From Eunapius fragilis (taxonomy: Eukaryota > Porifera > Demospongiae > Spongillida > Spongillidae), in NCBI GenBank assembly GCA_963681505.1, contig OY811991.1, positions 4,686,387 through 4,750,386 of the forward strand: DNA of 64,000 nucleotides. The letters run 5' to 3'. How positions within the stretch are numbered: position 1 is the first letter of the stretch; the number at the start of each line of letters is the position of its first letter. Positions 1 through 64,000 of the stretch are shown here, piece after piece. A model generated the notes under the pieces. That model did no database searches, was not told the DNA's origin, and was given only the letters and a program-made list of their open reading frames with translations. A program made the translations under genes and the position numbers.

Positions 1-345
1 AATGAAGAGGGTAAGTACCTGTTGTTTTATACTCACCACATGTCGTACTTGTATGGTATCATTGTCATTCTTTTAATTCCTACTTCACTGTGATCTGCAA
101 TGAAGAGGGTAAGTACCAGTTGTTTCATACTCACCACATGTAGTACTTGTATGGTATCATTGTGATTGTTTTAATTCCTACTTCACTGAAATATGCAATG
201 AAGAGGGTAAGTACCAGTTGTTTCACACTCACCAAATGTATTACTTGTATGGAATCATGTTCATTATTTCATATCCTACTTCACTGTAATGCGATCTGCA
301 ATGAAGGAGGTAAGTTCCAGTAGTTTCACACTCATCTCATGGTGC
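1..345. repeat. 98-103 bp tandem repeat, about 3.5 copies
   Basis: Units begin with AATGAAGAGGGTAAGTACC at 1, 99, 197 and (diverged, truncated) 300. Unit lengths are 98, 98 and 103 bases. Each unit holds GTAAGTAC, which resembles a splice donor, but no reading frame runs through the array. The array probably continues to the left of the window. Confidence 0.9.
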
Positions 346-1953
346 ACTGATCTAATCTTTGTCTGGAAATGCTGAATTTGCGGTTTGTGTATAACTGCAA
401 AATTGTACTGAGCTAGTTGGGTAAAATTTCCCAATCGGATGGTTGATATGGATGTCCATTATTAGTACATGACTGTGTACTAATGACTAATTTAAGGGTA
501 TGGGTTCTATTAACAAAGTTATTCAAGATTATGGTTAGAGATGATTGATTTTAATAACAACTACAACATAACGCAAGATCTGAATGTGCGGTGGAACAGC
601 ACTAATTTTAAGAATAGTGAGTTATTAACATTTAGGATCATGCTACAGAGCCAACTATTGTGGAATGGTAAAAGCAATTCTTTAATTAACATCGTTCCTG
701 CTCATGTTTGGGGTGCAAGAGTTTAGGTACATTTTACGTGTACCTCCAAATGGCCCTGGTACCAAAATGTTACAATTCAAAACAATTGACCCTACAGTAA
801 ATTACTTTAAGATTATTAGATTGAAGCTGTTATGGGATAACTTTTTTTTAAAACCATCACTGAAGTCATGGACGTTAATGGTTTCGTAATGAATAATATA
901 AAATTCATGCCCACAATACCACAATGTGTAGAAATCTACCAACTATGTTGGCTATAAAAATGAACCTAGTGCAGCTTATCAATTTAGTCAAAGATTTCAA
1001 GTTAACAAGGGGAACTTTAAAAATATTTATTCAATTCGACCATTATTTTGTACCGGATCAAAAATAAAGAATCATATTCTACATGTATTGATACCTCTAA
1101 ATTGTCTTCTGCTTTTACACTGTCTGTTTGATTTTCAAGAATACATTCATTTACTTTTTAGCCTCATTACTGGCGCCACCTTTAGACTGTGTAAACAAAC
1201 AGTTGTCGTTAAAATAACTGTTCAGAACCATAGTTTGCTTAGTGTTAGATCCAGGCCACTCCTTGTACTTTATTTGTTCTTGCTCCCAGAGGCCCTTTTT
1301 TATGACTATTGCGCTTTTGTGCCTTTGTTCTTGCGCCAGAGACCCTTTTGTAATGACTAGTAGTTCTTCTGATGACGCGACTGCGAGTCAAATAATACGT
1401 CTGGTGACTAATGCATATTCAAACATGCTATCTGGAATTTAATCACGTAACCGCGTCACATGAAAAACATTATTCATAATCCTAAGTCACATGAAACGTG
1501 GCGCAACAGCATGCATACTAAATGCCTCGTGTGTGGTTGAAAAGCCTGGCCAACGTAGGAAGATAGAAACCTGCCCAGATATCCTTGCACTCGTAAAGAA
1601 TGCCGTTGCTGAACCTTTGAATGAAGTTAAGCCGCCGTTAGCGATAGTTATTTTAGAGGTGCGTACGCTTGCCTTCGCTGCTACAGACGTCTAGAAAGAA
1701 TTGTCAAAGGGCTAATACAACTACAACTATGGACTTATCTGCTATTCGTCAAAAGTTTTAGGGAGCAAGTAATAGCACAAGGACTTGCCACTACCAGTCA
1801 GAAGGGTAACAAAAACATCTCTCCCTAGTAAAAAGTGCTTCACAGCCGATTCCTGTGGTTTACGCAACTGCGAAATGTAGCTGCTATAGTATTAGATTAT
1901 TATATTAGTAAGCAACTATACACATAAATGAAAAGGAAACAAAATATCAAAAT
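346..1953. other. AT-rich stretch without a recognisable gene
   Basis: Short ORFs occur at 541-726 and 704-889 in different frames. They look like a broken coding fragment, but I do not recognise a family. I see no splice-linked exons, long repeat or RNA gene. Confidence 0.4.
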
Positions 1954-2805
1954 TTATGGTTCAAGTAGAAGGGCTTCCCTTGACACCAGGTCAAGAGGAG
2001 GTTGTGTAGCAGACATATAATGGCCAAGGTGAGAGCGTGCCCCTCGAATGCACATAACTGAACTTCGCAGCAATGAATAGGCAAGGCGGCATCTCAACCA
2101 CATGATGGTTAGGCTATAGGCCTGATTCCATTTGGCAGATAGCAGAGAGGCCAGACGCTTATAGCTTGTTGTGGCTTGAGGCCCAAGGCCACCATGCAGT
2201 GCAAGAGAGAATAAGTGGAGTGAAAGAGGCATGTTCAATTTCACGAATGCGTTGGTCATATTTCCTCTTTTTCTCGTTTTCATGGCTACGGTAGCATGCG
2301 GATAAAGGAGTCTTTTGATTTGAGGGGGCGTAAGGATTAAAAACCTTTACATCAAAAAATGCCCTTTCAAACCGACTCCCCCAAAATCCATCTGCTGCAA
2401 TATCCAATCGCGCACCATCCTGTATATTCGCTGAGAGTCCACTCATGACCTCACCTGTTATGGGTTGTAGATGAGGCTCTGTTGATACATTGTGGCACAC
2501 TTCTGACAAGAGAGCAGCTGTTAAGTCTCTGATTTCGTTGTGTCTGATTGATGGATACCCTCCCTTAGGGCATGACAGTACATGTTCAACAGAAAAGTGG
2601 GTGCCACAAGCACAATTTAGTGGAGCATTCACAGGACTCCAGCCATAACGTAAAGCCAAAGCATCACGAAAGGCTCCCTTGTGGAGCGCAAAGCCATATT
2701 CTTCAAGTGGTAGAACTGAAAGCCAGGTGGAGGCACCTTTTTCTTGGGAGAGGTCCATGGCTGCTGCATGTATAGCGTCTAGAATTGCCGATTCTGCCAT
2801 TTTAA
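1954..2805 (-). pseudogene. RLE-type retrotransposon, C-terminal fragment with CCHC and nuclease-like motifs
   Basis: The main frame (2800 to 2159, minus) is the C-terminal part of a reverse-transcriptase polyprotein. It shows STWLSVLPLEEYGFALHKG, then a zinc-binding pattern C-x-C-x7-H-x4-C (CACGTHFSVEHVLSC), then RHNEIRD. After these come RLDIAADG and FFDVKVFNP, which resemble a PD-(D/E)xK nuclease core. The tail (WLRCRLAYSLLRSSVM) continues in another frame at 2283-1954, so there is a frameshift around 2160-2280. The RT domain itself is missing, as expected of a 5'-truncated copy. Zinc motif plus nuclease downstream of RT is the arrangement of restriction-like-endonuclease non-LTR elements. 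The exact clade is not certain. Confidence 0.7.
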
Positions 2806-3540
2806 GGAATGCAATAAAACCGCTAGAGGTTACATGACATTATGTAAGCTGTAATCTGATTGGGTCTGCTGGAAATGGTGTCAGAATTAATAATTAGTGG
2901 CCGATGTACTACTCGTACTAGTCCCCGTCCACGTCAAAGAATTTTTACGTCGAAGTACGTCTGGCTTGCGAGACTAGTGGCGGAGGGGGCTTAGTACATG
3001 TACTCTACGATACATGCGGTACTCGCACGCGAGTGGCATGCGAGTCGTTATAATCGGTTGTTGCAACTTTCTCCCGATGCTTGCTAATTACACTGTAGAT
3101 ACACTAATTGAACACACACAAACACACACACATTTTGACTTATTAACTGTATGCGAGTGGGAGGAAATTCAAACAGGGCGGAGTGCCCTGTTTTTGGTAT
3201 GCTGCGGGAAACGTTGCGGCTTTCAGTGTCAACCAAATATGACTGTAACAGACTTGGCGGTAGCAGCATACAAAGATCATTGAAGGTAACAATATATGCA
3301 CATATATAGGACACAACACGCATGCGCACACGATCAAGGTTCAAGGTTCATATTAGTCATACAATGGGTGCTACATGACCTTGGGAAGTATTCCTTTACT
3401 AGAGATCCTTGGTCCTGGCAACAACTGTTTAAGAGACCGGCTGGCATGATGTATATCAAAATCAGTCTTTTGATTCTGTTTATTCCTTTGCTACATTGAT
3501 CTGAGCCGCACATAGTTATGTACTGATGGTTGTAAATTGT
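2806..3540. other. intergenic stretch, no gene seen
   Basis: The stretch contains short GTAC-rich and inverted motifs near 2905-3045 and a short CA run near 3113-3130. No conserved coding sequence was recognised. Confidence 0.35.
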
Positions 3541-3544
3541 ACTC

Positions 3545-4100
3545 CAAAGTACTGAGAAACGGTGATCCTCAATCTCCAAATGTTCAGATGAATGTACCCA
3601 TTACGGAGTGTACTCGAACAATAAGCAAGAAGACCAGGGTATGGGTCCTTTGCTTTTGCAAGTAATAGTCATCACTGCCCGCTCTGCTTCTGGGTTTCCT
3701 TGAGGGTACCTATAGGGCTGCTGGTGGTGTGGACAAATCCATATTCCCCAACAAAAGAATGAAATAAATTAGATAAAAACTGACGACCACTACTTCTTTT
3801 GGAATCCCATGCCTTGCAAAAATAGATTTCACGTGGTGGATTACATCCTGAGATGTTGTTGCTGAAGAGCTCCATAGATCAAGAAAAATAATCAATGACA
3901 AGGCAATACTGTGAACCTTTCCAATTAAACAGATCAGTTGCAGCATTTGCCAGGGCAATTCAGGCAGGTTTGGCACCAGAAAAGGTTCTCTCATCTGAGA
4001 GTGACTTTATACACTTGATACACATGCTAATCATTCCTTCCAATTCTCTGTTCAGACCAGGCCACCATACTGATGCCTTGCATGTAGAGCCATAGGTATC
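3545..4100 (-). pseudogene. gypsy integrase fragment
   Basis: LPELPWQ (about 3960) marks the linker before the integrase core. IFARHGIPKEVVV and YGFVHTTSSPIG (3870-3710) lie around the second catalytic Asp and the region before the catalytic Glu. A shifted frame (about 3650-3545) reads AKDPYPGLLAYCSSTLRNGY, the end of the core. Several stops and frameshifts make it non-functional. Confidence 0.75.
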
Positions 4101-4367
4101 ACTTCGATTAATAACCCATCTTCAATAGAAACGTCAGATGCCACTGGAAAAACTGCTTCAATCCTTCCTTCACAAGACTCTTATCAGACCTAACTTCTTG
4201 ACAGTATTGAATGGCCTTTTGACACACTCATCCTTTTGCTGAGCTTGTTTTATTTCTAGCGTCTTTGGTTCTGAAGTGGGTATATTCCTAACTATCATGT
4301 CAACATAAGCTTGAATATTTCTGCTCTAAAAGTCCTTGTCCTCCTGATGTACTTGATTGGTTGGAGT

Positions 4368-4598
4368 TCATGACAATATACCTGCAATGACCAACTCTTT
4401 TCCTGGTACATATGAGACCATGTACTCAAATTTCATCAATTGTAGTTGAAAATGCTGAACTCTTACTAGCAAATTGTTAAGGTTCTTTGATAGAAGTGGT
4501 GCAACAGGCTTATGGTCTGCCTCGATTTGAAACTGAAGTCCTGTAAGGTAATCACTGAAGCGCTCACACACCCAAAGCCTCTTTTTCAATCTGAGCAC
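4368..4598 (-). pseudogene. gypsy RNase H fragment
   Basis: Frame of 76 codons with VCERFSDYLTGLQFQIEADH followed by KPVAPLLS and YVPGKELVIAGILS. These match the C-terminal part of gypsy RNase H, including the conserved DHKP. The upstream catalytic segment is degraded. Confidence 0.75.
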
Positions 4599-4599
4599 A

Positions 4600-5067
4600 C
4601 TTTTTTTCAGTAGGAGTTAAGGAGGATACAAAACAGGATTTACAAATCCATCAAGCCGTCTCTGGAGTAGGAATGCCATATGTATTGGCATTTGCTGAAA
4701 CAATAGTCTCCAACTTGGGAGAAAACAGGTTTTTACATTAATATCTTCCTTGGGCTTCTGATGGGATTTATTCCAAATCCACTGACTTTCTTTACTCAGC
4801 AACTATCAAAGTGGCTTTGTAAGTTCAGCTACATTTGGGGTAAATGTACTAAGCTGATTAATCATCCCAAGGTATTGTCTCAGATCTGTTGTGTCTGTTG
4901 GTGCAGCTATCTCACTAATGGCAGCTACTTTGTTTGGATTAGGTCTCAGACCATGTGCCATCAACGATTTGTCCAAGGAATTTCACACTGTTCTGAGAGA
5001 ATACACATTCTCTATTTAAAGTAACTCCAGCAGACTTGACCCTCTGCAACATAGCATTCAACCTCAG
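4600..5067 (-). pseudogene. gypsy RT C-terminal half and connection
   Basis: The minus strand reads VKFLGQIVDGTWSE, then DLRQYLGMINQLSTF, the typical gypsy RT thumb and connection. Several frame changes are present. It joins directly to the RNase H segment at 4598. Confidence 0.7.
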
Positions 5068-5980
5068 AGGTCCTGATTCCAGTGGTTTAAAACCATAGGT
5101 GACCAGGACATTAGCTGTGTACTAAATCTTACAAGTTCATTGTTTGAAGAGATTCTAAAATTTTTATCATAATAATTAATCAATCATATTCAATTATAAA
5201 GTACAAATCACTTACAGATAAGGTTACAAATAATTTGTTTATAAAAACACCTTAGAAATTTATGTTAATTCAAGCTAGCGAAAGCAAGACATTGTGAACC
5301 AAAAATGTGATCTCGAACATGTACACTGTTTTGCTACATCAACATCAGCTTTCTGGAACCTATATTTTCGAACGTCAAAGCTTTTATTTCTCATCATGGC
5401 ATGCCAGAGCATTGACGTGTTCCTCACAAATCAAGTCAACAACCAGGATGAACAAAGCAACTAGCCTTAGTAGATGCACAATGAAACTTGCTGAGTTAGA
5501 TGTGGCTATTTAACTGCGTTATTAATGATGTAGCATTGAGAATACGGTTTGGTCTTTCGCTTAGGTTTTGGAATGGGTGAGTATTTAATAAGGCCCTATG
5601 ATAAGTGAAGGTATTTATATACCAAAATAATATTATAGCCCGCTAGCTTCGTTGAACATCGAATGTAAAGATGGTTCATACATAAAATGGCGTCATTTTT
5701 GACCACAAATAAACAAATATCTCTGCTCCCGTGCATAATTATTTCCATAAATCATGTATCATTGCAATGCTAATAAAATGTCTATTTCCACATTTCTTTA
5801 TTGTTTACCATTACTATCAGATACAGTTAGCTTATGTTTTTCAATTAGGGTGCCAAATAGCATGTTTAGTGCTTTCCCTTCTCGCTTCATTTTACTCTTT
5901 GTCCATTCTTACAGTTTTATAATAGATATAGGTTCTAGGGTGTTACACAACAATTTTTCCACTTCAAGACAAAATCCCAT
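5068..5980. mobile_element. ~0.9 kb insertion splitting the gypsy RT
   Basis: The RT reading ends at about 5981 and resumes at 5067 without loss of protein sequence, so the segment between is an insertion. It is AT-rich, has no convincing ORF and no obvious terminal inverted repeats. Its edges carry CCT on both sides, which may be a short target duplication. The class is unknown. Confidence 0.5.
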
Positions 5981-6652
5981 TCCTAGCATGATCTCCTGGT
6001 CCTAAATCACTGTGGTTTGGGCACAAAAATCAAGACATCATCCATCATACATACAATTATATCAAGACCAAGGAGAATTTCAGGCATTTGCTTCATCTGC
6101 AGAAGTGATCTCAAATGGAAAGTGAAATCTCCCAAACGGAGTTATAAATGTTGTGAGTGGAGATGATGACTCGACTGACAACTTGATTTGATAAAAGCCA
6201 GAGTTTGCATCCAATTTATAAAACACCTTTACTCCACTACGCTGTGCCAATATTTGTTCCACACAAGGTAACATGTGTAGTTCTCTACATACACTTTCAT
6301 TTAGCTTAGTGATACATATCTTGCCATCTGCTTTAGGGACCACCATCATGCCTGCACACCACTCTGTTGCTTCTTGTACTGGCCATATCACTCCCAAATC
6401 TGTCATTCTCTCTAACTCTTCTTTCACAGCATTCATGAGTGGGAGGGCAACTCTCCATGGAGTACAAAGTGCAGAAGGGTTTGCATGTGACCTTAGACTT
6501 ATTTCATACTCTCTTCCCAGAGTTCCAAGGACAGGATAACTGTTGACAATCCTTGTTGCATAGTCACCTGGTTCAGTAGCACACACACTCGTAAGACCAA
6601 TCCCAAAGCCATGATTGCTGGACGTCCTATTAAAGGTATCTGCAGGCTTCAT
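5981..6652 (-). pseudogene. gypsy reverse transcriptase, N-terminal half
   Basis: An open frame of about 190 codons (6652-6080) holds the fingers and palm of a gypsy RT. KVFYKLDANSGFYQIKL is the first catalytic-Asp motif and LTTFITPFGRFHFPF follows. After a frame change the catalytic box reads MMDDVLIF (about 6035-6015), the YxDD equivalent. The sequence continues to DHAR at about 5981, where unrelated DNA begins; it resumes at 5067 with LNAMLQRVKSAGVTLN. Confidence 0.8.
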
Positions 6653-7529
6653 ACTATGTACACTTCCTCACTTATAACCTCACTGTAGTGTTTCAATGTG
6701 CCAGTAAACTTGCCAACAACATGAAGAGCATTTTGGGCAGGACCACGCAGCATGCATTCTGTATTCTCTTAAACACTGACTCTGGATTAACTAACATTTG
6801 CCCCTGTGTCGATTTAAAATCAAACACCTATGCCCTGAAGCTTGAGAGTGACAAACCAGGGTCGTTTCCCACCAGCATCTAAATTGCCAATAAAACCAGC
6901 ACCTCTTTGCTCCTTGACTGTACTAACTTCCATGGGGGTTTGACAATGAGATTGCAAATGACCCTTTTTACTACAGCAATAGCACATTATATTCTAGTTG
7001 GGCATTTCTGGAAGGCACGTGGTGGAGATCGTCCACACCTGGAACGCTTCCTACCGGATAGAATCAAAGTTCTTCCGCTTTGAGATGGCAGTTTAGATGA
7101 ATGCTGTTTGACTGACACTGCATCCAACTCCACATTCACTACCTTCTAGTCTCCTCTTACTGTAGCTTGCTGTAGCTTTACACTTTCAGACTGGTGTGGC
7201 AAAGAGATGATAGCCTTCTCTACAGTAAGCTCTGAATCAAGCTGCAACTTTTCGGAAAGGTTTGCATTGCTATAAGGCCTACCACAAGTCGACTGATCTC
7301 TGATCCATCATGGAGGCCTCCAAAGTTGCAATACTACAATAATGTAATAAAGTCATCCACTGGCTCTTCATCCTCCTGTTTCCGTAAGTTAAACTTCGCA
7401 CGCTCGTAAATGACGTTCTGCTTCTTGACAAAGTAGGATTCATATTGATCCCGCACTACCCTAGCTGTATTTCTTGTCTGCATCATTCAAACCAAAAGAG
7501 CGTGAAACATCCACTGCCCATCATATAGA

Positions 7530-8345
7530 TCAGAGCAGTATATACATAGAAGCAGGGGCGGATTCAGGGGGGGGGGGGGGGGGGTCTTTGGGGTCTAAAG
7601 ACCCCACCTTGGCCCAAGTAATGAATAATTAATTACATGCATGGTTAATTAATATTAATTCAGTTATCTTACTGATTCATAGAGATGTGGAGTTGAATCT
7701 AGATGTGGAGGTTGAAGAATTTTCTCGTCGTTACCCACGCAGGCTTTTGCTTTTGTTAATTAACCCTTTTTCAGAGTAGCTAGCCCAAAGGTTATACTCG
7801 ATGCCGTCAATATTAAGTTGTTTTGGAACAGTATCATTGTGAAAAGTGCTTTACTTTTCATGCCAAATAAATGGAAAACAAAAAAAGCGGCCGGGGCTGT
7901 GCCCCAGGCCCCGCCAAGGGTTGGGGCACGCCCCCACCTGGACCCACCCCCATCATGGATTTAATCTTAGACTCCCCCTTCCGGAATTCCTGGATCCGCC
8001 CCTGAGAAGAGTCATGTCGCTATTGATTTGACCTGTTTGTTATTTTTTGCCCTATCTGTTGCAAAGATAGCTGTGCAAAGTATGTGCACATTTTCCCGGC
8101 AATGATTGTTCTGTCATATGTATGGGAGGAGTGTAAGTGATTGGTGAGAATCAAGCGGGAAAATGTGCACATATTTTGCACAGCTATATCTTCGCAATGG
8201 ATAGAGTAAAAATAATGAACAGGACAAGTAGATATATATACTGATTTTGAAGCAATGGGGACTCCTGCAGAAGGATATTTTGAACCCTGGGGGTAATTGT
8301 ACCATACGGAGAGGACATTAGGGACAGAAATGAAATATGCCATAG
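7530..8345. repeat. Foldback (inverted) repeat, family F6, interrupted by a hAT-like element
   Basis: The arms around 8055-8100 and 8155-8200 pair (GCACATTTTCCCG/CGGGAAAATGTGC). The arm sequence is shared with the foldback at 45395-45966 and the fragment at 23975-24235. The left arm is split by the element at 7553-8004. Removing that element restores TACATAGAAG|AGTCATGTCGC, which matches the uninterrupted copy near 45550. Confidence 0.75.
7553..8004 (+). mobile_element. hAT-like miniature element with CAGGGGCGGAT termini
   Basis: The ends are CAGGGGCGGATTCAG and CTGGATCCGCCCCTG, a 15 bp terminal inverted repeat with one mismatch. AGAAG (7548-7552 and 8005-8009) flanks it as a 5 bp target duplication. 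Inside, 7702-7779 on the plus strand reads VEEFSRRYPRRLLLL then INPFSE and a stop. This is homologous to the C-terminus of the hAT-like ORF at 30079-30402 (VEEFSHRHPRRMLLTNPFAD). It is therefore an internal-deletion derivative of a hAT-like transposon, not an unrelated MITE. A G run occupies 7568-7583. Confidence 0.85.
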
Positions 8346-8751
8346 AAGAATGGTGTGTTAGAGTATACTGCAGATAGCGAGCATTACGACATTTTTGCTT
8401 GAACTATACCACTGACGATATGTAGTCCATCTGTGGAATCATAGAAGTAGCTCACTTTCATTGTAAGAATACCATATGTTGGGAAATTCAGTCCAGCAAC
8501 TATAATAGCTGTGAGAAATGAGCACTATTTAAATGCATCTGGGCAGGCAATTTATATTACATGTACATCGCTAATGTAAACTCTGGCTTATGGTCCATAA
8601 CATACAGAGTTGTATGATATATGTTAGTTGAATATATTTCCAGATGGTGGCTCTTATTTCAACATAGGATAATGGTGAGTTACGTTTCGATGTATTAATA
8701 GCTGTAGCATATGGGGCATTGTTTGACTAATGAATAAAAAATTAAAAGAGA

Positions 8752-8782
8752 GAGGAGGGAGGGAGGAAGGGAGAGAGAGTGA
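8752..8782. repeat. GA-rich low-complexity tract
   Basis: Purine-only run of AGAGAGGAGGGAGG type, about 30 bases. Confidence 0.8.
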
Positions 8783-9035
8783 GGTGTGTATTATTACAGG
8801 AGTACTCGTGTTCTTACAAATTCATAACCTGCAATTTACTATGATTGGCATGTTAAAATATACATTGGACTATTAGAGTACATATTTAATGTCTTTTACT
8901 GGAACAAAGTAACATAGCCACAGTGACCTGTTTCAATGTGTATGCAACTATGATAGATTGCATACACATATATTGGTGATGTAATGCACATACAGCATAA
9001 CATATAAATCTGGCTATGTTATACCTATTCCACAG

Positions 9036-11082
9036 ATAACTTTAAAAAAGCTCTAGAGCTAGGAGAGGTCAAAGTTTCATATGGTCGAGTGATGTTTATT
9101 GGAGAAGCAGGAGTGGGGAAGAGTACACTACTAGGAGCTCTGATGAACAAACCTACAATGGCAGAAGCTACAGCACCATCATGGCAGACACAAAGGAGCT
9201 TAAATGCCAGTGGAAAAGATTTGATGCTAAAGATTATGCTTATTGGTATGACATCACTGATGAAGATGAGATAAAAGAACTGGCAATACTGGCCAAACAA
9301 GCGATGAAAATTGGATCAAGCAGCCTATTAGAAACTCTTACAAAAGCAATTGCTGTGAAGGTATTTAATCCTGGACACCCACCATTACATAATTTGCAAA
9401 CTGATGCATCTACTGGAAGTGCAACATTAGCAGATGAAATCCATGAAATGCTTACCGGCATTGTTGGTGCTGCCAGATCCTTAGCAAATGCTCCCTTGGA
9501 GCTAACAGATGACCAATACCTGAATGTGTGGGACTGTGGAGGACAGAGAGTCTTTCTGGATGTCCTTCCTGCATTCCTGACATCTCGCACCATTTTCCTC
9601 CTGCTGTTTGATGCTTCAAAGGATCTGCAGGAGAGGGTGGCCATAGTATGGAACCAAGGAGGCATATCAACACCACTGGAGACACTACACATGAGCAGAG
9701 AAGACCTTATGACTCAGTGGATGTCCTGTATTAATGCTAGCCTATCAGACAAGGCACAGAGATTCTACACGGCACAGCATTCTCTGAGTGCGGCTATTGT
9801 TCCACCATATCCTAGAATTGTTATCATTGGAACACATGGTGATAGGATTGATGAAAAGAATAGAGATGATATTACCTCGCAACTAAAATTGAAATGTGAG
9901 GGGAAACCATATTCAGATCAGGTGGTTGGCAGTTTAATATTGGATACCACTAGAAGAGGGAACGAAGAAGATCCTGCAATCAAAACAATAAAGAGAATAG
10001 TAAGAGACTTTATTTCTGAAGCACTCTGCATTCCAACACCTGTAGCATGGGTACTGTTTAGAAAAATGCTTGCCAAACTAGCAAAATCAAGGCCAGTCAT
10101 GGCATTGGATATTGTAGTATCCATCGCCCGAGCATGCTCAATTCATGACACTATTCTTCTTAGTGTTCTCAGCTTCTTTCATGAGCTTGGGGCATTCCTC
10201 CATTACGCTGACATTGAAACTTTGAAGGATAAAGTTATCACTCAGCCTGAATGGTTGGTCAAACACCTTGGTACCATCCTTGCTCCAAAGGAATCTGGAA
10301 AGGATTCAGTTGGTCCAGCAGAGGCATGGAGGTTGCTGAGGGAGAAAGGCATCCTTGTTGAGGCATTGTATCAGGTGGTCTGGAAGACATCCATTGCTGA
10401 ATGTGAAGTGAAACCTCAGTCCTTTGCAGACTTACTGGAGCATTGCTCCCTAATAGCTGAGATAACAAGAGAATCCTATTCTTCAGTTCCTCTTAACTAT
10501 GGCAAGATGTATTTTATGCCTTGTGTGTTACCTATTTGCCCAAGTGATGCCTTGGTAACACCACCAGATGCACTTCTTACTGCTGCTCCTTTGCACCTTA
10601 CATTCAGTTCATGTTACGTCCCTCCTGGGTTCTTTGTCCGACTGGCCACAGTCCTGTGCAAATCTCCAGAATTTAGTATTGTTTTTCAACACCCAATGTA
10701 TTCAAGTCGTATCAACTTTCTATACGGTGATGATGGCACTAATGGCAGGATAGACAGTGTTACGATCTCTGGAGGAAACTTCAGCATTCGTGTTGATATT
10801 GTGCGGCAGTCCCATTGTCAAAATGTTGATACATACAACTTCCCTTTAACATGTCGCTCAATTCTAAAACATCTACTTGGAGCAGCTCATGACCTGTACC
10901 ATTGGTTCCCATCTGTTGCAGTCAGACCTGGATTTGAATGTAAATGTACCAAGGGTCCATCACCTCATTTTGCTGCAATTCCAACTGAAGCATTTTGTTC
11001 GGTCTCCCTGAGATGTACAGCTACTACATTGTTAACCCTAACTGCTGACCAGAAGTTTTGGTTGAAAGTTCCAGTTGCTACG
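9036..11082 (+). CDS. ROC-COR (ROCO family) GTPase exon, frameshifted after the P-loop
   Basis: This large exon encodes the Ras-of-complex-proteins GTPase and the COR domain of a ROCO protein, a GTP-binding signalling family. It begins after an AG acceptor (CTATTCCACAG, ends 9035) and shows the Walker A motif GEAGVGKST at 9101-9127. In the next frame, from 9181, it continues through DCGGQ (G3, 9532-9546) and THGD (G4, about 9832). The COR domain follows, with QPEWLVKHLGTILAP near 10240. The P-loop frame and the rest differ by one frame at about 9165-9181, with no room for an intron. This is either a real lesion or an assembly error. The exon probably ends at GCTACG|GTAGGT (11082, phase 0), which matches the phase-0 acceptor at 15233. 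If that donor is not used, the frame stops at 11121. Exons 5' of 9036 were not found. Confidence 0.85.
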
Positions 11083-12133
11083 GTAGGTATAAAATTCGGG
11101 ACTGCATTAGATTTTGATTAGTGTATATCAAGGGTTGTGTATAATAAAGGTAACTGGTAATGATCTAATTTACTTTATCAACATAGCTTCCACTCACTCC
11201 TCAATAAAAGTAATGCACTTGCACACATACCTAATTCTTAGCTACTATTATGCTCCATATGGATTTGTATTTGTTGTGTTACGATAAAGATTGGTTGCAG
11301 AGTCTGCAGCCATAATAAGTAACTTATGTGTATTTATGGTCTGGTATGTTAGTGTAACAATTTAAGTTGGGAATGGTCAGTAAAGCTAAGTCCTCCCTCA
11401 AAAGATAAGGTTAAAGAGCCGAGCATACCAACCCTCCCCATCATGTGGACTTCAACCATGTATAACCTTACAGCCACCAAACTGGTTTGAAGGTCTAGTT
11501 CCAGGATGACTCATACAGTCATCAACCACTGCAGTACACGATCCATGGTCAATCGCAAAGCTGACTTACAAAGTCCTGCAGCTTAGGTGTAATGCTGCAA
11601 AGCTCACGACAGGAAATAAGGCTACACTACCAGCACCTCAGAGTCCCATTTGAGCAAGCGATGCAGAAAAGGACCAGCCTGACGAGCCACACGGTGACAA
11701 TGCAAAAAACCCATCCTCCGATTCAATGATTCCAGAGAACCTTGGATGCATTGCAGCTTGTCTAAGTGCCAGGCCATCATCTGCAAGATGTTTTCTTTCT
11801 GCCTATGCTACTTTGGACAGACTTTTTAGGTAGGCATCAGCAGACCAATGTAGTATGCTCAAGGGTGCAAATGGTCTGGTACATAAACTGCACCACTTTT
11901 CGTGCCCAGCTGGAACTGCAGCCATCCAGATTCGACTCACATCAGGGATAGCCAGCTCATACAGCAGTCAATACTGGTTCCAGCCAGGAAAATTGTTGCT
12001 GTGCCAATCACAGATGTTGCATAAAAGGAAATGACTGCCCCTGTACCTACTAGTGCTGTGGTCCAGTGGGGGACCATCCCAACACAGCCTGCCCTCGTAC
12101 CAAGCAGGCAATTGTGTGAGCTAAGTCCCCGTA
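11083..12133. other. Intron of the ROCO gene, left of the LTR element
   Basis: No exon recognised. A Cys-rich plus-strand frame near 11985-12120 (NCCCANHRCC, then CCGPVGDHPNTACPRTKQ, with an internal stop) could be a zinc-binding fragment of an old transposon. I do not recognise the family. Confidence 0.4.
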
Positions 12134-12273
12134 TGTGAAGTTCCCGAAAGCCGATGTTATGAGATTCTCACAAGGCACCATGCGCATGTGAGATACACAT
12201 AGCCAAATTACAAATCACTCTACTACAATACGGTATTAAATAGGATATGCAATAGTTTCACATATACACCACA
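12134..12273 (-). repeat. 3' LTR of the deleted gypsy element
   Basis: 140 bases, TGTGAAG...CACCACA, aligned by eye with 14232-14365. It carries a few extra bases (TGTTATGA region) relative to the other LTR. A purine tract lies next to it on the minus strand (AATGAAAGGAGGAT), fitting a polypurine tract. Confidence 0.8.
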
Positions 12274-12286
12274 ATCCTCCTTTCAT

Positions 12287-13080
12287 TCAGACATCGGGAT
12301 CTGAGTAGTGTGCTGGTTTCTTGATCATCCGTCCATACCTAGTGATAATTGTACTGCGTGTCTGCCCATCACACAGTTGTCTGTCTGGTCCTTGAGTGGG
12401 TGGGTGTGTTGCCATTGTATCTTGGGATAATTGCAATGTTGTTGAGGTTGGTTTCCCAGCCGATCCAGTGTTACTAGCCTGAGAGTCAGATAATCCAGGA
12501 ACTGTAGCCGCTACAGCTGATGATCCTTTGTCAACAGAATCAGATAACTGTCCAGGGGCTACATCTCCAACAACTAGCCTCGGTACCTCGGGTATTACTG
12601 CTGTTGGATCACCTTGTTCACACTCTGGTACTTCCGCCGTTCCCTTCTCACTATCCACTGTTCCCTTTTCTGTAGCTGTCATCTGATCTGCATGTCTCTT
12701 CCATACCCCTCCCCCATCTGTCTCCACTTGGTATGATTTGCTGCCTAGTTTGGATAGTACTCTTGCAGTTGCCACCGAGAATGACCAGGCCTGTAACATC
12801 TCACCATGACTCTGTTTCCAGTATCAAAACAGCGCTCTGCCGCTGCAGACCTTGACAATATCTGTCGAGTGACATTCTTAAACACTGAGTCCCTTAAGCC
12901 TGGCTTCAAGAGGCTGAGTCTGCATCGTAGGTCCCTCCCAATCATCAGAGTAGCAGGTGTTGCTTCTGTAGTGGAGTGCCTAGCGTTTCGGTAGTTCAGT
13001 AGGAAACTTGCCAGTCGGTGCTGCAGTGTGTGTCCGTCTCCTTTGGATACTCTCAATGCGTGTTTTAGTGTTTGGACAAA
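12287..13080 (-). pseudogene. gypsy integrase C-terminus and tail
   Basis: ERFVQTLKHALRVSKGDG continues to LLNYRNARHSTTEATPATLM and GNRVMVRCYRPGHSRWQ. This is the end of the integrase core and the chromatin-side C-terminal region. A frame change near 12770 leads into a Thr/Gly/Pro-rich tail ending GRMIKKPAHYSDPDV. Confidence 0.75.
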
Positions 13081-13084
13081 GCGT

Positions 13085-13399
13085 TCATTCAGCTAGCCAA
13101 TTCCTTCCCAGCAATGGTGGTCCAACTCCGTCCACAACTAGCAGTAGTAGTTTACTGTGACTCCTTCCCTTTTGCACATTCACCGTTATTTGTCCATGAC
13201 GGTACAATTTCTCACCCGTGTAAGTCTTGAGGCAGGCCTTGGATTTGTGGATAGGTAAGTGGGAAAACCATTCCTGGTACATGTATATTCGGTAAGGCAG
13301 TAGAGAAACTGCTGCTCCAGTAACGAGTTCCATTTTCAAACACTGACCTTCAATTGAAACCTCATCATACAAGGGTTTCCCTTCTTTCCATTGTTCCAT
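13085..13399 (-). pseudogene. gypsy protease with mutated catalytic Asp
   Basis: The frame contains MELVTGAAVSLLPYRIY, where the family has D-T-G-A: the catalytic Asp is Val. GPPLLGRNWLAE at the end is the normal boundary before RT, but RT is absent because of the internal deletion. Confidence 0.75.
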
Positions 13400-13510
13400 T
13401 CCCAGTGCATGTACCTCTCCCCAGTTTACTGTCTCTTCTTCCTCTGTACTGTCTTGTCCTTCCAGTGTTTTAGCAGCTCCTTGTGCTCTTCTGCTTGCAC
13501 CAGCCTTAAG

Positions 13511-13984
13511 CTATCTTTTCTTTGTTCTGTATGCCCTCTCAATGTGACCCTGCTTCTTACAGTACTTACACTGTTCCTTAATAAACCTGCACTGTTGAGA
13601 GTCGTGGTTACCATCGCAATAGTAGCAGCGACCTAGTTGTCGCGGTAGACGGTGTACTTCTCGTGCATTAGTCTCATGACACTGTGCCGCGTCTTTCGCA
13701 GCTCTTTCAGCCATCTCAGCTTCATCAGCAGCTAGTTTGAAAGTTAAGTCTTGCCTTGACAGGAGGCGTCGTTGTACCTTCTCGTCTCTCATTCCACATA
13801 GTAGCCTATCTCTGAGAGTGTCCGACAAGCTTGTTCCAAAATCACAGTGTTCAGCGAGCTTCTGTATTACGGCAACGTATGACTTAAATTTTTCCCCTTC
13901 CATCTGATTCCGCTTATGGAAACGGAAACGTTCAGCAATTACAATTGGTTTAGGAACCAAGTGCGCGGTGAGAGCGTCCATCAA
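13511..13984 (-). pseudogene. gag fragment with two zinc knuckles
   Basis: Frame of about 157 codons. RDRLLCGMRDEKVQRRLL is a typical gypsy gag segment. The first knuckle is CYYCDGNHDSQQC. The second (CKYCKKQGHIERAY) has Tyr in place of the last Cys, so it would not bind zinc normally. The upstream part of gag is frameshifted. Confidence 0.75.
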
Positions 13985-14231
13985 CTACTTGTACATACAG
14001 GCTGCCGGTTTATTAGGAGCCATATTGCGCGTAGCAACCCATAAGTGTCTCTTCCAATACAGCAGAGGAACACGTCTTTCTTTTGTTCATCTTCTACCTT
14101 ATTCGCCGCGAAGTAGTGGTTTAGCCTTTATAGGTAGCTGCTCCAACTTTCCACCGCTGCATCGAACTCGCCTATTTTCCCCAATAGAAACTGCCATAAT
14201 GCCTGTTCCGAAATCCCACCCTCGTCGCCAA

Positions 14232-14365
14232 TGTGAAGTTCCCAAAAGCCGATTCTCACAAAGCACCATGCACATGTGAGATACACGTAGCCTAATTACA
14301 AATCACACTACTACAATACGATATTATGTATAAATAGGATATGCAATACTTTCATATACACCACA
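14232..14365 (-). repeat. 5' LTR of the deleted gypsy element
   Basis: 134 bases with the same TG...CA ends as 12134-12273. The adjacent minus-strand sequence is the likely primer-binding site. Confidence 0.8.
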
Positions 14366-15232
14366 CTATACAAAGATTTACCTTTGTGCAAGGGTAAAGG
14401 AATCCTTAGGTCAAAGGCTGGGTCTCATGGTTGCTAGCAGACATCAAGAATGGTGTTTCCACCAGATAAATCAGGACACCATTCCCCCCTCCCTCCATAT
14501 GACTCCCAAGATGAGGTGTACTATCATCACAGCATAAACCACTTCATATAATTTAGCAGTAAATATGATACCCTATACAATTGTCTACACGTAGATGATA
14601 TGCATCATAAAGAATGGTTAACTAGGATTTAATGATTCAGGCACAGAATACTATTCTGCATACAACATGGGTGCACAAATGTTACTGTGTACAAGCAAAA
14701 CTTGCCTTTGACACTGTCAGAGATGTTAGCTATTAAATAAGATGATCTCATAAATGAAAGAGGTGGTTTAGGCTTTGATAACAGTACACCTCATCTAGGG
14801 AGTGCACGATTTAGACCTTGAGGTTTTAGATCTGAAAACAGACAAAGCTATTTCCCTTATTATAGCATTTTAATCTAATGACTAGTTCTGTGCTCCAGCG
14901 TCTATAAATAGCCCGTGCTTATTACTGGTCACTGCTGGCTGGATAGCAATCACTCAGCTGCAGCAGCTGCCTGACTACTAGTTGGAAAACAACTTCGGTG
15001 AGCCAGTTCAACTAGATACTCAGCGCAGTGGGAGCATCCCAAAGACGGAATTACTAAAAAAAAAAATGATAGTTCACACTAATTCATTGTGGCATCATTA
15101 TTGTCTCCATAACATTAACACACTCACTTTACTATGCAAACACAACAGTGATTATGTGATTTTTATTGAGCTCAACTGTGCTTAACCGAATACTACACAC
15201 AGAACTTATTATCACATGTGGTATTTCTTCAG
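14366..15232. other. Intron sequence upstream of the death-effector-like exon
   Basis: AT-rich with an A run near 15056-15065. No exon or repeat recognised before the acceptor at 15232. Confidence 0.4.
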
Positions 15233-15462
15233 GACAAGGAAGGTGTTCTATATAAAAGTGAGATTAAAGCTCTACTTGAGAGGATCAGCCAAGAGAATTT
15301 AAGCAAATTAGAGACGGCCCTTGAACTAAAGGCAGGAATCATTAATGCTTCTGAGGAGAAAGCCTTACCCATATGTCGATGGTCTTGCAAAATGGGACAT
15401 CTAGCACGCTCACACCTTGTCTATCATTTGGAAAGAATTGGCCTGTCTGGATTGGCAGAAAG
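15233..15462 (+). CDS. Death-effector-like domain exon of the ROCO gene
   Basis: Bounded by TTTCTTCAG (ends 15232) and AG|GTACGT (15463). The phase-0 start matches the COR exon donor at 11082. It encodes about 76 residues, predicted helical: EIKALLERISQENLSKLETA, then MGHLARSHLVYHLERIGLSG. The final ERIGLSGL is close to, but not exactly, the RxDL element of death effector domains. DED-like is my best reading; another death-fold subtype is possible. It ends in phase 2. Confidence 0.65.
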
Positions 15463-15558
15463 GTACGTATTATAATCAAATGTATGTTGTGTGCATACCA
15501 TAGTACTCATTGCCTTGTACATCAGCTGTACGATTGATTATTTATTTATTATTTCTAG

Positions 15559-15641
15559 CCTTGATGGTGAATATTTTCCTAAAACTACTGAAGAACATAA
15601 CAATCAGGATCCAGCACATGTGAGGAAATGTTATATGTTCT
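15559..15641 (+). CDS. Small linker exon of the ROCO gene
   Basis: Acceptor TATTTCTAG (ends 15558) and donor TTCT|GTAAGT (15642). The phase-2 to phase-1 joins work: the first base completes Ser, then LDGEYFPKTTEEHNNQ. It is a hydrophilic linker between the DED-like and the first death-domain exon. Confidence 0.6.
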
Positions 15642-15695
15642 GTAAGTTCTTATCCACGTGTATGATCCATTATAATGTATTGCAGGTGTTTTCAG

Positions 15696-15927
15696 TGGTG
15701 ACTGATAAGGAGTTGGTCATTTGTTCATCCCACATTGGTGGTGATGCTGACCTCTCCATTCTTGCTAAACATCTTGGTATTCCTCCTGAAAACACCACCA
15801 ACCCTCCCAGAGATGCTCTGGCTATACTTAAGCAGTGGAAGCAACAGCATTCATCACGAGCCTACAAGCAGACCTTGGTTGAGATATTCAACACCAGCAG
15901 AAAAGAATTTGAAAAAGCATCAAGGGC
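15696..15927 (+). CDS. Death-type domain exon of the ROCO gene
   Basis: Acceptor GTGTTTTCAG (ends 15695; the nearer AG at 15685 would bring a stop) and donor GC|GTACGT at 15928. It encodes TDKELVICSSHIG then LSILAKHLGIPPENT and ALAILKQWKQQHSSRAYKQT, the helices of a death domain. It starts with two bases of a split codon (phase 1 in) and ends in phase 2, which matches the last exon. Confidence 0.75.
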
Positions 15928-16123
15928 GTACGTTCTGGCATGCTACATGGTCATATATGTATATGTGGCATAATCTGGTATTATATTCCATTGTTGGAGT
16001 ATGCATGATAGTCATAGCTGTATTTCAAGTTACACCCATGTAAAAATTCGGAACATTGAAAAAAAATTTCTTTATGCAACACTTAATGTGATGTATTGCC
16101 CAGCTGAAATATCTTCTGTTAAC

Positions 16124-16575
16124 GTCTATTGTCCTGAGTGTCCACCCGGGGGGTACAATTGGACACCCGGGTGGACAGCGCAAAAAGTTTTTGCCGTTAG
16201 GTCATGGAAGGGACCTAGTTGCATTTAACGGTACTGGCTTTTAGAACAAGTCTTTTTAGGATCAGGCCGAAGGTTTAAATCCTTTTGATACCAGTAGAAC
16301 GAGCCGTGCTAGCAGACCTATCCATTACACTCCATGCAGTACATCGTATACGAGCAATGGCCTAATGGATAGGTCCGCTAGCACGGCTCGTTTTACAGGT
16401 ATCAAAAGAATTTAAGCCTTACTTATCTCGGCCAGATCATAAAAAGACTTCTTCTATAAGCCAGTATCGTTAAATGCAATTTGGCTCCTTCCATGAGTGA
16501 ACGGCAAAACCTTTTTTTGCTGTCCTTAGGGTTAGTAATTGTACGCCCGGGTGGACACTCAGGACAATATTGGAC
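16124..16575. repeat. Foldback element F2 in the last ROCO intron
   Basis: A left arm (about 16124-16335) beginning GTCTATTGTCCTGAGTGTCC pairs with a right arm (about 16360-16575) ending GGACACTCAGGACAATATTG. The loop is only about 25 bases. The arms agree over almost their whole length with scattered mismatches. No ORF or transposase. Confidence 0.85.
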
Positions 16576-17139
16576 ATTGAACATCTCACAGATGATCTCA
16601 TATACCAACCTCCTACAAGTATAAAAAAATAAACACAAATATAATTAATAATGTAAATGGCTGAGATGTTAGAATTTGTCATCTCTCTGTGTACACCTCC
16701 GAGGAGTTGTCAATCCCATATCAGTAACACCTGAAATTCTAACTTAGTTAACTTTGATCCACACCAGCAGGTTCTGTTAGGAATCTAGATTCCTTTTGAA
16801 TAGGTTCATCCTCTATGGACCTGATATGGTTGGGACCAAGTGCACACTCATCTTCCTTAGGCTAATAAAATCAAAACTCATCTAGAGTAGTAAGTGAAGT
16901 TTATCAATGAAAGAGAATATTTGTATCTGTTGGTACTCTATTCACCAAAGATAATTTGATTGCACGTCCATAAATGAAGAACATTAACGTTTGAAATTAA
17001 CGGGGATACGTGTATCTCACTAACTATTAATACTTTTCAGTTACAATATTGGGGTATTCACTGTTTAAAGCTTCAATTCTGCATGCAATTCTGTATTTTG
17101 GACTTGATTTGGCACCACATTGATTTTTGGTTTCTATGC

Positions 17140-17536
17140 GATTTGAGAATCCATAGCAACACCCTGCATCTTTTTTCTGTGTTCCATTCCCAACGTGCAA
17201 GTTTTTGCCATTTTTACTTGTGTTGTGCCAACAAGCAGTTCCAAAACCAACAAAGAATGATGAAGCAGTTGAAAGCTGAGAAACCCGTCATGTTTTGCTA
17301 GTCTCTGTTTGTAGAAATGGTTGTTTCATGTGAGAGCTTCTGCCTTGGATTCTCACTGAAAATAGCAACTGTCTATAAAGAGGTGGGCAGAAGGCTAGTG
17401 TGAAGCAAGAAACTTGAATTGTTTCGTTTTTCATTGTTGGCTTTGCAGCCTCATGTTTGCACAAGCCACATACAAAGGGGAAAGGTGCTGTTTGAGAATG
17501 GAACACAAAAAAGCAGAAATGGATGTTGCTACAAAT
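17140..17536. repeat. Foldback element F3 in the last ROCO intron
   Basis: The left arm (GTGTTCCATTCCCAA near 17180) pairs with the right arm (GAATGGAACAC near 17495), and the pairing extends inward to about 17285/17400. It is more diverged than F2 and unrelated in sequence. Confidence 0.65.
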
Positions 17537-17787
17537 TCTTGCTATCAATAACAAATTAATGTGGTTACTTAATTGAGTCCTAAATACTTGAAATTAGATG
17601 AAAATTTGAAGCTCTAAAAAGTGATACAATTAGGGATTCAAAAGGCTTTATCTCATTATCGCAGGTAAAAAGTTACCCATGATGTTTCCTCTCCTTCATT
17701 ATAATAGGCATGGTTTCAAATTAGTTGAACTGAGTTTTTCATGTCTAGTAACAACACTGGCTTCACTTTCCTCTCCCTCCTTTACAG

Positions 17788-18067
17788 CCTTAATGGAGAT
17801 GGTCCAGAGCTGCCTAACATGAAGACTCTACTGAGCAGCCTAAAATGTGCTCCAGATTGGTATAAACTTGGACTGAATCTAGGGATTGAACGCAGTGACC
17901 TATCTATAATTGAAGCTAACCATCAACAATGCGAATATAGATTACAAAAGATGCTGGAAAAATGGCTGGATGTATGCACAAACCCCACATGGAGAGTAGT
18001 TGTAACTGCCTTGCGAAATATTGGAAAGAATCAACTAGCCAGTGAAATAGAACGAAAGAACTGCTAA
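17788..18067 (+). CDS. Terminal death domain exon of the ROCO gene
   Basis: Acceptor CTCCTTTACAG (ends 17787); phase 2 joins the donor at 15927 to make Ala. It encodes a clear death domain of about 93 residues: APDWYKLGLNLGIERSDLSI, then CEYRLQKMLEKWLDV and TWRVVVTALRNIGKNQLASE, ending IERKNC and TAA at 18065-18067. Death domains mediate homotypic assembly of signalling complexes. The full product would be ROC-COR, DED-like, death, death; this arrangement rests on splice-phase agreement, not on transcript data. Confidence 0.8.
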
Positions 18068-18171
18068 CCACAATATCATAGAACATGGTAGTACATCACA
18101 TATTGCACATATTACACATGTAAATGTACATGATACAAGCACCTCAAGATGCACACACCGCTACATGTCTA

Positions 18172-18172
<1 letters not shown>

Positions 18173-18204
<32 letters not shown>
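18173..18204. repeat. (CA)n microsatellite
   Basis: About 16 CA units just downstream of the ROCO gene stop. Confidence 0.95.
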
Positions 18205-18205
<1 letters not shown>

Positions 18206-18949
18206 CTAAACGTACATATCATACAGACACATGCATCACAATGTGTACACTTCATTTGCATGCAGCGCACAGCAATAGATGTTGTAATTCTACTGTACCC
18301 TTTGATATGTTGTAAATGTAAGGGACTATGTCACCTTGCAAAACTTAGCACACATGTAAGGGGGGTCTCTACACTGTGGAACACCAAACTCCATTCATCG
18401 GATCCTTGTCCATGCAGTCCCCAGCAATCAGCCTCTAACCTCTACACTCTGTCCACATGTGTCCTCTGTGCACACACTTGGCTTTCAGCCAATGTGGTTT
18501 GTAAAGTGGTCGTTCATTCATTACGTTGGGCCAATGCTTAGTGTTCTGCCTAGAGGATCATGGGAACGTTCTTTACCCCTTCTATGATGATGCCTTGTGC
18601 TGAACATACAGCCTTCACGTTTTACATTGCAATGCATCCAATTCAATTGCATGTGTGATTGAGAATACTTTTATTACTTGTTTATTTTGGAGTTGTTTCA
18701 ATAATACACTTGCACTCCTTTAAGATGAGGTGGACACTGTGGATCTCATATGGACTATGTGCACCAACCATACAGGCAAACCTTCCAAGGTGGCTGCTGT
18801 ACAGTACTAGCAGAGATAATATATAGACTGGTACTAGTCCATCTAGTTCTCTGATAATGAAGTAATATGGATGGAAATAGCTCTGAATGACCTGCTAACT
18901 TAATATTTTAAGATCAATACATGTATAACCTGGGGGCTGGGGCAATGTA

Positions 18950-18951
<2 letters not shown>
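18205..18951. other. Intergenic stretch after the ROCO gene
   Basis: No gene recognised. It probably includes the 3' UTR of the ROCO gene near its start. Confidence 0.35.
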
Positions 18952-18997
<46 letters not shown>

Positions 18998-19012
18998 CAT
19001 ACACACATGTAT
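18952..19012. repeat. (CA)n microsatellite
   Basis: CA run with a few interruptions near its right end. Confidence 0.95.
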
Positions 19013-19199
19013 GCATCCTGCTCATCAAAACTGAATGGTACTTTGTGAAAGTGAAAGGATTATTTTATCTAAACATTGGAAGTCTATTATTTGGATTAAC
19101 CTAGGCATACACACACCTGTAACTACTGACTCCAGCCGTGAGCATTATTTTAGATGGTGCTGGAAATGTGTGCAACAAAAATCAAACTTACTGAAAAAG

Positions 19200-19271
19200 G
19201 TCACACCCTCCTCTGGAACTATGGATTTATCATTGCATCCCCCTCTCGCAAAAAAATTCTGGATCCGTCCC
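19200..19271 (-). mobile_element. Single end of a CAGGGRCGGATCCAG hAT-like element
   Basis: CTGGATCCGTCCCTG at 19257-19271 is the right terminus of the family seen at 7553-8004 and 29706-31156. No matching opposite end is visible to the left, so it is a truncated copy. Confidence 0.55.
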
Positions 19272-19740
19272 TGCATCATACCACTGACCACTCTAGAAGC
19301 CATGGAAACATCCCTAAAGAATGGGGACTTCGCTTGCAATATGATATATTTGCACACATGCTTTAATTTAGCATTCAAAAATAAATTTATTTCATTAACA
19401 CGTATTTCTGCACCTCAAGCCCATGCATGGTTTAAACTGCAGCCTTCACCAAAGATAGGTCTTGCGTTGATGCCTGATGAAGCACAGGTCATTTTAAAAT
19501 GGAGGCTTGGCCTTCCTTTGACACCTGATGGCACTCCATGCCCACTTTATCATCACAATATGGATGCTTGGGGACACCACATGCTTACTTGTCGTTCTGG
19601 GGGTGATGTGATAACCAGACACAACCAGCTAAGAGACTGCATTGCTGACTTCTGCCACAAGGCATGCCTTTCCCCACAAATTGAGAAAGGAAGTGATGTT
19701 TGGAGTAGCCCTGTGTTGAATAGAGGAAGCATCAAACAGC
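19272..19740 (+). pseudogene. RLE-type retrotransposon fragment with CCHC-like motif
   Basis: The plus-strand frame reads PQAHAWFKLQPSPKIGLALM, then a zinc pattern within CPLYHHNMDAWGHHMLTC, then GGDVITRHNQLRDCIADFC. This corresponds to the segment between RT and nuclease in the copies at 26280-27205 and 37985-38710. RT and the RPAD nuclease part are missing, and the frame leaves the homology near 19740. Confidence 0.65.
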
Positions 19741-20035
19741 AACTGAAACTGTTTATTTTTATGGACAGAATCTTTTGGGTCATTTGAGACTCAAGCAACT
19801 CATCAATAGAAATGACTTCTGCTGGGGAAACACTGGAATTAAAGTGGTCCCCAAAGAATGGAGAAGATGATGACTAGTGTTGGTAGCAAAGCCTGACATT
19901 GAAAACGAAGACATGAATGCTACTGATGAGTGCCAGGTGGAGTCATTGTTGGGAGCAATTCCTGAAGAGTTCTAAACTTGGCAAGCCTTGCCATATAACC
20001 CATTCCTTGCATGCCTAATGGCTGACTGGATGTTG

Positions 20036-21330
<1,295 letters not shown>

Positions 21331-21339
21331 GTTCGATGC

Positions 21340-21470
21340 GGTGATTGACTAGTCTCGTACCCCGACCCTCAATCCCATAGCTGCGGGTGGATTACATCAC
21401 CGCTACGTGGAAGAGGAACGATCTCACGGTCATTGGGTTGTCTTACAACAGGTTCCCTCACAAGCAATTT
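21340..21470 (-). pseudogene. RLE-type fragment, continuation across copy A
   Basis: The minus strand reads LLVREPVVRQPND from about 21460. This continues the reading GGLVIQRHNEIRDALGDLA that stops at about 23070, so copy A (21479-23066) is inserted in this retrotransposon. Confidence 0.55.
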
Positions 21471-21877
21471 ATATGCAACAAGTAATAAAAACATTCTCTA
21501 CACGAGAAGGTTGGTGGTATATAGGAATCAAAGGTGATGGTGGTGTAAAAAGCAAGGGAACAAGGCTTCTGATTGAAAAGGAAAAATGAAATAGACCTAT
21601 ATTAGCAACATTGTCATATTTAAATGTGCGTGCTAATATAGGTCTATTTCATTTTTCCTTTTCAATCAGAAACCTTGTTCCCTTGCTTTTTACACCACCA
21701 TCACCTTTGATTCCTATATACCACCAACCTTCTCGTGTAGAGAATGTTTGTATTACTTGTTTCCTAAATTTTTCTGGTGGATTTGGTATTGTATTTATAG
21801 TTCTTGAAACGCATAGAATCAGGTAGCATAAACGTCAACTTGCGCAATGATGACAGGTTTATATTAGAATCTGCAAT

Positions 21878-22100
21878 AGACAACTTCACGATCTGATTAT
21901 TTTGTACTCCGGATGTGATGTCACCTAGTCACTACGAAGAAGTCCGTTGTTGTCTCTTTGTTGTCTCTAGCTTTTACTGGGCCTCATATAGTTACATCGT
22001 TGTGGGGCCCAATAAAAGCTAGAGACAACAACGGACTTCTTCGTAGTGTCTAGGTGACATCACATCCGGAGTACAAAATAATCAGATCGTGAAGTTGTCT
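21878..22100. mobile_element. Nearly perfect nested foldback F4
   Basis: A 223-base palindrome, AGACAACTTCACGATCTG at one end and its complement at the other, with one short duplication (GTCTCTTTGTT region) in the left arm. In copy C the corresponding place reads CTGCAATTCTGTTGAGG without interruption. F4 is therefore an insertion, with AT on both sides as a 2 bp duplication. Confidence 0.9.
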
Positions 22101-22394
22101 ATTCTGTTGAGGTGTGTACCAAATATTACACTAGTCCCCAGACTATCTCCATTGAGGATTGATAAAGGTTAAAAGCGAAGCCATATAATACAAAGGATAA
22201 ATGTACTCTAAGTAAACTGATCTCACGCTATAATCAGATAAACCATGCACCACAATACATGACCAAATTGACGTAAGCAACTTTGGCGTTATACAAACAC
22301 ATTTCAAACAGCGCATATTACTATAAAACGGAGAGACGCAGTGTCTCTACCTCTGTAACTAAATTATTCCTTCCATTTTAGCGATATAACATGC

Positions 22395-22637
22395 ATGCTC
22401 ATAATTTATCGATCCATAATTTATCGATGCCGTAACGTACCTTTGGGTGGTCGTTTTGTTGTTCCTTTCGGTACCGTGCTTGACATACGCACGTTTGGCA
22501 GATGTGGCAGCTTATTTCCACTTTTAAATGCTCGCGAGTTGGAATCAGAATTGTCCTTGAGATTGCATGGTAAAACCATCGAATTTGATAACGCTGGTTA
22601 TATTATACTGGTGCGTCATGAACATTGTGATAGCTGA
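22395..22637 (+). CDS. Small ORF in copy A, conserved in copy C
   Basis: 80-codon frame with GGRFVVPFGTVLDIRTFG and SELSLRLHGKTIEFDNAGYI. Copy C (61066-60827, minus) keeps the same frame, with one in-frame codon indel and several substitutions. I do not recognise the product. It could be real coding sequence or chance. Confidence 0.35.
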   Translation: MLIIYRSIIYRCRNVPLGGRFVVPFGTVLDIRTFGRCGSLFPLLNARELESELSLRLHGKTIEFDNAGYIILVRHEHCDS

Positions 22638-22756
22638 TGTAATGTGCTATTTGAAGATCAACACCAAATAAGGTACAACTAGCTTCAGCTAATTGCCCGA
22701 TCGGTTAGGCATCTAACAGATGCCTTAAGATAACATGCGGACACATCCTGAAGCGA

Positions 22757-22945
22757 TTGGTACACATGGCGTGCTTTACAAACGTTCTTGTCGTGAGTTA
22801 TGCTATCCCGAAGGAAGAAGAAGAAGACGACGGAGGAGAAATTTTAGGTGGGACTGGGTACGGACGATGGGGACAAGTATTTTTGTTCTCTAAAAGTACA
22901 CCGTCTTATGACACATATATAACGCAGAACTGTTCTCCTTTTTGA
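22757..22945 (+). CDS. Second small ORF in copy A, conserved in copy C
   Basis: 62-codon frame with SYAIPKEEEEDDGGEILGG and GRWGQVFLFSKSTPS, stop at 22945. Copy C (60708-60517, minus) keeps the frame with an in-frame change in the acidic run. The antisense frame is also open in C, so strand is uncertain. Function unknown. Confidence 0.3.
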   Translation: MVHMACFTNVLVVSYAIPKEEEEDDGGEILGGTGYGRWGQVFLFSKSTPSYDTYITQNCSPF

Positions 22946-23066
22946 TATTGCTCGATTGCCACTAAAAGCGAAGTTGGCTGTCCCGCTAGACGCGAGTGAC
23001 GTTTTTTTAATGACATTTATGATACTGCAGGATTCCTATATGGAACCTACTCGCGTAGGTTCCGAT

Positions 23067-23615
23067 TGAAGCCAAGTCACCTAGCGCATCCCTAATCTCA
23101 TTATGTCTTTGGATGACTAAACCTCCCTTTCTACAATCAAGGGCATGTACAGTACTGACCACAAATCATAGTAATGGTCGATGATATCGCAGTGCCAGTG
23201 AGTTCTGAAATTCAGTGGCAGATAGATCAAAATGATGGTATGCCATTGGTATCACTGTCAACCATGCTGAGGTCTTTCCATCAATTCCTCGTTGCATGGC
23301 TCTCTTCTTGTTGTTGTCAAAGGTTTGTAAAACTGAATTCAGAAGGTTCTGGTATTGGATTTCAATGTCGTGATTTAATTCACGGTGTAGCTTCGAAAGG
23401 TGGTCTATGTGATTAAATACTGAGAAGAATGAATTACACTTGATTGCATCAACTATATGAGCTGTACATTTTCTTGAATTTGCAAAGGAAGATACAGCTG
23501 TTGATAGAGGATCTCGAATTCCCAGTCCTCCATGACGGGCTGGAAGTGAAAACCGTGTCTTCTCAGAATCACTTACAGTTCCCGGGAATAAAGCTGGCCA
23601 AAATATGTCGCTCAA
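23067..23615 (-). pseudogene. RLE-type retrotransposon, end of RT to CCHC region
   Basis: The minus strand reads RFSLPARHGGLGIRDPLSTA, a conserved segment after the RT core. GKTSAWLTVIPMAYHHFDLS follows, and then, after a short break, HALDCRKGGLVIQRHNEIRD. The sequence is cut by the insertion of copy A at about 23066. Confidence 0.7.
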
Positions 23616-23636
23616 TGCATTGCGCAGGATTTACAT

Positions 23637-23974
23637 TTATGATATACATAATTGTTGAAAATAGTTACACACAGAATGAATTAACATATCAATAGTCCAT
23701 TGCGTCGACCTGTATGTCTGCCACCTGCAAGGATCTTGCAAGGATAACCTCAGATCTGCCATATAGGTCCCCGATTTACTGCAATTTGTTAGGATGGCTT
23801 CACGCATGGCTATGCAGGAGAAGACATTACATGCCTCTTTACCCCAGTCTCCATATGTTTCCACTGCTAGTGGAGTGCACTGCCAACCAAGTTCTGAGCA
23901 CTTTGTGTCATTTTCTCGATTTAGCAGCTTTTGTAGCTACGCCAACAGAAACCCCCGCTTCTGAAAACAATTAG
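23637..23974 (-). pseudogene. RLE-type retrotransposon tail fragment
   Basis: LRTWLAVHSTS and METYGDWGKEACNVFSCIA in two frames match the C-terminal tail seen at 25481-25850 and 26280-27205. It lies upstream (minus sense) of the RT-end fragment at 23067-23615, the reverse of native order, so it is a separate fragment. Confidence 0.6.
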
Positions 23975-24235
23975 GACCCTCCTTCAGAAGGATATTTAGG
24001 TTGAACCTCTGGGGGTAACGCCCTTTCAATGTACCGTATGGAGAGGACGAACATAAGGGACAGAAATAAAATATGTCATACAAGAATGGTGTGCATGGTA
24101 GCCGGAATGTGTTGCAGATAGTAAGCCGGTAGCATAATACATTCGGAAGTTATAGCGATTCAAACGAGAGCATTTTATAACTTTTCAGTCTAATTAAAAG
24201 TATAAGCGATACGACATTTTAACTGTCCCGTAAAT
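23975..24235. repeat. Fragment of foldback family F6
   Basis: CTTCAGAAGGATATTT and GGAGAGGACGAACATAAGGG match one arm of the repeats at 8260-8345 and 45870-46020. The opposite arm is absent. Confidence 0.65.
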
Positions 24236-24484
24236 TAATGTAATATATACAAAGTATTCAACTTGTAACATTCGTGTATTCTTTTATATACAAAGTATAC
24301 AGAATTATAATTATAGCTTATTGTCAGTGACATAATAGTGTCATCACGTGTACATATATAGACTTCATTGATCGTTGTCTGACAACTGACAATTCTGCAC
24401 CGGAAGGCCTTGGATTTAATCTTGCATGCCGTTATATAGCAACGTCGGATACGACTTCGCAGGGAGTTTCGTGAAACGTTGGGT

Positions 24485-25340
24485 ATGGCTGGGTGGTTCA
24501 ACTTTGATCTGAAGGCTCCACTACTTACAGGAACTCTTTCGAAACAAGGAAACCTAATGAAAGCGTTCAAGAAACGGTTTTTTGTACTCTATCCCGACTT
24601 CCTGGTATATTACTACGACACCCGAACGTGGAGTTGCGATGTGTGGAGAAAATCACTTGCTGTAAGGATTATATGCGGCTATTAGGAAACTGAAAGCGAT
24701 TTGTATGAATATCCATGTATCCATGCAGTGTCGCTCGGGTGCTGTATATTTGAAGAGCGCCACTTGTACCGCCGCTGATAATGAATGTCGATTTGGTATT
24801 TTGGTCACGGTTCCTGATCAACGCAACAAAAGGCGGTGAGATTAACTACCCCGGCCCCTACCCGCACCCTTAATTCCTCTGTTCAATCATGCATGCGTTA
24901 GGTTATATTAATATTATAACTTACATGCATGCATGAATGGGTGCATGTAAAATATGTTCAGCAGACGTGTTAGAGGATTACGGATATAGTTGTGTCATCC
25001 TCACGTGCAATGAACTCGGCCACAATTAAAGCGTTAGAATAATATTTACTAACTTTTCCTTGATATTCGGCTCACTGAATGCAGAAACCTACTGTTACGT
25101 GCTTCAGACGAGACTGAGCAGAGTGATTGGATCGCAGCCATATTAAAGGCCTCCTCCCCGGGAGCGAAGTACGTTGTATCTTCACTCGTGCCGGCTCAGG
25201 GCCACGATACAGACGCCGTTGTTGAGAAAGACGCCAAGAGCAGCAAAATGGAAGAGACAGGTAAAGACTGCAATTTTATATCTGAAGGTGCGGAATGCAT
25301 CGCTGAACTAGCTGGACTATTTGCCGCTGCGCTGTCATAA
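24485..25340 (+). CDS. Partial duplicate of the PH-domain gene (first PH domain)
   Basis: Three exons: 24485-24661, 24729-24835 and 25085-25340, with a 67-base first intron. Junction phases (0, 2) agree with the main gene. It encodes MAGWFNFDLKAPLLTGTLSK, then FKKRFFVLYPDFLVYYYD and the closing helix QSDWIAAILKA with the conserved Trp of PH domains. PH domains bind phosphoinositides or proteins at membranes. The last exon could splice at ACAG|GTAAAG (25260), but no later exon follows before the second gene copy. Unspliced it stops at 25340 after a non-conserved tail. The 5' flank (from about 24365) is duplicated too. Probably a truncated tandem duplicate; expression unknown. Confidence 0.75.
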
Positions 25341-25480
25341 GTTCAAAATATAGCATTTGAAAAACTTGTACTGAATCAGTAACCATTCCATTTACATACG
25401 CATTACAATAAGTGAATACTACGAACAGTTACATAATACATATATGCCAGTAGCTTATATAAAGTTATTATTATTATTAT

Positions 25481-25850
25481 TTAATTAACGTCAACATTCC
25501 TAGCCAGTATGGCCCTTGCTAGGGCTTTAACCAGAATGATGTTCAATCTTTTAATTCCATACATCTCACCAATCCCTCTGGCTTTGTGAAATGAGGAGCC
25601 AAAGGCTAGGTGTTTGGCCAGTAGAGCGAAGGTTCTCCTTGCCTCCTCACCCCAGTTGCAGTATGTCTCCACTGCTAGAGGCGCACATACCCAGCCCAGC
25701 TCAGCTCATTTCGGGTCATTGGCTGCATGTTCCCTCCTCTTTTCAGCTTCAGCAGCTGCACCCACCCTCAGACATGCCTCAGCCAAAATAGTTGGGTTAG
25801 TGGAGACGTGACAGTGATGTCAAAGGCAGCTGGCTTGCCTAGTGCCCAGC
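25481..25850 (-). pseudogene. RLE-type retrotransposon tail fragment
   Basis: The minus strand reads GKPAAFDITV (nuclease region), then ELGWVCAPLAVETYCNWGEE and KRLNIILVKALARAILARN, ending near 25481. 5'-truncated copy. Confidence 0.7.
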
Positions 25851-25869
25851 CCCTTACACATACACATCA

Positions 25870-26135
25870 ATGCATGAATACATGAATTTATATTATGTCT
25901 GTCAACCAGGGACAACCAATGAAGGTCCAGCTCTTGATAGCAGGGTGCTTGCACAGGACCTCACCAAAGTGTGGCTAAGTCTGCCATAAATGGAAGTAGT
26001 GTCCTGGGACTTGGTGCACCCCATGGGTATGGTATGGGTAGACGAGTGGCAAGACATGATATTGTTTCCCTAGCCTCAGCACCCTAGCAGCCATAAGTCT
26101 CTACTACTAGTGGTGTGCATCCAGCCCAACTCTTA
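25870..26135 (-). pseudogene. RLE-type retrotransposon tail fragment
   Basis: The minus strand reads ELGW near 26130 and, across frame changes, sequence matching the TYG.WG and LYGRLS...LVR tail motifs of the neighbours. Strongly decayed. Confidence 0.5.
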
Positions 26136-26279
26136 TTTTTATTATGATTAATTAGTTTCAGCTATAGTGCATGTGGTTGTTTTTTTTAATTAATATAATT
26201 AATAATACAATTCTAATTATTGAATGCACGTACAGGATAAATAAGTATTTGACTAGTAAACTATGTAACTATGTATGAG

Positions 26280-27205
26280 TCAACCAACTAAGTAGAGGTC
26301 TGAGACTTTAGCACGGGGACCTGCCCTTGCAAGAAATGCTCTGGCATTCGAGCGCACAAGGGAAAGGTTTAGTCTGGAATAAATGCTGTCCAGAGTGATG
26401 GAAGTGGAGGAGTTAACCTGGACTGAAAGGCGGGAAGCAAGTTTCTTGAATATGTTAGAGGCTAGTTGGCCCCATGCAGGCCCCGAATGATTCAACAACA
26501 AGGGGTATGCAACTCCAGCCTAGTTCTTCACAGATCCCTGAATTTGCTTGTATCTTTCGCTGTTCTGTGGCAAAAGCTGCAGAGCCTGCTGTGTGTCCCG
26601 CTTCGGAAACTATGTCAGGTTTTAGCGGAGACGACACAGATAAGTCGAACGCAGCCGGTTTGCCATTGATGCCCCATGCAGTTGTTGACTAGTATGTCTG
26701 CAGGTCTAGATTGTTTCTGGTCATGGCCAAGACCACTGCCAGCTTCTAGCTTAGGGTTGTATAAGGCTCTCTTGAAGAGGTGATGCAAGGTGTCGCGAAG
26801 GTGGTTGTGACGCGCAATTACATCACTACCCCTCTTGCAGGTTAGGGCGTGGTGAGCCTCAAGGGCTTTGGTTGGGCAAAGGACACACACAGAGCCAGGC
26901 TCACATAGCTGAATAAAAAGCCACCATTTGATGGCAAATTGACATTCGGATGGTGTTAAATGCAAGCCTAAGGCTGGTGATGGGGTAACACGCAACCAAG
27001 AGCTAGCATGTGGGGATGAGACGGAAAGAAGTCGGGCTCGGTCAGCCAGGGTGCTGCATTGCAAGCGAGATTGAAACTGTTTGTCTTCAAGATTCTGTGA
27101 CAAAACATGTCGATTGGTGTGGATGGAGTCAAAGGTTGATGAAAGAGCTTCGTCGGGAGAAACAAGGGCATTTTTTAAATATATATGTATGTGATGCACA
27201 CGCAT
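26280..27205 (-). pseudogene. RLE-type retrotransposon 3' half with CCHC, RPAD nuclease motif and tail
   Basis: The best-preserved copy of the second subtype. It reads ASSWLRVTPSPALGLHLTPS, a zinc pattern in CVLCPTKALEAHHALTC, then GSDVIARHNHLRDTLHHLF and SRPADILVNN (PD-type nuclease). After a frame change come KPAAFDLSVSSPLKPD, ELGWSCIPLVVESFG and, in a third frame, SRLNLSLVRSNARAFLAR. The RT domain is missing. It lies between the two PH gene copies. Confidence 0.75.
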
Positions 27206-27284
27206 AATATTTAAAGTAAAGAATAATTAATACATATACACAAACATGTGTGATCAACAGAAAAATCAGCTTATAATGAGACTC

Positions 27285-27480
27285 TGCCCTCATGTACTGC
27301 TAGGGCCATGCAGATTCCTGCTTCCTCGCAGGCACATGATAGCACTGCGCAGTATGGCAAAAGACAGCCGACATCTCAGCCAGCCCATAATATGCCTTGT
27401 CTTGCTTTCCAGATAGCAGATCAGCTAGTCGTTTGACAAAAGCGGTGGCTCTCTCCCCATTGCGCTAGATCCCTTTTTGC
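27285..27480 (-). pseudogene. RLE-type retrotransposon tail, first subtype
   Basis: The minus strand reads RLADLLSGKQDKAYYG, then in another frame WLRCRLSFAILRSAIMCLRG. This matches the tail of the fragment at 1954-2805. Confidence 0.65.
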
Positions 27481-27703
27481 TGCTACGACCACATATATGT
27501 ATTGTGCAGCAAGCAAATTCAGTCCTAACAAATTAATTTGGTATGTGAATATTCGTGTGAATATGCCTATTAAGGGTATCAAAGTACGACTCGATTGATC
27601 GTTGTTGGACAACTGAAATCATTCTGCACCGGAAGGCCTTGAATTAATCGTGATATAGCAACGCCGGGTTTCACTTCGCAGTGAGGTTCTCGAAACGCTG
27701 GGT

Positions 27704-28059
27704 ATGGCTGGCTTGTTCAAGTTTGATCTGAAGGCTCCACTACTTACAGGAACTCTTTCGAAACAAGGAAACCTAATGAAAACGTTCAAGAAACGGTTTT
27801 TTGTACTCTATCCCGACTTTCTGGTATATTACCACGACACCCGAACGTGGAATGGTGATGTGTGGAGACAATCACTTGCTGTAAGCTATAGGATTATATG
27901 TGGGCTATTAGAAACGTTTAGGATGTGTATGAATATCCACGTATCCATGCAGTGTCGCTCGGGTGCTGTATATCTGAAGAGCGCCACTTGTACCGCCGCT
28001 GATAATGAATGTCAATTTGGTATTTTGGTCACGGTTCCTGATCAACGCAACAAAAGGCG
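27704..28059 (+). CDS. PH-domain gene, exons 1-2 (first PH domain)
   Basis: ATG at 27704 follows a 5' flank shared with the duplicate at 24485. Exon 1 (27704-27880) encodes MAGLFKFDLKAPLLTGTLSK and FKKRFFVLYPDFLVYYHD. The intron is 72 bases (GTAAGC...ATGCAG). Exon 2 (27953-28059) encodes GAVYLKSATCTAADNECQ and ILVTVPDQRNKR and ends in phase 2 at GGCG|GTGAGA. Together with exon 3 this forms a PH domain, which acts in membrane or protein targeting. The protein has no signal peptide and should be cytoplasmic. The gene continues through very long, element-filled introns. Confidence 0.85.
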
Positions 28060-28184
28060 GTGAGATTAGCTACCCCCTTCCCCCACACGCCCACCTCTCT
28101 GTTCAATCATTCATGCGTTAGGTTATATATTAATACTAAGCTGCATGTGAGGGTATCAAATATATTCAGCAAGCGAGCTTTATC

Positions 28185-29700
28185 CAATACTATAATTTCC
28201 ATGCAACGTACGTACGTACCGGCGTACGTACGTACGTCCGTACGTACGTCCGCGTAACTCATTTATATACTCGGCTTAGTGCCTATTGGTTGCTAGGTAC
28301 GCGTACCTTACCTAGCAGCCAATAGGAACGACCACCTCCCACAAAGGTACATAGCAACGCGTACTTAGCGACCATGCCTGCCACAAAACCTACATGCCTG
28401 TACAGGTAATAATGTCATCACATGTAGAAAGAATAAAAGCAACGCTATTGTGGTTCACACTCAAGTCTCATCTACAAGCCGAGAACATGTAGTTACTATC
28501 TGACATAATAATTCCATGAAGTATTTGGATTGCGCGGGCATGTTTAGAGGTTGCGTAGTAACCGTATGTTTAATAGAACAGGTGGTAGATTATACATGCA
28601 ACATTGGGTAAAACAGTAAAAAAAGAGGAGCTAGGAGGTAGACCAACTGTTCATCTGGCAAATGAATAGCGAGGCGAATAACAGCGAGACGAATAATCAG
28701 CCCGTGATTTTTCACGGGGACACGCTATAGTCTAATACTATAATTTCCAACGTACATGTTGCTACTATAGGTATATGTACGCGTACCTAGCAACCAATAG
28801 GAACGACCACCTCCCACAAAGGTACTGACATAGCAACGCGTACTTAGCGACCATGCCTGCCACAAAACCTATATGCCTGTACAGGTAATAATGTCATCAC
28901 ATGCAGAAAGAAAAAAAGCAACATTATTGTGGTTCACTCTCAAGTCTCATCGTACAGGCCGAGAAAACATGTAGTTACTATCTGACATAATATAATGTAA
29001 TATTTGTATTGCACGGGCATGTTATAGAGTAACCGTACGCGTATGTTAGAACAGGTGGTAGATTATATATGCAACATTTGGTAAAACAGTAAAAAAAGAG
29101 GAGCTAGGAGGTAGACCAACTGTTGATCTGGCAAATGAATAGCGAGACGAATAATCAGCCCGTGATTTTTCAAGTAATTAAAATAATTTCCAACGTACGT
29201 ACGTCCGTGCGTCCGCGTAACTTATTTATAAACTCGGCCTAGCGCCTATTGGTTGCTAGGTACGCGTATCTAGCAACCAATACGAACGACCACAAAAATA
29301 CATAGCAACGCGCACTTAGTGACCATGCTTCATGCCTTTACAGGAGGTAATAATGTCATCACATGCAGTAACAATTAAAGCAACGCTATTGTGGTTCATG
29401 CACTCTCAAGTCTCATCGTACATGCCGAGAACATGTAGTTACTATCCGATAATAATAATTCCACGAAGTATCACTGCATGATAGTTTGGATTTACACTAT
29501 TTTTACTACTGATCAAATGAGGTACAAATGCGTTAGTACATGTGAATCAATACCGACATACACATTTGCACCCCATTTGAACAGTAGTAAACTTTCATGC
29601 AGTGTATTTGTATTGCGCGGGGATGTTATAGAGGTTGCGTATAGTAACTGCATGTTAGTACATTATATAGATGCAGCATTGGGTAAAAATGTATTGTAAG
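28185..29700. repeat. Three tandem copies of a ~0.45-0.55 kb repeat
   Basis: Copies start near 28185, 28730 and 29175. Each has a CGTAC-rich head, a hairpin-forming ATTGGTTGCTAGGTACGCG block, GTACAGGTAATAATGTCATC, AGTTACTATCTGACATAAT and GAGGAGCTAGGAGGTAGACC, ending ATCAGCCCGTGATTTTTC. The third copy is cut by the hAT-like element at 29706. Its ending motif reappears at 31336, beyond that element. Confidence 0.8.
28207..28256. repeat. (CGTA)n microsatellite
   Basis: Run of CGTA units with a few interruptions; self-complementary. Confidence 0.9.
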
Positions 29701-29705
29701 GGACT

Positions 29706-31156
29706 CAGGGGCGGATACAGGAATTTGGAAGGGGGGGGTCTAATAATTATATTCACAAGGGGGCAGAGCCCCAGAAACCAACGCCTTTTTATTATATCAA
29801 GCTCAAAATTCTTCACAAACATGTGCAACAAATATAGTTCCTTACTACATGCACACAACACTCATTATGAGACCATACATGCATGATCCCACAATACAAT
29901 CATATCACAACCAGTTACATGTAATTTTCATCACAATGCACATTATTTACATTTACTTAGAAGACAGAAATACATGTTACAGTTTAATGCATACAAATTC
30001 CAATATGAATTGTTAACAGAAAACTAACATTCAGCAAAGACAAGTTCACAGTCAGGTATACTGTTATACATGTATGCACTAATCAGCAAAAGGATTCGTC
30101 AATAGCATTCTTCGAGGGTGGCGATGTGAAAACTCTTCCACTACCTCTTCGGGGTCGATATTGATTTCCCTGTGGCACTTGAGGAGAGCTAGACTATTTA
30201 ATCTGTCTTCCTTCATAGTGCTTCGTAATGCAGTTTTAAGCTGTCTTAGAAGGCTGATGGATCTCTCACACTCACAACTTGTCACAGGTAGTGTAGTTAT
30301 GATGAAAAGGAGAGCATGAATGTTGGGAAAGAAATCCTTATCAGTATGCTTTAGAACCTTCTCTGGAGTGTCCAACTCATGTGCTTTTTCAGCTGATGGC
30401 ATGGAAATTTGTAGGTTGCAGCTGGTATGAAGTGCTTCTTTAGAAGGACATACATTTCATTATCAGTCAGGCTACGTTCTGACTTCAATTTAACCACCTT
30501 TCCAAAATCTCCTGTCAAAATAACAGGGTCTACATCATTGTTTCCACGTATAGTTGGCGTTTTAATGAGTGCAATACCCGCGCTGTTTTCAGGTAAAGAA
30601 ATTTGCTCGGTTTCTTGAATCTCTATAACAGCGTGTGGCTCGATTGCCTGCATATGCTCGACCATATGGTTGACCACAGCTGCTGGCAATGCGGTAGCGC
30701 TAACTGTTACAGCCATCGTTAGTGGTGTATCTGAGGTTTCGCTTGAAGAGCCACTAGCCTGATCTACATCGGCACCCGGGGCCGGGCCCTCTGTGGGGGT
30801 CGTGGCCGTGCCCGTAGAGACTCTACGTACACGACACAAGTATAGCGTAAATAGTTACATGCATGTATGATTAACAGGTTATAGAAGCAAGCATGGTGCA
30901 GAGAGATACTTACCGATCCAAACTAAAATAATCAGTTAAATTGCCTTCTTTTTTCCTCGCTTTACGCTTTTCGCCACCTTGCAACGGAATCGTGCTCTTC
31001 GAACGCTTCATAATATTGGAACGTGTGTCAATTAATTGCTTTTAAAATTAATTTACATTGCTTTAATTATTCATACTTTGTTAATTATTCATAGTTCAAT
31101 CGGAGCGAGGGGGGGGGTCTTTAGACCCCCTAGACCCCCCCCTGGATCCGCCACTG
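29706..31156 (-). mobile_element. hAT-like transposon, internally deleted, with intron-containing ORF
   Basis: The ends are CAGGGGCGGATACAG and CTGGATCCGCCACTG. On the minus strand, exon 1 (31011-30914) reads MKRSKSTIPLQGGEKRKARK and ends CG|GTAAGT. Exon 2 starts at 30822 and joins in phase 2. The reading continues to about 30395, then shifts to a frame (30402-30079) with FFPNIHALLFIITTLPVTSC, ECERSISLLRQLKTALRSTM and a C-terminus NPFAD. That is the hAT dimerisation region (CECERSIS...LR). The catalytic middle of the transposase is absent. No clear target duplication. It lies in the third tandem repeat copy, inside a PH gene intron. Confidence 0.85.
30079..31011 (-). pseudogene. Deleted hAT-like transposase with C-terminal dimerisation domain
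   Basis: Two exons (31011-30914, 30822-30079) with matching phase and a frame change at about 30395. The N-terminus is basic, followed by a Thr/Ser/Gly linker. The end is the conserved hAT dimer domain. The DDE part is missing, so it cannot be an active transposase, though the dimerisation domain could still be expressed. Confidence 0.75.
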
Positions 31157-31574
31157 AGGGTCTGGGAACCGTTTGCATTACATCACACTAACGTTTATGC
31201 TGCTCTTGGCGGGACGCCCACAAGAGGATGCAAAGAGTGATCCAAGTGCGCGAATCTCTTCGTAAAACAGTCAGCGAACGTGATTGGGTGATGTAGCACC
31301 GGGCATACATGTTAAAGACTATAAATAAATAAAAAATCAGCCCGTGATTTTTCTCGGGTGCACCTAGTGATTATACAATATGATGAAATCATGCATGCAT
31401 GCAGCATGAAATCATGAAATGTTTCATAAAAATAGGACCACCACAAAATAATTGTCGATTTCTAAAATTACGTGTCAGTACATCTGCCGGAATCGATAAT
31501 TTTGTGCCATTCTCACGTGCAACGAACTCGGTCACAATTAAATAGTTGGGCATAGCGTTAGTAATAATATTTAC

Positions 31575-31578
<4 letters not shown>

Positions 31579-31613
<35 letters not shown>
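31579..31613 (+). repeat. (T)35 run directly before an exon acceptor
   Basis: 35 consecutive T followed by GCAG and PH exon 3 at 31618. In the duplicate copy the same acceptor lacks the T run. It acts as an extreme polypyrimidine tract. Confidence 0.9.
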
Positions 31614-31615
<2 letters not shown>

Positions 31616-31617
31616 AG

Positions 31618-31784
31618 AAACCTACTGTTACGTGCTTCAGACGAGACTGAGCAGAGTGATTGGATCGCAGCCATATTAAAGGCCTCCCCCCCGGGAGCCA
31701 AGTACGGTGTATTCTCACTCGTACCGGCCCAGGTGAGCGATACCGTCGCCATCGACACCATGAGCAGCAAAAAGGAAGAGAAAG
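31618..31784 (+). CDS. PH-domain gene, exon 3 (end of first PH domain)
   Basis: Acceptor TTTTTGCAG; the phase-2 join to exon 2 makes Arg, then NLLLRASDETEQSDWIAAIL, the closing helix with the invariant Trp. A Ser/Lys-rich linker follows (MSSKKEEK). Donor AAAG|GTATAT at 31785, phase 1, which fits the acceptor at 46160. The following intron is about 14 kb and contains the complete 32322-43788 transposon. Confidence 0.8.
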
Positions 31785-32315
31785 GTATATATGCGTAGTC
31801 CGATGTGCCGTTAGTAATCAGACATCTCTCCAACCAGTGGATAATGACTCGGCGCAGTGTCGCAACCCAGCTGCCTTAATGTCGACAGCGTTCAGAGAAG
31901 CGATGACAGTAAATTCCAGCCAGGGTGAAGAGTGCGAAGTACATATCAGTACTTTGTGCGCATGCGAAAGCGTGGAACCTACTTTGCTTCAAGTCTGATA
32001 TTAGACATTAGTATAGCATGCATGTCATCTGAACTGCATGTTGTTGCATTGGTGTGACTACATGGAAGGTGAAAAAATAGACCACCACCGTCATAATAGT
32101 GACATATTATATGTTTCAACTAGTGATGCTTAGCAGAGTACATGCAGTGTCGACATAAATATTATCGATTACGAATATTAACAAGAAGTTCCCGTTATCT
32201 TCTTTCCTTTCACCCTGCATACATATTTTGCCAGTTTCCGGGATACCACTTAATTGATAAAATACATCACTTCTCTCAGATTTCAATTCTTATGAAGAAA
32301 AAGAAAATAAAACGT
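31785..32315. other. Intron sequence before the 11.5 kb transposon
   Basis: No exon or repeat recognised. A short open stretch near 31830-31998 has no splice signals that fit the gene. Confidence 0.35.
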
Positions 32316-32321
32316 TACTAG

Positions 32322-33090
32322 GGTCCGTGTAAGAAACCGCCACTCAATATTTCAATTGTTCAATTTATTGGAATTTGCAATTTTGACGCACTAATTGCCG
32401 ATTTTTGATGATATCTGTTATTTTCACTACGTGGATAATTGATCTAGCGATGTTTTTTCAAATTTTCAAATTTTCAATTAAAAATTGAAAAATTGAAATT
32501 TTGAAAAAGGCTTCGTGCGGGCATTGTTTAATTTTCCAATTTATTCCCTCTCACGATCACAGACCCTGCGGAATGGAACCGACGCGTTGACACCGGACCC
32601 TCCCCTTTGGGAACGAGGGCATATAACAAGCTTCAGTGCCATAGTTGAAGCTAGCCGCCACACCGTTCCATTTGCTTAGCTACACTCCGGCCCACATGAC
32701 ACTAGCCGACAGCTCTTTTTGTTTGGCAAGGTACTAGTAGCCACACATATTAATTAATACTGCTGAGCATGCTAGCTAGAATATCGCGTAATAGTGCAGT
32801 GTACTGACGCAGCCAATGGAAATAACAGTGGTTGCGATCAAAGCTAGTGTATGAATAAGAGTGCTATAAAGTTTGAAATTGCTGAAAATCTATGTGGAAG
32901 ATGAACAATTAGCAACCCTCTTGTCAGGACGCCATGGTTTAGGAGCAATTGGAGAGAGGTGTGCCGGACTTGAATACAGAGTCCTCACACCATATCAATG
33001 GGTCCATTGGGGAGGAGGGCATGTTAGTCCATTCAGGGTTGTGAACCAATTGTGCATGGTCATAAACTGTATTGCAAATTACATGCAGTC
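32322..33090 (+). repeat. Left terminal inverted repeat of the 11.5 kb transposon
   Basis: The outer ~440 bases mirror 43788-43350 with few differences. They include an AT-rich self-complementary block of TTTCAAATTTTCAA type near 32455-32510. The inner part (32870-33085, AACCAATTGTGCATGGTCAT) mirrors 41003-41220. Confidence 0.85.
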
Positions 33091-33189
33091 TTTTTCAGTT
33101 CTGTGCGATGTCAAATAACTAAATTTATTGATTATAAAGCAGCATTCAGCAACAAAATATAACAAGTGGTATATCCACACTATATAATT

Positions 33190-35448
33190 CTACATGCATG
33201 TGGTGCCGGCCTGCGTGGTTGATAGTCGTTCCGTTAAACTAATGTACAGAAGTAAACTATCTCTCAACGGATTGTAGTTGTTATTGCTTATGTTGTGGAA
33301 AATACTTTCGAAGTCAGGGAATGACAGCAGGAAATTACGATTCCTTTCTTCTCTCAAGTCATCTCTGCCCGTCAAAGGATCGCATCCAAATATGCTCTCC
33401 CGTGTGAGGTGACCACCATATGACTCAAAATGGGATACAGCATGTTCACATTCCGGGATGATTGCTGGGGGCAACTTCACTGCACGCGTATGTGACGCGC
33501 GTTCATTTGGAATCCCCTTACCTGAAAGTAGATATATATAGAGAGAGAATAAATATAATGTACCGTATGATACAATGATGCTATACATATATGCATGCAA
33601 TTATATGTATGCATGTGCTTATTGCTCACCAGGAATATAATGACAATTCCACGCTCCTACAAAATATTTGATACCCACAACTGCAACATTCAGTGAAATC
33701 CATGACACGCAATAACGATGAACCATAGAGTCCAGACTAAAATATCCATGCTCTTCCATCTGAATAAGGCATGATTTAATTGGATAATTCACTCTGCGAT
33801 TAACTTCAGGCCAGTACCGTTCGATTGCATGATTCTGTATGCATATAAAAAGACAAGGTATTGCTTTGCATGTATGCATATATGTGTCCTACCAGTGTTG
33901 ATGTCGTTTGCCTATGAGGTGGTTTCTCGACGTTGTGACGCAAGTGAGCCAACGTCTCCTGGATAAATAGACAAAGTGTCCACTCCCTCCCATGGTCAAC
34001 ACGTATTTGATCGAAGAGTCCATGTTCCAGTAGGATGGGTCTGTATTATGGTGGCATTTTATATATGTCAATGGTTACAAAATTATTATATGTACAAATA
34101 CTGCAATACAAGTACAAGCATGCAAATACTCTATACATGCATGAAGAACTGACATACAATAAGCAAAGCTAAATTCCACTCATAGACCACCAAATAAAAT
34201 TGTGCACAAGCTGAGGTCCGTTTTCACTGCTTTAATCCCATATTACAATATACAATAATATAATTAATAATAAATTTTATAAAATATTGCAATACCTCAA
34301 CAGATGCTTGTATATCTCGACTGTATTTTTCACTGGCATGCAGATGAAACCCACTATCTTTCCTGAATAGCCATCGATAGCACATATGTGGGTCAGGCCA
34401 TACATAACTAACTTTTCATTTTGGTCAATATGCAGTTTTTCACCAAAGTACTCAGCTCTGTATGGACATGGGTTCAAGCTGCCTGACGCTCCAGTTACCC
34501 TCATTTGGTGGTAATCGGGACGAACAACTCTCAATGCCTCACCAACCCGTGCTTCAGAAACCTTTAGTCCTTGAGAAGCAAGAAATCCACACATAGTCTT
34601 CCGTCCATATGAGGGACCAACCTATGCAATGAAGCCATGGGATCCTCACAAAAAACACGTTATGAATAATTTTCCATGGAATCCTTGCGTGATTGAGAAG
34701 TAAAATCACACAAAAATCACATGCGTCTGATTTTAAAGTTCAATCACACGACGATTTTACAGAGGATAACTAATTGAGCCCTTAAAATACTTTTTTTTTT
34801 TCTGTGAGGGGGGGGGGGGGGGGGGGATGCAGTGTCACCCCAGAGTGAGGTCGGCGGCCATGTTTTTGGACCTATTTAATTACAAAAATGTGTCTATTCT
34901 GTTGTTACCACGCCCGCAGCCAGGTAGTCTGGCTGGGTGGTGGTGGGGGTGGGGGAGGGGTGTCGGTGTCGGGACGTGTGGTGGAGATAGCAGGGGTACA
35001 CACTATACGTTTCGGGCCGATACAATTACTTCGGGCCTGGTATAACGGAATGTATAAATACTCCAAAAGGGCCACATTAGATATTATTATAGTGGCCATG
35101 ACACTTAATTCCTTATACACCTTTAAATTCGCACTTGTAAGTAGGCTTATTTCTCCGATGTTAATTAGAGGGCGATAATTGGATCTCCATGCAAAAACAC
35201 ATAGCATGCATGCTGCTTACCATTGCAACCCCGGCCATCACTGCCTCCTCCATTTGAGTTTGAGATAGATTTAAGAGTTTGTGAATATCTTTTTCGTGGC
35301 AGAATCTTTGGATACTGCGCAAGCTAAAGCCCGTACTATCCGCGCACCCTTGCAATTGTTTTAGCTCTTCGCTTAACTCTTTGTGAGAAACGCCATCGTC
35401 AAGAATTCTTTTCCTGATGTACCCTTCATATTCTTGCAACAGCGACAT
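33190..35448 (-). CDS. Five-exon DDE / integrase-core transposase
   Basis: Exons on the minus strand are 35448-35221, 34621-34296, 34040-33893, 33834-33630 and 33521-33190. All introns are GT-AG and every phase matches (0, 2, 0, 1), giving 412 residues. The N-terminal ~130 residues look like helix-turn-helix DNA-binding segments (GFSLRSIQRFCHEKDI; TMCGFLASQGLKVSEARVG). The core has the catalytic triad spacing of a retroviral-type integrase fold: Asp in EKLHIDQNEKLVMYG, Asp in IRVDHGREW, Glu in NHAIERYWPEVNRR. The C-terminus ends QAGTTCM and a stop at 33190. It would cut and join the terminal repeats of its own element. No stop or frameshift was found, so it may be functional. The second gene of the element lies divergently about 0.2 kb away. 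Confidence 0.85.
34780..34826. repeat. Poly-T and poly-G tracts in transposase intron 1
   Basis: T run near 34790-34801 and a G run of about 18 near 34807-34825, in the intron between transposase exons 1 and 2. Confidence 0.85.
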
Positions 35449-35660
35449 ATTCTATTTGGAATACTGCTGTGTTAATTCGCACGCATACACGAGCTCGTGG
35501 TTATTAAAGCTACTGCTACGGCAGTGCTCCGCTGCCTAAGTTATTAAAGTGCAAACGTGCTCCACGTCATATAGTTACTCAACGACTGACTGAAATAAAA
35601 GACGCATTAACTTTCAATAATCATTTTGTACACGTGTTGCAGCCGACTCACTTGGCGAAT
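35449..35660. promoter_or_regulatory. Divergent promoter region between transposase and RING-like gene
   Basis: About 212 bases separate the two ATGs, which face away from each other. The region must hold both start sites. No TATA box is obvious; it contains short inverted CACGTG-like motifs (CTCCACGTCA, GTACACGTG). Confidence 0.5.
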
Positions 35661-36913
35661 ATGTCAGAAGCTGATAAAACTGTAGTGTTGTCCCTAGGGG
35701 AGCGAGAATACACCATCTTAGCTCCGGAGGGAAAGTTGTCGACTAGGCAGATCAGTCAGATGTTTCAGGTTAGAGTTACATTACAATCTGATCATGGTTT
35801 TCAATCATATTCTGCCTTTAACGTGCAGATCCAACCTCAAGGCGTGTGGTTGAGGTGCCAGTTTTCTAATCGGGCATATTGGCCCACTGAAAATGGTGAA
35901 TTCAACCTGAGCTCTGAGGGAGAATACACACAACTTATTGTTGAAGGACCTCCCGCCGTATCACCATATCTCCCTGGAGCTGAATTGACATTCGGTTCTC
36001 CAATTCTGCCATCTGGGCCATCAAACCCCCCATCTTTAACTATGTCGGCAATAGGCCTACCGAAGGCAGCATCTCGCAGCTCCTATTCAGGATTTCAATC
36101 CGTCGTATCAACGGCTTCCTCGGCGAGAAGAAAAGGATCTGTCACAATTAAAATGGTGCTGGCAAAGATGATTCGCCATACTGACAAAATACAATTTGAG
36201 AAGCGAGAGCAAATGTTTATTTCTATCACTGAAGCTACTGCTACGCTTCCATACATCCTTGCCCAAGTAAAGGAGCTGGCGGGAGAGGAGCACATTATTG
36301 TTACTTGCGATGGCCTTGAAATTAAAGATTCGAGTGGAACGGAAGGTATCATGTAGATTGTCATAATATCATGCAGTTTACTACTTACACCTTTTTAAAA
36401 AAATGTATAGGATTAAAGTTTTGGAAGGCAAGCGCACGAAAGTTCTACGTTGTTCCTGAAGAAGATCTCCAACAGGTAATTCAGCCGTCGGAAGAGCGTG
36501 CGGCAAAACGGCCAAGGATGACGCTAGAAAGTGCAGTTGCTTCTCCGAGTACCACTCCGTCTGCATTAGAACAGCTAAGGCTCGACGTTGCAACGATCAA
36601 GGATAATACAAACATGATGCTGACTCTCACCCGAGATTTGAAAATTCCACTAAGCCTGAAACTGCTTCTTAATGAGTCTTTTCAGTGCCATATTTGTAGG
36701 CATTGCATGAAGCCCCCCATTATCCTCTCGAAGTGTTGCAAAAATATAATCGGATGTGAAGAATGTGTGAACCGATGGTATTCGGGTCCAGATGCACTAA
36801 CAAAGTACTGCCCTCGTTGTAGGTGTGAACGAGGCTACAATGAAACGATGAGGGTCTTGGGACTCGACGACCTTCTTACCGGTGTCAGGTCATTGTCAGA
36901 TGATGCGGAATAG
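35661..36913 (+). CDS. RING/U-box-like protein carried by the transposon
   Basis: Exon 1 35661-36345, a 65-base intron (GTATCA...TATAG), exon 2 36411-36913; the phase-1 join makes Gly. 395 residues. The N-terminal half is a beta-rich region of unknown type followed by a Ser/Pro linker and GSVTIKMVLAKMIRHTDK. The C-terminal region has a Cys-rich module: CHICRHCMKPPIIL, SKCCKNIIGCEECVNRW and YCPRCRCERGYNETM. The Cys spacing is that of a RING-type zinc module, without a clear His, and resembles E3 ubiquitin ligase modules. It ends LLTGVRSLSDDAE. It is probably an accessory transposon protein; a ubiquitin-ligase role is inference. Confidence 0.8.
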
Positions 36914-36924
36914 AAACTGTAACT

Positions 36925-37036
36925 GTTAATGTCTTGCTTTGCATATTTCGTGCTGTATAATGAAATTTGCGCGCTAATTGAGGTCTTGCTTTGCATATTT
37001 CGTGCTGTATAATGAAATTTGCGCACTAATTGAGGT
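36925..37036. repeat. ~54 bp tandem duplication after the RING gene stop
   Basis: TCTTGCTTTGCATATTTCGT followed by GCTGTATAATGAAATTTGCG occurs twice in a row with one substitution. It may lie in the 3' UTR. Confidence 0.85.
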
Positions 37037-37069
37037 TTGCACTATGGGGGGTTGATTATCAAATGGGAA

Positions 37070-37260
37070 CGACATCAGTAGCACAAGGGTCAATTACAGT
37101 ACAATAGTGCTATGACAAGCTAGCTAGAGGTCTTTCTCGCTATTTGATTAACACATGACATCAGTAGCACAAGGGTCAATTACAGTACAATAGGCTATCT
37201 GCTAGGGGAGGTCTTTCTCACAGATGCACTATTCGACTATTTGATTAACACATTGCAGAC
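37070..37260. repeat. ~85 bp imperfect tandem duplication
   Basis: ACATCAGTAGCACAAGGGTC and the following TATTTGATTAACACAT occur at about 37070-37156 and 37157-37255. Confidence 0.85.
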
Positions 37261-37984
37261 TCATCCAAGTCACATGCAGGCTGGTGGAGGGTGGACAACA
37301 CACCAGTCGCTTCTAGACAAAGTAAGAACTGGCTTTGATCCAAGGACATATAGAGCTTGCCCTCATTGCTCAGACCAAAAAATACATGTAAAATAAAAAA
37401 AAAGACAAACACTCAACATGCCCTGTCATTCAGGTGGGTGGTCTGCCCCTAACCAGAGCTCATACGTGAAAGTGGAATCAGTGAAGGGAATGGAACAGCC
37501 TCATCTGTGTGAGAGGGGGAACTCTAAGTATTAAAGCAGGTCATAGCCTGGAGCATGAGGATGTTGTTGGACTACAAAACGTGAATATGCCAAATTAGAG
37601 ATAAAAAGCAGCAGCAAGGGGACAAAAGCCAAGACCACTAAACCACTGTCTGAATTGTGCTTGCTGCCAATTTTAATCAGGAATAACCACTGCTATGCAA
37701 AACAACATTACATCATCATTATCAGCTAATAATAGTCTGCCCACAGGTAGTATATTGCGAAGAAGGGCAAAGGTCACATGAGGTCAACTTTAAGCAGAAT
37801 CTAGGACAGCTGCACACAGTACGCACAAAGTCCACAACTGGAACACCTACAATGTCTAGGTTGGATGTCTTATTTATTATAACTGTGAACAGAGCATAAT
37901 GCATACATCAAACACGTAAAACATAATGACTTAAAACATTACAAATCTTTAAGGACATAGCATCTGTGCTATCACCAGTTACAT

Positions 37985-38710
37985 AAAGGTGAACCAGGAC
38001 ATCTAAAATATGCTTGGCCCTGTTGGAGTTGGTTGCATGTTGTGACATAGACTCCACTGCCTATGTCCCCAAAGCACCATATGCCTTGATCCACCTCCAT
38101 GGGGACATAAACCCAACCAAGCTCCTAGCTTGCATTTTTGATAATTGGCTCATGCTTCCTTCATCGATCTCAGTACCTCTGGCTGCCACATCTGCTGTTA
38201 GCCTGCTTCCAAAAAAACTTTGGAGTTAGGCGGTTATGTTACAGACAGGTCAAAGGCTGCAGGCTTACTCATACAACAATTAGGAACCAGGATGTCAGCT
38301 GGGCGAGAATGACTGTTCATGAGTGAGGTTGCTTCCTGTCTCCCTAACTTTCAGGCAGGCTGTTAAAATGCTATCTGCTGCATATACTCATTAAATTCAA
38401 ACTTTTTAGGGGGGAGGGGGGGGGAGCATACGCCCCTTCTGCCGCCCATGGTCCTGTGAAAGGCCTCAGCTAAGGTATCCATGCAGATTATTGTGGCAAG
38501 TTCTTACTTTCCACCATGCTTGTAGGTGAATGCATGATGGCCAACCAGGACACAGGGGACAAATTGAGCCGGAAGGTGTCAAGTGTCAAGGCCCAGCCAA
38601 CACTTGATGGCCACCTGCAACCTGAGGGCTGGAATCAAAGGCCTAGCCCCTCAAAGAGTGTTTTTAAACAGATGATTTTCAGCTCAGGGAGGCAAAGAAT
38701 CTGCTGGTGA
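37985..38710 (-). pseudogene. RLE-type retrotransposon 3' fragment nested in the 11.5 kb transposon
   Basis: The minus strand reads LQVAIKCWLGLDT and VGHHAFTYKHGGK (CCHC region, one Cys lost) near 38660-38520. Then, past frame changes, RPADILVPNCCMSKPAAFDL near 38300-38240 and a tail with ELGWVYVPMEVDQG in broken frames. No RT. Confidence 0.65.
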
Positions 38711-38871
38711 ATGACAACTGAGGGAGCCCCTACCTAAGCTGAGCTCTGCCTGCTGCCAACGGCAAACACAAGCTATTGACACAGATCACAAAGTCCAACT
38801 TTGCACTTGAGCATAAAGCAATTTCAAAGTTAATAAGGTTCAGAGAGCGCAAGGCTACACCTACACTAATG

Positions 38872-39712
38872 TTATGAAGGTGGTATTGTGTGTGTATATG
38901 TGTGTATGCAAGTGTGTTCTGGAATATTTGATATGGCTCACCTTTGGACTGCAGCCACACCCCTCTAAACTATGATGTTCATATTATGCTGCACCAGAAA
39001 AAAATAAATCCCGCCATTTGCGAATAGTTCATCCTCCTCTGGCCCCTTCTCACAAATGAGGACACATCAGGAGATGATGACTGCAGAGTTCCATGATGAC
39101 CACATCCACCCAGGCCTCAACTTACAATGGTATGAAGAAATTGTCAAATAATCCGGCTATGATAAGCTGTTGGGCACACACATGCCAATGCTCTGAGCTG
39201 CAAGGCAATTTATTTCTTTGAAATTCAAACACATGGAATGCTCATCCAGGATTGATGGGCCTGACACTGTGGGTGCCAGACAGTCATGTAAAAAGGGGTG
39301 CTGTATTAACATATATGGTTTTGCCTGATAGTCCACCTCTAACAGATGGGTGCTACCTGGGTGAGCTGAAGCATTCCATGTGATTGAGTTTCAATTGCCT
39401 TGCAGAGCATTGGCATGTGTGTGCCCAACAGCTTATCATAGCCGGATTATTTGACGATTTCTTCATACCATTGTAAGTTGAGGGCTGGGTGGGTGTGGCC
39501 ATCATGGAACACTGCAGTCATCATCTCCTGATGTCCTAATTCGTGAGGAGAAGGGGCCAGAGGAGGATGAACTATTCGCAAATGGAGTGATTTATGTTTT
39601 TCAAGCAGCATAATATGAACAGCATAGCTACAGTCCAAAGGTGAGCCATATCAAATACTCAAGAACACACTTGCATACACATACCACACACACACATACA
39701 TACACAATACCA
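38872..39712. repeat. Large foldback F5
   Basis: The left arm (about 38872-39245) pairs with the right arm (about 39365-39712); for example TATTTGATATGGCTCACCTT near 38925 mirrors AAGGTGAGCCATATCAAATA near 39640. The loop is about 120 bases. TG/CA runs occupy the outer ends. Confidence 0.85.
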
Positions 39713-39728
39713 CCCCTTCATTATTCTA

Positions 39729-40765
39729 CAAGTAAATAAAAAACCTTCTCTATGAGAAAGTTGGTGGGATATAGGATTTGAAGGCAATGGTGGTGTAAAA
39801 AGCAAGGAAACAAGGGTCTGTAATAGTAAGGGAAAATGTCATAGTCCTATATTTAGCACACGAACATAGTATATGCTACAAACGGGCTAAATGTAGGACT
39901 ATGACATTTTCCCTTACTATTACAGACCCTTGTTTCTTTGCTTTTAACTCCACCATTGCCGTCAAATCCTATATCCCACCAACTTTCTCATAGAGAAGGT
40001 TTTTTATTTACTTGTTTCATTCATTTTTTCTAAAGTTGTTCATGCACATTATTCCGATGCGTAATTGATCTGTAATTGATCCGTAATGTTCAGCCACCAA
40101 AGCCAAGCTTAGTAAGAGTAGGTAGCTAATTACATACCTTTGAATAACTTTATCGGTTCGGGTAGTACTCTTTCGATAGCCTCGTTTGATTTTGCAGGGT
40201 ACGCTTAGCCTTCCCGTACCGAACTCTCTTCGCCAGTGAGCAGATTCAGGACTCTCCCAATAACGTTGCCTTTTAGCGGACCGTTTCTTTTCGCTCGGAT
40301 CATTTCTATTATGGGTACCGCCATTTTTAGATATCTAAAATTTTATCTAATTATGCGTCTTACCTATACCGTATAGTCGATTGTTTACCATAATATAAAA
40401 TCGGCTATTTTGTATGAAAGCGGCTCTTCCAGCTTATTCTGAAGCTATTGGTGCAATTTTCAATGTTTAAAAGTGTTTCTATCCCGAGTTATGCGTTGCC
40501 AAGAAGGAGAAGGAGTAGGAGACCATGTTCCGGGGCTGGGTACGAGGACGGGCAGTACCCTTTTGTTTTCTACAACCGTGCGTTTCTATGACATAAAATA
40601 AAGACGAAACTGCTCATTTTTAACTTCTAGTTCGATTGATATAACAAGCTAAACGATCCGATCGTCGGGAGCCGGTTTTGTTAAGAGACGGGTCGCGTAT
40701 TTTTAATGAGTTCAAAGTCAGGGTCAAATCCTATATGGAAGTTTCTAGCGAAACTTCCGATTGCA
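39729..40765 (+). mobile_element. Foldback-headed element, copy B
   Basis: A palindrome at 39729-40014 (CAAGTAAATAAAAAACC... ...TATTTACTTG) is followed by a diverged body and the end hairpin GGAAGTTTC...GAAACTTCC near 40738-40760. Order and orientation match copy A. The body is shorter and the small ORFs are broken. Confidence 0.7.
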
Positions 40766-41002
40766 AATGCAAATATGCACACTCAGTTACGCACAACCAC
40801 TCATTCCTTGTCATGCTTGTCTATTCATGCGGTGACACTGTATGTAAATGTGCTTAGCAGTTATTAAATATAGTGTGTGCCTCCACCTACAAACAAAACT
40901 GCTGCCATTGATCATGTCTAACAAGGTATCAGTAATGCATCTGCAATATTAGGGAACACACTTTTGCGCATGCAAGTAATTTGTTACGCCATGACTCAAT
41001 AC

Positions 41003-41220
41003 AGTTTATGACCATGCACAATTGGTTCACAACGCTCAATGGACTAACATGGCCTCCTCCCCAACGGACCCATTGATATGGTGTGAGGACTCTGTATCCA
41101 AGTCCAGCACACCCCTGCAGTCAAACAGTTGGCTGCTAAACCATGGCGTCCTGACAAGTGGGTTGCTAATTGTTCATCTTCCACACAGATGTTTAGCAAT
41201 TTCAAACACTCTTATTCATA
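41003..41220 (-). repeat. Inner part of the right TIR of the 11.5 kb transposon
   Basis: GACCATGCACAATTGGTTCA and the sequence to about 41220 are the reverse complement of 32870-33085. Confidence 0.85.
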
Positions 41221-43139
41221 CTTTTTTTTTGCATCTGTGCAGTACTTTTTTGTTTACATACTAGTTGTATTCGCCGCCTATTTTCTATACATCGAACCCT
41301 GGCACACCCTACTAATACATTACATACCCTCAAGCCACCATGCATATAAGAATTTCTCCAACGACACATACGTGCAGGCATGCACATGCAGTACCTTTAA
41401 TTCGCTAAACGAGGTCCGTCGATGTTTTTAGAAAAGCCTGTCACTACAATTGCTGAAATGGCTCAAATGAATTAATTAATTTAAAAAGGTTGGCCCCTAC
41501 GGCATTTCATAGTCCCTCTGCATACCGGACACGCCCACCATTTCTGAAGGGGGGAAAAAAAGGTGTACGCGTTTGTTGAACCCCAAAGGATTTGAACCAT
41601 GTAAATTGTGATTTTCAATTGTGATCACATGGTGATCTTTACAGGAGATATGGCTGACTGTAACCTCCCTCTTCACACATTTCTACTACAAATGTTCACC
41701 ATCATCACATACACAAGCTATTAGGATATCCTGTTTCTGACTGTCAGATGTTACATTGAAGCTGTAAGTGGGTTCTGAAGGGTCGCAGTGCATGTATGTG
41801 GTGCATGGTGGTGTGTGTGTGTGTGTATGTGTGTGTTTTGCATGTGCGTGATGGTGGCCTGGTAGGTCATTCACATGAGCTAATGACATAGAGCCCTACG
41901 TGTAATGCAGTCCAACTTTGCACATGAGTGCAAAGCAATTTTGCAGCTCAGCTCAGAGCCCAAGGCTCAGAGCGCAAGGCTAAAAATCCTATATGTGATG
42001 GTAATATTGCTCTTCAGAAATGTGGTGTGTAATATCCTTTGGACATGTCTCTGCAACTTACTCCTTGGGTGGTGTGCTGCTGAATAGAGTTTATGATAGG
42101 GAACCCAATGCCATCACTATGGGGTCATTCCCACAAGTTTGTTCAGCATTGGGGAACCAGCCTTAGTGTTGGGTTCCCCATTCTCACATGTGCACAAGAG
42201 AATTGCCCCGTCTCCTGTTGTCTATTTTGCTAATTGGACAATCCATCGTACTTTACACCATATATGCCTGGTAACAAAGAAGAGGCTGTATGTACACACC
42301 TACCCTGTTGGCAACAAAGAACATTCACCAGATTGTCTAGATCTGCTTTAAAACTTCATGATCAAGATGGAGGGACGCAACAAGTGGGTCTTGCACAAAG
42401 TTTTTAGTGGGGGCATTACTATGTGAGTGTGTGTATGTGTGGTAGTATGTGTGCTTATCTCTTATGATCAATTCTTATCCATTTACATTTTGCACACATT
42501 CTCAGCTCACTAATGCACATCATCGACACACAAATTCTTATTTCCATGCAGTCTCTGAGAGTGTTACAAGTTGTGTGCAGACATACCCAGAGACATGTGG
42601 CAGAGAAGCTTGCTTGCACCATTGGTGAACTTTGTGGTCATTGGGATAGGGTTATGCACGCACTGGTGCCATTGACTTGCATGCATGATGGGAGTGGGGG
42701 TGTGGTCACCATGACAACCACTTTTTTGTGGTTGTAGTGGATTTTTTAAAACCCACATCTACCTCACTTCCAGCACATGGTGGCTGGTCTGGCTCACATG
42801 AAACAGTGGGCTGGTGTGGCTGGCTACCTTGCCATATAGAATTCAGGGGGACAGACAGAACTTAACTTTGTCCTGAGTTTTAAAATTGGGTACACATACT
42901 TGCATTGAATGCACACATTTATGAAATACAGGCAATACAGACAATGGGAAAAGGAAAATATGGATAAACAGGACTTGTGATGGCACCAGTTTAGAAACAG
43001 GACAATCCGAGGGCAAGAAATGTGCACATAGGAGACCGACATAACACCTTCTCCTCCCCCCCCCCCTCCCGGATGGGGGGGGGGGGGGGGGCAAACAGGG
43101 GTGCGGTCATGATTAGTTGAGACCTCGGTTGTGTTCACA
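41221..43139. other. ~1.9 kb segment interrupting the right TIR
   Basis: It has no counterpart in the left TIR. It contains GT-rich runs (41811-41837), a segment similar to 38780-38860 (AGTCCAACTTTGCAC...AGAGCGCAAGGCTA at 41900-41985), and adjacent C and G runs at 43052-43091. No ORF recognised. Confidence 0.5.
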
Positions 43140-43788
43140 TTTATTAATTCAAGCTACTAGCTTCGATCGCAATTTGCATTGGCAGCGTACTAGTACTATT
43201 AAACGTTACAGCAAGCAAAAGTAGCGGGAAATGTTTAACAAAATAGCTCAACATAACTGAGCTCCTTGTGTCCGTCTGTAACTGTAAAGCGCACGATATT
43301 CTAGCAAGCTCAGCTGTGCGATCGAGTATTAATTAGTGATAATATCTGTGGCTACTATTACCTTGCCAAGCACAAAGAGCTGTCAGCTAATGTCGTGTGG
43401 GCCGAAGTGTGGCTAAGCACATGGAACGGTGTGGCGGCAGCTGCTATACTACTACGCACGCATAATCATGGCACTTAAGCTTGTAATATGCCCTCGTTCC
43501 CAGAGGGGAGTGTCCGGTGTCAACGCGTCGGTTCCATTCCACAGGGTCTGTGATCGTGAGAGGGAATAAATTGGAGAATTAAACAATGCCCGCACAAAGC
43601 ATTTTTCAAATTTTCAATTTTTCAATTTTTAACTGAAAATTTGAAAATTTGAAAAAACCTCGCTAGATCAATTATTCACGTAGTGGAAATTACAAGTATC
43701 ATCAAAAATCGGCAATTAGTGCGTCAAAATTGCAAATTCCAATAAATTGAACAATTGAAATATTGAGTGGCGGTTTCTTACACGGACC
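43140..43788 (-). repeat. Right terminal inverted repeat (outer part) of the 11.5 kb transposon
   Basis: Reverse complement of 32322-32855 with scattered differences and indels. Outer end CACGGACC at 43781-43788, followed by TACTAG. Confidence 0.85.
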
Positions 43789-43794
43789 TACTAG

Positions 43795-45394
43795 GTCCAG
43801 CAAACTTTATTAATCTCAGTTTGTTTTGCAGAATTTTAAAAATGCACTTCAAACTCAAAATTGGGCCGGCGTGCGGCAGCCGGTCAATATGGTTGCAAAA
43901 TAAACTATGACATCATCTGAGCACGAGGAACAAATTAACCGTTATAATTATTGTACGTTCGTCAGTGGCACTGGTACTCGTGGGATTATGTCTGACTCTG
44001 TGACCAGTAAGTCCATTGATACCCTTGTGGGTCGGGGTGGTAGAAAGGGAGTGGGGGGATTCTAGAAACGGAGGCGCGTTTTTTTTTTAGCCTACGGTAG
44101 TTTTGACAGTAGCATCAGCACCACGGCCGTGTTGTCGTTGTGACTTAGTTTGGAACTGTGCCACGACACGAGTGGGTACTGGTTCAGCTATTGCCGTTTG
44201 ACTGTCTCGGTAATTGTGCCTTGGCCATACGGATAAACCATATCTATGGTTGTATAGATAAACGTTCGCGCCGCAACTGGCCTATAATTATTATCTTTGC
44301 CAACAACGGTACTCTTAATCGGTTTATGTCGGCTGCTCCACACGCTTCTGTTGCGCTCCAAATATGGATAATTTGAACAAAATGGAGAACAGCTGCCCAT
44401 TGCACTTTTTTTTTTTTAATGCTATGGCAGCTAGACAAACATAACCTTGTTAACCGCCCAGCAACATATATGTGTTTTGTGTTTACTTGGGCTAGTGTCA
44501 CAGCAAACATTAAATATTAGTAATAGTACTATACTCGAAATGTCTATGCTGCAACGGTATCTGGTTTCGTTGACATACGTGGGGCGTTAGGAATAGCTGC
44601 TCTCCTGGAAGCAATCGGCTATTTTCAAAGGCTACGCGAGGAAGGACAGTGTTGTCCAGCTACAACTTTGGCAGTAGTGTCTGCATTTGAAGGCTATGTA
44701 TCGTAGCCAAACAACACTAAACGATGCGCATGAAGTATTAGTTATAGCCATAATGGAAAGATGGCTGAAGGTAAACCTTTAGCTTTTATTTGGAATACCT
44801 TTGTCACTTTAAAATGCTTGCAGCCGTTTCGTATATATTAACTGGCTCTCATGAATGAATATGAATATCGAGAACTGAACCTCGTGTTGTAATCCTCTTC
44901 TTTCTATGGATCTCACTTGAAATGGAGAGCCAGTTCTCAATGTAGGGCGGCGACCCACCACTTTCTTCTTTTGATATGTGTAAACAAAAGAACCCCCAAG
45001 CCTAGGCTTCTCTCTGGGAGATTGCAACAGTCAACAGACAACCACCATTGTAGCGCTCCTGCATACCAATAGATAGAGCATAACTTCACTGCTTCACCTG
45101 GATACGCTTTTCGGTCTCAATATTAAGCTCATGCCTGAATGATCTGTATAGTGTTTTGAATCTCTCAGTGGGTTGGTTGGTGGGTGTAAGGTGAGGGATG
45201 ATAGGAGAGGTCAAGGTTTGGTACATCCATTAGGTGTACATTGTACCCGTCAAGTGTGTACTATTGATGGATATGTGTTGCTACTCATACCAGCTGTTAA
45301 AACCGTATGTGTGTCAAAAAATATTTTTAATGCTCCCTGTTTGAATCACTATAATTATGGAATGATTATTGCTACTGGCTTACTATCTGCAGCA
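43795..45394. other. Intron sequence right of the transposon
   Basis: Short homopolymer runs (T near 44085, 44405). No gene, repeat array or known element recognised. Confidence 0.4.
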
Positions 45395-45966
45395 CATACT
45401 GTCACACCACTCTTCTATGGCACATTTTATTTCTGTCCCTTATGTCTTCTCCGTATGGTACATACAGAAGGGGATTACTCCCAGGCGTTCAAAACTTAAA
45501 TATCCTTCTGCAGGAGAGTCCCAATCGCTTCAAAATCGGTACATACATGTACATGTATGTAGAATAGTCCTGTCGCTATTGATTTGACCTGTTCATTAAT
45601 TTTTACTCTACCCGTTGAAAAATTATAGCTGTGCAAAGTGCATACACATTTTCCCGCTAGATTTGCGCCAGTCATTTACGCACCCTCCTCCCATATGTTT
45701 GATGGGGCATGGTTAGCCTAAATCATTAGCGCGAATCAATGGGCAAAGGTGCACATACGTATACTTTGCATAGCTGTATTTTTGTAACAGATGGAGTTAT
45801 AATTAACGAGCAGGGCATATCAATAGCGACAGGACTCTTCTATGTTTTGAAGCGATCGGGACTTTCCTGCAGGAGTTTAGAACATGTAGGGGTAACTTGT
45901 ATATACAAACCATATGGAGAGGACCTAAGGACAGAAATAAAATGTCCATAGAGAAATGGTGTGGTA
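45395..45966. repeat. Foldback F6, complete copy
   Basis: The left arm (TTCTATGGCACATTTTATTTC, CTTCTGCAGGAGAGTCC) pairs with the right arm (GGACTTTCCTGCAGG, GGACAGAAATAAAATG) around a centre near 45690. Relatives at 7530-8345 and 23975-24235. Confidence 0.8.
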
Positions 45967-46159
45967 TAGTTATGGCAATTCAAACAAAGAGCATTTTATA
46001 ACTTCTTATGATACGACATTTTCTCATGAACTGTCCCATATATATAAATAAATTGATATGCACATCTCTGGATACTATCTATTCACCTTTGGATTCCATT
46101 GGGCATGTACACATTAAGCCTTGCTCCATGTGTGCGCCATGATCTTCATTTGCCTTCAG

Positions 46160-46293
46160 TACCAGTGCCAAGCTCCTCACAATCTGGGGAGAAGAGAGGG
46201 TTTCTGTACAAGGAAGGTGGGAAGAAGAAGACGTGGAAGCTGAGATATGTCACCACTCACAAAGGCTACTTCGAATACTACAGGAACGCAACG
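46160..46293 (+). CDS. PH-domain gene, exon 4 (start of second PH domain)
   Basis: Acceptor TTTGCCTTCAG (ends 46159); the phase-1 join to 31784 makes Val. It encodes GEKRGFLYKEGGKKKTWKLR and YVTTHKGYFEYYRNAT, the first strands of a PH domain. No good GT donor keeps the phase of the next exon. ACG|GCGAGT at 46294 would be a GC-AG intron in phase 0. Unspliced, the frame stops at 46331. Confidence 0.75.
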
Positions 46294-46552
46294 GCGAGTT
46301 CTTTGACCCGGATGTACCCTGTGCTTGAGTGATGCCTGTATGCACATACTTGTACTTGTAAATGACCACACAAGAGTGAACAATAGGACAAGAGCCCTGT
46401 CAAAGAATTGAATTAGATTCCAGTGTTAATAGACGATGTGTAGGGTATGGATAGAGTCTGGAATGTCTGGGGCTATACGTGTAGCTGTATGCATGAATGG
46501 AAGCAACATCATAATGGCTAGGGCTGTAGTCTGGTCTGGCTACTGTACAGGG

Positions 46553-47020
46553 GTATGGTACCACTAGTACCCAGGGCCCAAGGATGAATGTACAGGGGGT
46601 ATGGTACCACTAGTACCCAGGGCCCAAGGATGAATGTACAGGGGGTATGGTACCACTAGTACCCAGGGCCTAAGGATGAATGTACAGGGGTATGACACCA
46701 CTAGTACCCAGGGCCCAAGGATGAATGTACAGGGGTATTGCACCACTAGTACCCAGGGCCTAAGGATGAATGTACAGGGGTATGGCACCACTAGTACCCA
46801 GGGCCCAAGGATGAATGTACAGGGGTATAGTACCACTAGTACCCAGGGCCCAAGGATGAATGTACAGGGGTTATGGCACCACTAGTACCCAGGGCCCAAG
46901 GATGAATGTACAGGGGTATGGTACCACTAGTACCCAGGGCCCAAGGATGAATGTACAGGGGTATGGTACCACTAGTACCCAGGGCCCAAGGATGAATGTA
47001 CAGGGGTTATGGTACCACTA
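46553..47020. repeat. 45-46 bp minisatellite, about 10 copies
   Basis: Unit ACCACTAGTACCCAGGGCCC plus AAGGATGAATGTACAGGGGT. Because 45 is a multiple of three, frames stay open on both strands, but no exon role is seen. It lies in PH intron 4. Confidence 0.95.
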
Positions 47021-48538
47021 GTGTGGTTATTTGGGCTCTCATTTGTGAAGGCAAATGCATGCAGTAAAAATAGTGGGAACCCATCTACAGTATGTGGCAA
47101 GTGGCGGACCACTTTTGATGGTCCTAGGGAGTCTGTTCACTGAGCCATGATTGTGGGGGGGTGAGGGGGGGGGGGGGGGGGGGCTGTTGGACAATTGTCC
47201 AATTGTCACGGGGAACGTACATTCCTTTACGTTGGTTATAAAGAAGATTGCTATAAGCATATTAGTAACAGCTTAGTATGGTGGGGCATGGTACATGTAC
47301 GTAGTGTGGCACTTACCTCATGTTTACATGGGAGGGTTGCATGCAGGAATGATCCTTGTGAATTTAGTATACATGTAAAACTATATGTCTCTAACCATAC
47401 TATATACCTTCCAAATGTTGTGGCTTCTGCCCCCTTCATGGTACATCGTTTCTGTATGTGCATTGTTGTTCTTACATATTTGGGGTAAGTGCTTTTCCAA
47501 CCAGTACAAAACCAACCCGAAACGTCTGTAGGATAGTCCAAATTGCTTCAAATTCAGCATGTAAACATGTGTACATAGATATGGAGGGGGTCCTTTCTAC
47601 AGCTGTTGCACGTTTCGTGCCAATGGTATGGGCAAACGGTATCCCATTGCATCTACATGTATGGGAGGTGGTGGGTGCCTGCATCGACTACTGTTTACAT
47701 GTAATTTGGACTCAACTACAGAAGGTTAGGTCTGCTTAGTACGTGAATTCATACGTGTTATGTGCCACCCATACACATTGTTTATTCCTAATGTTAACGT
47801 AAACATATTGACATAAATTACTTTCCCATATTTGGATTCCCAGGCTTGTGGCTTACGTTACTAACCACGTACACCACGTACACGGCACGATGTTGATTTA
47901 AGCCATTCCACCTGAGAAACAAAACATTTCCTCTTATATAGGATACACATGTACACAGGCATGATATGTCTACCATAAATAGACCCTTCCCTCATAGAGG
48001 TGAGGCAAACCAAGCTATAACTGCATCTGGAGGCAGTGGAAGTAAAAATAGAAATAAAGTTCAAAGCTTATCACTTTTAAGGGGTCTATTTTTACATGTC
48101 CCCTGCCCAGTAGGTAGAAAATGTGGTTGATACCCATAAAGTGCTTTTACATGTACAGTTTCTTTCCTGGCATGCCCTGTTGCCAAAGGTAACAGGATGT
48201 GGGCTGTGGCCTGACAGGCACGTGGCACCGCCCCCTCCCACACAGTACTGTGCCAGTTGCTATCAGTACAAAGCACACTTACAACTTACCACATTCCACA
48301 TCCTCACATCCTCATGGTTGTGAGGTCATATCCAATGACCTGAGTAGTTTGTCGGCCCCTACAAAAACAAGACCATTTCCATTTATGGTATGAAGTTCCT
48401 CCTATTTATATCCTCCTTCATAGTCTTCTGCTGTTGTACAACATTAGGCTGTGTAGGGCTGTATGTATTGCACTTACAGCGTACACAGGAGTTGGCTGCA
48501 CTTTGTTATTGCTTGCCTGTTTTATTGTCTACTGGCAG
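47021..48538. other. PH intron 4, right part
   Basis: Contains a G run at about 47155-47183. No exon or element recognised before the acceptor at 48538. Confidence 0.4.
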
Positions 48539-48599
48539 GATTTGAAACCAATCCGAAAAGTGAAGCTTGAAGATGTGATAATCACGGTAGCAGAGCCAG
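48539..48599 (+). CDS. PH-domain gene, exon 5 (middle of second PH domain)
   Basis: Acceptor TCTACTGGCAG (ends 48538). It encodes DLKPIRKVKLEDVIITVAEP, the middle strands of a PH domain. The strong donor CCAG|GTAAGG (48600) is phase 1, but exon 6 needs phase 0, so either a further small exon is missing or the weaker phase-0 donor ACG|GTAGCA (48587) is used. The frame also runs on into the 21 bp repeat. Confidence 0.65.
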
Positions 48600-48639
48600 G
48601 TAAGGAGTTTGGGATCAACCAATTTTCGGTAAAACTACT

Positions 48640-49140
48640 TACCCATGGGCCACACCCCGCAGGTCCTACCCCACACCCCACGGGTCCTACCCCACACCCC
48701 ATGGGCCCTACCCCACACCCCACGGGTCCTACCCCACACCCCATGGGTCCTACCCCACACCCCACGGGTCCTACCCCACACCCCATGGGCCCTACCCCAC
48801 ACCCCATGGGTCCTACCCCACACCCCACGGGTCCTACTCCACACCCCATTGGTCCTACCCCACACCCCACGGGTCCTACCCCACACCCCACGGGTCCTAT
48901 CCCACACCCCATGGGTCCTACCCCACACCCCATGGGTCCTACCCCACACCCCATGGGTCCTACCCCACACCCCATGGGTCCTACTCACCCCATGGGTCCT
49001 ACCCCACACCCCACGGGTCCTACCCACCACATGGGTCCTACCCACCACATGGGTCCTACCCCACACCCCACTGGTCCTACGCACCCCATGGGTCACACCC
49101 CACACCCCACCCACACCCCGTGGGTCACACCCCACACCAT
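48640..49140. repeat. 21 bp minisatellite CCCCACACCCCATGGGTCCTA
   Basis: More than 20 units, mostly of CCCACACCCCATGGGTCCTA type, with ATG/ACG alternation and shorter units near the right end. It begins about 40 bases after exon 5. All forward frames stay open; the exon-5 frame would read a Pro-His-Pro-Met-Gly-Pro-Thr heptad. Confidence 0.95.
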
Positions 49141-49414
49141 ACAGGTGCTCCTATGTATTTATTTGTTCATGTGGTTATGCATGCATGATGAGAGAGACGG
49201 GGTCATTTATTAATTTCACTCAGTTCACTGGTATATACATATATATTTATATATGTTTTTTGCTTTGTTGTATACTGTACCTTGTGTATCAGGACTTACG
49301 GTAGTAGGTCCTATGTAGGATTGGCTCAGTAGGCGTGGTTTTGGATCGATCAAATTATGCCAGCCTTTCCTGTAAATGGGTATGTATGGTAATATGCATG
49401 GTACTAGTCTGAGC

Positions 49415-50400
49415 GTAGTTCATCACTGCTTATCCCCTTGCCTATTTCATCACTGCTTATCCCCTTGCCTAGTTCATCACTGCTTATCCCCTTGCTTAGT
49501 TCATCACTGCTTATCCCCTTGTCTAAGTTCATCACTGCTTAACCCCTTGCTTAGCTCATCACTGCTTATCCCCTTGCCTAGTTCATCACTGCTTAACCAG
49601 TTCATCACTGCTTATCCCTTGCCTAGTTCATCACTGCTTATCCCCTTGCCTAGTTCATCACTGCTTATCCCTTGCCTAGTTCAGTTCATCACTGCTTATC
49701 CCCTTGCTTAGTTCATCACTGCTTATCCCCTTGCCTAGTTCATCACTGCTTATCCCCTTGCCTAGTTCATCACTGCTTAATCCCTTGTCTAAGTTCATCA
49801 CTGCTTAACCCCTTGTCTAAGTTCATCTCTGCTTATCCCCTTGCCTAGTTCATCACTGCTTATCCCCTTGACTAGTTCATCACTGCTTATCCCCTTGCCT
49901 AGTTCATTCATTACTGCTTATCCCCTTGCCTAGTTCATCACTGCTTATCCTCTTGCCTAGTTCATCACTGCATATCCCCTTGCCTAGTTCATCACTGCTT
50001 ATCCCCTTGCCTAGTTCATTCATTACTGCTTATCCCTTGCCTAGTTCAGTTCATCACTGCTTATCCCCTTGCTTAGTTCATCACAGCTTATCCCCTTGCC
50101 TAGTTCAGTTCATCACTGCTTATCCCCTTGCTTAGTTCATCACTGCTTATCCCCTTGCCTAGTTCATCACTGCTTATCCCCTTGCCTAGTTCATTCATTA
50201 CTGCTTATCCCTTGCCTAGTTCAGTTCATCACTGCTTATCCCCTTGCTTAGTTCATCACAGCTTATCCCCTTGCCTAGTTCAGTTCATCACTGCTTATCC
50301 CCTTGCTTAGTTCATCACTGCTTATCCCCTTGCCTAGTTCATCACTGCTTATCCCTTGCCTAGTTCAGTTCATCACTGCTTATCCCCTTGCCTAGTTCAT
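49415..50400. repeat. 27 bp minisatellite, left block
   Basis: Unit GTTCATCACTGCTTATCCCC plus TTGCCTA, about 36 copies with small indels. It continues at 54914 after the inserted retrotransposon. Period 27 keeps frames open (SSSLLIPLP); these ORFs are artefacts. Confidence 0.97.
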
Positions 50401-50556
50401 TGTTTGGGGTGTCACGTGTGTGTTGTGGGCGGGTCGATGTTACAGGGTCGTGTGATACACTCGTGCTGTGTAGTGTTGTTGCGGATTTGCTGTCTAGAGA
50501 AAGGATCTTTGTGCAACCAAGACCCCGAGCCTTGACTACGCACTTTATGCGAAACA
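50401..50556 (+). repeat. 5' LTR
   Basis: TG...CA ends, 156 bases; directly followed by the primer-binding site. Confidence 0.95.
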
Positions 50557-50605
50557 TGGTGTCAGGAGTGGGATCCTTTCTCTAATGCAGTGGCAGTGAG
50601 CGGAA

Positions 50606-53600
50606 ATGGAAAAATATCTGGCGCCCGAAGCTATTGGAGAGGGGGAACTCTCTGACCAATGGTTACGCTTCAAAAGAGAATTCGCCCAATTCTTAGTAGC
50701 GGTGGGTAAAGAGGAGGCCACCGAGCAGGTAAAGCTGGCAATATTTTTGAGAATTGTCGGCCCGAGAGTGAACGATTTGGTCGAGACGATGAGGTTTGAG
50801 GGAAACGAAGATGGCCGCAAATTTGAAGTGGTATCCAGGAAGCTGGATGGTCTGTGTGCCAGGAGGTCGAGCAAACACGTTATCCGAGACAAATTCTTCC
50901 AGCTCAAGCAAGACGGGAAGAGTGTAGATCAGTTCGTTATGGAACTAAGAAAACAGGTCAAAGATTGTCAGTTTGGGGATCTAAAGGATGATCTCATGCT
51001 GTACGTTCTGATCAGAGGTGTGGACAATGAAAGAATGCGCAGGAGGCTGTTTGAAACAGAGAACTTGGACTTACCGAAGGCAATACGTATGTGCCAGAGT
51101 ATGGAAGCGATGGCAGATGACTTGCAATGCCTGGCAGGAAAGAAGGCGGAGGCAAGTGAAGGTGTGGCAGCGGTGAGAACTGTTCCAGCAAAGAGAATGA
51201 GTAAACCAAAGGAAAGACTGCCAGGTGACCAAGAGGGTGGAGCACCGTTGTGTTCTCGCTGCGGGCGATCACATAAGCCTAGACAGTGCCCAGCTTATGG
51301 CCAGAGGTGTAAGAAGTGCCAGGGGTTCAACCATTTTGCAAGGGTTTGCAGAAAGGGGAGCAGTGCGCACCTGGTAGAGGAGGAAAATGTTACTCCAACC
51401 GGGTCGGATGAAGAAGTATTGATGATTGCAGTGGAAAAGGTGGGCAAGAAGCTGTTGGCTCAGGTGCCCTTCCGAGTCAGTGGGTGTACTCAGGTGATTG
51501 TGTGCCAACTGGACACTGCAGCCTCTTGCAATATTCTGTCACTGTCGGACCATAGGAAGCTGGGAAGCTTGCCGACCAAAGAAAGTAGGACTACTCTCAC
51601 GATGTATGATGGGACCGTGAGGAAGTCCCTGGGGCGGTGTCGAGTCCAGGTACATAACCGGCAGGAGAAGCCGATGTGGTTGGAGTTTGAGTTGTTAGAG
51701 ACAAAGCATCCGACTCTGTTGTCACTTGATACATGCTTGAACCTGCAGCTGTTGTCCTATGAAGCGGAATCAGTATGCATGGCGGAAGCGACTCAGAGCC
51801 TAACAAAAGAGACGATACTAAAGGACTACAAGGACATTTTCAGTGGAATAGGGGCCCTGCCAGGTGTATATGACATTGAGCTGGATGACTCAGTACCCCC
51901 TGTCCAGAACCGACCTCGCAGGATTCCCCACACCATGAGAGCTGCAGTCCAAGAGAAGTTACAAACCATGGAGAAGGATGGTTGGATCGCCAAGGTCGAC
52001 ACACCCACAGAGTGGATTAGTAACCTTACAGCTGTGTGGAAAGCAGACAAGGCTCAGGTCAGAGTGTGTTTAGACCCTCGGGACCTGAATAGAGCCATCA
52101 AGAGAAGCCATTTTAACATGCCGACCCTGGATGATGTGCTGCCCACATTAAACAACGCCAAGGTCTTCAGTTTGTTAGACGTGAAGGATGGGTTCATGCA
52201 TGTTAAGCTGAGCGACCGTTCCAGTTTCCTGACCACCTTTTGGGGACCCACATGTCGGTACCGCTGGCTGAGACTGCCATTTGGCATTTCGTCAGCACCT
52301 GAGGAATTTCAGCGGAGACTGCAAGCTGCATTGTACGACTTGGAAGGAGTAGCAGTAGTGGCAGACGATGTTCTGGTGGTTGGGAAAGGCGACACTATGG
52401 AAGAGGCCCGTCGTAATCATGATGAGGCACTGATACAGTTACTCGTGCGAGCTCGCAAAGTGAACATCAAGTTCAACAAGGACAAGATGCGACTGCACAT
52501 GTCTGAGCTGCTCTACATAGGTCACCGGATATCAGGAAAGGGAGTGAGGCCAGACCCATCAAAGGTGTTGGCTATCCAGAACATGGCTACCCCGAAGTCA
52601 GCATCAGAGGTTCGGAGATTCTTGGGAATGTGCAATTACCTAGCAAGGTTCATCCCAAACCTCTCCCGGGCCAGTGAATCACTCAGACATTTGACAGAGG
52701 GCAATGTGGAGTTCGCATGGGGACCGGAAGAGCAAGCGGCATTTAGCAACATCAAGGACCAGATTAGCAGTGATCAGCTTCTGGCGTTCTATGATGTTAA
52801 GAAGCCAGTGGTGATACAGTGTGATGCCAGCACGGAAGGACTGGGAGCCACTCTACTGCAGGAAGGCCGACCCGTGGCATCAGCATCCAGGTCTTTAACC
52901 AAGAGCGAGAAGAACTATGTGGCAATCGAACTGGAATGTCTAGCGATAGTTTTTGCCTGTCGCAAGTTCGACCATTACATCTATGGGAAAAGGACAAAGG
53001 TGGAGACAGACCACAAACCATTGGAAGTCATCACTAAGAAGTCCCTTTTGTCAGCACCACGGCGACTACAGAGGATGCTATTGGCACTGCAGAGATATGA
53101 CTTGGATGTCATTTATAAGCCAGGAGAGCAACAAGTCATCGCAGACACTTTGTCCAGGCTGCCGGCAGAACAACCACAGGCTGAAGAGTTGTCACCACAA
53201 GAAATATTCCAGATAACCTCAATGCAAGAGGAGGCCCAGGAGCTAGAGGGGATAGAGGAGCGGGAATTTGTAAGAGTGAAAGACCAAAGACTGGAAGAAG
53301 TGAAGAAAGCTGCAGCAACTGACCCAGAGCAGCTAGCACTGAGCCAGATGATTGGACGGGGTTGGCCCTCTAGTATTCGAGAAGTGCCATGCTTGGCCCG
53401 GAAGTACTGGACATTCCGCGAGGCATTGGTGATGCAGGATGGAGTAATCTATAAAGGTGGCCAAGTTGTAGTACCAGAATTGCTCCGGGCAAACTATCTG
53501 AGACGGCTACATTCAAGCCACTTGGGCAGTCAGTCAACCCTGCGACGAGCACGAGACGCAGTGTACTGGCCGAATATGGCAGATGACATTTCCAAGGCAA

Positions 53601-54720
53601 CGGCTGAGTGCCCTATCTGTGAGCAGGACAGCCCGGCACAGGCAAAGCAGAGCCTCCTGGTTCATGAGATACCTAAGGAGCCGTGGGGCAAGGTGGGAAT
53701 GGATCTGTTCTGTTGCAAGGGAAAAGATTACCTGGTTGTTGTCGACTATTTGACGGACTTCTTCGAGGTGGCAGAGCTACCCAATACTTTGGCATCTGCG
53801 GTGGTGAACGCTACAAAGCAACAGTTCGCTAGACATGGGGTTCCCATGATTGTCCACACGGATGGTGGGCCCCAGTTCATGTCCAAGGAGTTCCGGTGTT
53901 TTGCGAAAGCTTGGGAGTTTCAGCACACTGTGTCATCCCCTTACAATAGCAGATCCAATGGCAAAGCAGAGTCTGCTGTAAAGATTGCAAAAAAAAACTG
54001 TTTAAGAGGAGTCCTGATCCCTATCTGGCCTTGTTGGAGTGGCGCAACACACCCACCATTGGGATGCAAGCAAGCCCCAGTCAACGTTTGTTGGCCAGGC
54101 GAACCAGGGGAATTATGCCGACAAGTAGGGCTAAATTGGAGTGGGAACCTCAAGATGGTATGTGGGAAAAGAAGATTAAGAGACAAGGGCAGATACAAGC
54201 TCAACAAGAAGGCAAGGGCCGGAGGTTGGCACCACTGAAGAAGGGAGAACCGGTCTTAGTACAGGACATGCAAGCAAGGAAGACCCAGTGGATGAGGGGA
54301 CACTATCTGGAACGACTAACAGATCGATCCGGAATCGTGGAGGTTGATGGAAGATTACTGCATAGAAACAGGCAGTTTCTAAAACCAACACCAAATGCCC
54401 CACAGGTGCCATTGGAGGAAGTTTGTCAGGCACCTGCTTCTGAGCAGCTGTCGTCCGGGGAATCTAGGTCCGTGCCACCCAAAGCAGCGGCACCTAGTAG
54501 TCCCGCTCAGTCACAAGTGAGTCCCATAGTGCATGAGGCGGAACTGGAGAAAGAGATACCAAAGGGGAACACAGTTACATCGGCAGTACAGCAAGAAGAG
54601 GCAGTCCAAACAAGAAGTACAGCCAGTGTAAGGCCAGCATCCCGTGGGGTGACAACTACAACCCGATGCGGGCGGCTCGTTCGGAAGCCGGCTCGCTACC
54701 AGGACTTTATTGAACACTAG
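50606..54720 (+). CDS. Gypsy Gag-Pol polyprotein, -1 frame change at 53989-53997
   Basis: ATG at 50606 in a single frame to 54238, then the true C-terminus in the -1 frame to 54720. Domains by residue: gag to about 210; zinc knuckles CSRCGRSHKPRQC and CKKCQGFNHFARVC (215-250); protease with CQLDTAASCN (about 302; DTA instead of DTG); RT with FSLLDVKDGF (about 522) and VADDVLV (about 585); RNase H with VIQCDASTEGLG (about 738); integrase HHCC with HSSHLGSQ and CPICEQD, then catalytic Asp in GMDLFC (1031), Asp in HTDGGPQF (1084) and Glu in NGKAESAV (1120). The C-terminal half of the integrase tail (LEWRNTPTIGMQASPSQ, GHYLERLTDRSGIVEVDG) is in the second frame. The sequence at the switch contains A AAA AAC. 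Apart from this the element looks competent. Confidence 0.92.
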
Positions 54721-54757
54721 CTGCCAGAATTCATGCTGTTTTATTTAGGGGAGGGGA

Positions 54758-54913
54758 TGTTTGGGGTGTCACGTGTGTGTTGTGGGCGGGTCGATGTTAC
54801 AGGGTCGTGTGATACACTCGTGCTGTGTAGTGTTGTTGCGGATTTGCTGTCTAGAGAAAGGATCTTTGTGCAACCAAGACCCCGAGCCTTGACTACGCGC
54901 TTTATGCGAAACA
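54758..54913 (+). repeat. 3' LTR
   Basis: Same length as the 5' LTR with one visible substitution; preceded by a purine tract. Confidence 0.95.
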
Positions 54914-57255
54914 GTTCATCACTGCTTAACCCCTTGCCTAGTTCATCACTGCTTATCCCCTTGCCTAGTTCATCACTGCTTATCGCCTTGTCTAGTTCAT
55001 CACTGCTTATCCCCTTGCTTAGTTCATCACTGCATATCCCCTTGCCTAGTTCATCACTGCTTATCCCCTTGCCTAGTTCATCACTGCTTAATCCCTTGTC
55101 TAAGTTCATCACTGCTTAACCCCTTGTCTAAGTTCATCTCTGCTTATCCCCTTGACTAGTTTATCACTGCTTAACCCCTTGCCTAGTTCATCACTGCTTA
55201 TCCCCTTGCCTAGTTCATCACTGCTTAACCCCTTGCCTAGTTCATCACTGCTTAACCCCTTGGCTAGTTCATCACTGCTTATCCCCTTGTCTAAGTTCAT
55301 CACTGCTTAACCCCTTGTCTAAGTTTATCCCTAAGCCTAGTTCATCACTGCTTAACCCCTTGCCTAGTTCATCACTGCTTAACCCCTTGCCTAGTTCATC
55401 ACTGCTTATCCCCTTGCCTAGTTCATCACTGCTTATCCCCTTGCCTAGTTCATCACTGCTTAATCCCTTGTCTAAGTTCATCACTGCTTAACCCCTTGTC
55501 TAAGTTTATCCCTAAGCCTAGTTCATCACTGCTTAACCCCTTGCCTAGTTCATCACTGCTTAACCCCTTGCCTAGTTCATCACTGCTTATCCCCTTGCCT
55601 AGTTCATCACTGCTTATCCCCTTGCCTAGTTCATCACTGCTTAATCCCTTGTCTAAGTTCATCACTGCTTAACCCCTTGTCTAAGTTCATCTCTGCTTAA
55701 CCCCTTGCCTAGTTCATCACTGCTTAACCCCTTGGCTAGTTCATCACTGCTTATCCCCTTGTCTAAGTTCATCACTGCTTAACCCCTTGTCTAAGTTTAT
55801 CCCTAAGCCTAGTTCATCACTGCTTAACCCCTTGCCTAGTTCATCACTGCTTAACCCCTTGCCTAGTTCATCATTGCTTAACCCCTTGCCTAGTTCATCA
55901 CTGCTTAACCCCTTGCCTAGTTCATCACTGCTTATCCCCTTGCCTAGTTCATCACTGCTTAACCCCTTGCCTAGTTCATCACTGCTTATCCCCTTGCCTA
56001 GTTCATCACTGCTAATCCCCTTGTCTAGTTCATCTCTGCTTATCCCCTTGCTTAGTTCATCACTGCATATCCCTTGCCTAGTTCATCACTGCTTATCCCT
56101 TGCATAGTTCATCACTGCTTATCCCCTTGCCTACTTCATCACTGCTTATCCCCTTGTCTAGTTCATCACTGCTTATCCCCTTGCGTAGTTCATCACTGCA
56201 TATCCCCTTGCCTAGTTCATCACTGCTTATCCCCTTGCCTAGTTCATTCATTACTGCTTATCCCCTTGCCTAGTTCATCACTGCTTATCCCCTTGCTTAG
56301 TTCATCACTGCTTATCCCTTGCCTAGTTCAGTTCATCACTGCATATCCCCTTGCCTAGTTCATCACTGCTTATCCCCTTGCCTAGTTCATCACTGCTTAT
56401 CCCCTTGCCTAGTTCATCACTGCTTAATCCCTTTTCTAAGTTCATCTCTGCTTATCCCCTTTTCGCCTAGTTCATCTCTGCTTATCCCCTTGCTTAGTTC
56501 ATCACTGCTTATCCCTTGCCTAGTTCAGTTCATCACTGCTTAACCCCTTGCCTAGTTCATCACTGCTTATCCCCTTTTCGCCTAGTTCATCACTGCTTAT
56601 CCCCTTGCCTAGTTCATCACTGCTTAACCCCTTGTCTAAGTTCATCTCTGCTTATCCCCATGCCTAGTTCATCACTGCTTAACCCCTTGCCTAGTTCATC
56701 ACTGCTTATCCCCTTTTCGCCTAGTTCATCACTGCTTATCCCCTTGGCTAGTTCATCACTGCTTAACCCCTTGGCTAGTTCATCACTGGTTATCCCCTTG
56801 TCTAAGTTCATCATTGCTTAACCCCTTGTCTAAGTTCATCTCTGCTTATCCCCTTGCCTAGTTCATCACTGCTTAACCCCTTGCCTAGTTCATGCCCTTG
56901 CCTAGTTCATCACTGCTTAACCCCTTGCCTAGTTCATGCCCTTGCCTAGTTCATCACTGCTTAACCCCTTGACTAGTTCATCACTGCTTATCCCCTTGCC
57001 TAGTTCATCACTGCTTAACCCCTTGCCTAGTTCATGCCCTTGCCTAGTTCATCACTGCTTAACCCCTTGCCTAGTTCATGCCCTTGCCTAGTTCATCACT
57101 GCTTAACCCCTTGACTAGTTCATCACTGCTTAACCCCTTGCCTAGTTCATCACTGCTTATCCCCTTGCCTAGTTCATCACTGCTAACCCCTTGCCTAGTT
57201 CATCACTGCTTATCCCCTTGCCTAGTTCATCACTGCTTAACAGGTTGCCTAGTTT
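54914..57255. repeat. 27 bp minisatellite, right block
   Basis: Same unit as 49415-50400, about 85 copies, with variant units (CTTAACCCC, TTGTCTAAG) and higher-order patterns. One ~180-base block recurs at about 55270-55450 and 55450-55640, and a shorter block with GTTCATGCCCTTGCCTA recurs near 56890-57090. Confidence 0.97.
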
Positions 57256-57537
57256 ATCTGTCAACCACATCCCACTGTTTATCTTTAGCACAGCTCATTT
57301 ATCTCTTAGTGCATTCACCACATCCAATTGTGATACAGAAGCCTAAGCTGCTGATCAAAACAGTGTTAGAATTTTAGGGCACTTTGTATACTTCTAAAGG
57401 AATGCACCCTGGCATTCTTAAGGGCTAAAATTCACCCCCCCACCAGGGTCCAACATCTCTGATATACACATGCCATCAAGTGTGCTCCATTTGTATGCCT
57501 GCATCTGCATGCTAACATGATGATGCCATTGTTGTAG
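57256..57537. other. Intron end before PH exon 6
   Basis: No repeat or exon recognised; a missing small exon of the second PH domain could lie here or in 49141-49414. Confidence 0.3.
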
Positions 57538-57693
57538 CCTATTAATCCTTACCTGGGCCGACACCTTCTAGAAAATGCCAAGCAGCCTTTCCAATTTGCT
57601 GTTCATACTGAATGTAAAGATAACAAGAGAGCCGATTGGGTGTTCTCCGCTGTTAAGCACGAAGAAATGGAAGACTGGATGACAGCGTTTAGA
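57538..57693 (+). CDS. PH-domain gene, exon 6 (end of second PH domain)
   Basis: Acceptor CATTGTTGTAG (ends 57537) and donor AGA|GTAAGT at 57694; phase 0 at both ends, 52 codons. It encodes LENAKQPFQFAVHTECKD and VFSAVKHEEMEDWMTAFR, the last strands and closing helix of a PH domain with the invariant Trp. Further exons must exist to the right, but only a weak candidate was found (62220-62328). Confidence 0.8.
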
Positions 57694-58834
57694 GTAAGTG
57701 ATGTTGGAGTGGTAGTCCGTTCTCATAAGGATGTGTGAGCACGATCAGATGTGGTGGGGTATACAGTTAGGCAACTGTCATGGAGTAGTGCTATTTCTTG
57801 TTGGAAATAAACACAAATGACAATTCAGTTATGCAGATTGCCACAACGACATACCAGCGCTAAAATTGCAATTGATTGTCATAATTTCTGCAGAGGAATG
57901 TATGCATATACCATATTTACTATGATCAAGGTGGTAAAAGTAAATGTAGCAGCATTGAATTTCATTAAAAATCCAATTAATAATTAGAAAGATTTCTATA
58001 GTCTTTGTTGTTGCTGCTACTGTTAGATATCTCCCTAGAATGGCGCGGTGCAACGCTACTTTTTCAGTGTGCATGCTACTATTGATGTGTGAATATAATT
58101 TAGCGCTGACACAATTCTTTACCACATTGGCTTTAATTAGAGAATACTGATTTAAATGAATGGATGCTAGGTACATAGCATGCGATGATAGGATAAATTG
58201 GTTTGTGCTTGTAGCATTTAATACTTTTCGGCTCATAATGAAATGGACTAGAGAAAGAAAAATATTTCTCCTCAAGTCTAAACTGGCGATGCAGGAAGCA
58301 ATTTGTACTGACCCTGTATCAGCTTTTAAAAAAAAATCAAGCTCTAACACTAATATAATCAAAACATGACTCTACTAACATCTGTTAACTTTTCATTCTG
58401 TCATTGGAAGAATCATTTATTCTGTTGTTTCACTGTGATCAACTTGCCTCATTTATAATCTATAACCCTGTGCTTAATATAATATTATTATAAGATGGGG
58501 TTGTGGCAGCGAAAAGGGACTTAGCAGATATTATTTTAAAAATTTTTCCAGGAAGGGGCATCAAACTTGACACGCGCAATTAAAAATGTACGCGTAATTA
58601 AAAATCCAGTACACCGTAACTCCACGATGGACAGGCTAATTTCCAGTGTGTAAGAAAGAAGTTGTTGAGGACATAGGTTGTCTCTTAGAAAATGAAATAA
58701 TTTTAAACTTCAATAAATGTGTGCTAGGTCCCGTTTTGCTGCCTCGATCCCATATACTGATTACAAAGCAAGATGACATGATTGCAATACACAGTAGGGT
58801 AATTCCATATATATATATATTTTTTCCACCCTTT
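57694..58834. other. Intron sequence, no exon seen
   Basis: AT-rich. A frame at 58362-57829 (minus) is open for 177 codons, but its composition is that of random AT-rich DNA and I recognise no domain. Confidence 0.35.
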
Positions 58835-60373
58835 TAACATCATAGTCTAGTTTGGACATGCTACTTTCCCTATGTGCTCTCCCCATAGGAACATGCAAAA
58901 TTGCTGTACATTTGTATACCCTATCCCTATAGTGTACAGTTTTTAAAATGCAAGGAATTAAAAATTTCATTTTCTTTGTGACCTCACTCATTTCAGTTTA
59001 GTATAACTTTAGCCTTCCAACATTCTTGTCAGATCAATTTGAACTTAAACATTGTAAATACAGAGTAGAACACAAAAATGATTCATTTTAATAACTTCTT
59101 AGCATGTACCATGAATGGGGTCATGAATTTGTAATGAAGCATGACCTATCCAAAAATATTAAAATACAATCCTGACCAAACTTACCTAGTTAGCTAAACT
59201 TAATTAGCTAAACATCTTTCTGGGAGAATATGTATCCCAGAAAGATGTTTAGCAAAATAAGTTTGTGGTATGATTAACTAACTATGGTAAAAGTTTGGTC
59301 AGGATTGTATTTTAATATTTTTGGATAGGTCATGCTTCATTACAAATTCATGACCCCATTTCATGGTACGTGCTAAGAAGTTATTAAAATGAATCTTTTT
59401 GTGTTCTACTCTATATTTACAATGTTTAAGTTCAAATTGATCTGACAAGAATGTTGCAAGGCTAAAGTTAAACTAAACCGAAATGAGCGAGGTCACAAAG
59501 AAAATGAAATTCTTAATTTTAAAAACTGTACACCATAGGGTATACAAATGTTCCATGGGTTGGAAAAATACGAATGGCAAAGAATCCATTTGAATGTTAT
59601 ATGAATGAATGTTTATATTCTTACCGCTAAGAATGCATTCGGTGTGCAACTTTTTAATCACATGGCCCGGGTCCCTCTATTAATTATCAACGATAAACGT
59701 ACAGTGTATTTGCTAAAATACAGCGTGCCATATTAACAAAGGCCCGTATTAAAACCCCCTACTTTCGTATTGGACCTGCAACGTATCGCCTCATTGACAA
59801 GCGGACAGCACCCCCCCCCCCTTCCCACCACCACCAACTTTTCGTATCAGGCCTCACTGAAACACTTTTGTTATTGGTCCCACAGACATAGAGTCTGAGA
59901 CATAGTACATAAAATCGTGCGGATCAAATGGGTAGCAAAATTGACGGCATGTCCTGTTGATCGATTCATTCGTACTCCGATAGCGAATCGATTCAAGCCC
60001 TTGAGCCATCTTGATCCCCACCACTATCAACTTCAAGATGTGAAGATAAGCCAGCTCTACATCGTGTTGCACGGGCCATTCTAAGCACAATCATGCCAAT
60101 CTCCCGTAGGTCAGTTGCGTATATTCGATGTATAACCGAGCCATCAAATAAGTACCCGACCGTACCAGAGATCATACCGTACGCAGCCCACGTTTTTTTT
60201 TTAACCTATGATGGGTCACACGTAACCAGAGATGAGACTCCTCCCAAACATTCAAATGGTTTTGAATGTACTCATTCTTCCAAGCTGTGAAATGTTCAGC
60301 AATTTTGCATGTTCCTATGGGAGAGCACATAGGGAAAGTAGCATGTCTAAACTAGACTATGAGATGCTAAAAG
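58835..60373. repeat. Large foldback F7, right arm split by ~0.73 kb
   Basis: The left arm (58835-59225) pairs with 59235-59553 (for example GGTCATGAATTTGTAATGAA with TTCATTACAAATTCATGACC). Its outermost ~85 bases pair with 60289-60373 (TTTGCATGTTCCTATGGG region). The loop is about 10 bases, flanked by AAACATCTTTCTGGGA and its complement. The segment 59554-60288 is extra. Confidence 0.85.
59554..60288. other. ~0.73 kb insertion in the right arm of F7
   Basis: GC content is higher than its surroundings, with a C run near 59810-59821 and a T run near 60196-60204. No ORF with a recognised domain, no clear terminal repeats. Confidence 0.45.
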
Positions 60374-60516
60374 GGTGGCAAATATATTGGAACCTACGCG
60401 AGTAGGTTCCGTATAGGAATCTTGCATTATCATGAATGTCATTTAAAAACATCACTCGCGTGTAGCATGACAGCCAAGAGTCGGGTTACTTCGCTATTAG
60501 TGGCAATCAAGCAATA

Positions 60517-60708
60517 TCAAAAAGGAGAACAGTTCTGCGTTATATCTGTGTCAAAAGACGGTGTACTTTTAGAGAACAAAAATACTCGTCCCCATCGTCC
60601 GTACCCAGTCCCACCTAAAATTTCTCCTCCGTCGTCGTCGTCTTCTTCTTCCTTCGGGATAGCATAACTCACGACAGGAACATTTGTAAAGCACGCCATG
60701 TGTAACAA
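60517..60708 (-). CDS. Second small ORF in copy C (pair of 22757-22945)
   Basis: 63 codons with SYAIPKEEEDDDDGGEILGG and GRWGRVFLFSKSTPS. The acidic run differs by one codon from copy A. Unknown product. Confidence 0.3.
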   Translation of the reverse strand: MLHMACFTNVPVVSYAIPKEEEDDDDGGEILGGTGYGRWGRVFLFSKSTPSFDTDITQNCSPF

Positions 60709-60826
60709 TCGTTTCAGGATGTGTCCGCATGTTATCTTCAGTGTCTGTTAGACGTCTAACTTATTGGGCAATTAGCTGAAGCTAGTAGTACCTTATTTGG
60801 TGTTCATCTACAAATAGCACATTACA

Positions 60827-61066
60827 TCAGCTATCACAATGTTCATGACGCACCAGTATAAAATAACCAGCGTTATCAAATTGGATGGTTTTACCATGCA
60901 ATCTCAAGGACAATTCTGATTCCACTCGAGCATCTATAAGTGGAAAGATGCTGCCAGATCTGCCAACCGTGCGTATGTCAAGCGCGGTACCGAAAGGAAC
61001 AACAAAACGACCACCCAAAGATATGTTACGGCATCGATAAATGTTGGATCGATAAATTATGAGCAT
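60827..61066 (-). CDS. Small ORF in copy C (pair of 22395-22637)
   Basis: 79 codons with GGRFVVPFGTALDIRTVG and SELSLRLHGKTIQFDNAGYF. The frame is kept relative to copy A despite an indel. Unknown product. Confidence 0.35.
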   Translation of the reverse strand: MLIIYRSNIYRCRNISLGGRFVVPFGTALDIRTVGRSGSIFPLIDARVESELSLRLHGKTIQFDNAGYFILVRHEHCDS

Positions 61067-62019
61067 GCATGGTATGTCGCTAAAATGGAAGGAATAGTTT
61101 AGTTAGGGCGGTAGAATCCGCGTCTCTCTCCGTTTTATAGTAATATGCGCTGTTTGAAATGTCTTTATAAGGCCAAAGTTGCTTACATCAATTTGGTCAT
61201 GTATTGTGGTGCATGGTTTATCTGATTATAGAGTGAGATCAGTTTACTAAGAGTACATTTATCCAATGTATTATATGGCTTCGCTTTTAACCTTTATATC
61301 AATCCTTTGGTCCTCAATGGAGATAGTATGGGGACTAGTGTAATATTTAGTACACACCTCAACAGAATTGCAGATTCTAAAATAAACCTGTCATGATCGC
61401 GCAAGTTGATGTTTATGCTACCTGATTATGCGTTCCAAGAACTAAATACAATACCAAATCCACCAGAAAAATTTAGGAAACAAGTAATAAAACCATTCTT
61501 TACACGACAAGGTTGGTGGTATATAGGAATCAAAGGTGATGGTGGTGTAAAAAGCAAGGGAACAAGGCTTCTGATTGAAAAGGAAAAATGAAATAGACCT
61601 ATATTAGCATGCACATTTAAATACGACAACATGCTGCTAGTATAGGTCTATTTCATTTTTCCTTTTCAATCAGAAGCCTTGTTCCCATGCTTTTTACACC
61701 ACCATCACCTTTGATTCCTATATACCACCAACCTTCTCGTGTAGAGTATGTTTTTATTACTTGTATATATAGAATTACCCACTAGCTTATAGCTTCAGGT
61801 CCATGATGGTGTATGAATTTTTATTTAGTATACTGTACTGGCATAAACGTCTGACCACGGTGAAGGAGCTTACAACACTCCGCCATACTGCCTAGGAATG
61901 TAGTGTACAACCACTTACTACCACTGTATGTTTTTTCCCCGGGGAGAACCCTATAACATTTGATTTGGGCTCGGTCTCACTTTGTGGCTGGGCGTGCCCT
62001 TGAGCTTCTGTGCCTATGG

Positions 62020-62190
62020 CTTGCAGCAAAGGGAATACAAGCCCACCCCACAGCCAAGGAGGGACTACAACTCCACTCCACAGCCAAGGGAACACAAGCC
62101 CCACCAACCCACAGCCAAGAGCCCCCCCCCCCCCTCCCCCCCCCCCCCCACAACCAAGGGAACACAAGCCCACCAAAGTTCAGAACCATT
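62020..62190. repeat. Short imperfect tandem repeat with C runs
   Basis: Units like CACAGCCAAGGGAACACAAG plus CCCACC, about four copies, with C runs at 62127-62150. Confidence 0.8.
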
Positions 62191-62219
62191 GGTCAAGTTT
62201 TATCTACATGTAAGCTCAG

Positions 62220-62328
62220 CAACTGCTGCTACTGAACCTGCATTGACACCCACTTCCGAAAGAATGGATGGCTTTAGCAGAGAGGTCACGGAGAGACAAT
62301 ACTTGAACCATGGCAGCAGGAGAGCTAT
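62220..62328 (+). CDS. Possible further exon of the PH gene
   Basis: GTAAGCTCAG (ends 62219) and CTAT|GTGAGA (62329) bound an open frame reading LTPTSERMDGFSREVTERQY then LNHGSRRA. Its phase does not join directly to exon 6, so it needs another exon between, or is not real. Confidence 0.3.
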
Positions 62329-62944
62329 GTGAGAGGAAATCTATTAATTTGTCTGAAAAGCTTAGTTTGATATTCTACGCTACAAGAGTAATAACTGTCC
62401 GAACATATCAGAAAGGTGTTTTCACAACTCTATATTGTAGGACAAATTAACATGGGTAATTTTGTGGGCCAAATTATTTGTGGATGAGGAGCACCCATGA
62501 AAATGAGTGCTTACGATTATGTTTGTTAATTGAGCATTCATGGTCAGTAGTGAATAGTAGGAGCGTAGGTAAGGTCTCTGCTAGAGCAATTCATTGAAAG
62601 TGAATGTCTTGGATCTGGTCAAGCTATTGATTAGTTTCAGGGAGTGCATTACACTGTACTATAATACATTATACTGTACTGTAATATGCTGTGTTGTAAT
62701 GCACTGTGCTATAATATACATGTACTGTATGGTAATACAGAGTACTACAATACCATTGTTTCCTCTAAATTTTCAAGGTCTAATTCTCATAGTTTCAGGG
62801 TTTCCACGAAATATTACAGGTAGATAAAAAAAAAAGATTGGTTTACAAACAATGACCTAAACAAACTCATTTAATGGCATTTGAAGCAATGTTGGCCAGT
62901 GAATTCCAGGTGGTATGTCACTTGTTTATAAAGTCTCAGTCCTG
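62329..62944. other. AT-rich sequence, no gene seen
   Basis: Low-complexity ACTGTACTATAAT-type sequence at about 62645-62750. Confidence 0.35.
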
Positions 62945-63118
62945 ATAAGAGAAGGTTATGTGGGGTCCACCTGCTAACAGTGATGGGCCCCACCCTCTTG
63001 TACTTCCTGCTAATGGGATAGGTTCCACCCTCTTGCACCTCCTGCTAATGGTGTGAGATCCACCCCCTTGTACGTCCAGCTAATGGTGATGGGCTCCACC
63101 CTCTTGTCCTTTCTGTTA
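62945..63118. repeat. ~40 bp imperfect tandem repeat, four copies
   Basis: Units of GGGCTCCACCCTCTTGTAC plus TTCCTGCTAATGGTGAT type. Confidence 0.85.
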
Positions 63119-64000
63119 GAGGAGCAGGGGAAGAATGTACCTTTTCCTGCATGGATGGAGCATTATAATATTTTCTGCATATGGCACGTGTAAAGGTATT
63201 AATGGTTCTATCCACTTCTAGCTTGCAGGTGAGGGCAAGTGAAGACCTTTGTGTTACTCTTGTGTGTACTAATCAGAACTACAGATATGTTTTTGAGCAA
63301 TTTATTCAGCATTGAATCAACATTGAATCCTATTTATTTTGGCAGGTGTGTAAGTGTAATTGAGTGTATTGTACAATTGTGCTCTATTGATTGAATCAAT
63401 GGGTGCTTGGTAATTGCATATTAAACAAAAGTATGGCATTATCAATTTAGCAGTCCCTTGATTGATTTTTAAAATAAGTTCTTTAAAGATTGTGGAATGT
63501 GGTTTAACAGATCAGTAACACTCAGCCGGCTCCTTCGAATTTCAGTGATACATTATTGTTGACACTTAGATATTATCAAGTTGACAATTCTCTATCATGC
63601 ATGGTTAAATGAGTGTATGTGTGAATAATGCATTGCACGTGGAATATATAATATGGTAAATTTAATGAATACAAATAAAATTGTCATGAAAAACATGATT
63701 GCTATTAATTGGGTTCTTCAATGGAAAGCTGTATCCAGACTAGCTGTGGCTTATGCCTTTATAACCATATGGGATGCACAACATGAAATTCAGGTAATTG
63801 CAAAAGTGTTCTTAAGAAATGATGGTTATGAGCGTTTCCAATTACTCCAGAGGATAACTCCTGCTGTCCTTTGGCATCATCCAGTATACATTTGATAGCT
63901 TGTGTATTATGTTGGATAGTGATAATTTCAAGGCTAGCATGGCAACAACAAATGTATTATCAATTTGATGACTTGAATTTGACCAATGTATTATCAATTT
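63119..64000. other. AT-rich right edge, no gene confirmed
   Basis: A frame of 80 codons at 63653-63895 (plus) has no recognised domain. GTATTATCAATTTGATG repeats once near 63953-63998. Confidence 0.35.

What the first reader, a model, noticed from the sequence alone, without database searches (positions are those of the whole stretch)
32316..43794. 11.5 kb two-gene DNA transposon with long TIRs and perfect 6 bp TSD
The ends GGTCCGTG and CACGGACC are flanked by TACTAG on both sides. The TIRs match over hundreds of bases. The interior carries a complete multi-exon DDE transposase and a divergent RING-like gene. The element is coherent from end to end and sits in a host intron. Among known superfamilies IS3EU seems closest (integrase-core transposase, 6 bp TSD), but a RING-encoding member of this size with ~0.8 kb TIRs may be undescribed.
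Basis: partly seen in the sequence, partly recalled or inferred. Interest (0 to 1): 0.9.

Follow-up and report, generated by a model that had tools for sequence, protein, structure and literature searches.

The report
DNA transposon with RING-like partner gene
This is an apparently complete jumping gene from what is probably a sponge genome, carrying an integrase-like transposase and a back-to-back RING-like gene, and it may be the source that spread a family of gene-less copies that have the same end of the element at both sides.

Summary
The element is real: 32322-43788 (11,467 bp), with a perfect TACTAG duplication on both sides. Its 24-nt end occurs 64 times in the genome (control 0). Of 15 copies read whole, 13 have perfect 6-bp target duplications, 12 different sequences; for 4 of 12 tested insertion sites empty relatives were found.

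Among those 15 only the window copy has genes: a five-exon, 412-aa DDE transposase (Pfam rva_4; integrase/IstA/TnsB-like fold in a relative) and, divergently, a three-exon, 375-aa RING-like protein. The gene pair recurs at three other loci; at C5 both frames are open and show purifying selection against the window.

New here: the other 14 whole copies (6.1-8.0 kb) carry the window's right end at both sides, with one shared inner breakpoint (window 42096). One inverted duplication probably founded a mirror-image family moved in trans.

Transposase type and 6-bp duplications fit the IS3EU/GingerRoot group, but the GG..CC termini fail its published TA..TA (occasionally TG..CA) rule: it works like IS3EU, membership unproven. 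New variant of a known kind. The RING protein's role is inferred; a host intron is not shown.

The parts
32316..32321 (.). left target-site duplication TACTAG
43789..43794 (.). right target-site duplication TACTAG
32322..43788 (.). whole transposon, 11,467 bp
32322..32752 (+). left terminal inverted repeat, outer block (89.8% to 43340-43788)
43340..43788 (-). right terminal inverted repeat, outer block; its type is found at both ends of the 14 other whole copies
32871..33074 (+). left terminal inverted repeat, inner block (90.5% to 40997-41207)
40997..41207 (-). right terminal inverted repeat, inner block
41208..43339 (.). about 2.1 kb lying inside the right arm only; the part from 42096 outward is present at both ends of the 14 other whole copies
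33190..33521 (-). transposase exon 5 (stop ends at 33190)
33630..33834 (-). transposase exon 4 (E239)
33893..34040 (-). transposase exon 3 (D200)
34296..34621 (-). transposase exon 2 (D142)
35221..35448 (-). transposase exon 1 (start at 35448)
35449..35660 (.). 212-bp stretch between the divergent genes, presumed two-way promoter (inference)
35661..35768 (+). RING-like gene exon 1
35829..36345 (+). RING-like gene exon 2
36411..36913 (+). RING-like gene exon 3 (cysteine-rich RING-like domain)
38887..43788. right half shared, in pieces of about 79-98% identity, with the gene-less copies compared
42096..43788 (-). extent of the short arm of the gene-less copies: same inner breakpoint, 42096, in 14 of 14 (L018 has one further separate match inside it)
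38874..39721. fold-back segment, probably a nested or captured repeat; parts of it are also in the gene-less copies shown
39728..40015 (.). palindrome with 130-bp arms, 96% complementary, probably a nested small element; a relative lies near the C5 gene pair
32454..32508 (.). subterminal A+T-rich hairpin at the left end, possible transposase binding site (inference)
43602..43656 (.). matching subterminal hairpin at the right end (inference as above)

Best explanation
The window holds an apparently autonomous DNA transposon of the IS3/IS481-like kind found in animals. Its transposase (a helical N-terminal region with weak helix-turn-helix matches in relatives, a DDE RNase-H core, a helical tail) is inferred to bind the long terminal repeats, cut the element out and join it to target DNA with a 6-bp stagger, which host repair turns into the 6-bp duplication. 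A RING-like protein is encoded by a divergent gene, presumably off a shared promoter; the pair is conserved at other loci, and the protein is most likely a ubiquitin-ligase-type helper acting on the transposition complex or on a host restriction factor (inferred, not shown). Once, an inverted duplication of the right end of such an element, with inner breakpoint at the position of window 42096, took the place of the left end and genes. The resulting gene-less element with two right ends was recognised by the same transposase and amplified in trans (inferred).
Against: No expression or transposition data. One copy (L020) has no duplication and one (L015) has 5 of 6 bases. Only one complete gene-bearing copy is resolved; the C9 locus with the same left end (996 of 997 bases) runs into a run of 200 N. 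The RING match is weak: the window protein has no RING hit at E <= 1, the relatives P0078 and P0079 score below Pfam cut-offs and P0080 has no match, and the best RING E-value among 16 members is 0.006. The structure model is of a relative, not of the window protein. The relatives at C5, C6 and C20 gave no clear ends, so 6-bp duplications are shown for this family only; another transposase locus, C7, showed no RING-like gene. The empty-site search scored 40 of 1122 candidates, so the 8 sites without a match are not thereby shown to lack one.
Confidence: 0.85

Rival explanations
1. The window copy is a recombinant: an autonomous element's left part and genes joined, by recombination or gene conversion, to the right half of a gene-less mirror element, which then inserted as a unit. 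The mirror family would then be older than the 11.5 kb form. (Compatible with most of the best explanation; it changes the order of events.)
For: The window's right end is nearer the gene-less copies (mostly 95-98%) than its own left end (89.8%); among the scored matches the full 1-kb left end recurs only at the C9 locus.
Against: One perfect duplication flanks the whole unit; the inverted duplication seen in the mirror copies is readily derived from the window's right half. The order of events is not settled.
Confidence: 0.3
2. The RING-like gene is passenger cargo without a role in movement.
For: Other transposons of this broad kind carry varied extra genes (TET/JBP and alpha-kinase in fungal IS3EU, PMC12730594, passages). 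The C7 transposase locus showed no RING-like match. No named cnidarian or fish RING relative came up, although transposase relatives did.
Against: The pair and its divergent order recur at C5, C6 and C20, with the same exon layout at C5, and the RING-like protein shows pN below pS.
Confidence: 0.25
3. The structure is a chance or assembly artefact.
For: Runs of N do occur at related loci.
Against: No N in the window; exact duplication; many copies with their own duplications.
Confidence: 0.01

Closest known systems
[quoted passage not shown] the original GingerRoot article is not in the listing)
   Same: Integrase-like DDE transposase; 6-bp duplications; terminal inverted repeats.
   Different: Termini GG..CC instead of TA..TA (GingerRoot occasionally TG..CA); long interrupted terminal repeats; a RING-like partner gene, a word absent from that paper.
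Fungal TET-positive IS3EU (PMC12730594, passages) and Styx of Zymoseptoria (PMC10853768, passages)
   Same: 6-bp duplications, additional genes beside the transposase, in the first case an alpha-kinase gene opposite in orientation to the transposase; Styx has four coding sequences.
   Different: Extra genes in the first are TET/JBP dioxygenase and alpha-kinase; its termini are TAYGG..CCRTA; fungal hosts.
IS481EU (PMC10045372)
   Same: Transposase of the IS3/IS481 kind; two animal relatives match the IS481 model below its cut-off.
   Different: 4-, 15- or 25-bp duplications, TNT..AYA ends, one protein, parabasalid hosts.
Foldback-type and Galileo-type elements (search listing only; details recalled)
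   Same: Very long inverted repeats making up much of a gene-less element.
   Different: Those belong to other transposase groups (recalled); here both arms come from one end of an identified gene-bearing relative, with a single shared breakpoint.

Membership tests
IS3EU/GingerRoot | 6-bp target-site duplications | tested here: met
   13 of 15 whole copies perfect
IS3EU/GingerRoot | IS3-like integrase-core DDE transposase | tested here: met
   Pfam rva_4 E 2.5e-16 for the window protein; 3 of 4 relatives scanned match the NCBIfam IS3 model (2.4e-5 to 0.0079) and 2 of 4 the IS481 model, all below cut-off, 1 of 4 matches neither; integrase fold in the model of a relative
IS3EU/GingerRoot | TA..TA termini (GingerRoot occasionally TG..CA), as stated in PMC10045372 | tested here: not met
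   5'-GGTCCGTG..CACGGACC-3' in the 15 whole copies; 58 of 64 end matches have no mismatch to the 24-nt pattern
IS3EU/GingerRoot | no HHCC zinc domain before the core | tested here: inconclusive
   no Integrase_H2C2 match at E <= 1; helical start in the model of a relative; not examined further
IS3EU/GingerRoot | transposase clusters with IS3EU/GingerRoot in a tree | not testable with these tools
   Repbase sequences not held
IS481EU | 4-, 15- or 25-bp duplications | tested here: not met
   6 bp
IS481EU | TNT..AYA (TGT..ACA) termini | tested here: not met
   GG..CC
KDZ (Zisupton, Dileera, Kyakuja) | 8-bp duplications (stated for Zisupton in PMC12730594) | tested here: not met
   6 bp
KDZ (Zisupton, Dileera, Kyakuja) | KDZ-type transposase | tested here: inconclusive
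   the only Pfam match of the window transposase at E <= 1 is rva_4; no KDZ sequences compared
Ginger1/Ginger2 | 4-bp duplications (recalled) | tested here: not met
   6 bp
RING finger proteins | cysteine/histidine cross-brace pattern and curated RING match | tested here: inconclusive
   C-x2-C-x12-C-C-x5-C-x2-C-x14-C-x2-C in the window; profile of 16 sequences, the window's own exon among them, hits 11 PDB sequences at E <= 1, 9 of them RING proteins, best E 0.003; no curated cut-off reached

The most novel reading that the evidence does not exclude
A separate group of animal DNA transposons, defined by GG..CC ends, 6-bp duplications and a two-gene core (integrase-like transposase plus divergent RING-type ubiquitin ligase), in which the ligase is needed for movement or for disabling host control, and whose mirror-image derivatives show that two copies of one end suffice for transposition.
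Probability: 0.3. Interest if true: 0.72.

Novelty: new variant of a known kind. Interest (0 to 1): 0.52.

Why it matters
It gives an apparently intact integrase-like animal transposon with many trackable gene-less copies, so its transposition could be tested directly in cells. A conserved RING-like partner points to ubiquitin control of transposition, and the mirror copies suggest what minimal end arrangement the transposase accepts.

Tried and rejected
Single-sequence folding of the RING-like relative P0079 failed (mean pLDDT 33.2) and was not used. PDB sequence searches with the transposase and with the A3 profile gave nothing meaningful. Ends of the C5, C6 and C20 relatives could not be fixed: no terminal repeat with a duplication was recognised. 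Host identity: Spongilla lacustris was considered because of 23 chromosomes plus a mitochondrion, but the published assembly (PMC12141999, passages) has a chromosome 2 of 22.15 Mb against 17.6 Mb for contig C2, so that assembly does not fit; the nearest named relatives of both proteins are from Ephydatia muelleri, so a freshwater sponge is inferred, species unknown. Other gene content in 36914-43788 was looked at only by listing 12 frames of 75 aa or more; no family scan was made on them. In the RING-profile protein search only the 7997 candidates sharing most words were scored. Literature on a RING partner or on sponge IS3EU: two papers listed; one listed; none; two listed; none of the listed papers was opened. 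One search was an irrelevant look-up of ten bases of an E. coli record. No cross-check of the host-intron claim with a gene model was made.

Rows left out: of 25 paired copies 15 were read whole, 10 not; further fetched places (L022, L023 with L024, L026, L027, L028) show no inward-facing second end in the fetched stretch and were not counted. One of the 25 pairs (C7, 16.7 kb) may be part of an inverted duplication rather than a copy. In the empty-site test 12 of 15 copies were used (L014, L015, L020 left out).

Full report
WHAT IS THERE. The window carries an 11,467-bp element at 32322-43788, flanked by TACTAG at 32316-32321 and 43789-43794. Its ends are 5'-GGTCCGTG and CACGGACC-3'. The two ends form inverted repeats in two blocks: 32322-32752 with 43340-43788 (89.8%) and 32871-33074 with 40997-41207 (90.5%). 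About 2.1 kb sits between the blocks on the right side only.

IT IS A MOBILE FAMILY. A 24-nt end pattern (up to 2 mismatches) occurs 64 times in the 219-Mb genome, 58 of them without mismatch, against 0 for the reversed pattern. These make 25 inward-facing pairs within 20 kb plus 14 unpaired ends. I read 15 of the 25 pairs whole, the window included. Of these 15, 13 have a perfect 6-bp duplication, with 12 different sequences (TAAAAG twice); L015 has 5 of 6 bases and L020 none. Host flanks of 12 copies were joined at one duplication copy and searched. The search scored 40 of 1122 candidates and gave 41 rows; 40 rows are repeats elsewhere running at least 60 nt past the junction on both sides, at 93-99% identity, and belong to 4 of the 12 sites (L010, L011, L017, L019). 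They are empty relatives of the occupied sites; the alignments were not inspected base by base. The window's own flanks are unique and gave no empty site.

GENES. On the minus strand, five exons with GT-AG introns give a 412-aa protein. It matches Pfam rva_4, 'Integrase core domain', at 2.5e-16. Seventy-five relatives were found, those with names from sponges, cnidarians and fishes, the best from Ephydatia muelleri at 65% over 75% of the length. D142, D200 and E239 are kept in at least 90% of the aligned relatives. The model of the Amphimedon relative P0003 (50% identical, mean pLDDT 92.8) has a helical N-terminal region, an RNase-H-like core and a helical tail. Its best structural matches are IstA, TnsB and retroviral integrases. 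Three of four relatives score weakly against the NCBIfam IS3 model and two of four against the IS481 model, below cut-off.

On the plus strand, 212 bp away, three exons give a 375-aa protein. My first model of 395 aa kept a 60-nt intron in frame; the equivalent stretch at C5 contains a stop and Ephydatia's P0079 lacks it. The cysteine-rich end has the spacing C-x2-C-x12-C-C-x5-C-x2-C-x14-C-x2-C. A profile of 16 sequences (the window's own exon and 15 relatives, one of which lacks the domain) hits 11 PDB sequences at E <= 1, 9 of them RING proteins, best TRIM2 at 0.003. Against this, the window protein itself has no RING hit at E <= 1, the relatives P0078 and P0079 stay below Pfam cut-offs and P0080 matches nothing, and the best RING E-value among 16 members is 0.006. 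'RING-like' is therefore fair but not certain.

THE PAIR IS CONSERVED. In the same genome the transposase and RING-like genes lie divergently side by side at C5, C6 and C20. At C5 both frames are open with the same exon layout; C6 is decayed by frameshifts and stops; C20 was not tested for open frames. Window against C5: transposase 76.8% aa identity, dN/dS 0.11; RING-like 63.5%, pN 0.21 and pS 0.76, with dS saturated. Against a strict rule, the C7 transposase locus showed no RING-like match in the 8.5 kb fetched. Named relatives of the RING-like protein came only from Ephydatia, though that search reaches only word-sharing relatives.

MIRROR-IMAGE DERIVATIVES. None of the 14 other whole copies matches either protein (tblastn, E 1e-3). 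In all 14, both ends are nearer the window's right end (about 92-99%) than its left end (88-91%, one end 95%). When the copies are oriented alike, the short arm stops at window position 42096 in 14 of 14 (L018 has one further, separate match), while the long arm continues inward. Median pairwise identity is 96.6% over 91 pairs, lowest 88.8%. The arm blocks within a copy are mostly 97-100% identical, lowest 86% in one block of L010. The simplest reading is one inverted duplication of the right end, then amplification in trans. The opposite order, the window's right half acquired from a mirror element, is not excluded.

A SECOND SOURCE COPY? The C9 locus matches the window's left end over 997 bp with one mismatch and then runs into a run of 200 N. 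It may be a second gene-bearing copy. Otherwise the transposase and RING-like DNA are found complete only in the window.

MECHANISM. Shown: insertion as a unit with a 6-bp duplication, an open transposase frame with catalytic residues, a recurring gene pair, gene-less copies with two right ends. Inferred: cut-and-paste by this transposase, trans-mobilisation of the mirror copies, a shared two-way promoter, and a ubiquitin-ligase role of the RING-like protein.

FAMILY. PMC10045372 (parts 1-2 and passages seen) states that complete IS3EU families always have TA..TA termini and usually 6-bp duplications, and that GingerRoot has 6-bp duplications and mostly TA..TA, occasionally TG..CA termini. The element meets the duplication and transposase features and fails the termini. 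No reference sequences were available for a tree. I therefore say that it works like IS3EU and leave membership open. Fungal IS3EU with TET and alpha-kinase genes (PMC12730594, passages) and Styx (PMC10853768, passages) show that extra genes in such elements are known; a RING-like partner was not found in print by the searches, whose listed papers I did not open.

HOST. Unnamed.

Noticed in passing
window 50600-54238: Long open frame with reverse transcriptase, RNase H, H2C2 and rve domains: LTR-retrotransposon polyprotein, Ty3-like by domain order.
   Followed up: partly
window 30079-30456: hAT-family dimerisation domain on the minus strand: probable remnant of a hAT transposon.
   Followed up: no
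window 24440-31798 and 46057-46332: PH-like exon fragments repeated on the plus strand, similar to each other by eye (two of them without Pfam match); a PH domain at 46057-46332. Possibly a tandem gene array around the element.
   Followed up: no
window 39728-40015: Palindrome with 130-bp arms (96% complementary), probably a small nested element; a relative also near the C5 gene pair.
   Followed up: no
window 46564-56107: Several stretches of low-complexity repeats that read as long open frames.
   Followed up: no
L022 and C7:3172858-3201498: Four ends arranged as if in an inverted duplication of a copy-bearing segment; may be an assembly feature.
   Followed up: no
L014/L015 and L009/L025: Pairs of gene-less copies inserted side by side, L014 and L015 only 7 bp apart, L009 and L025 80 bp apart.
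   Followed up: no
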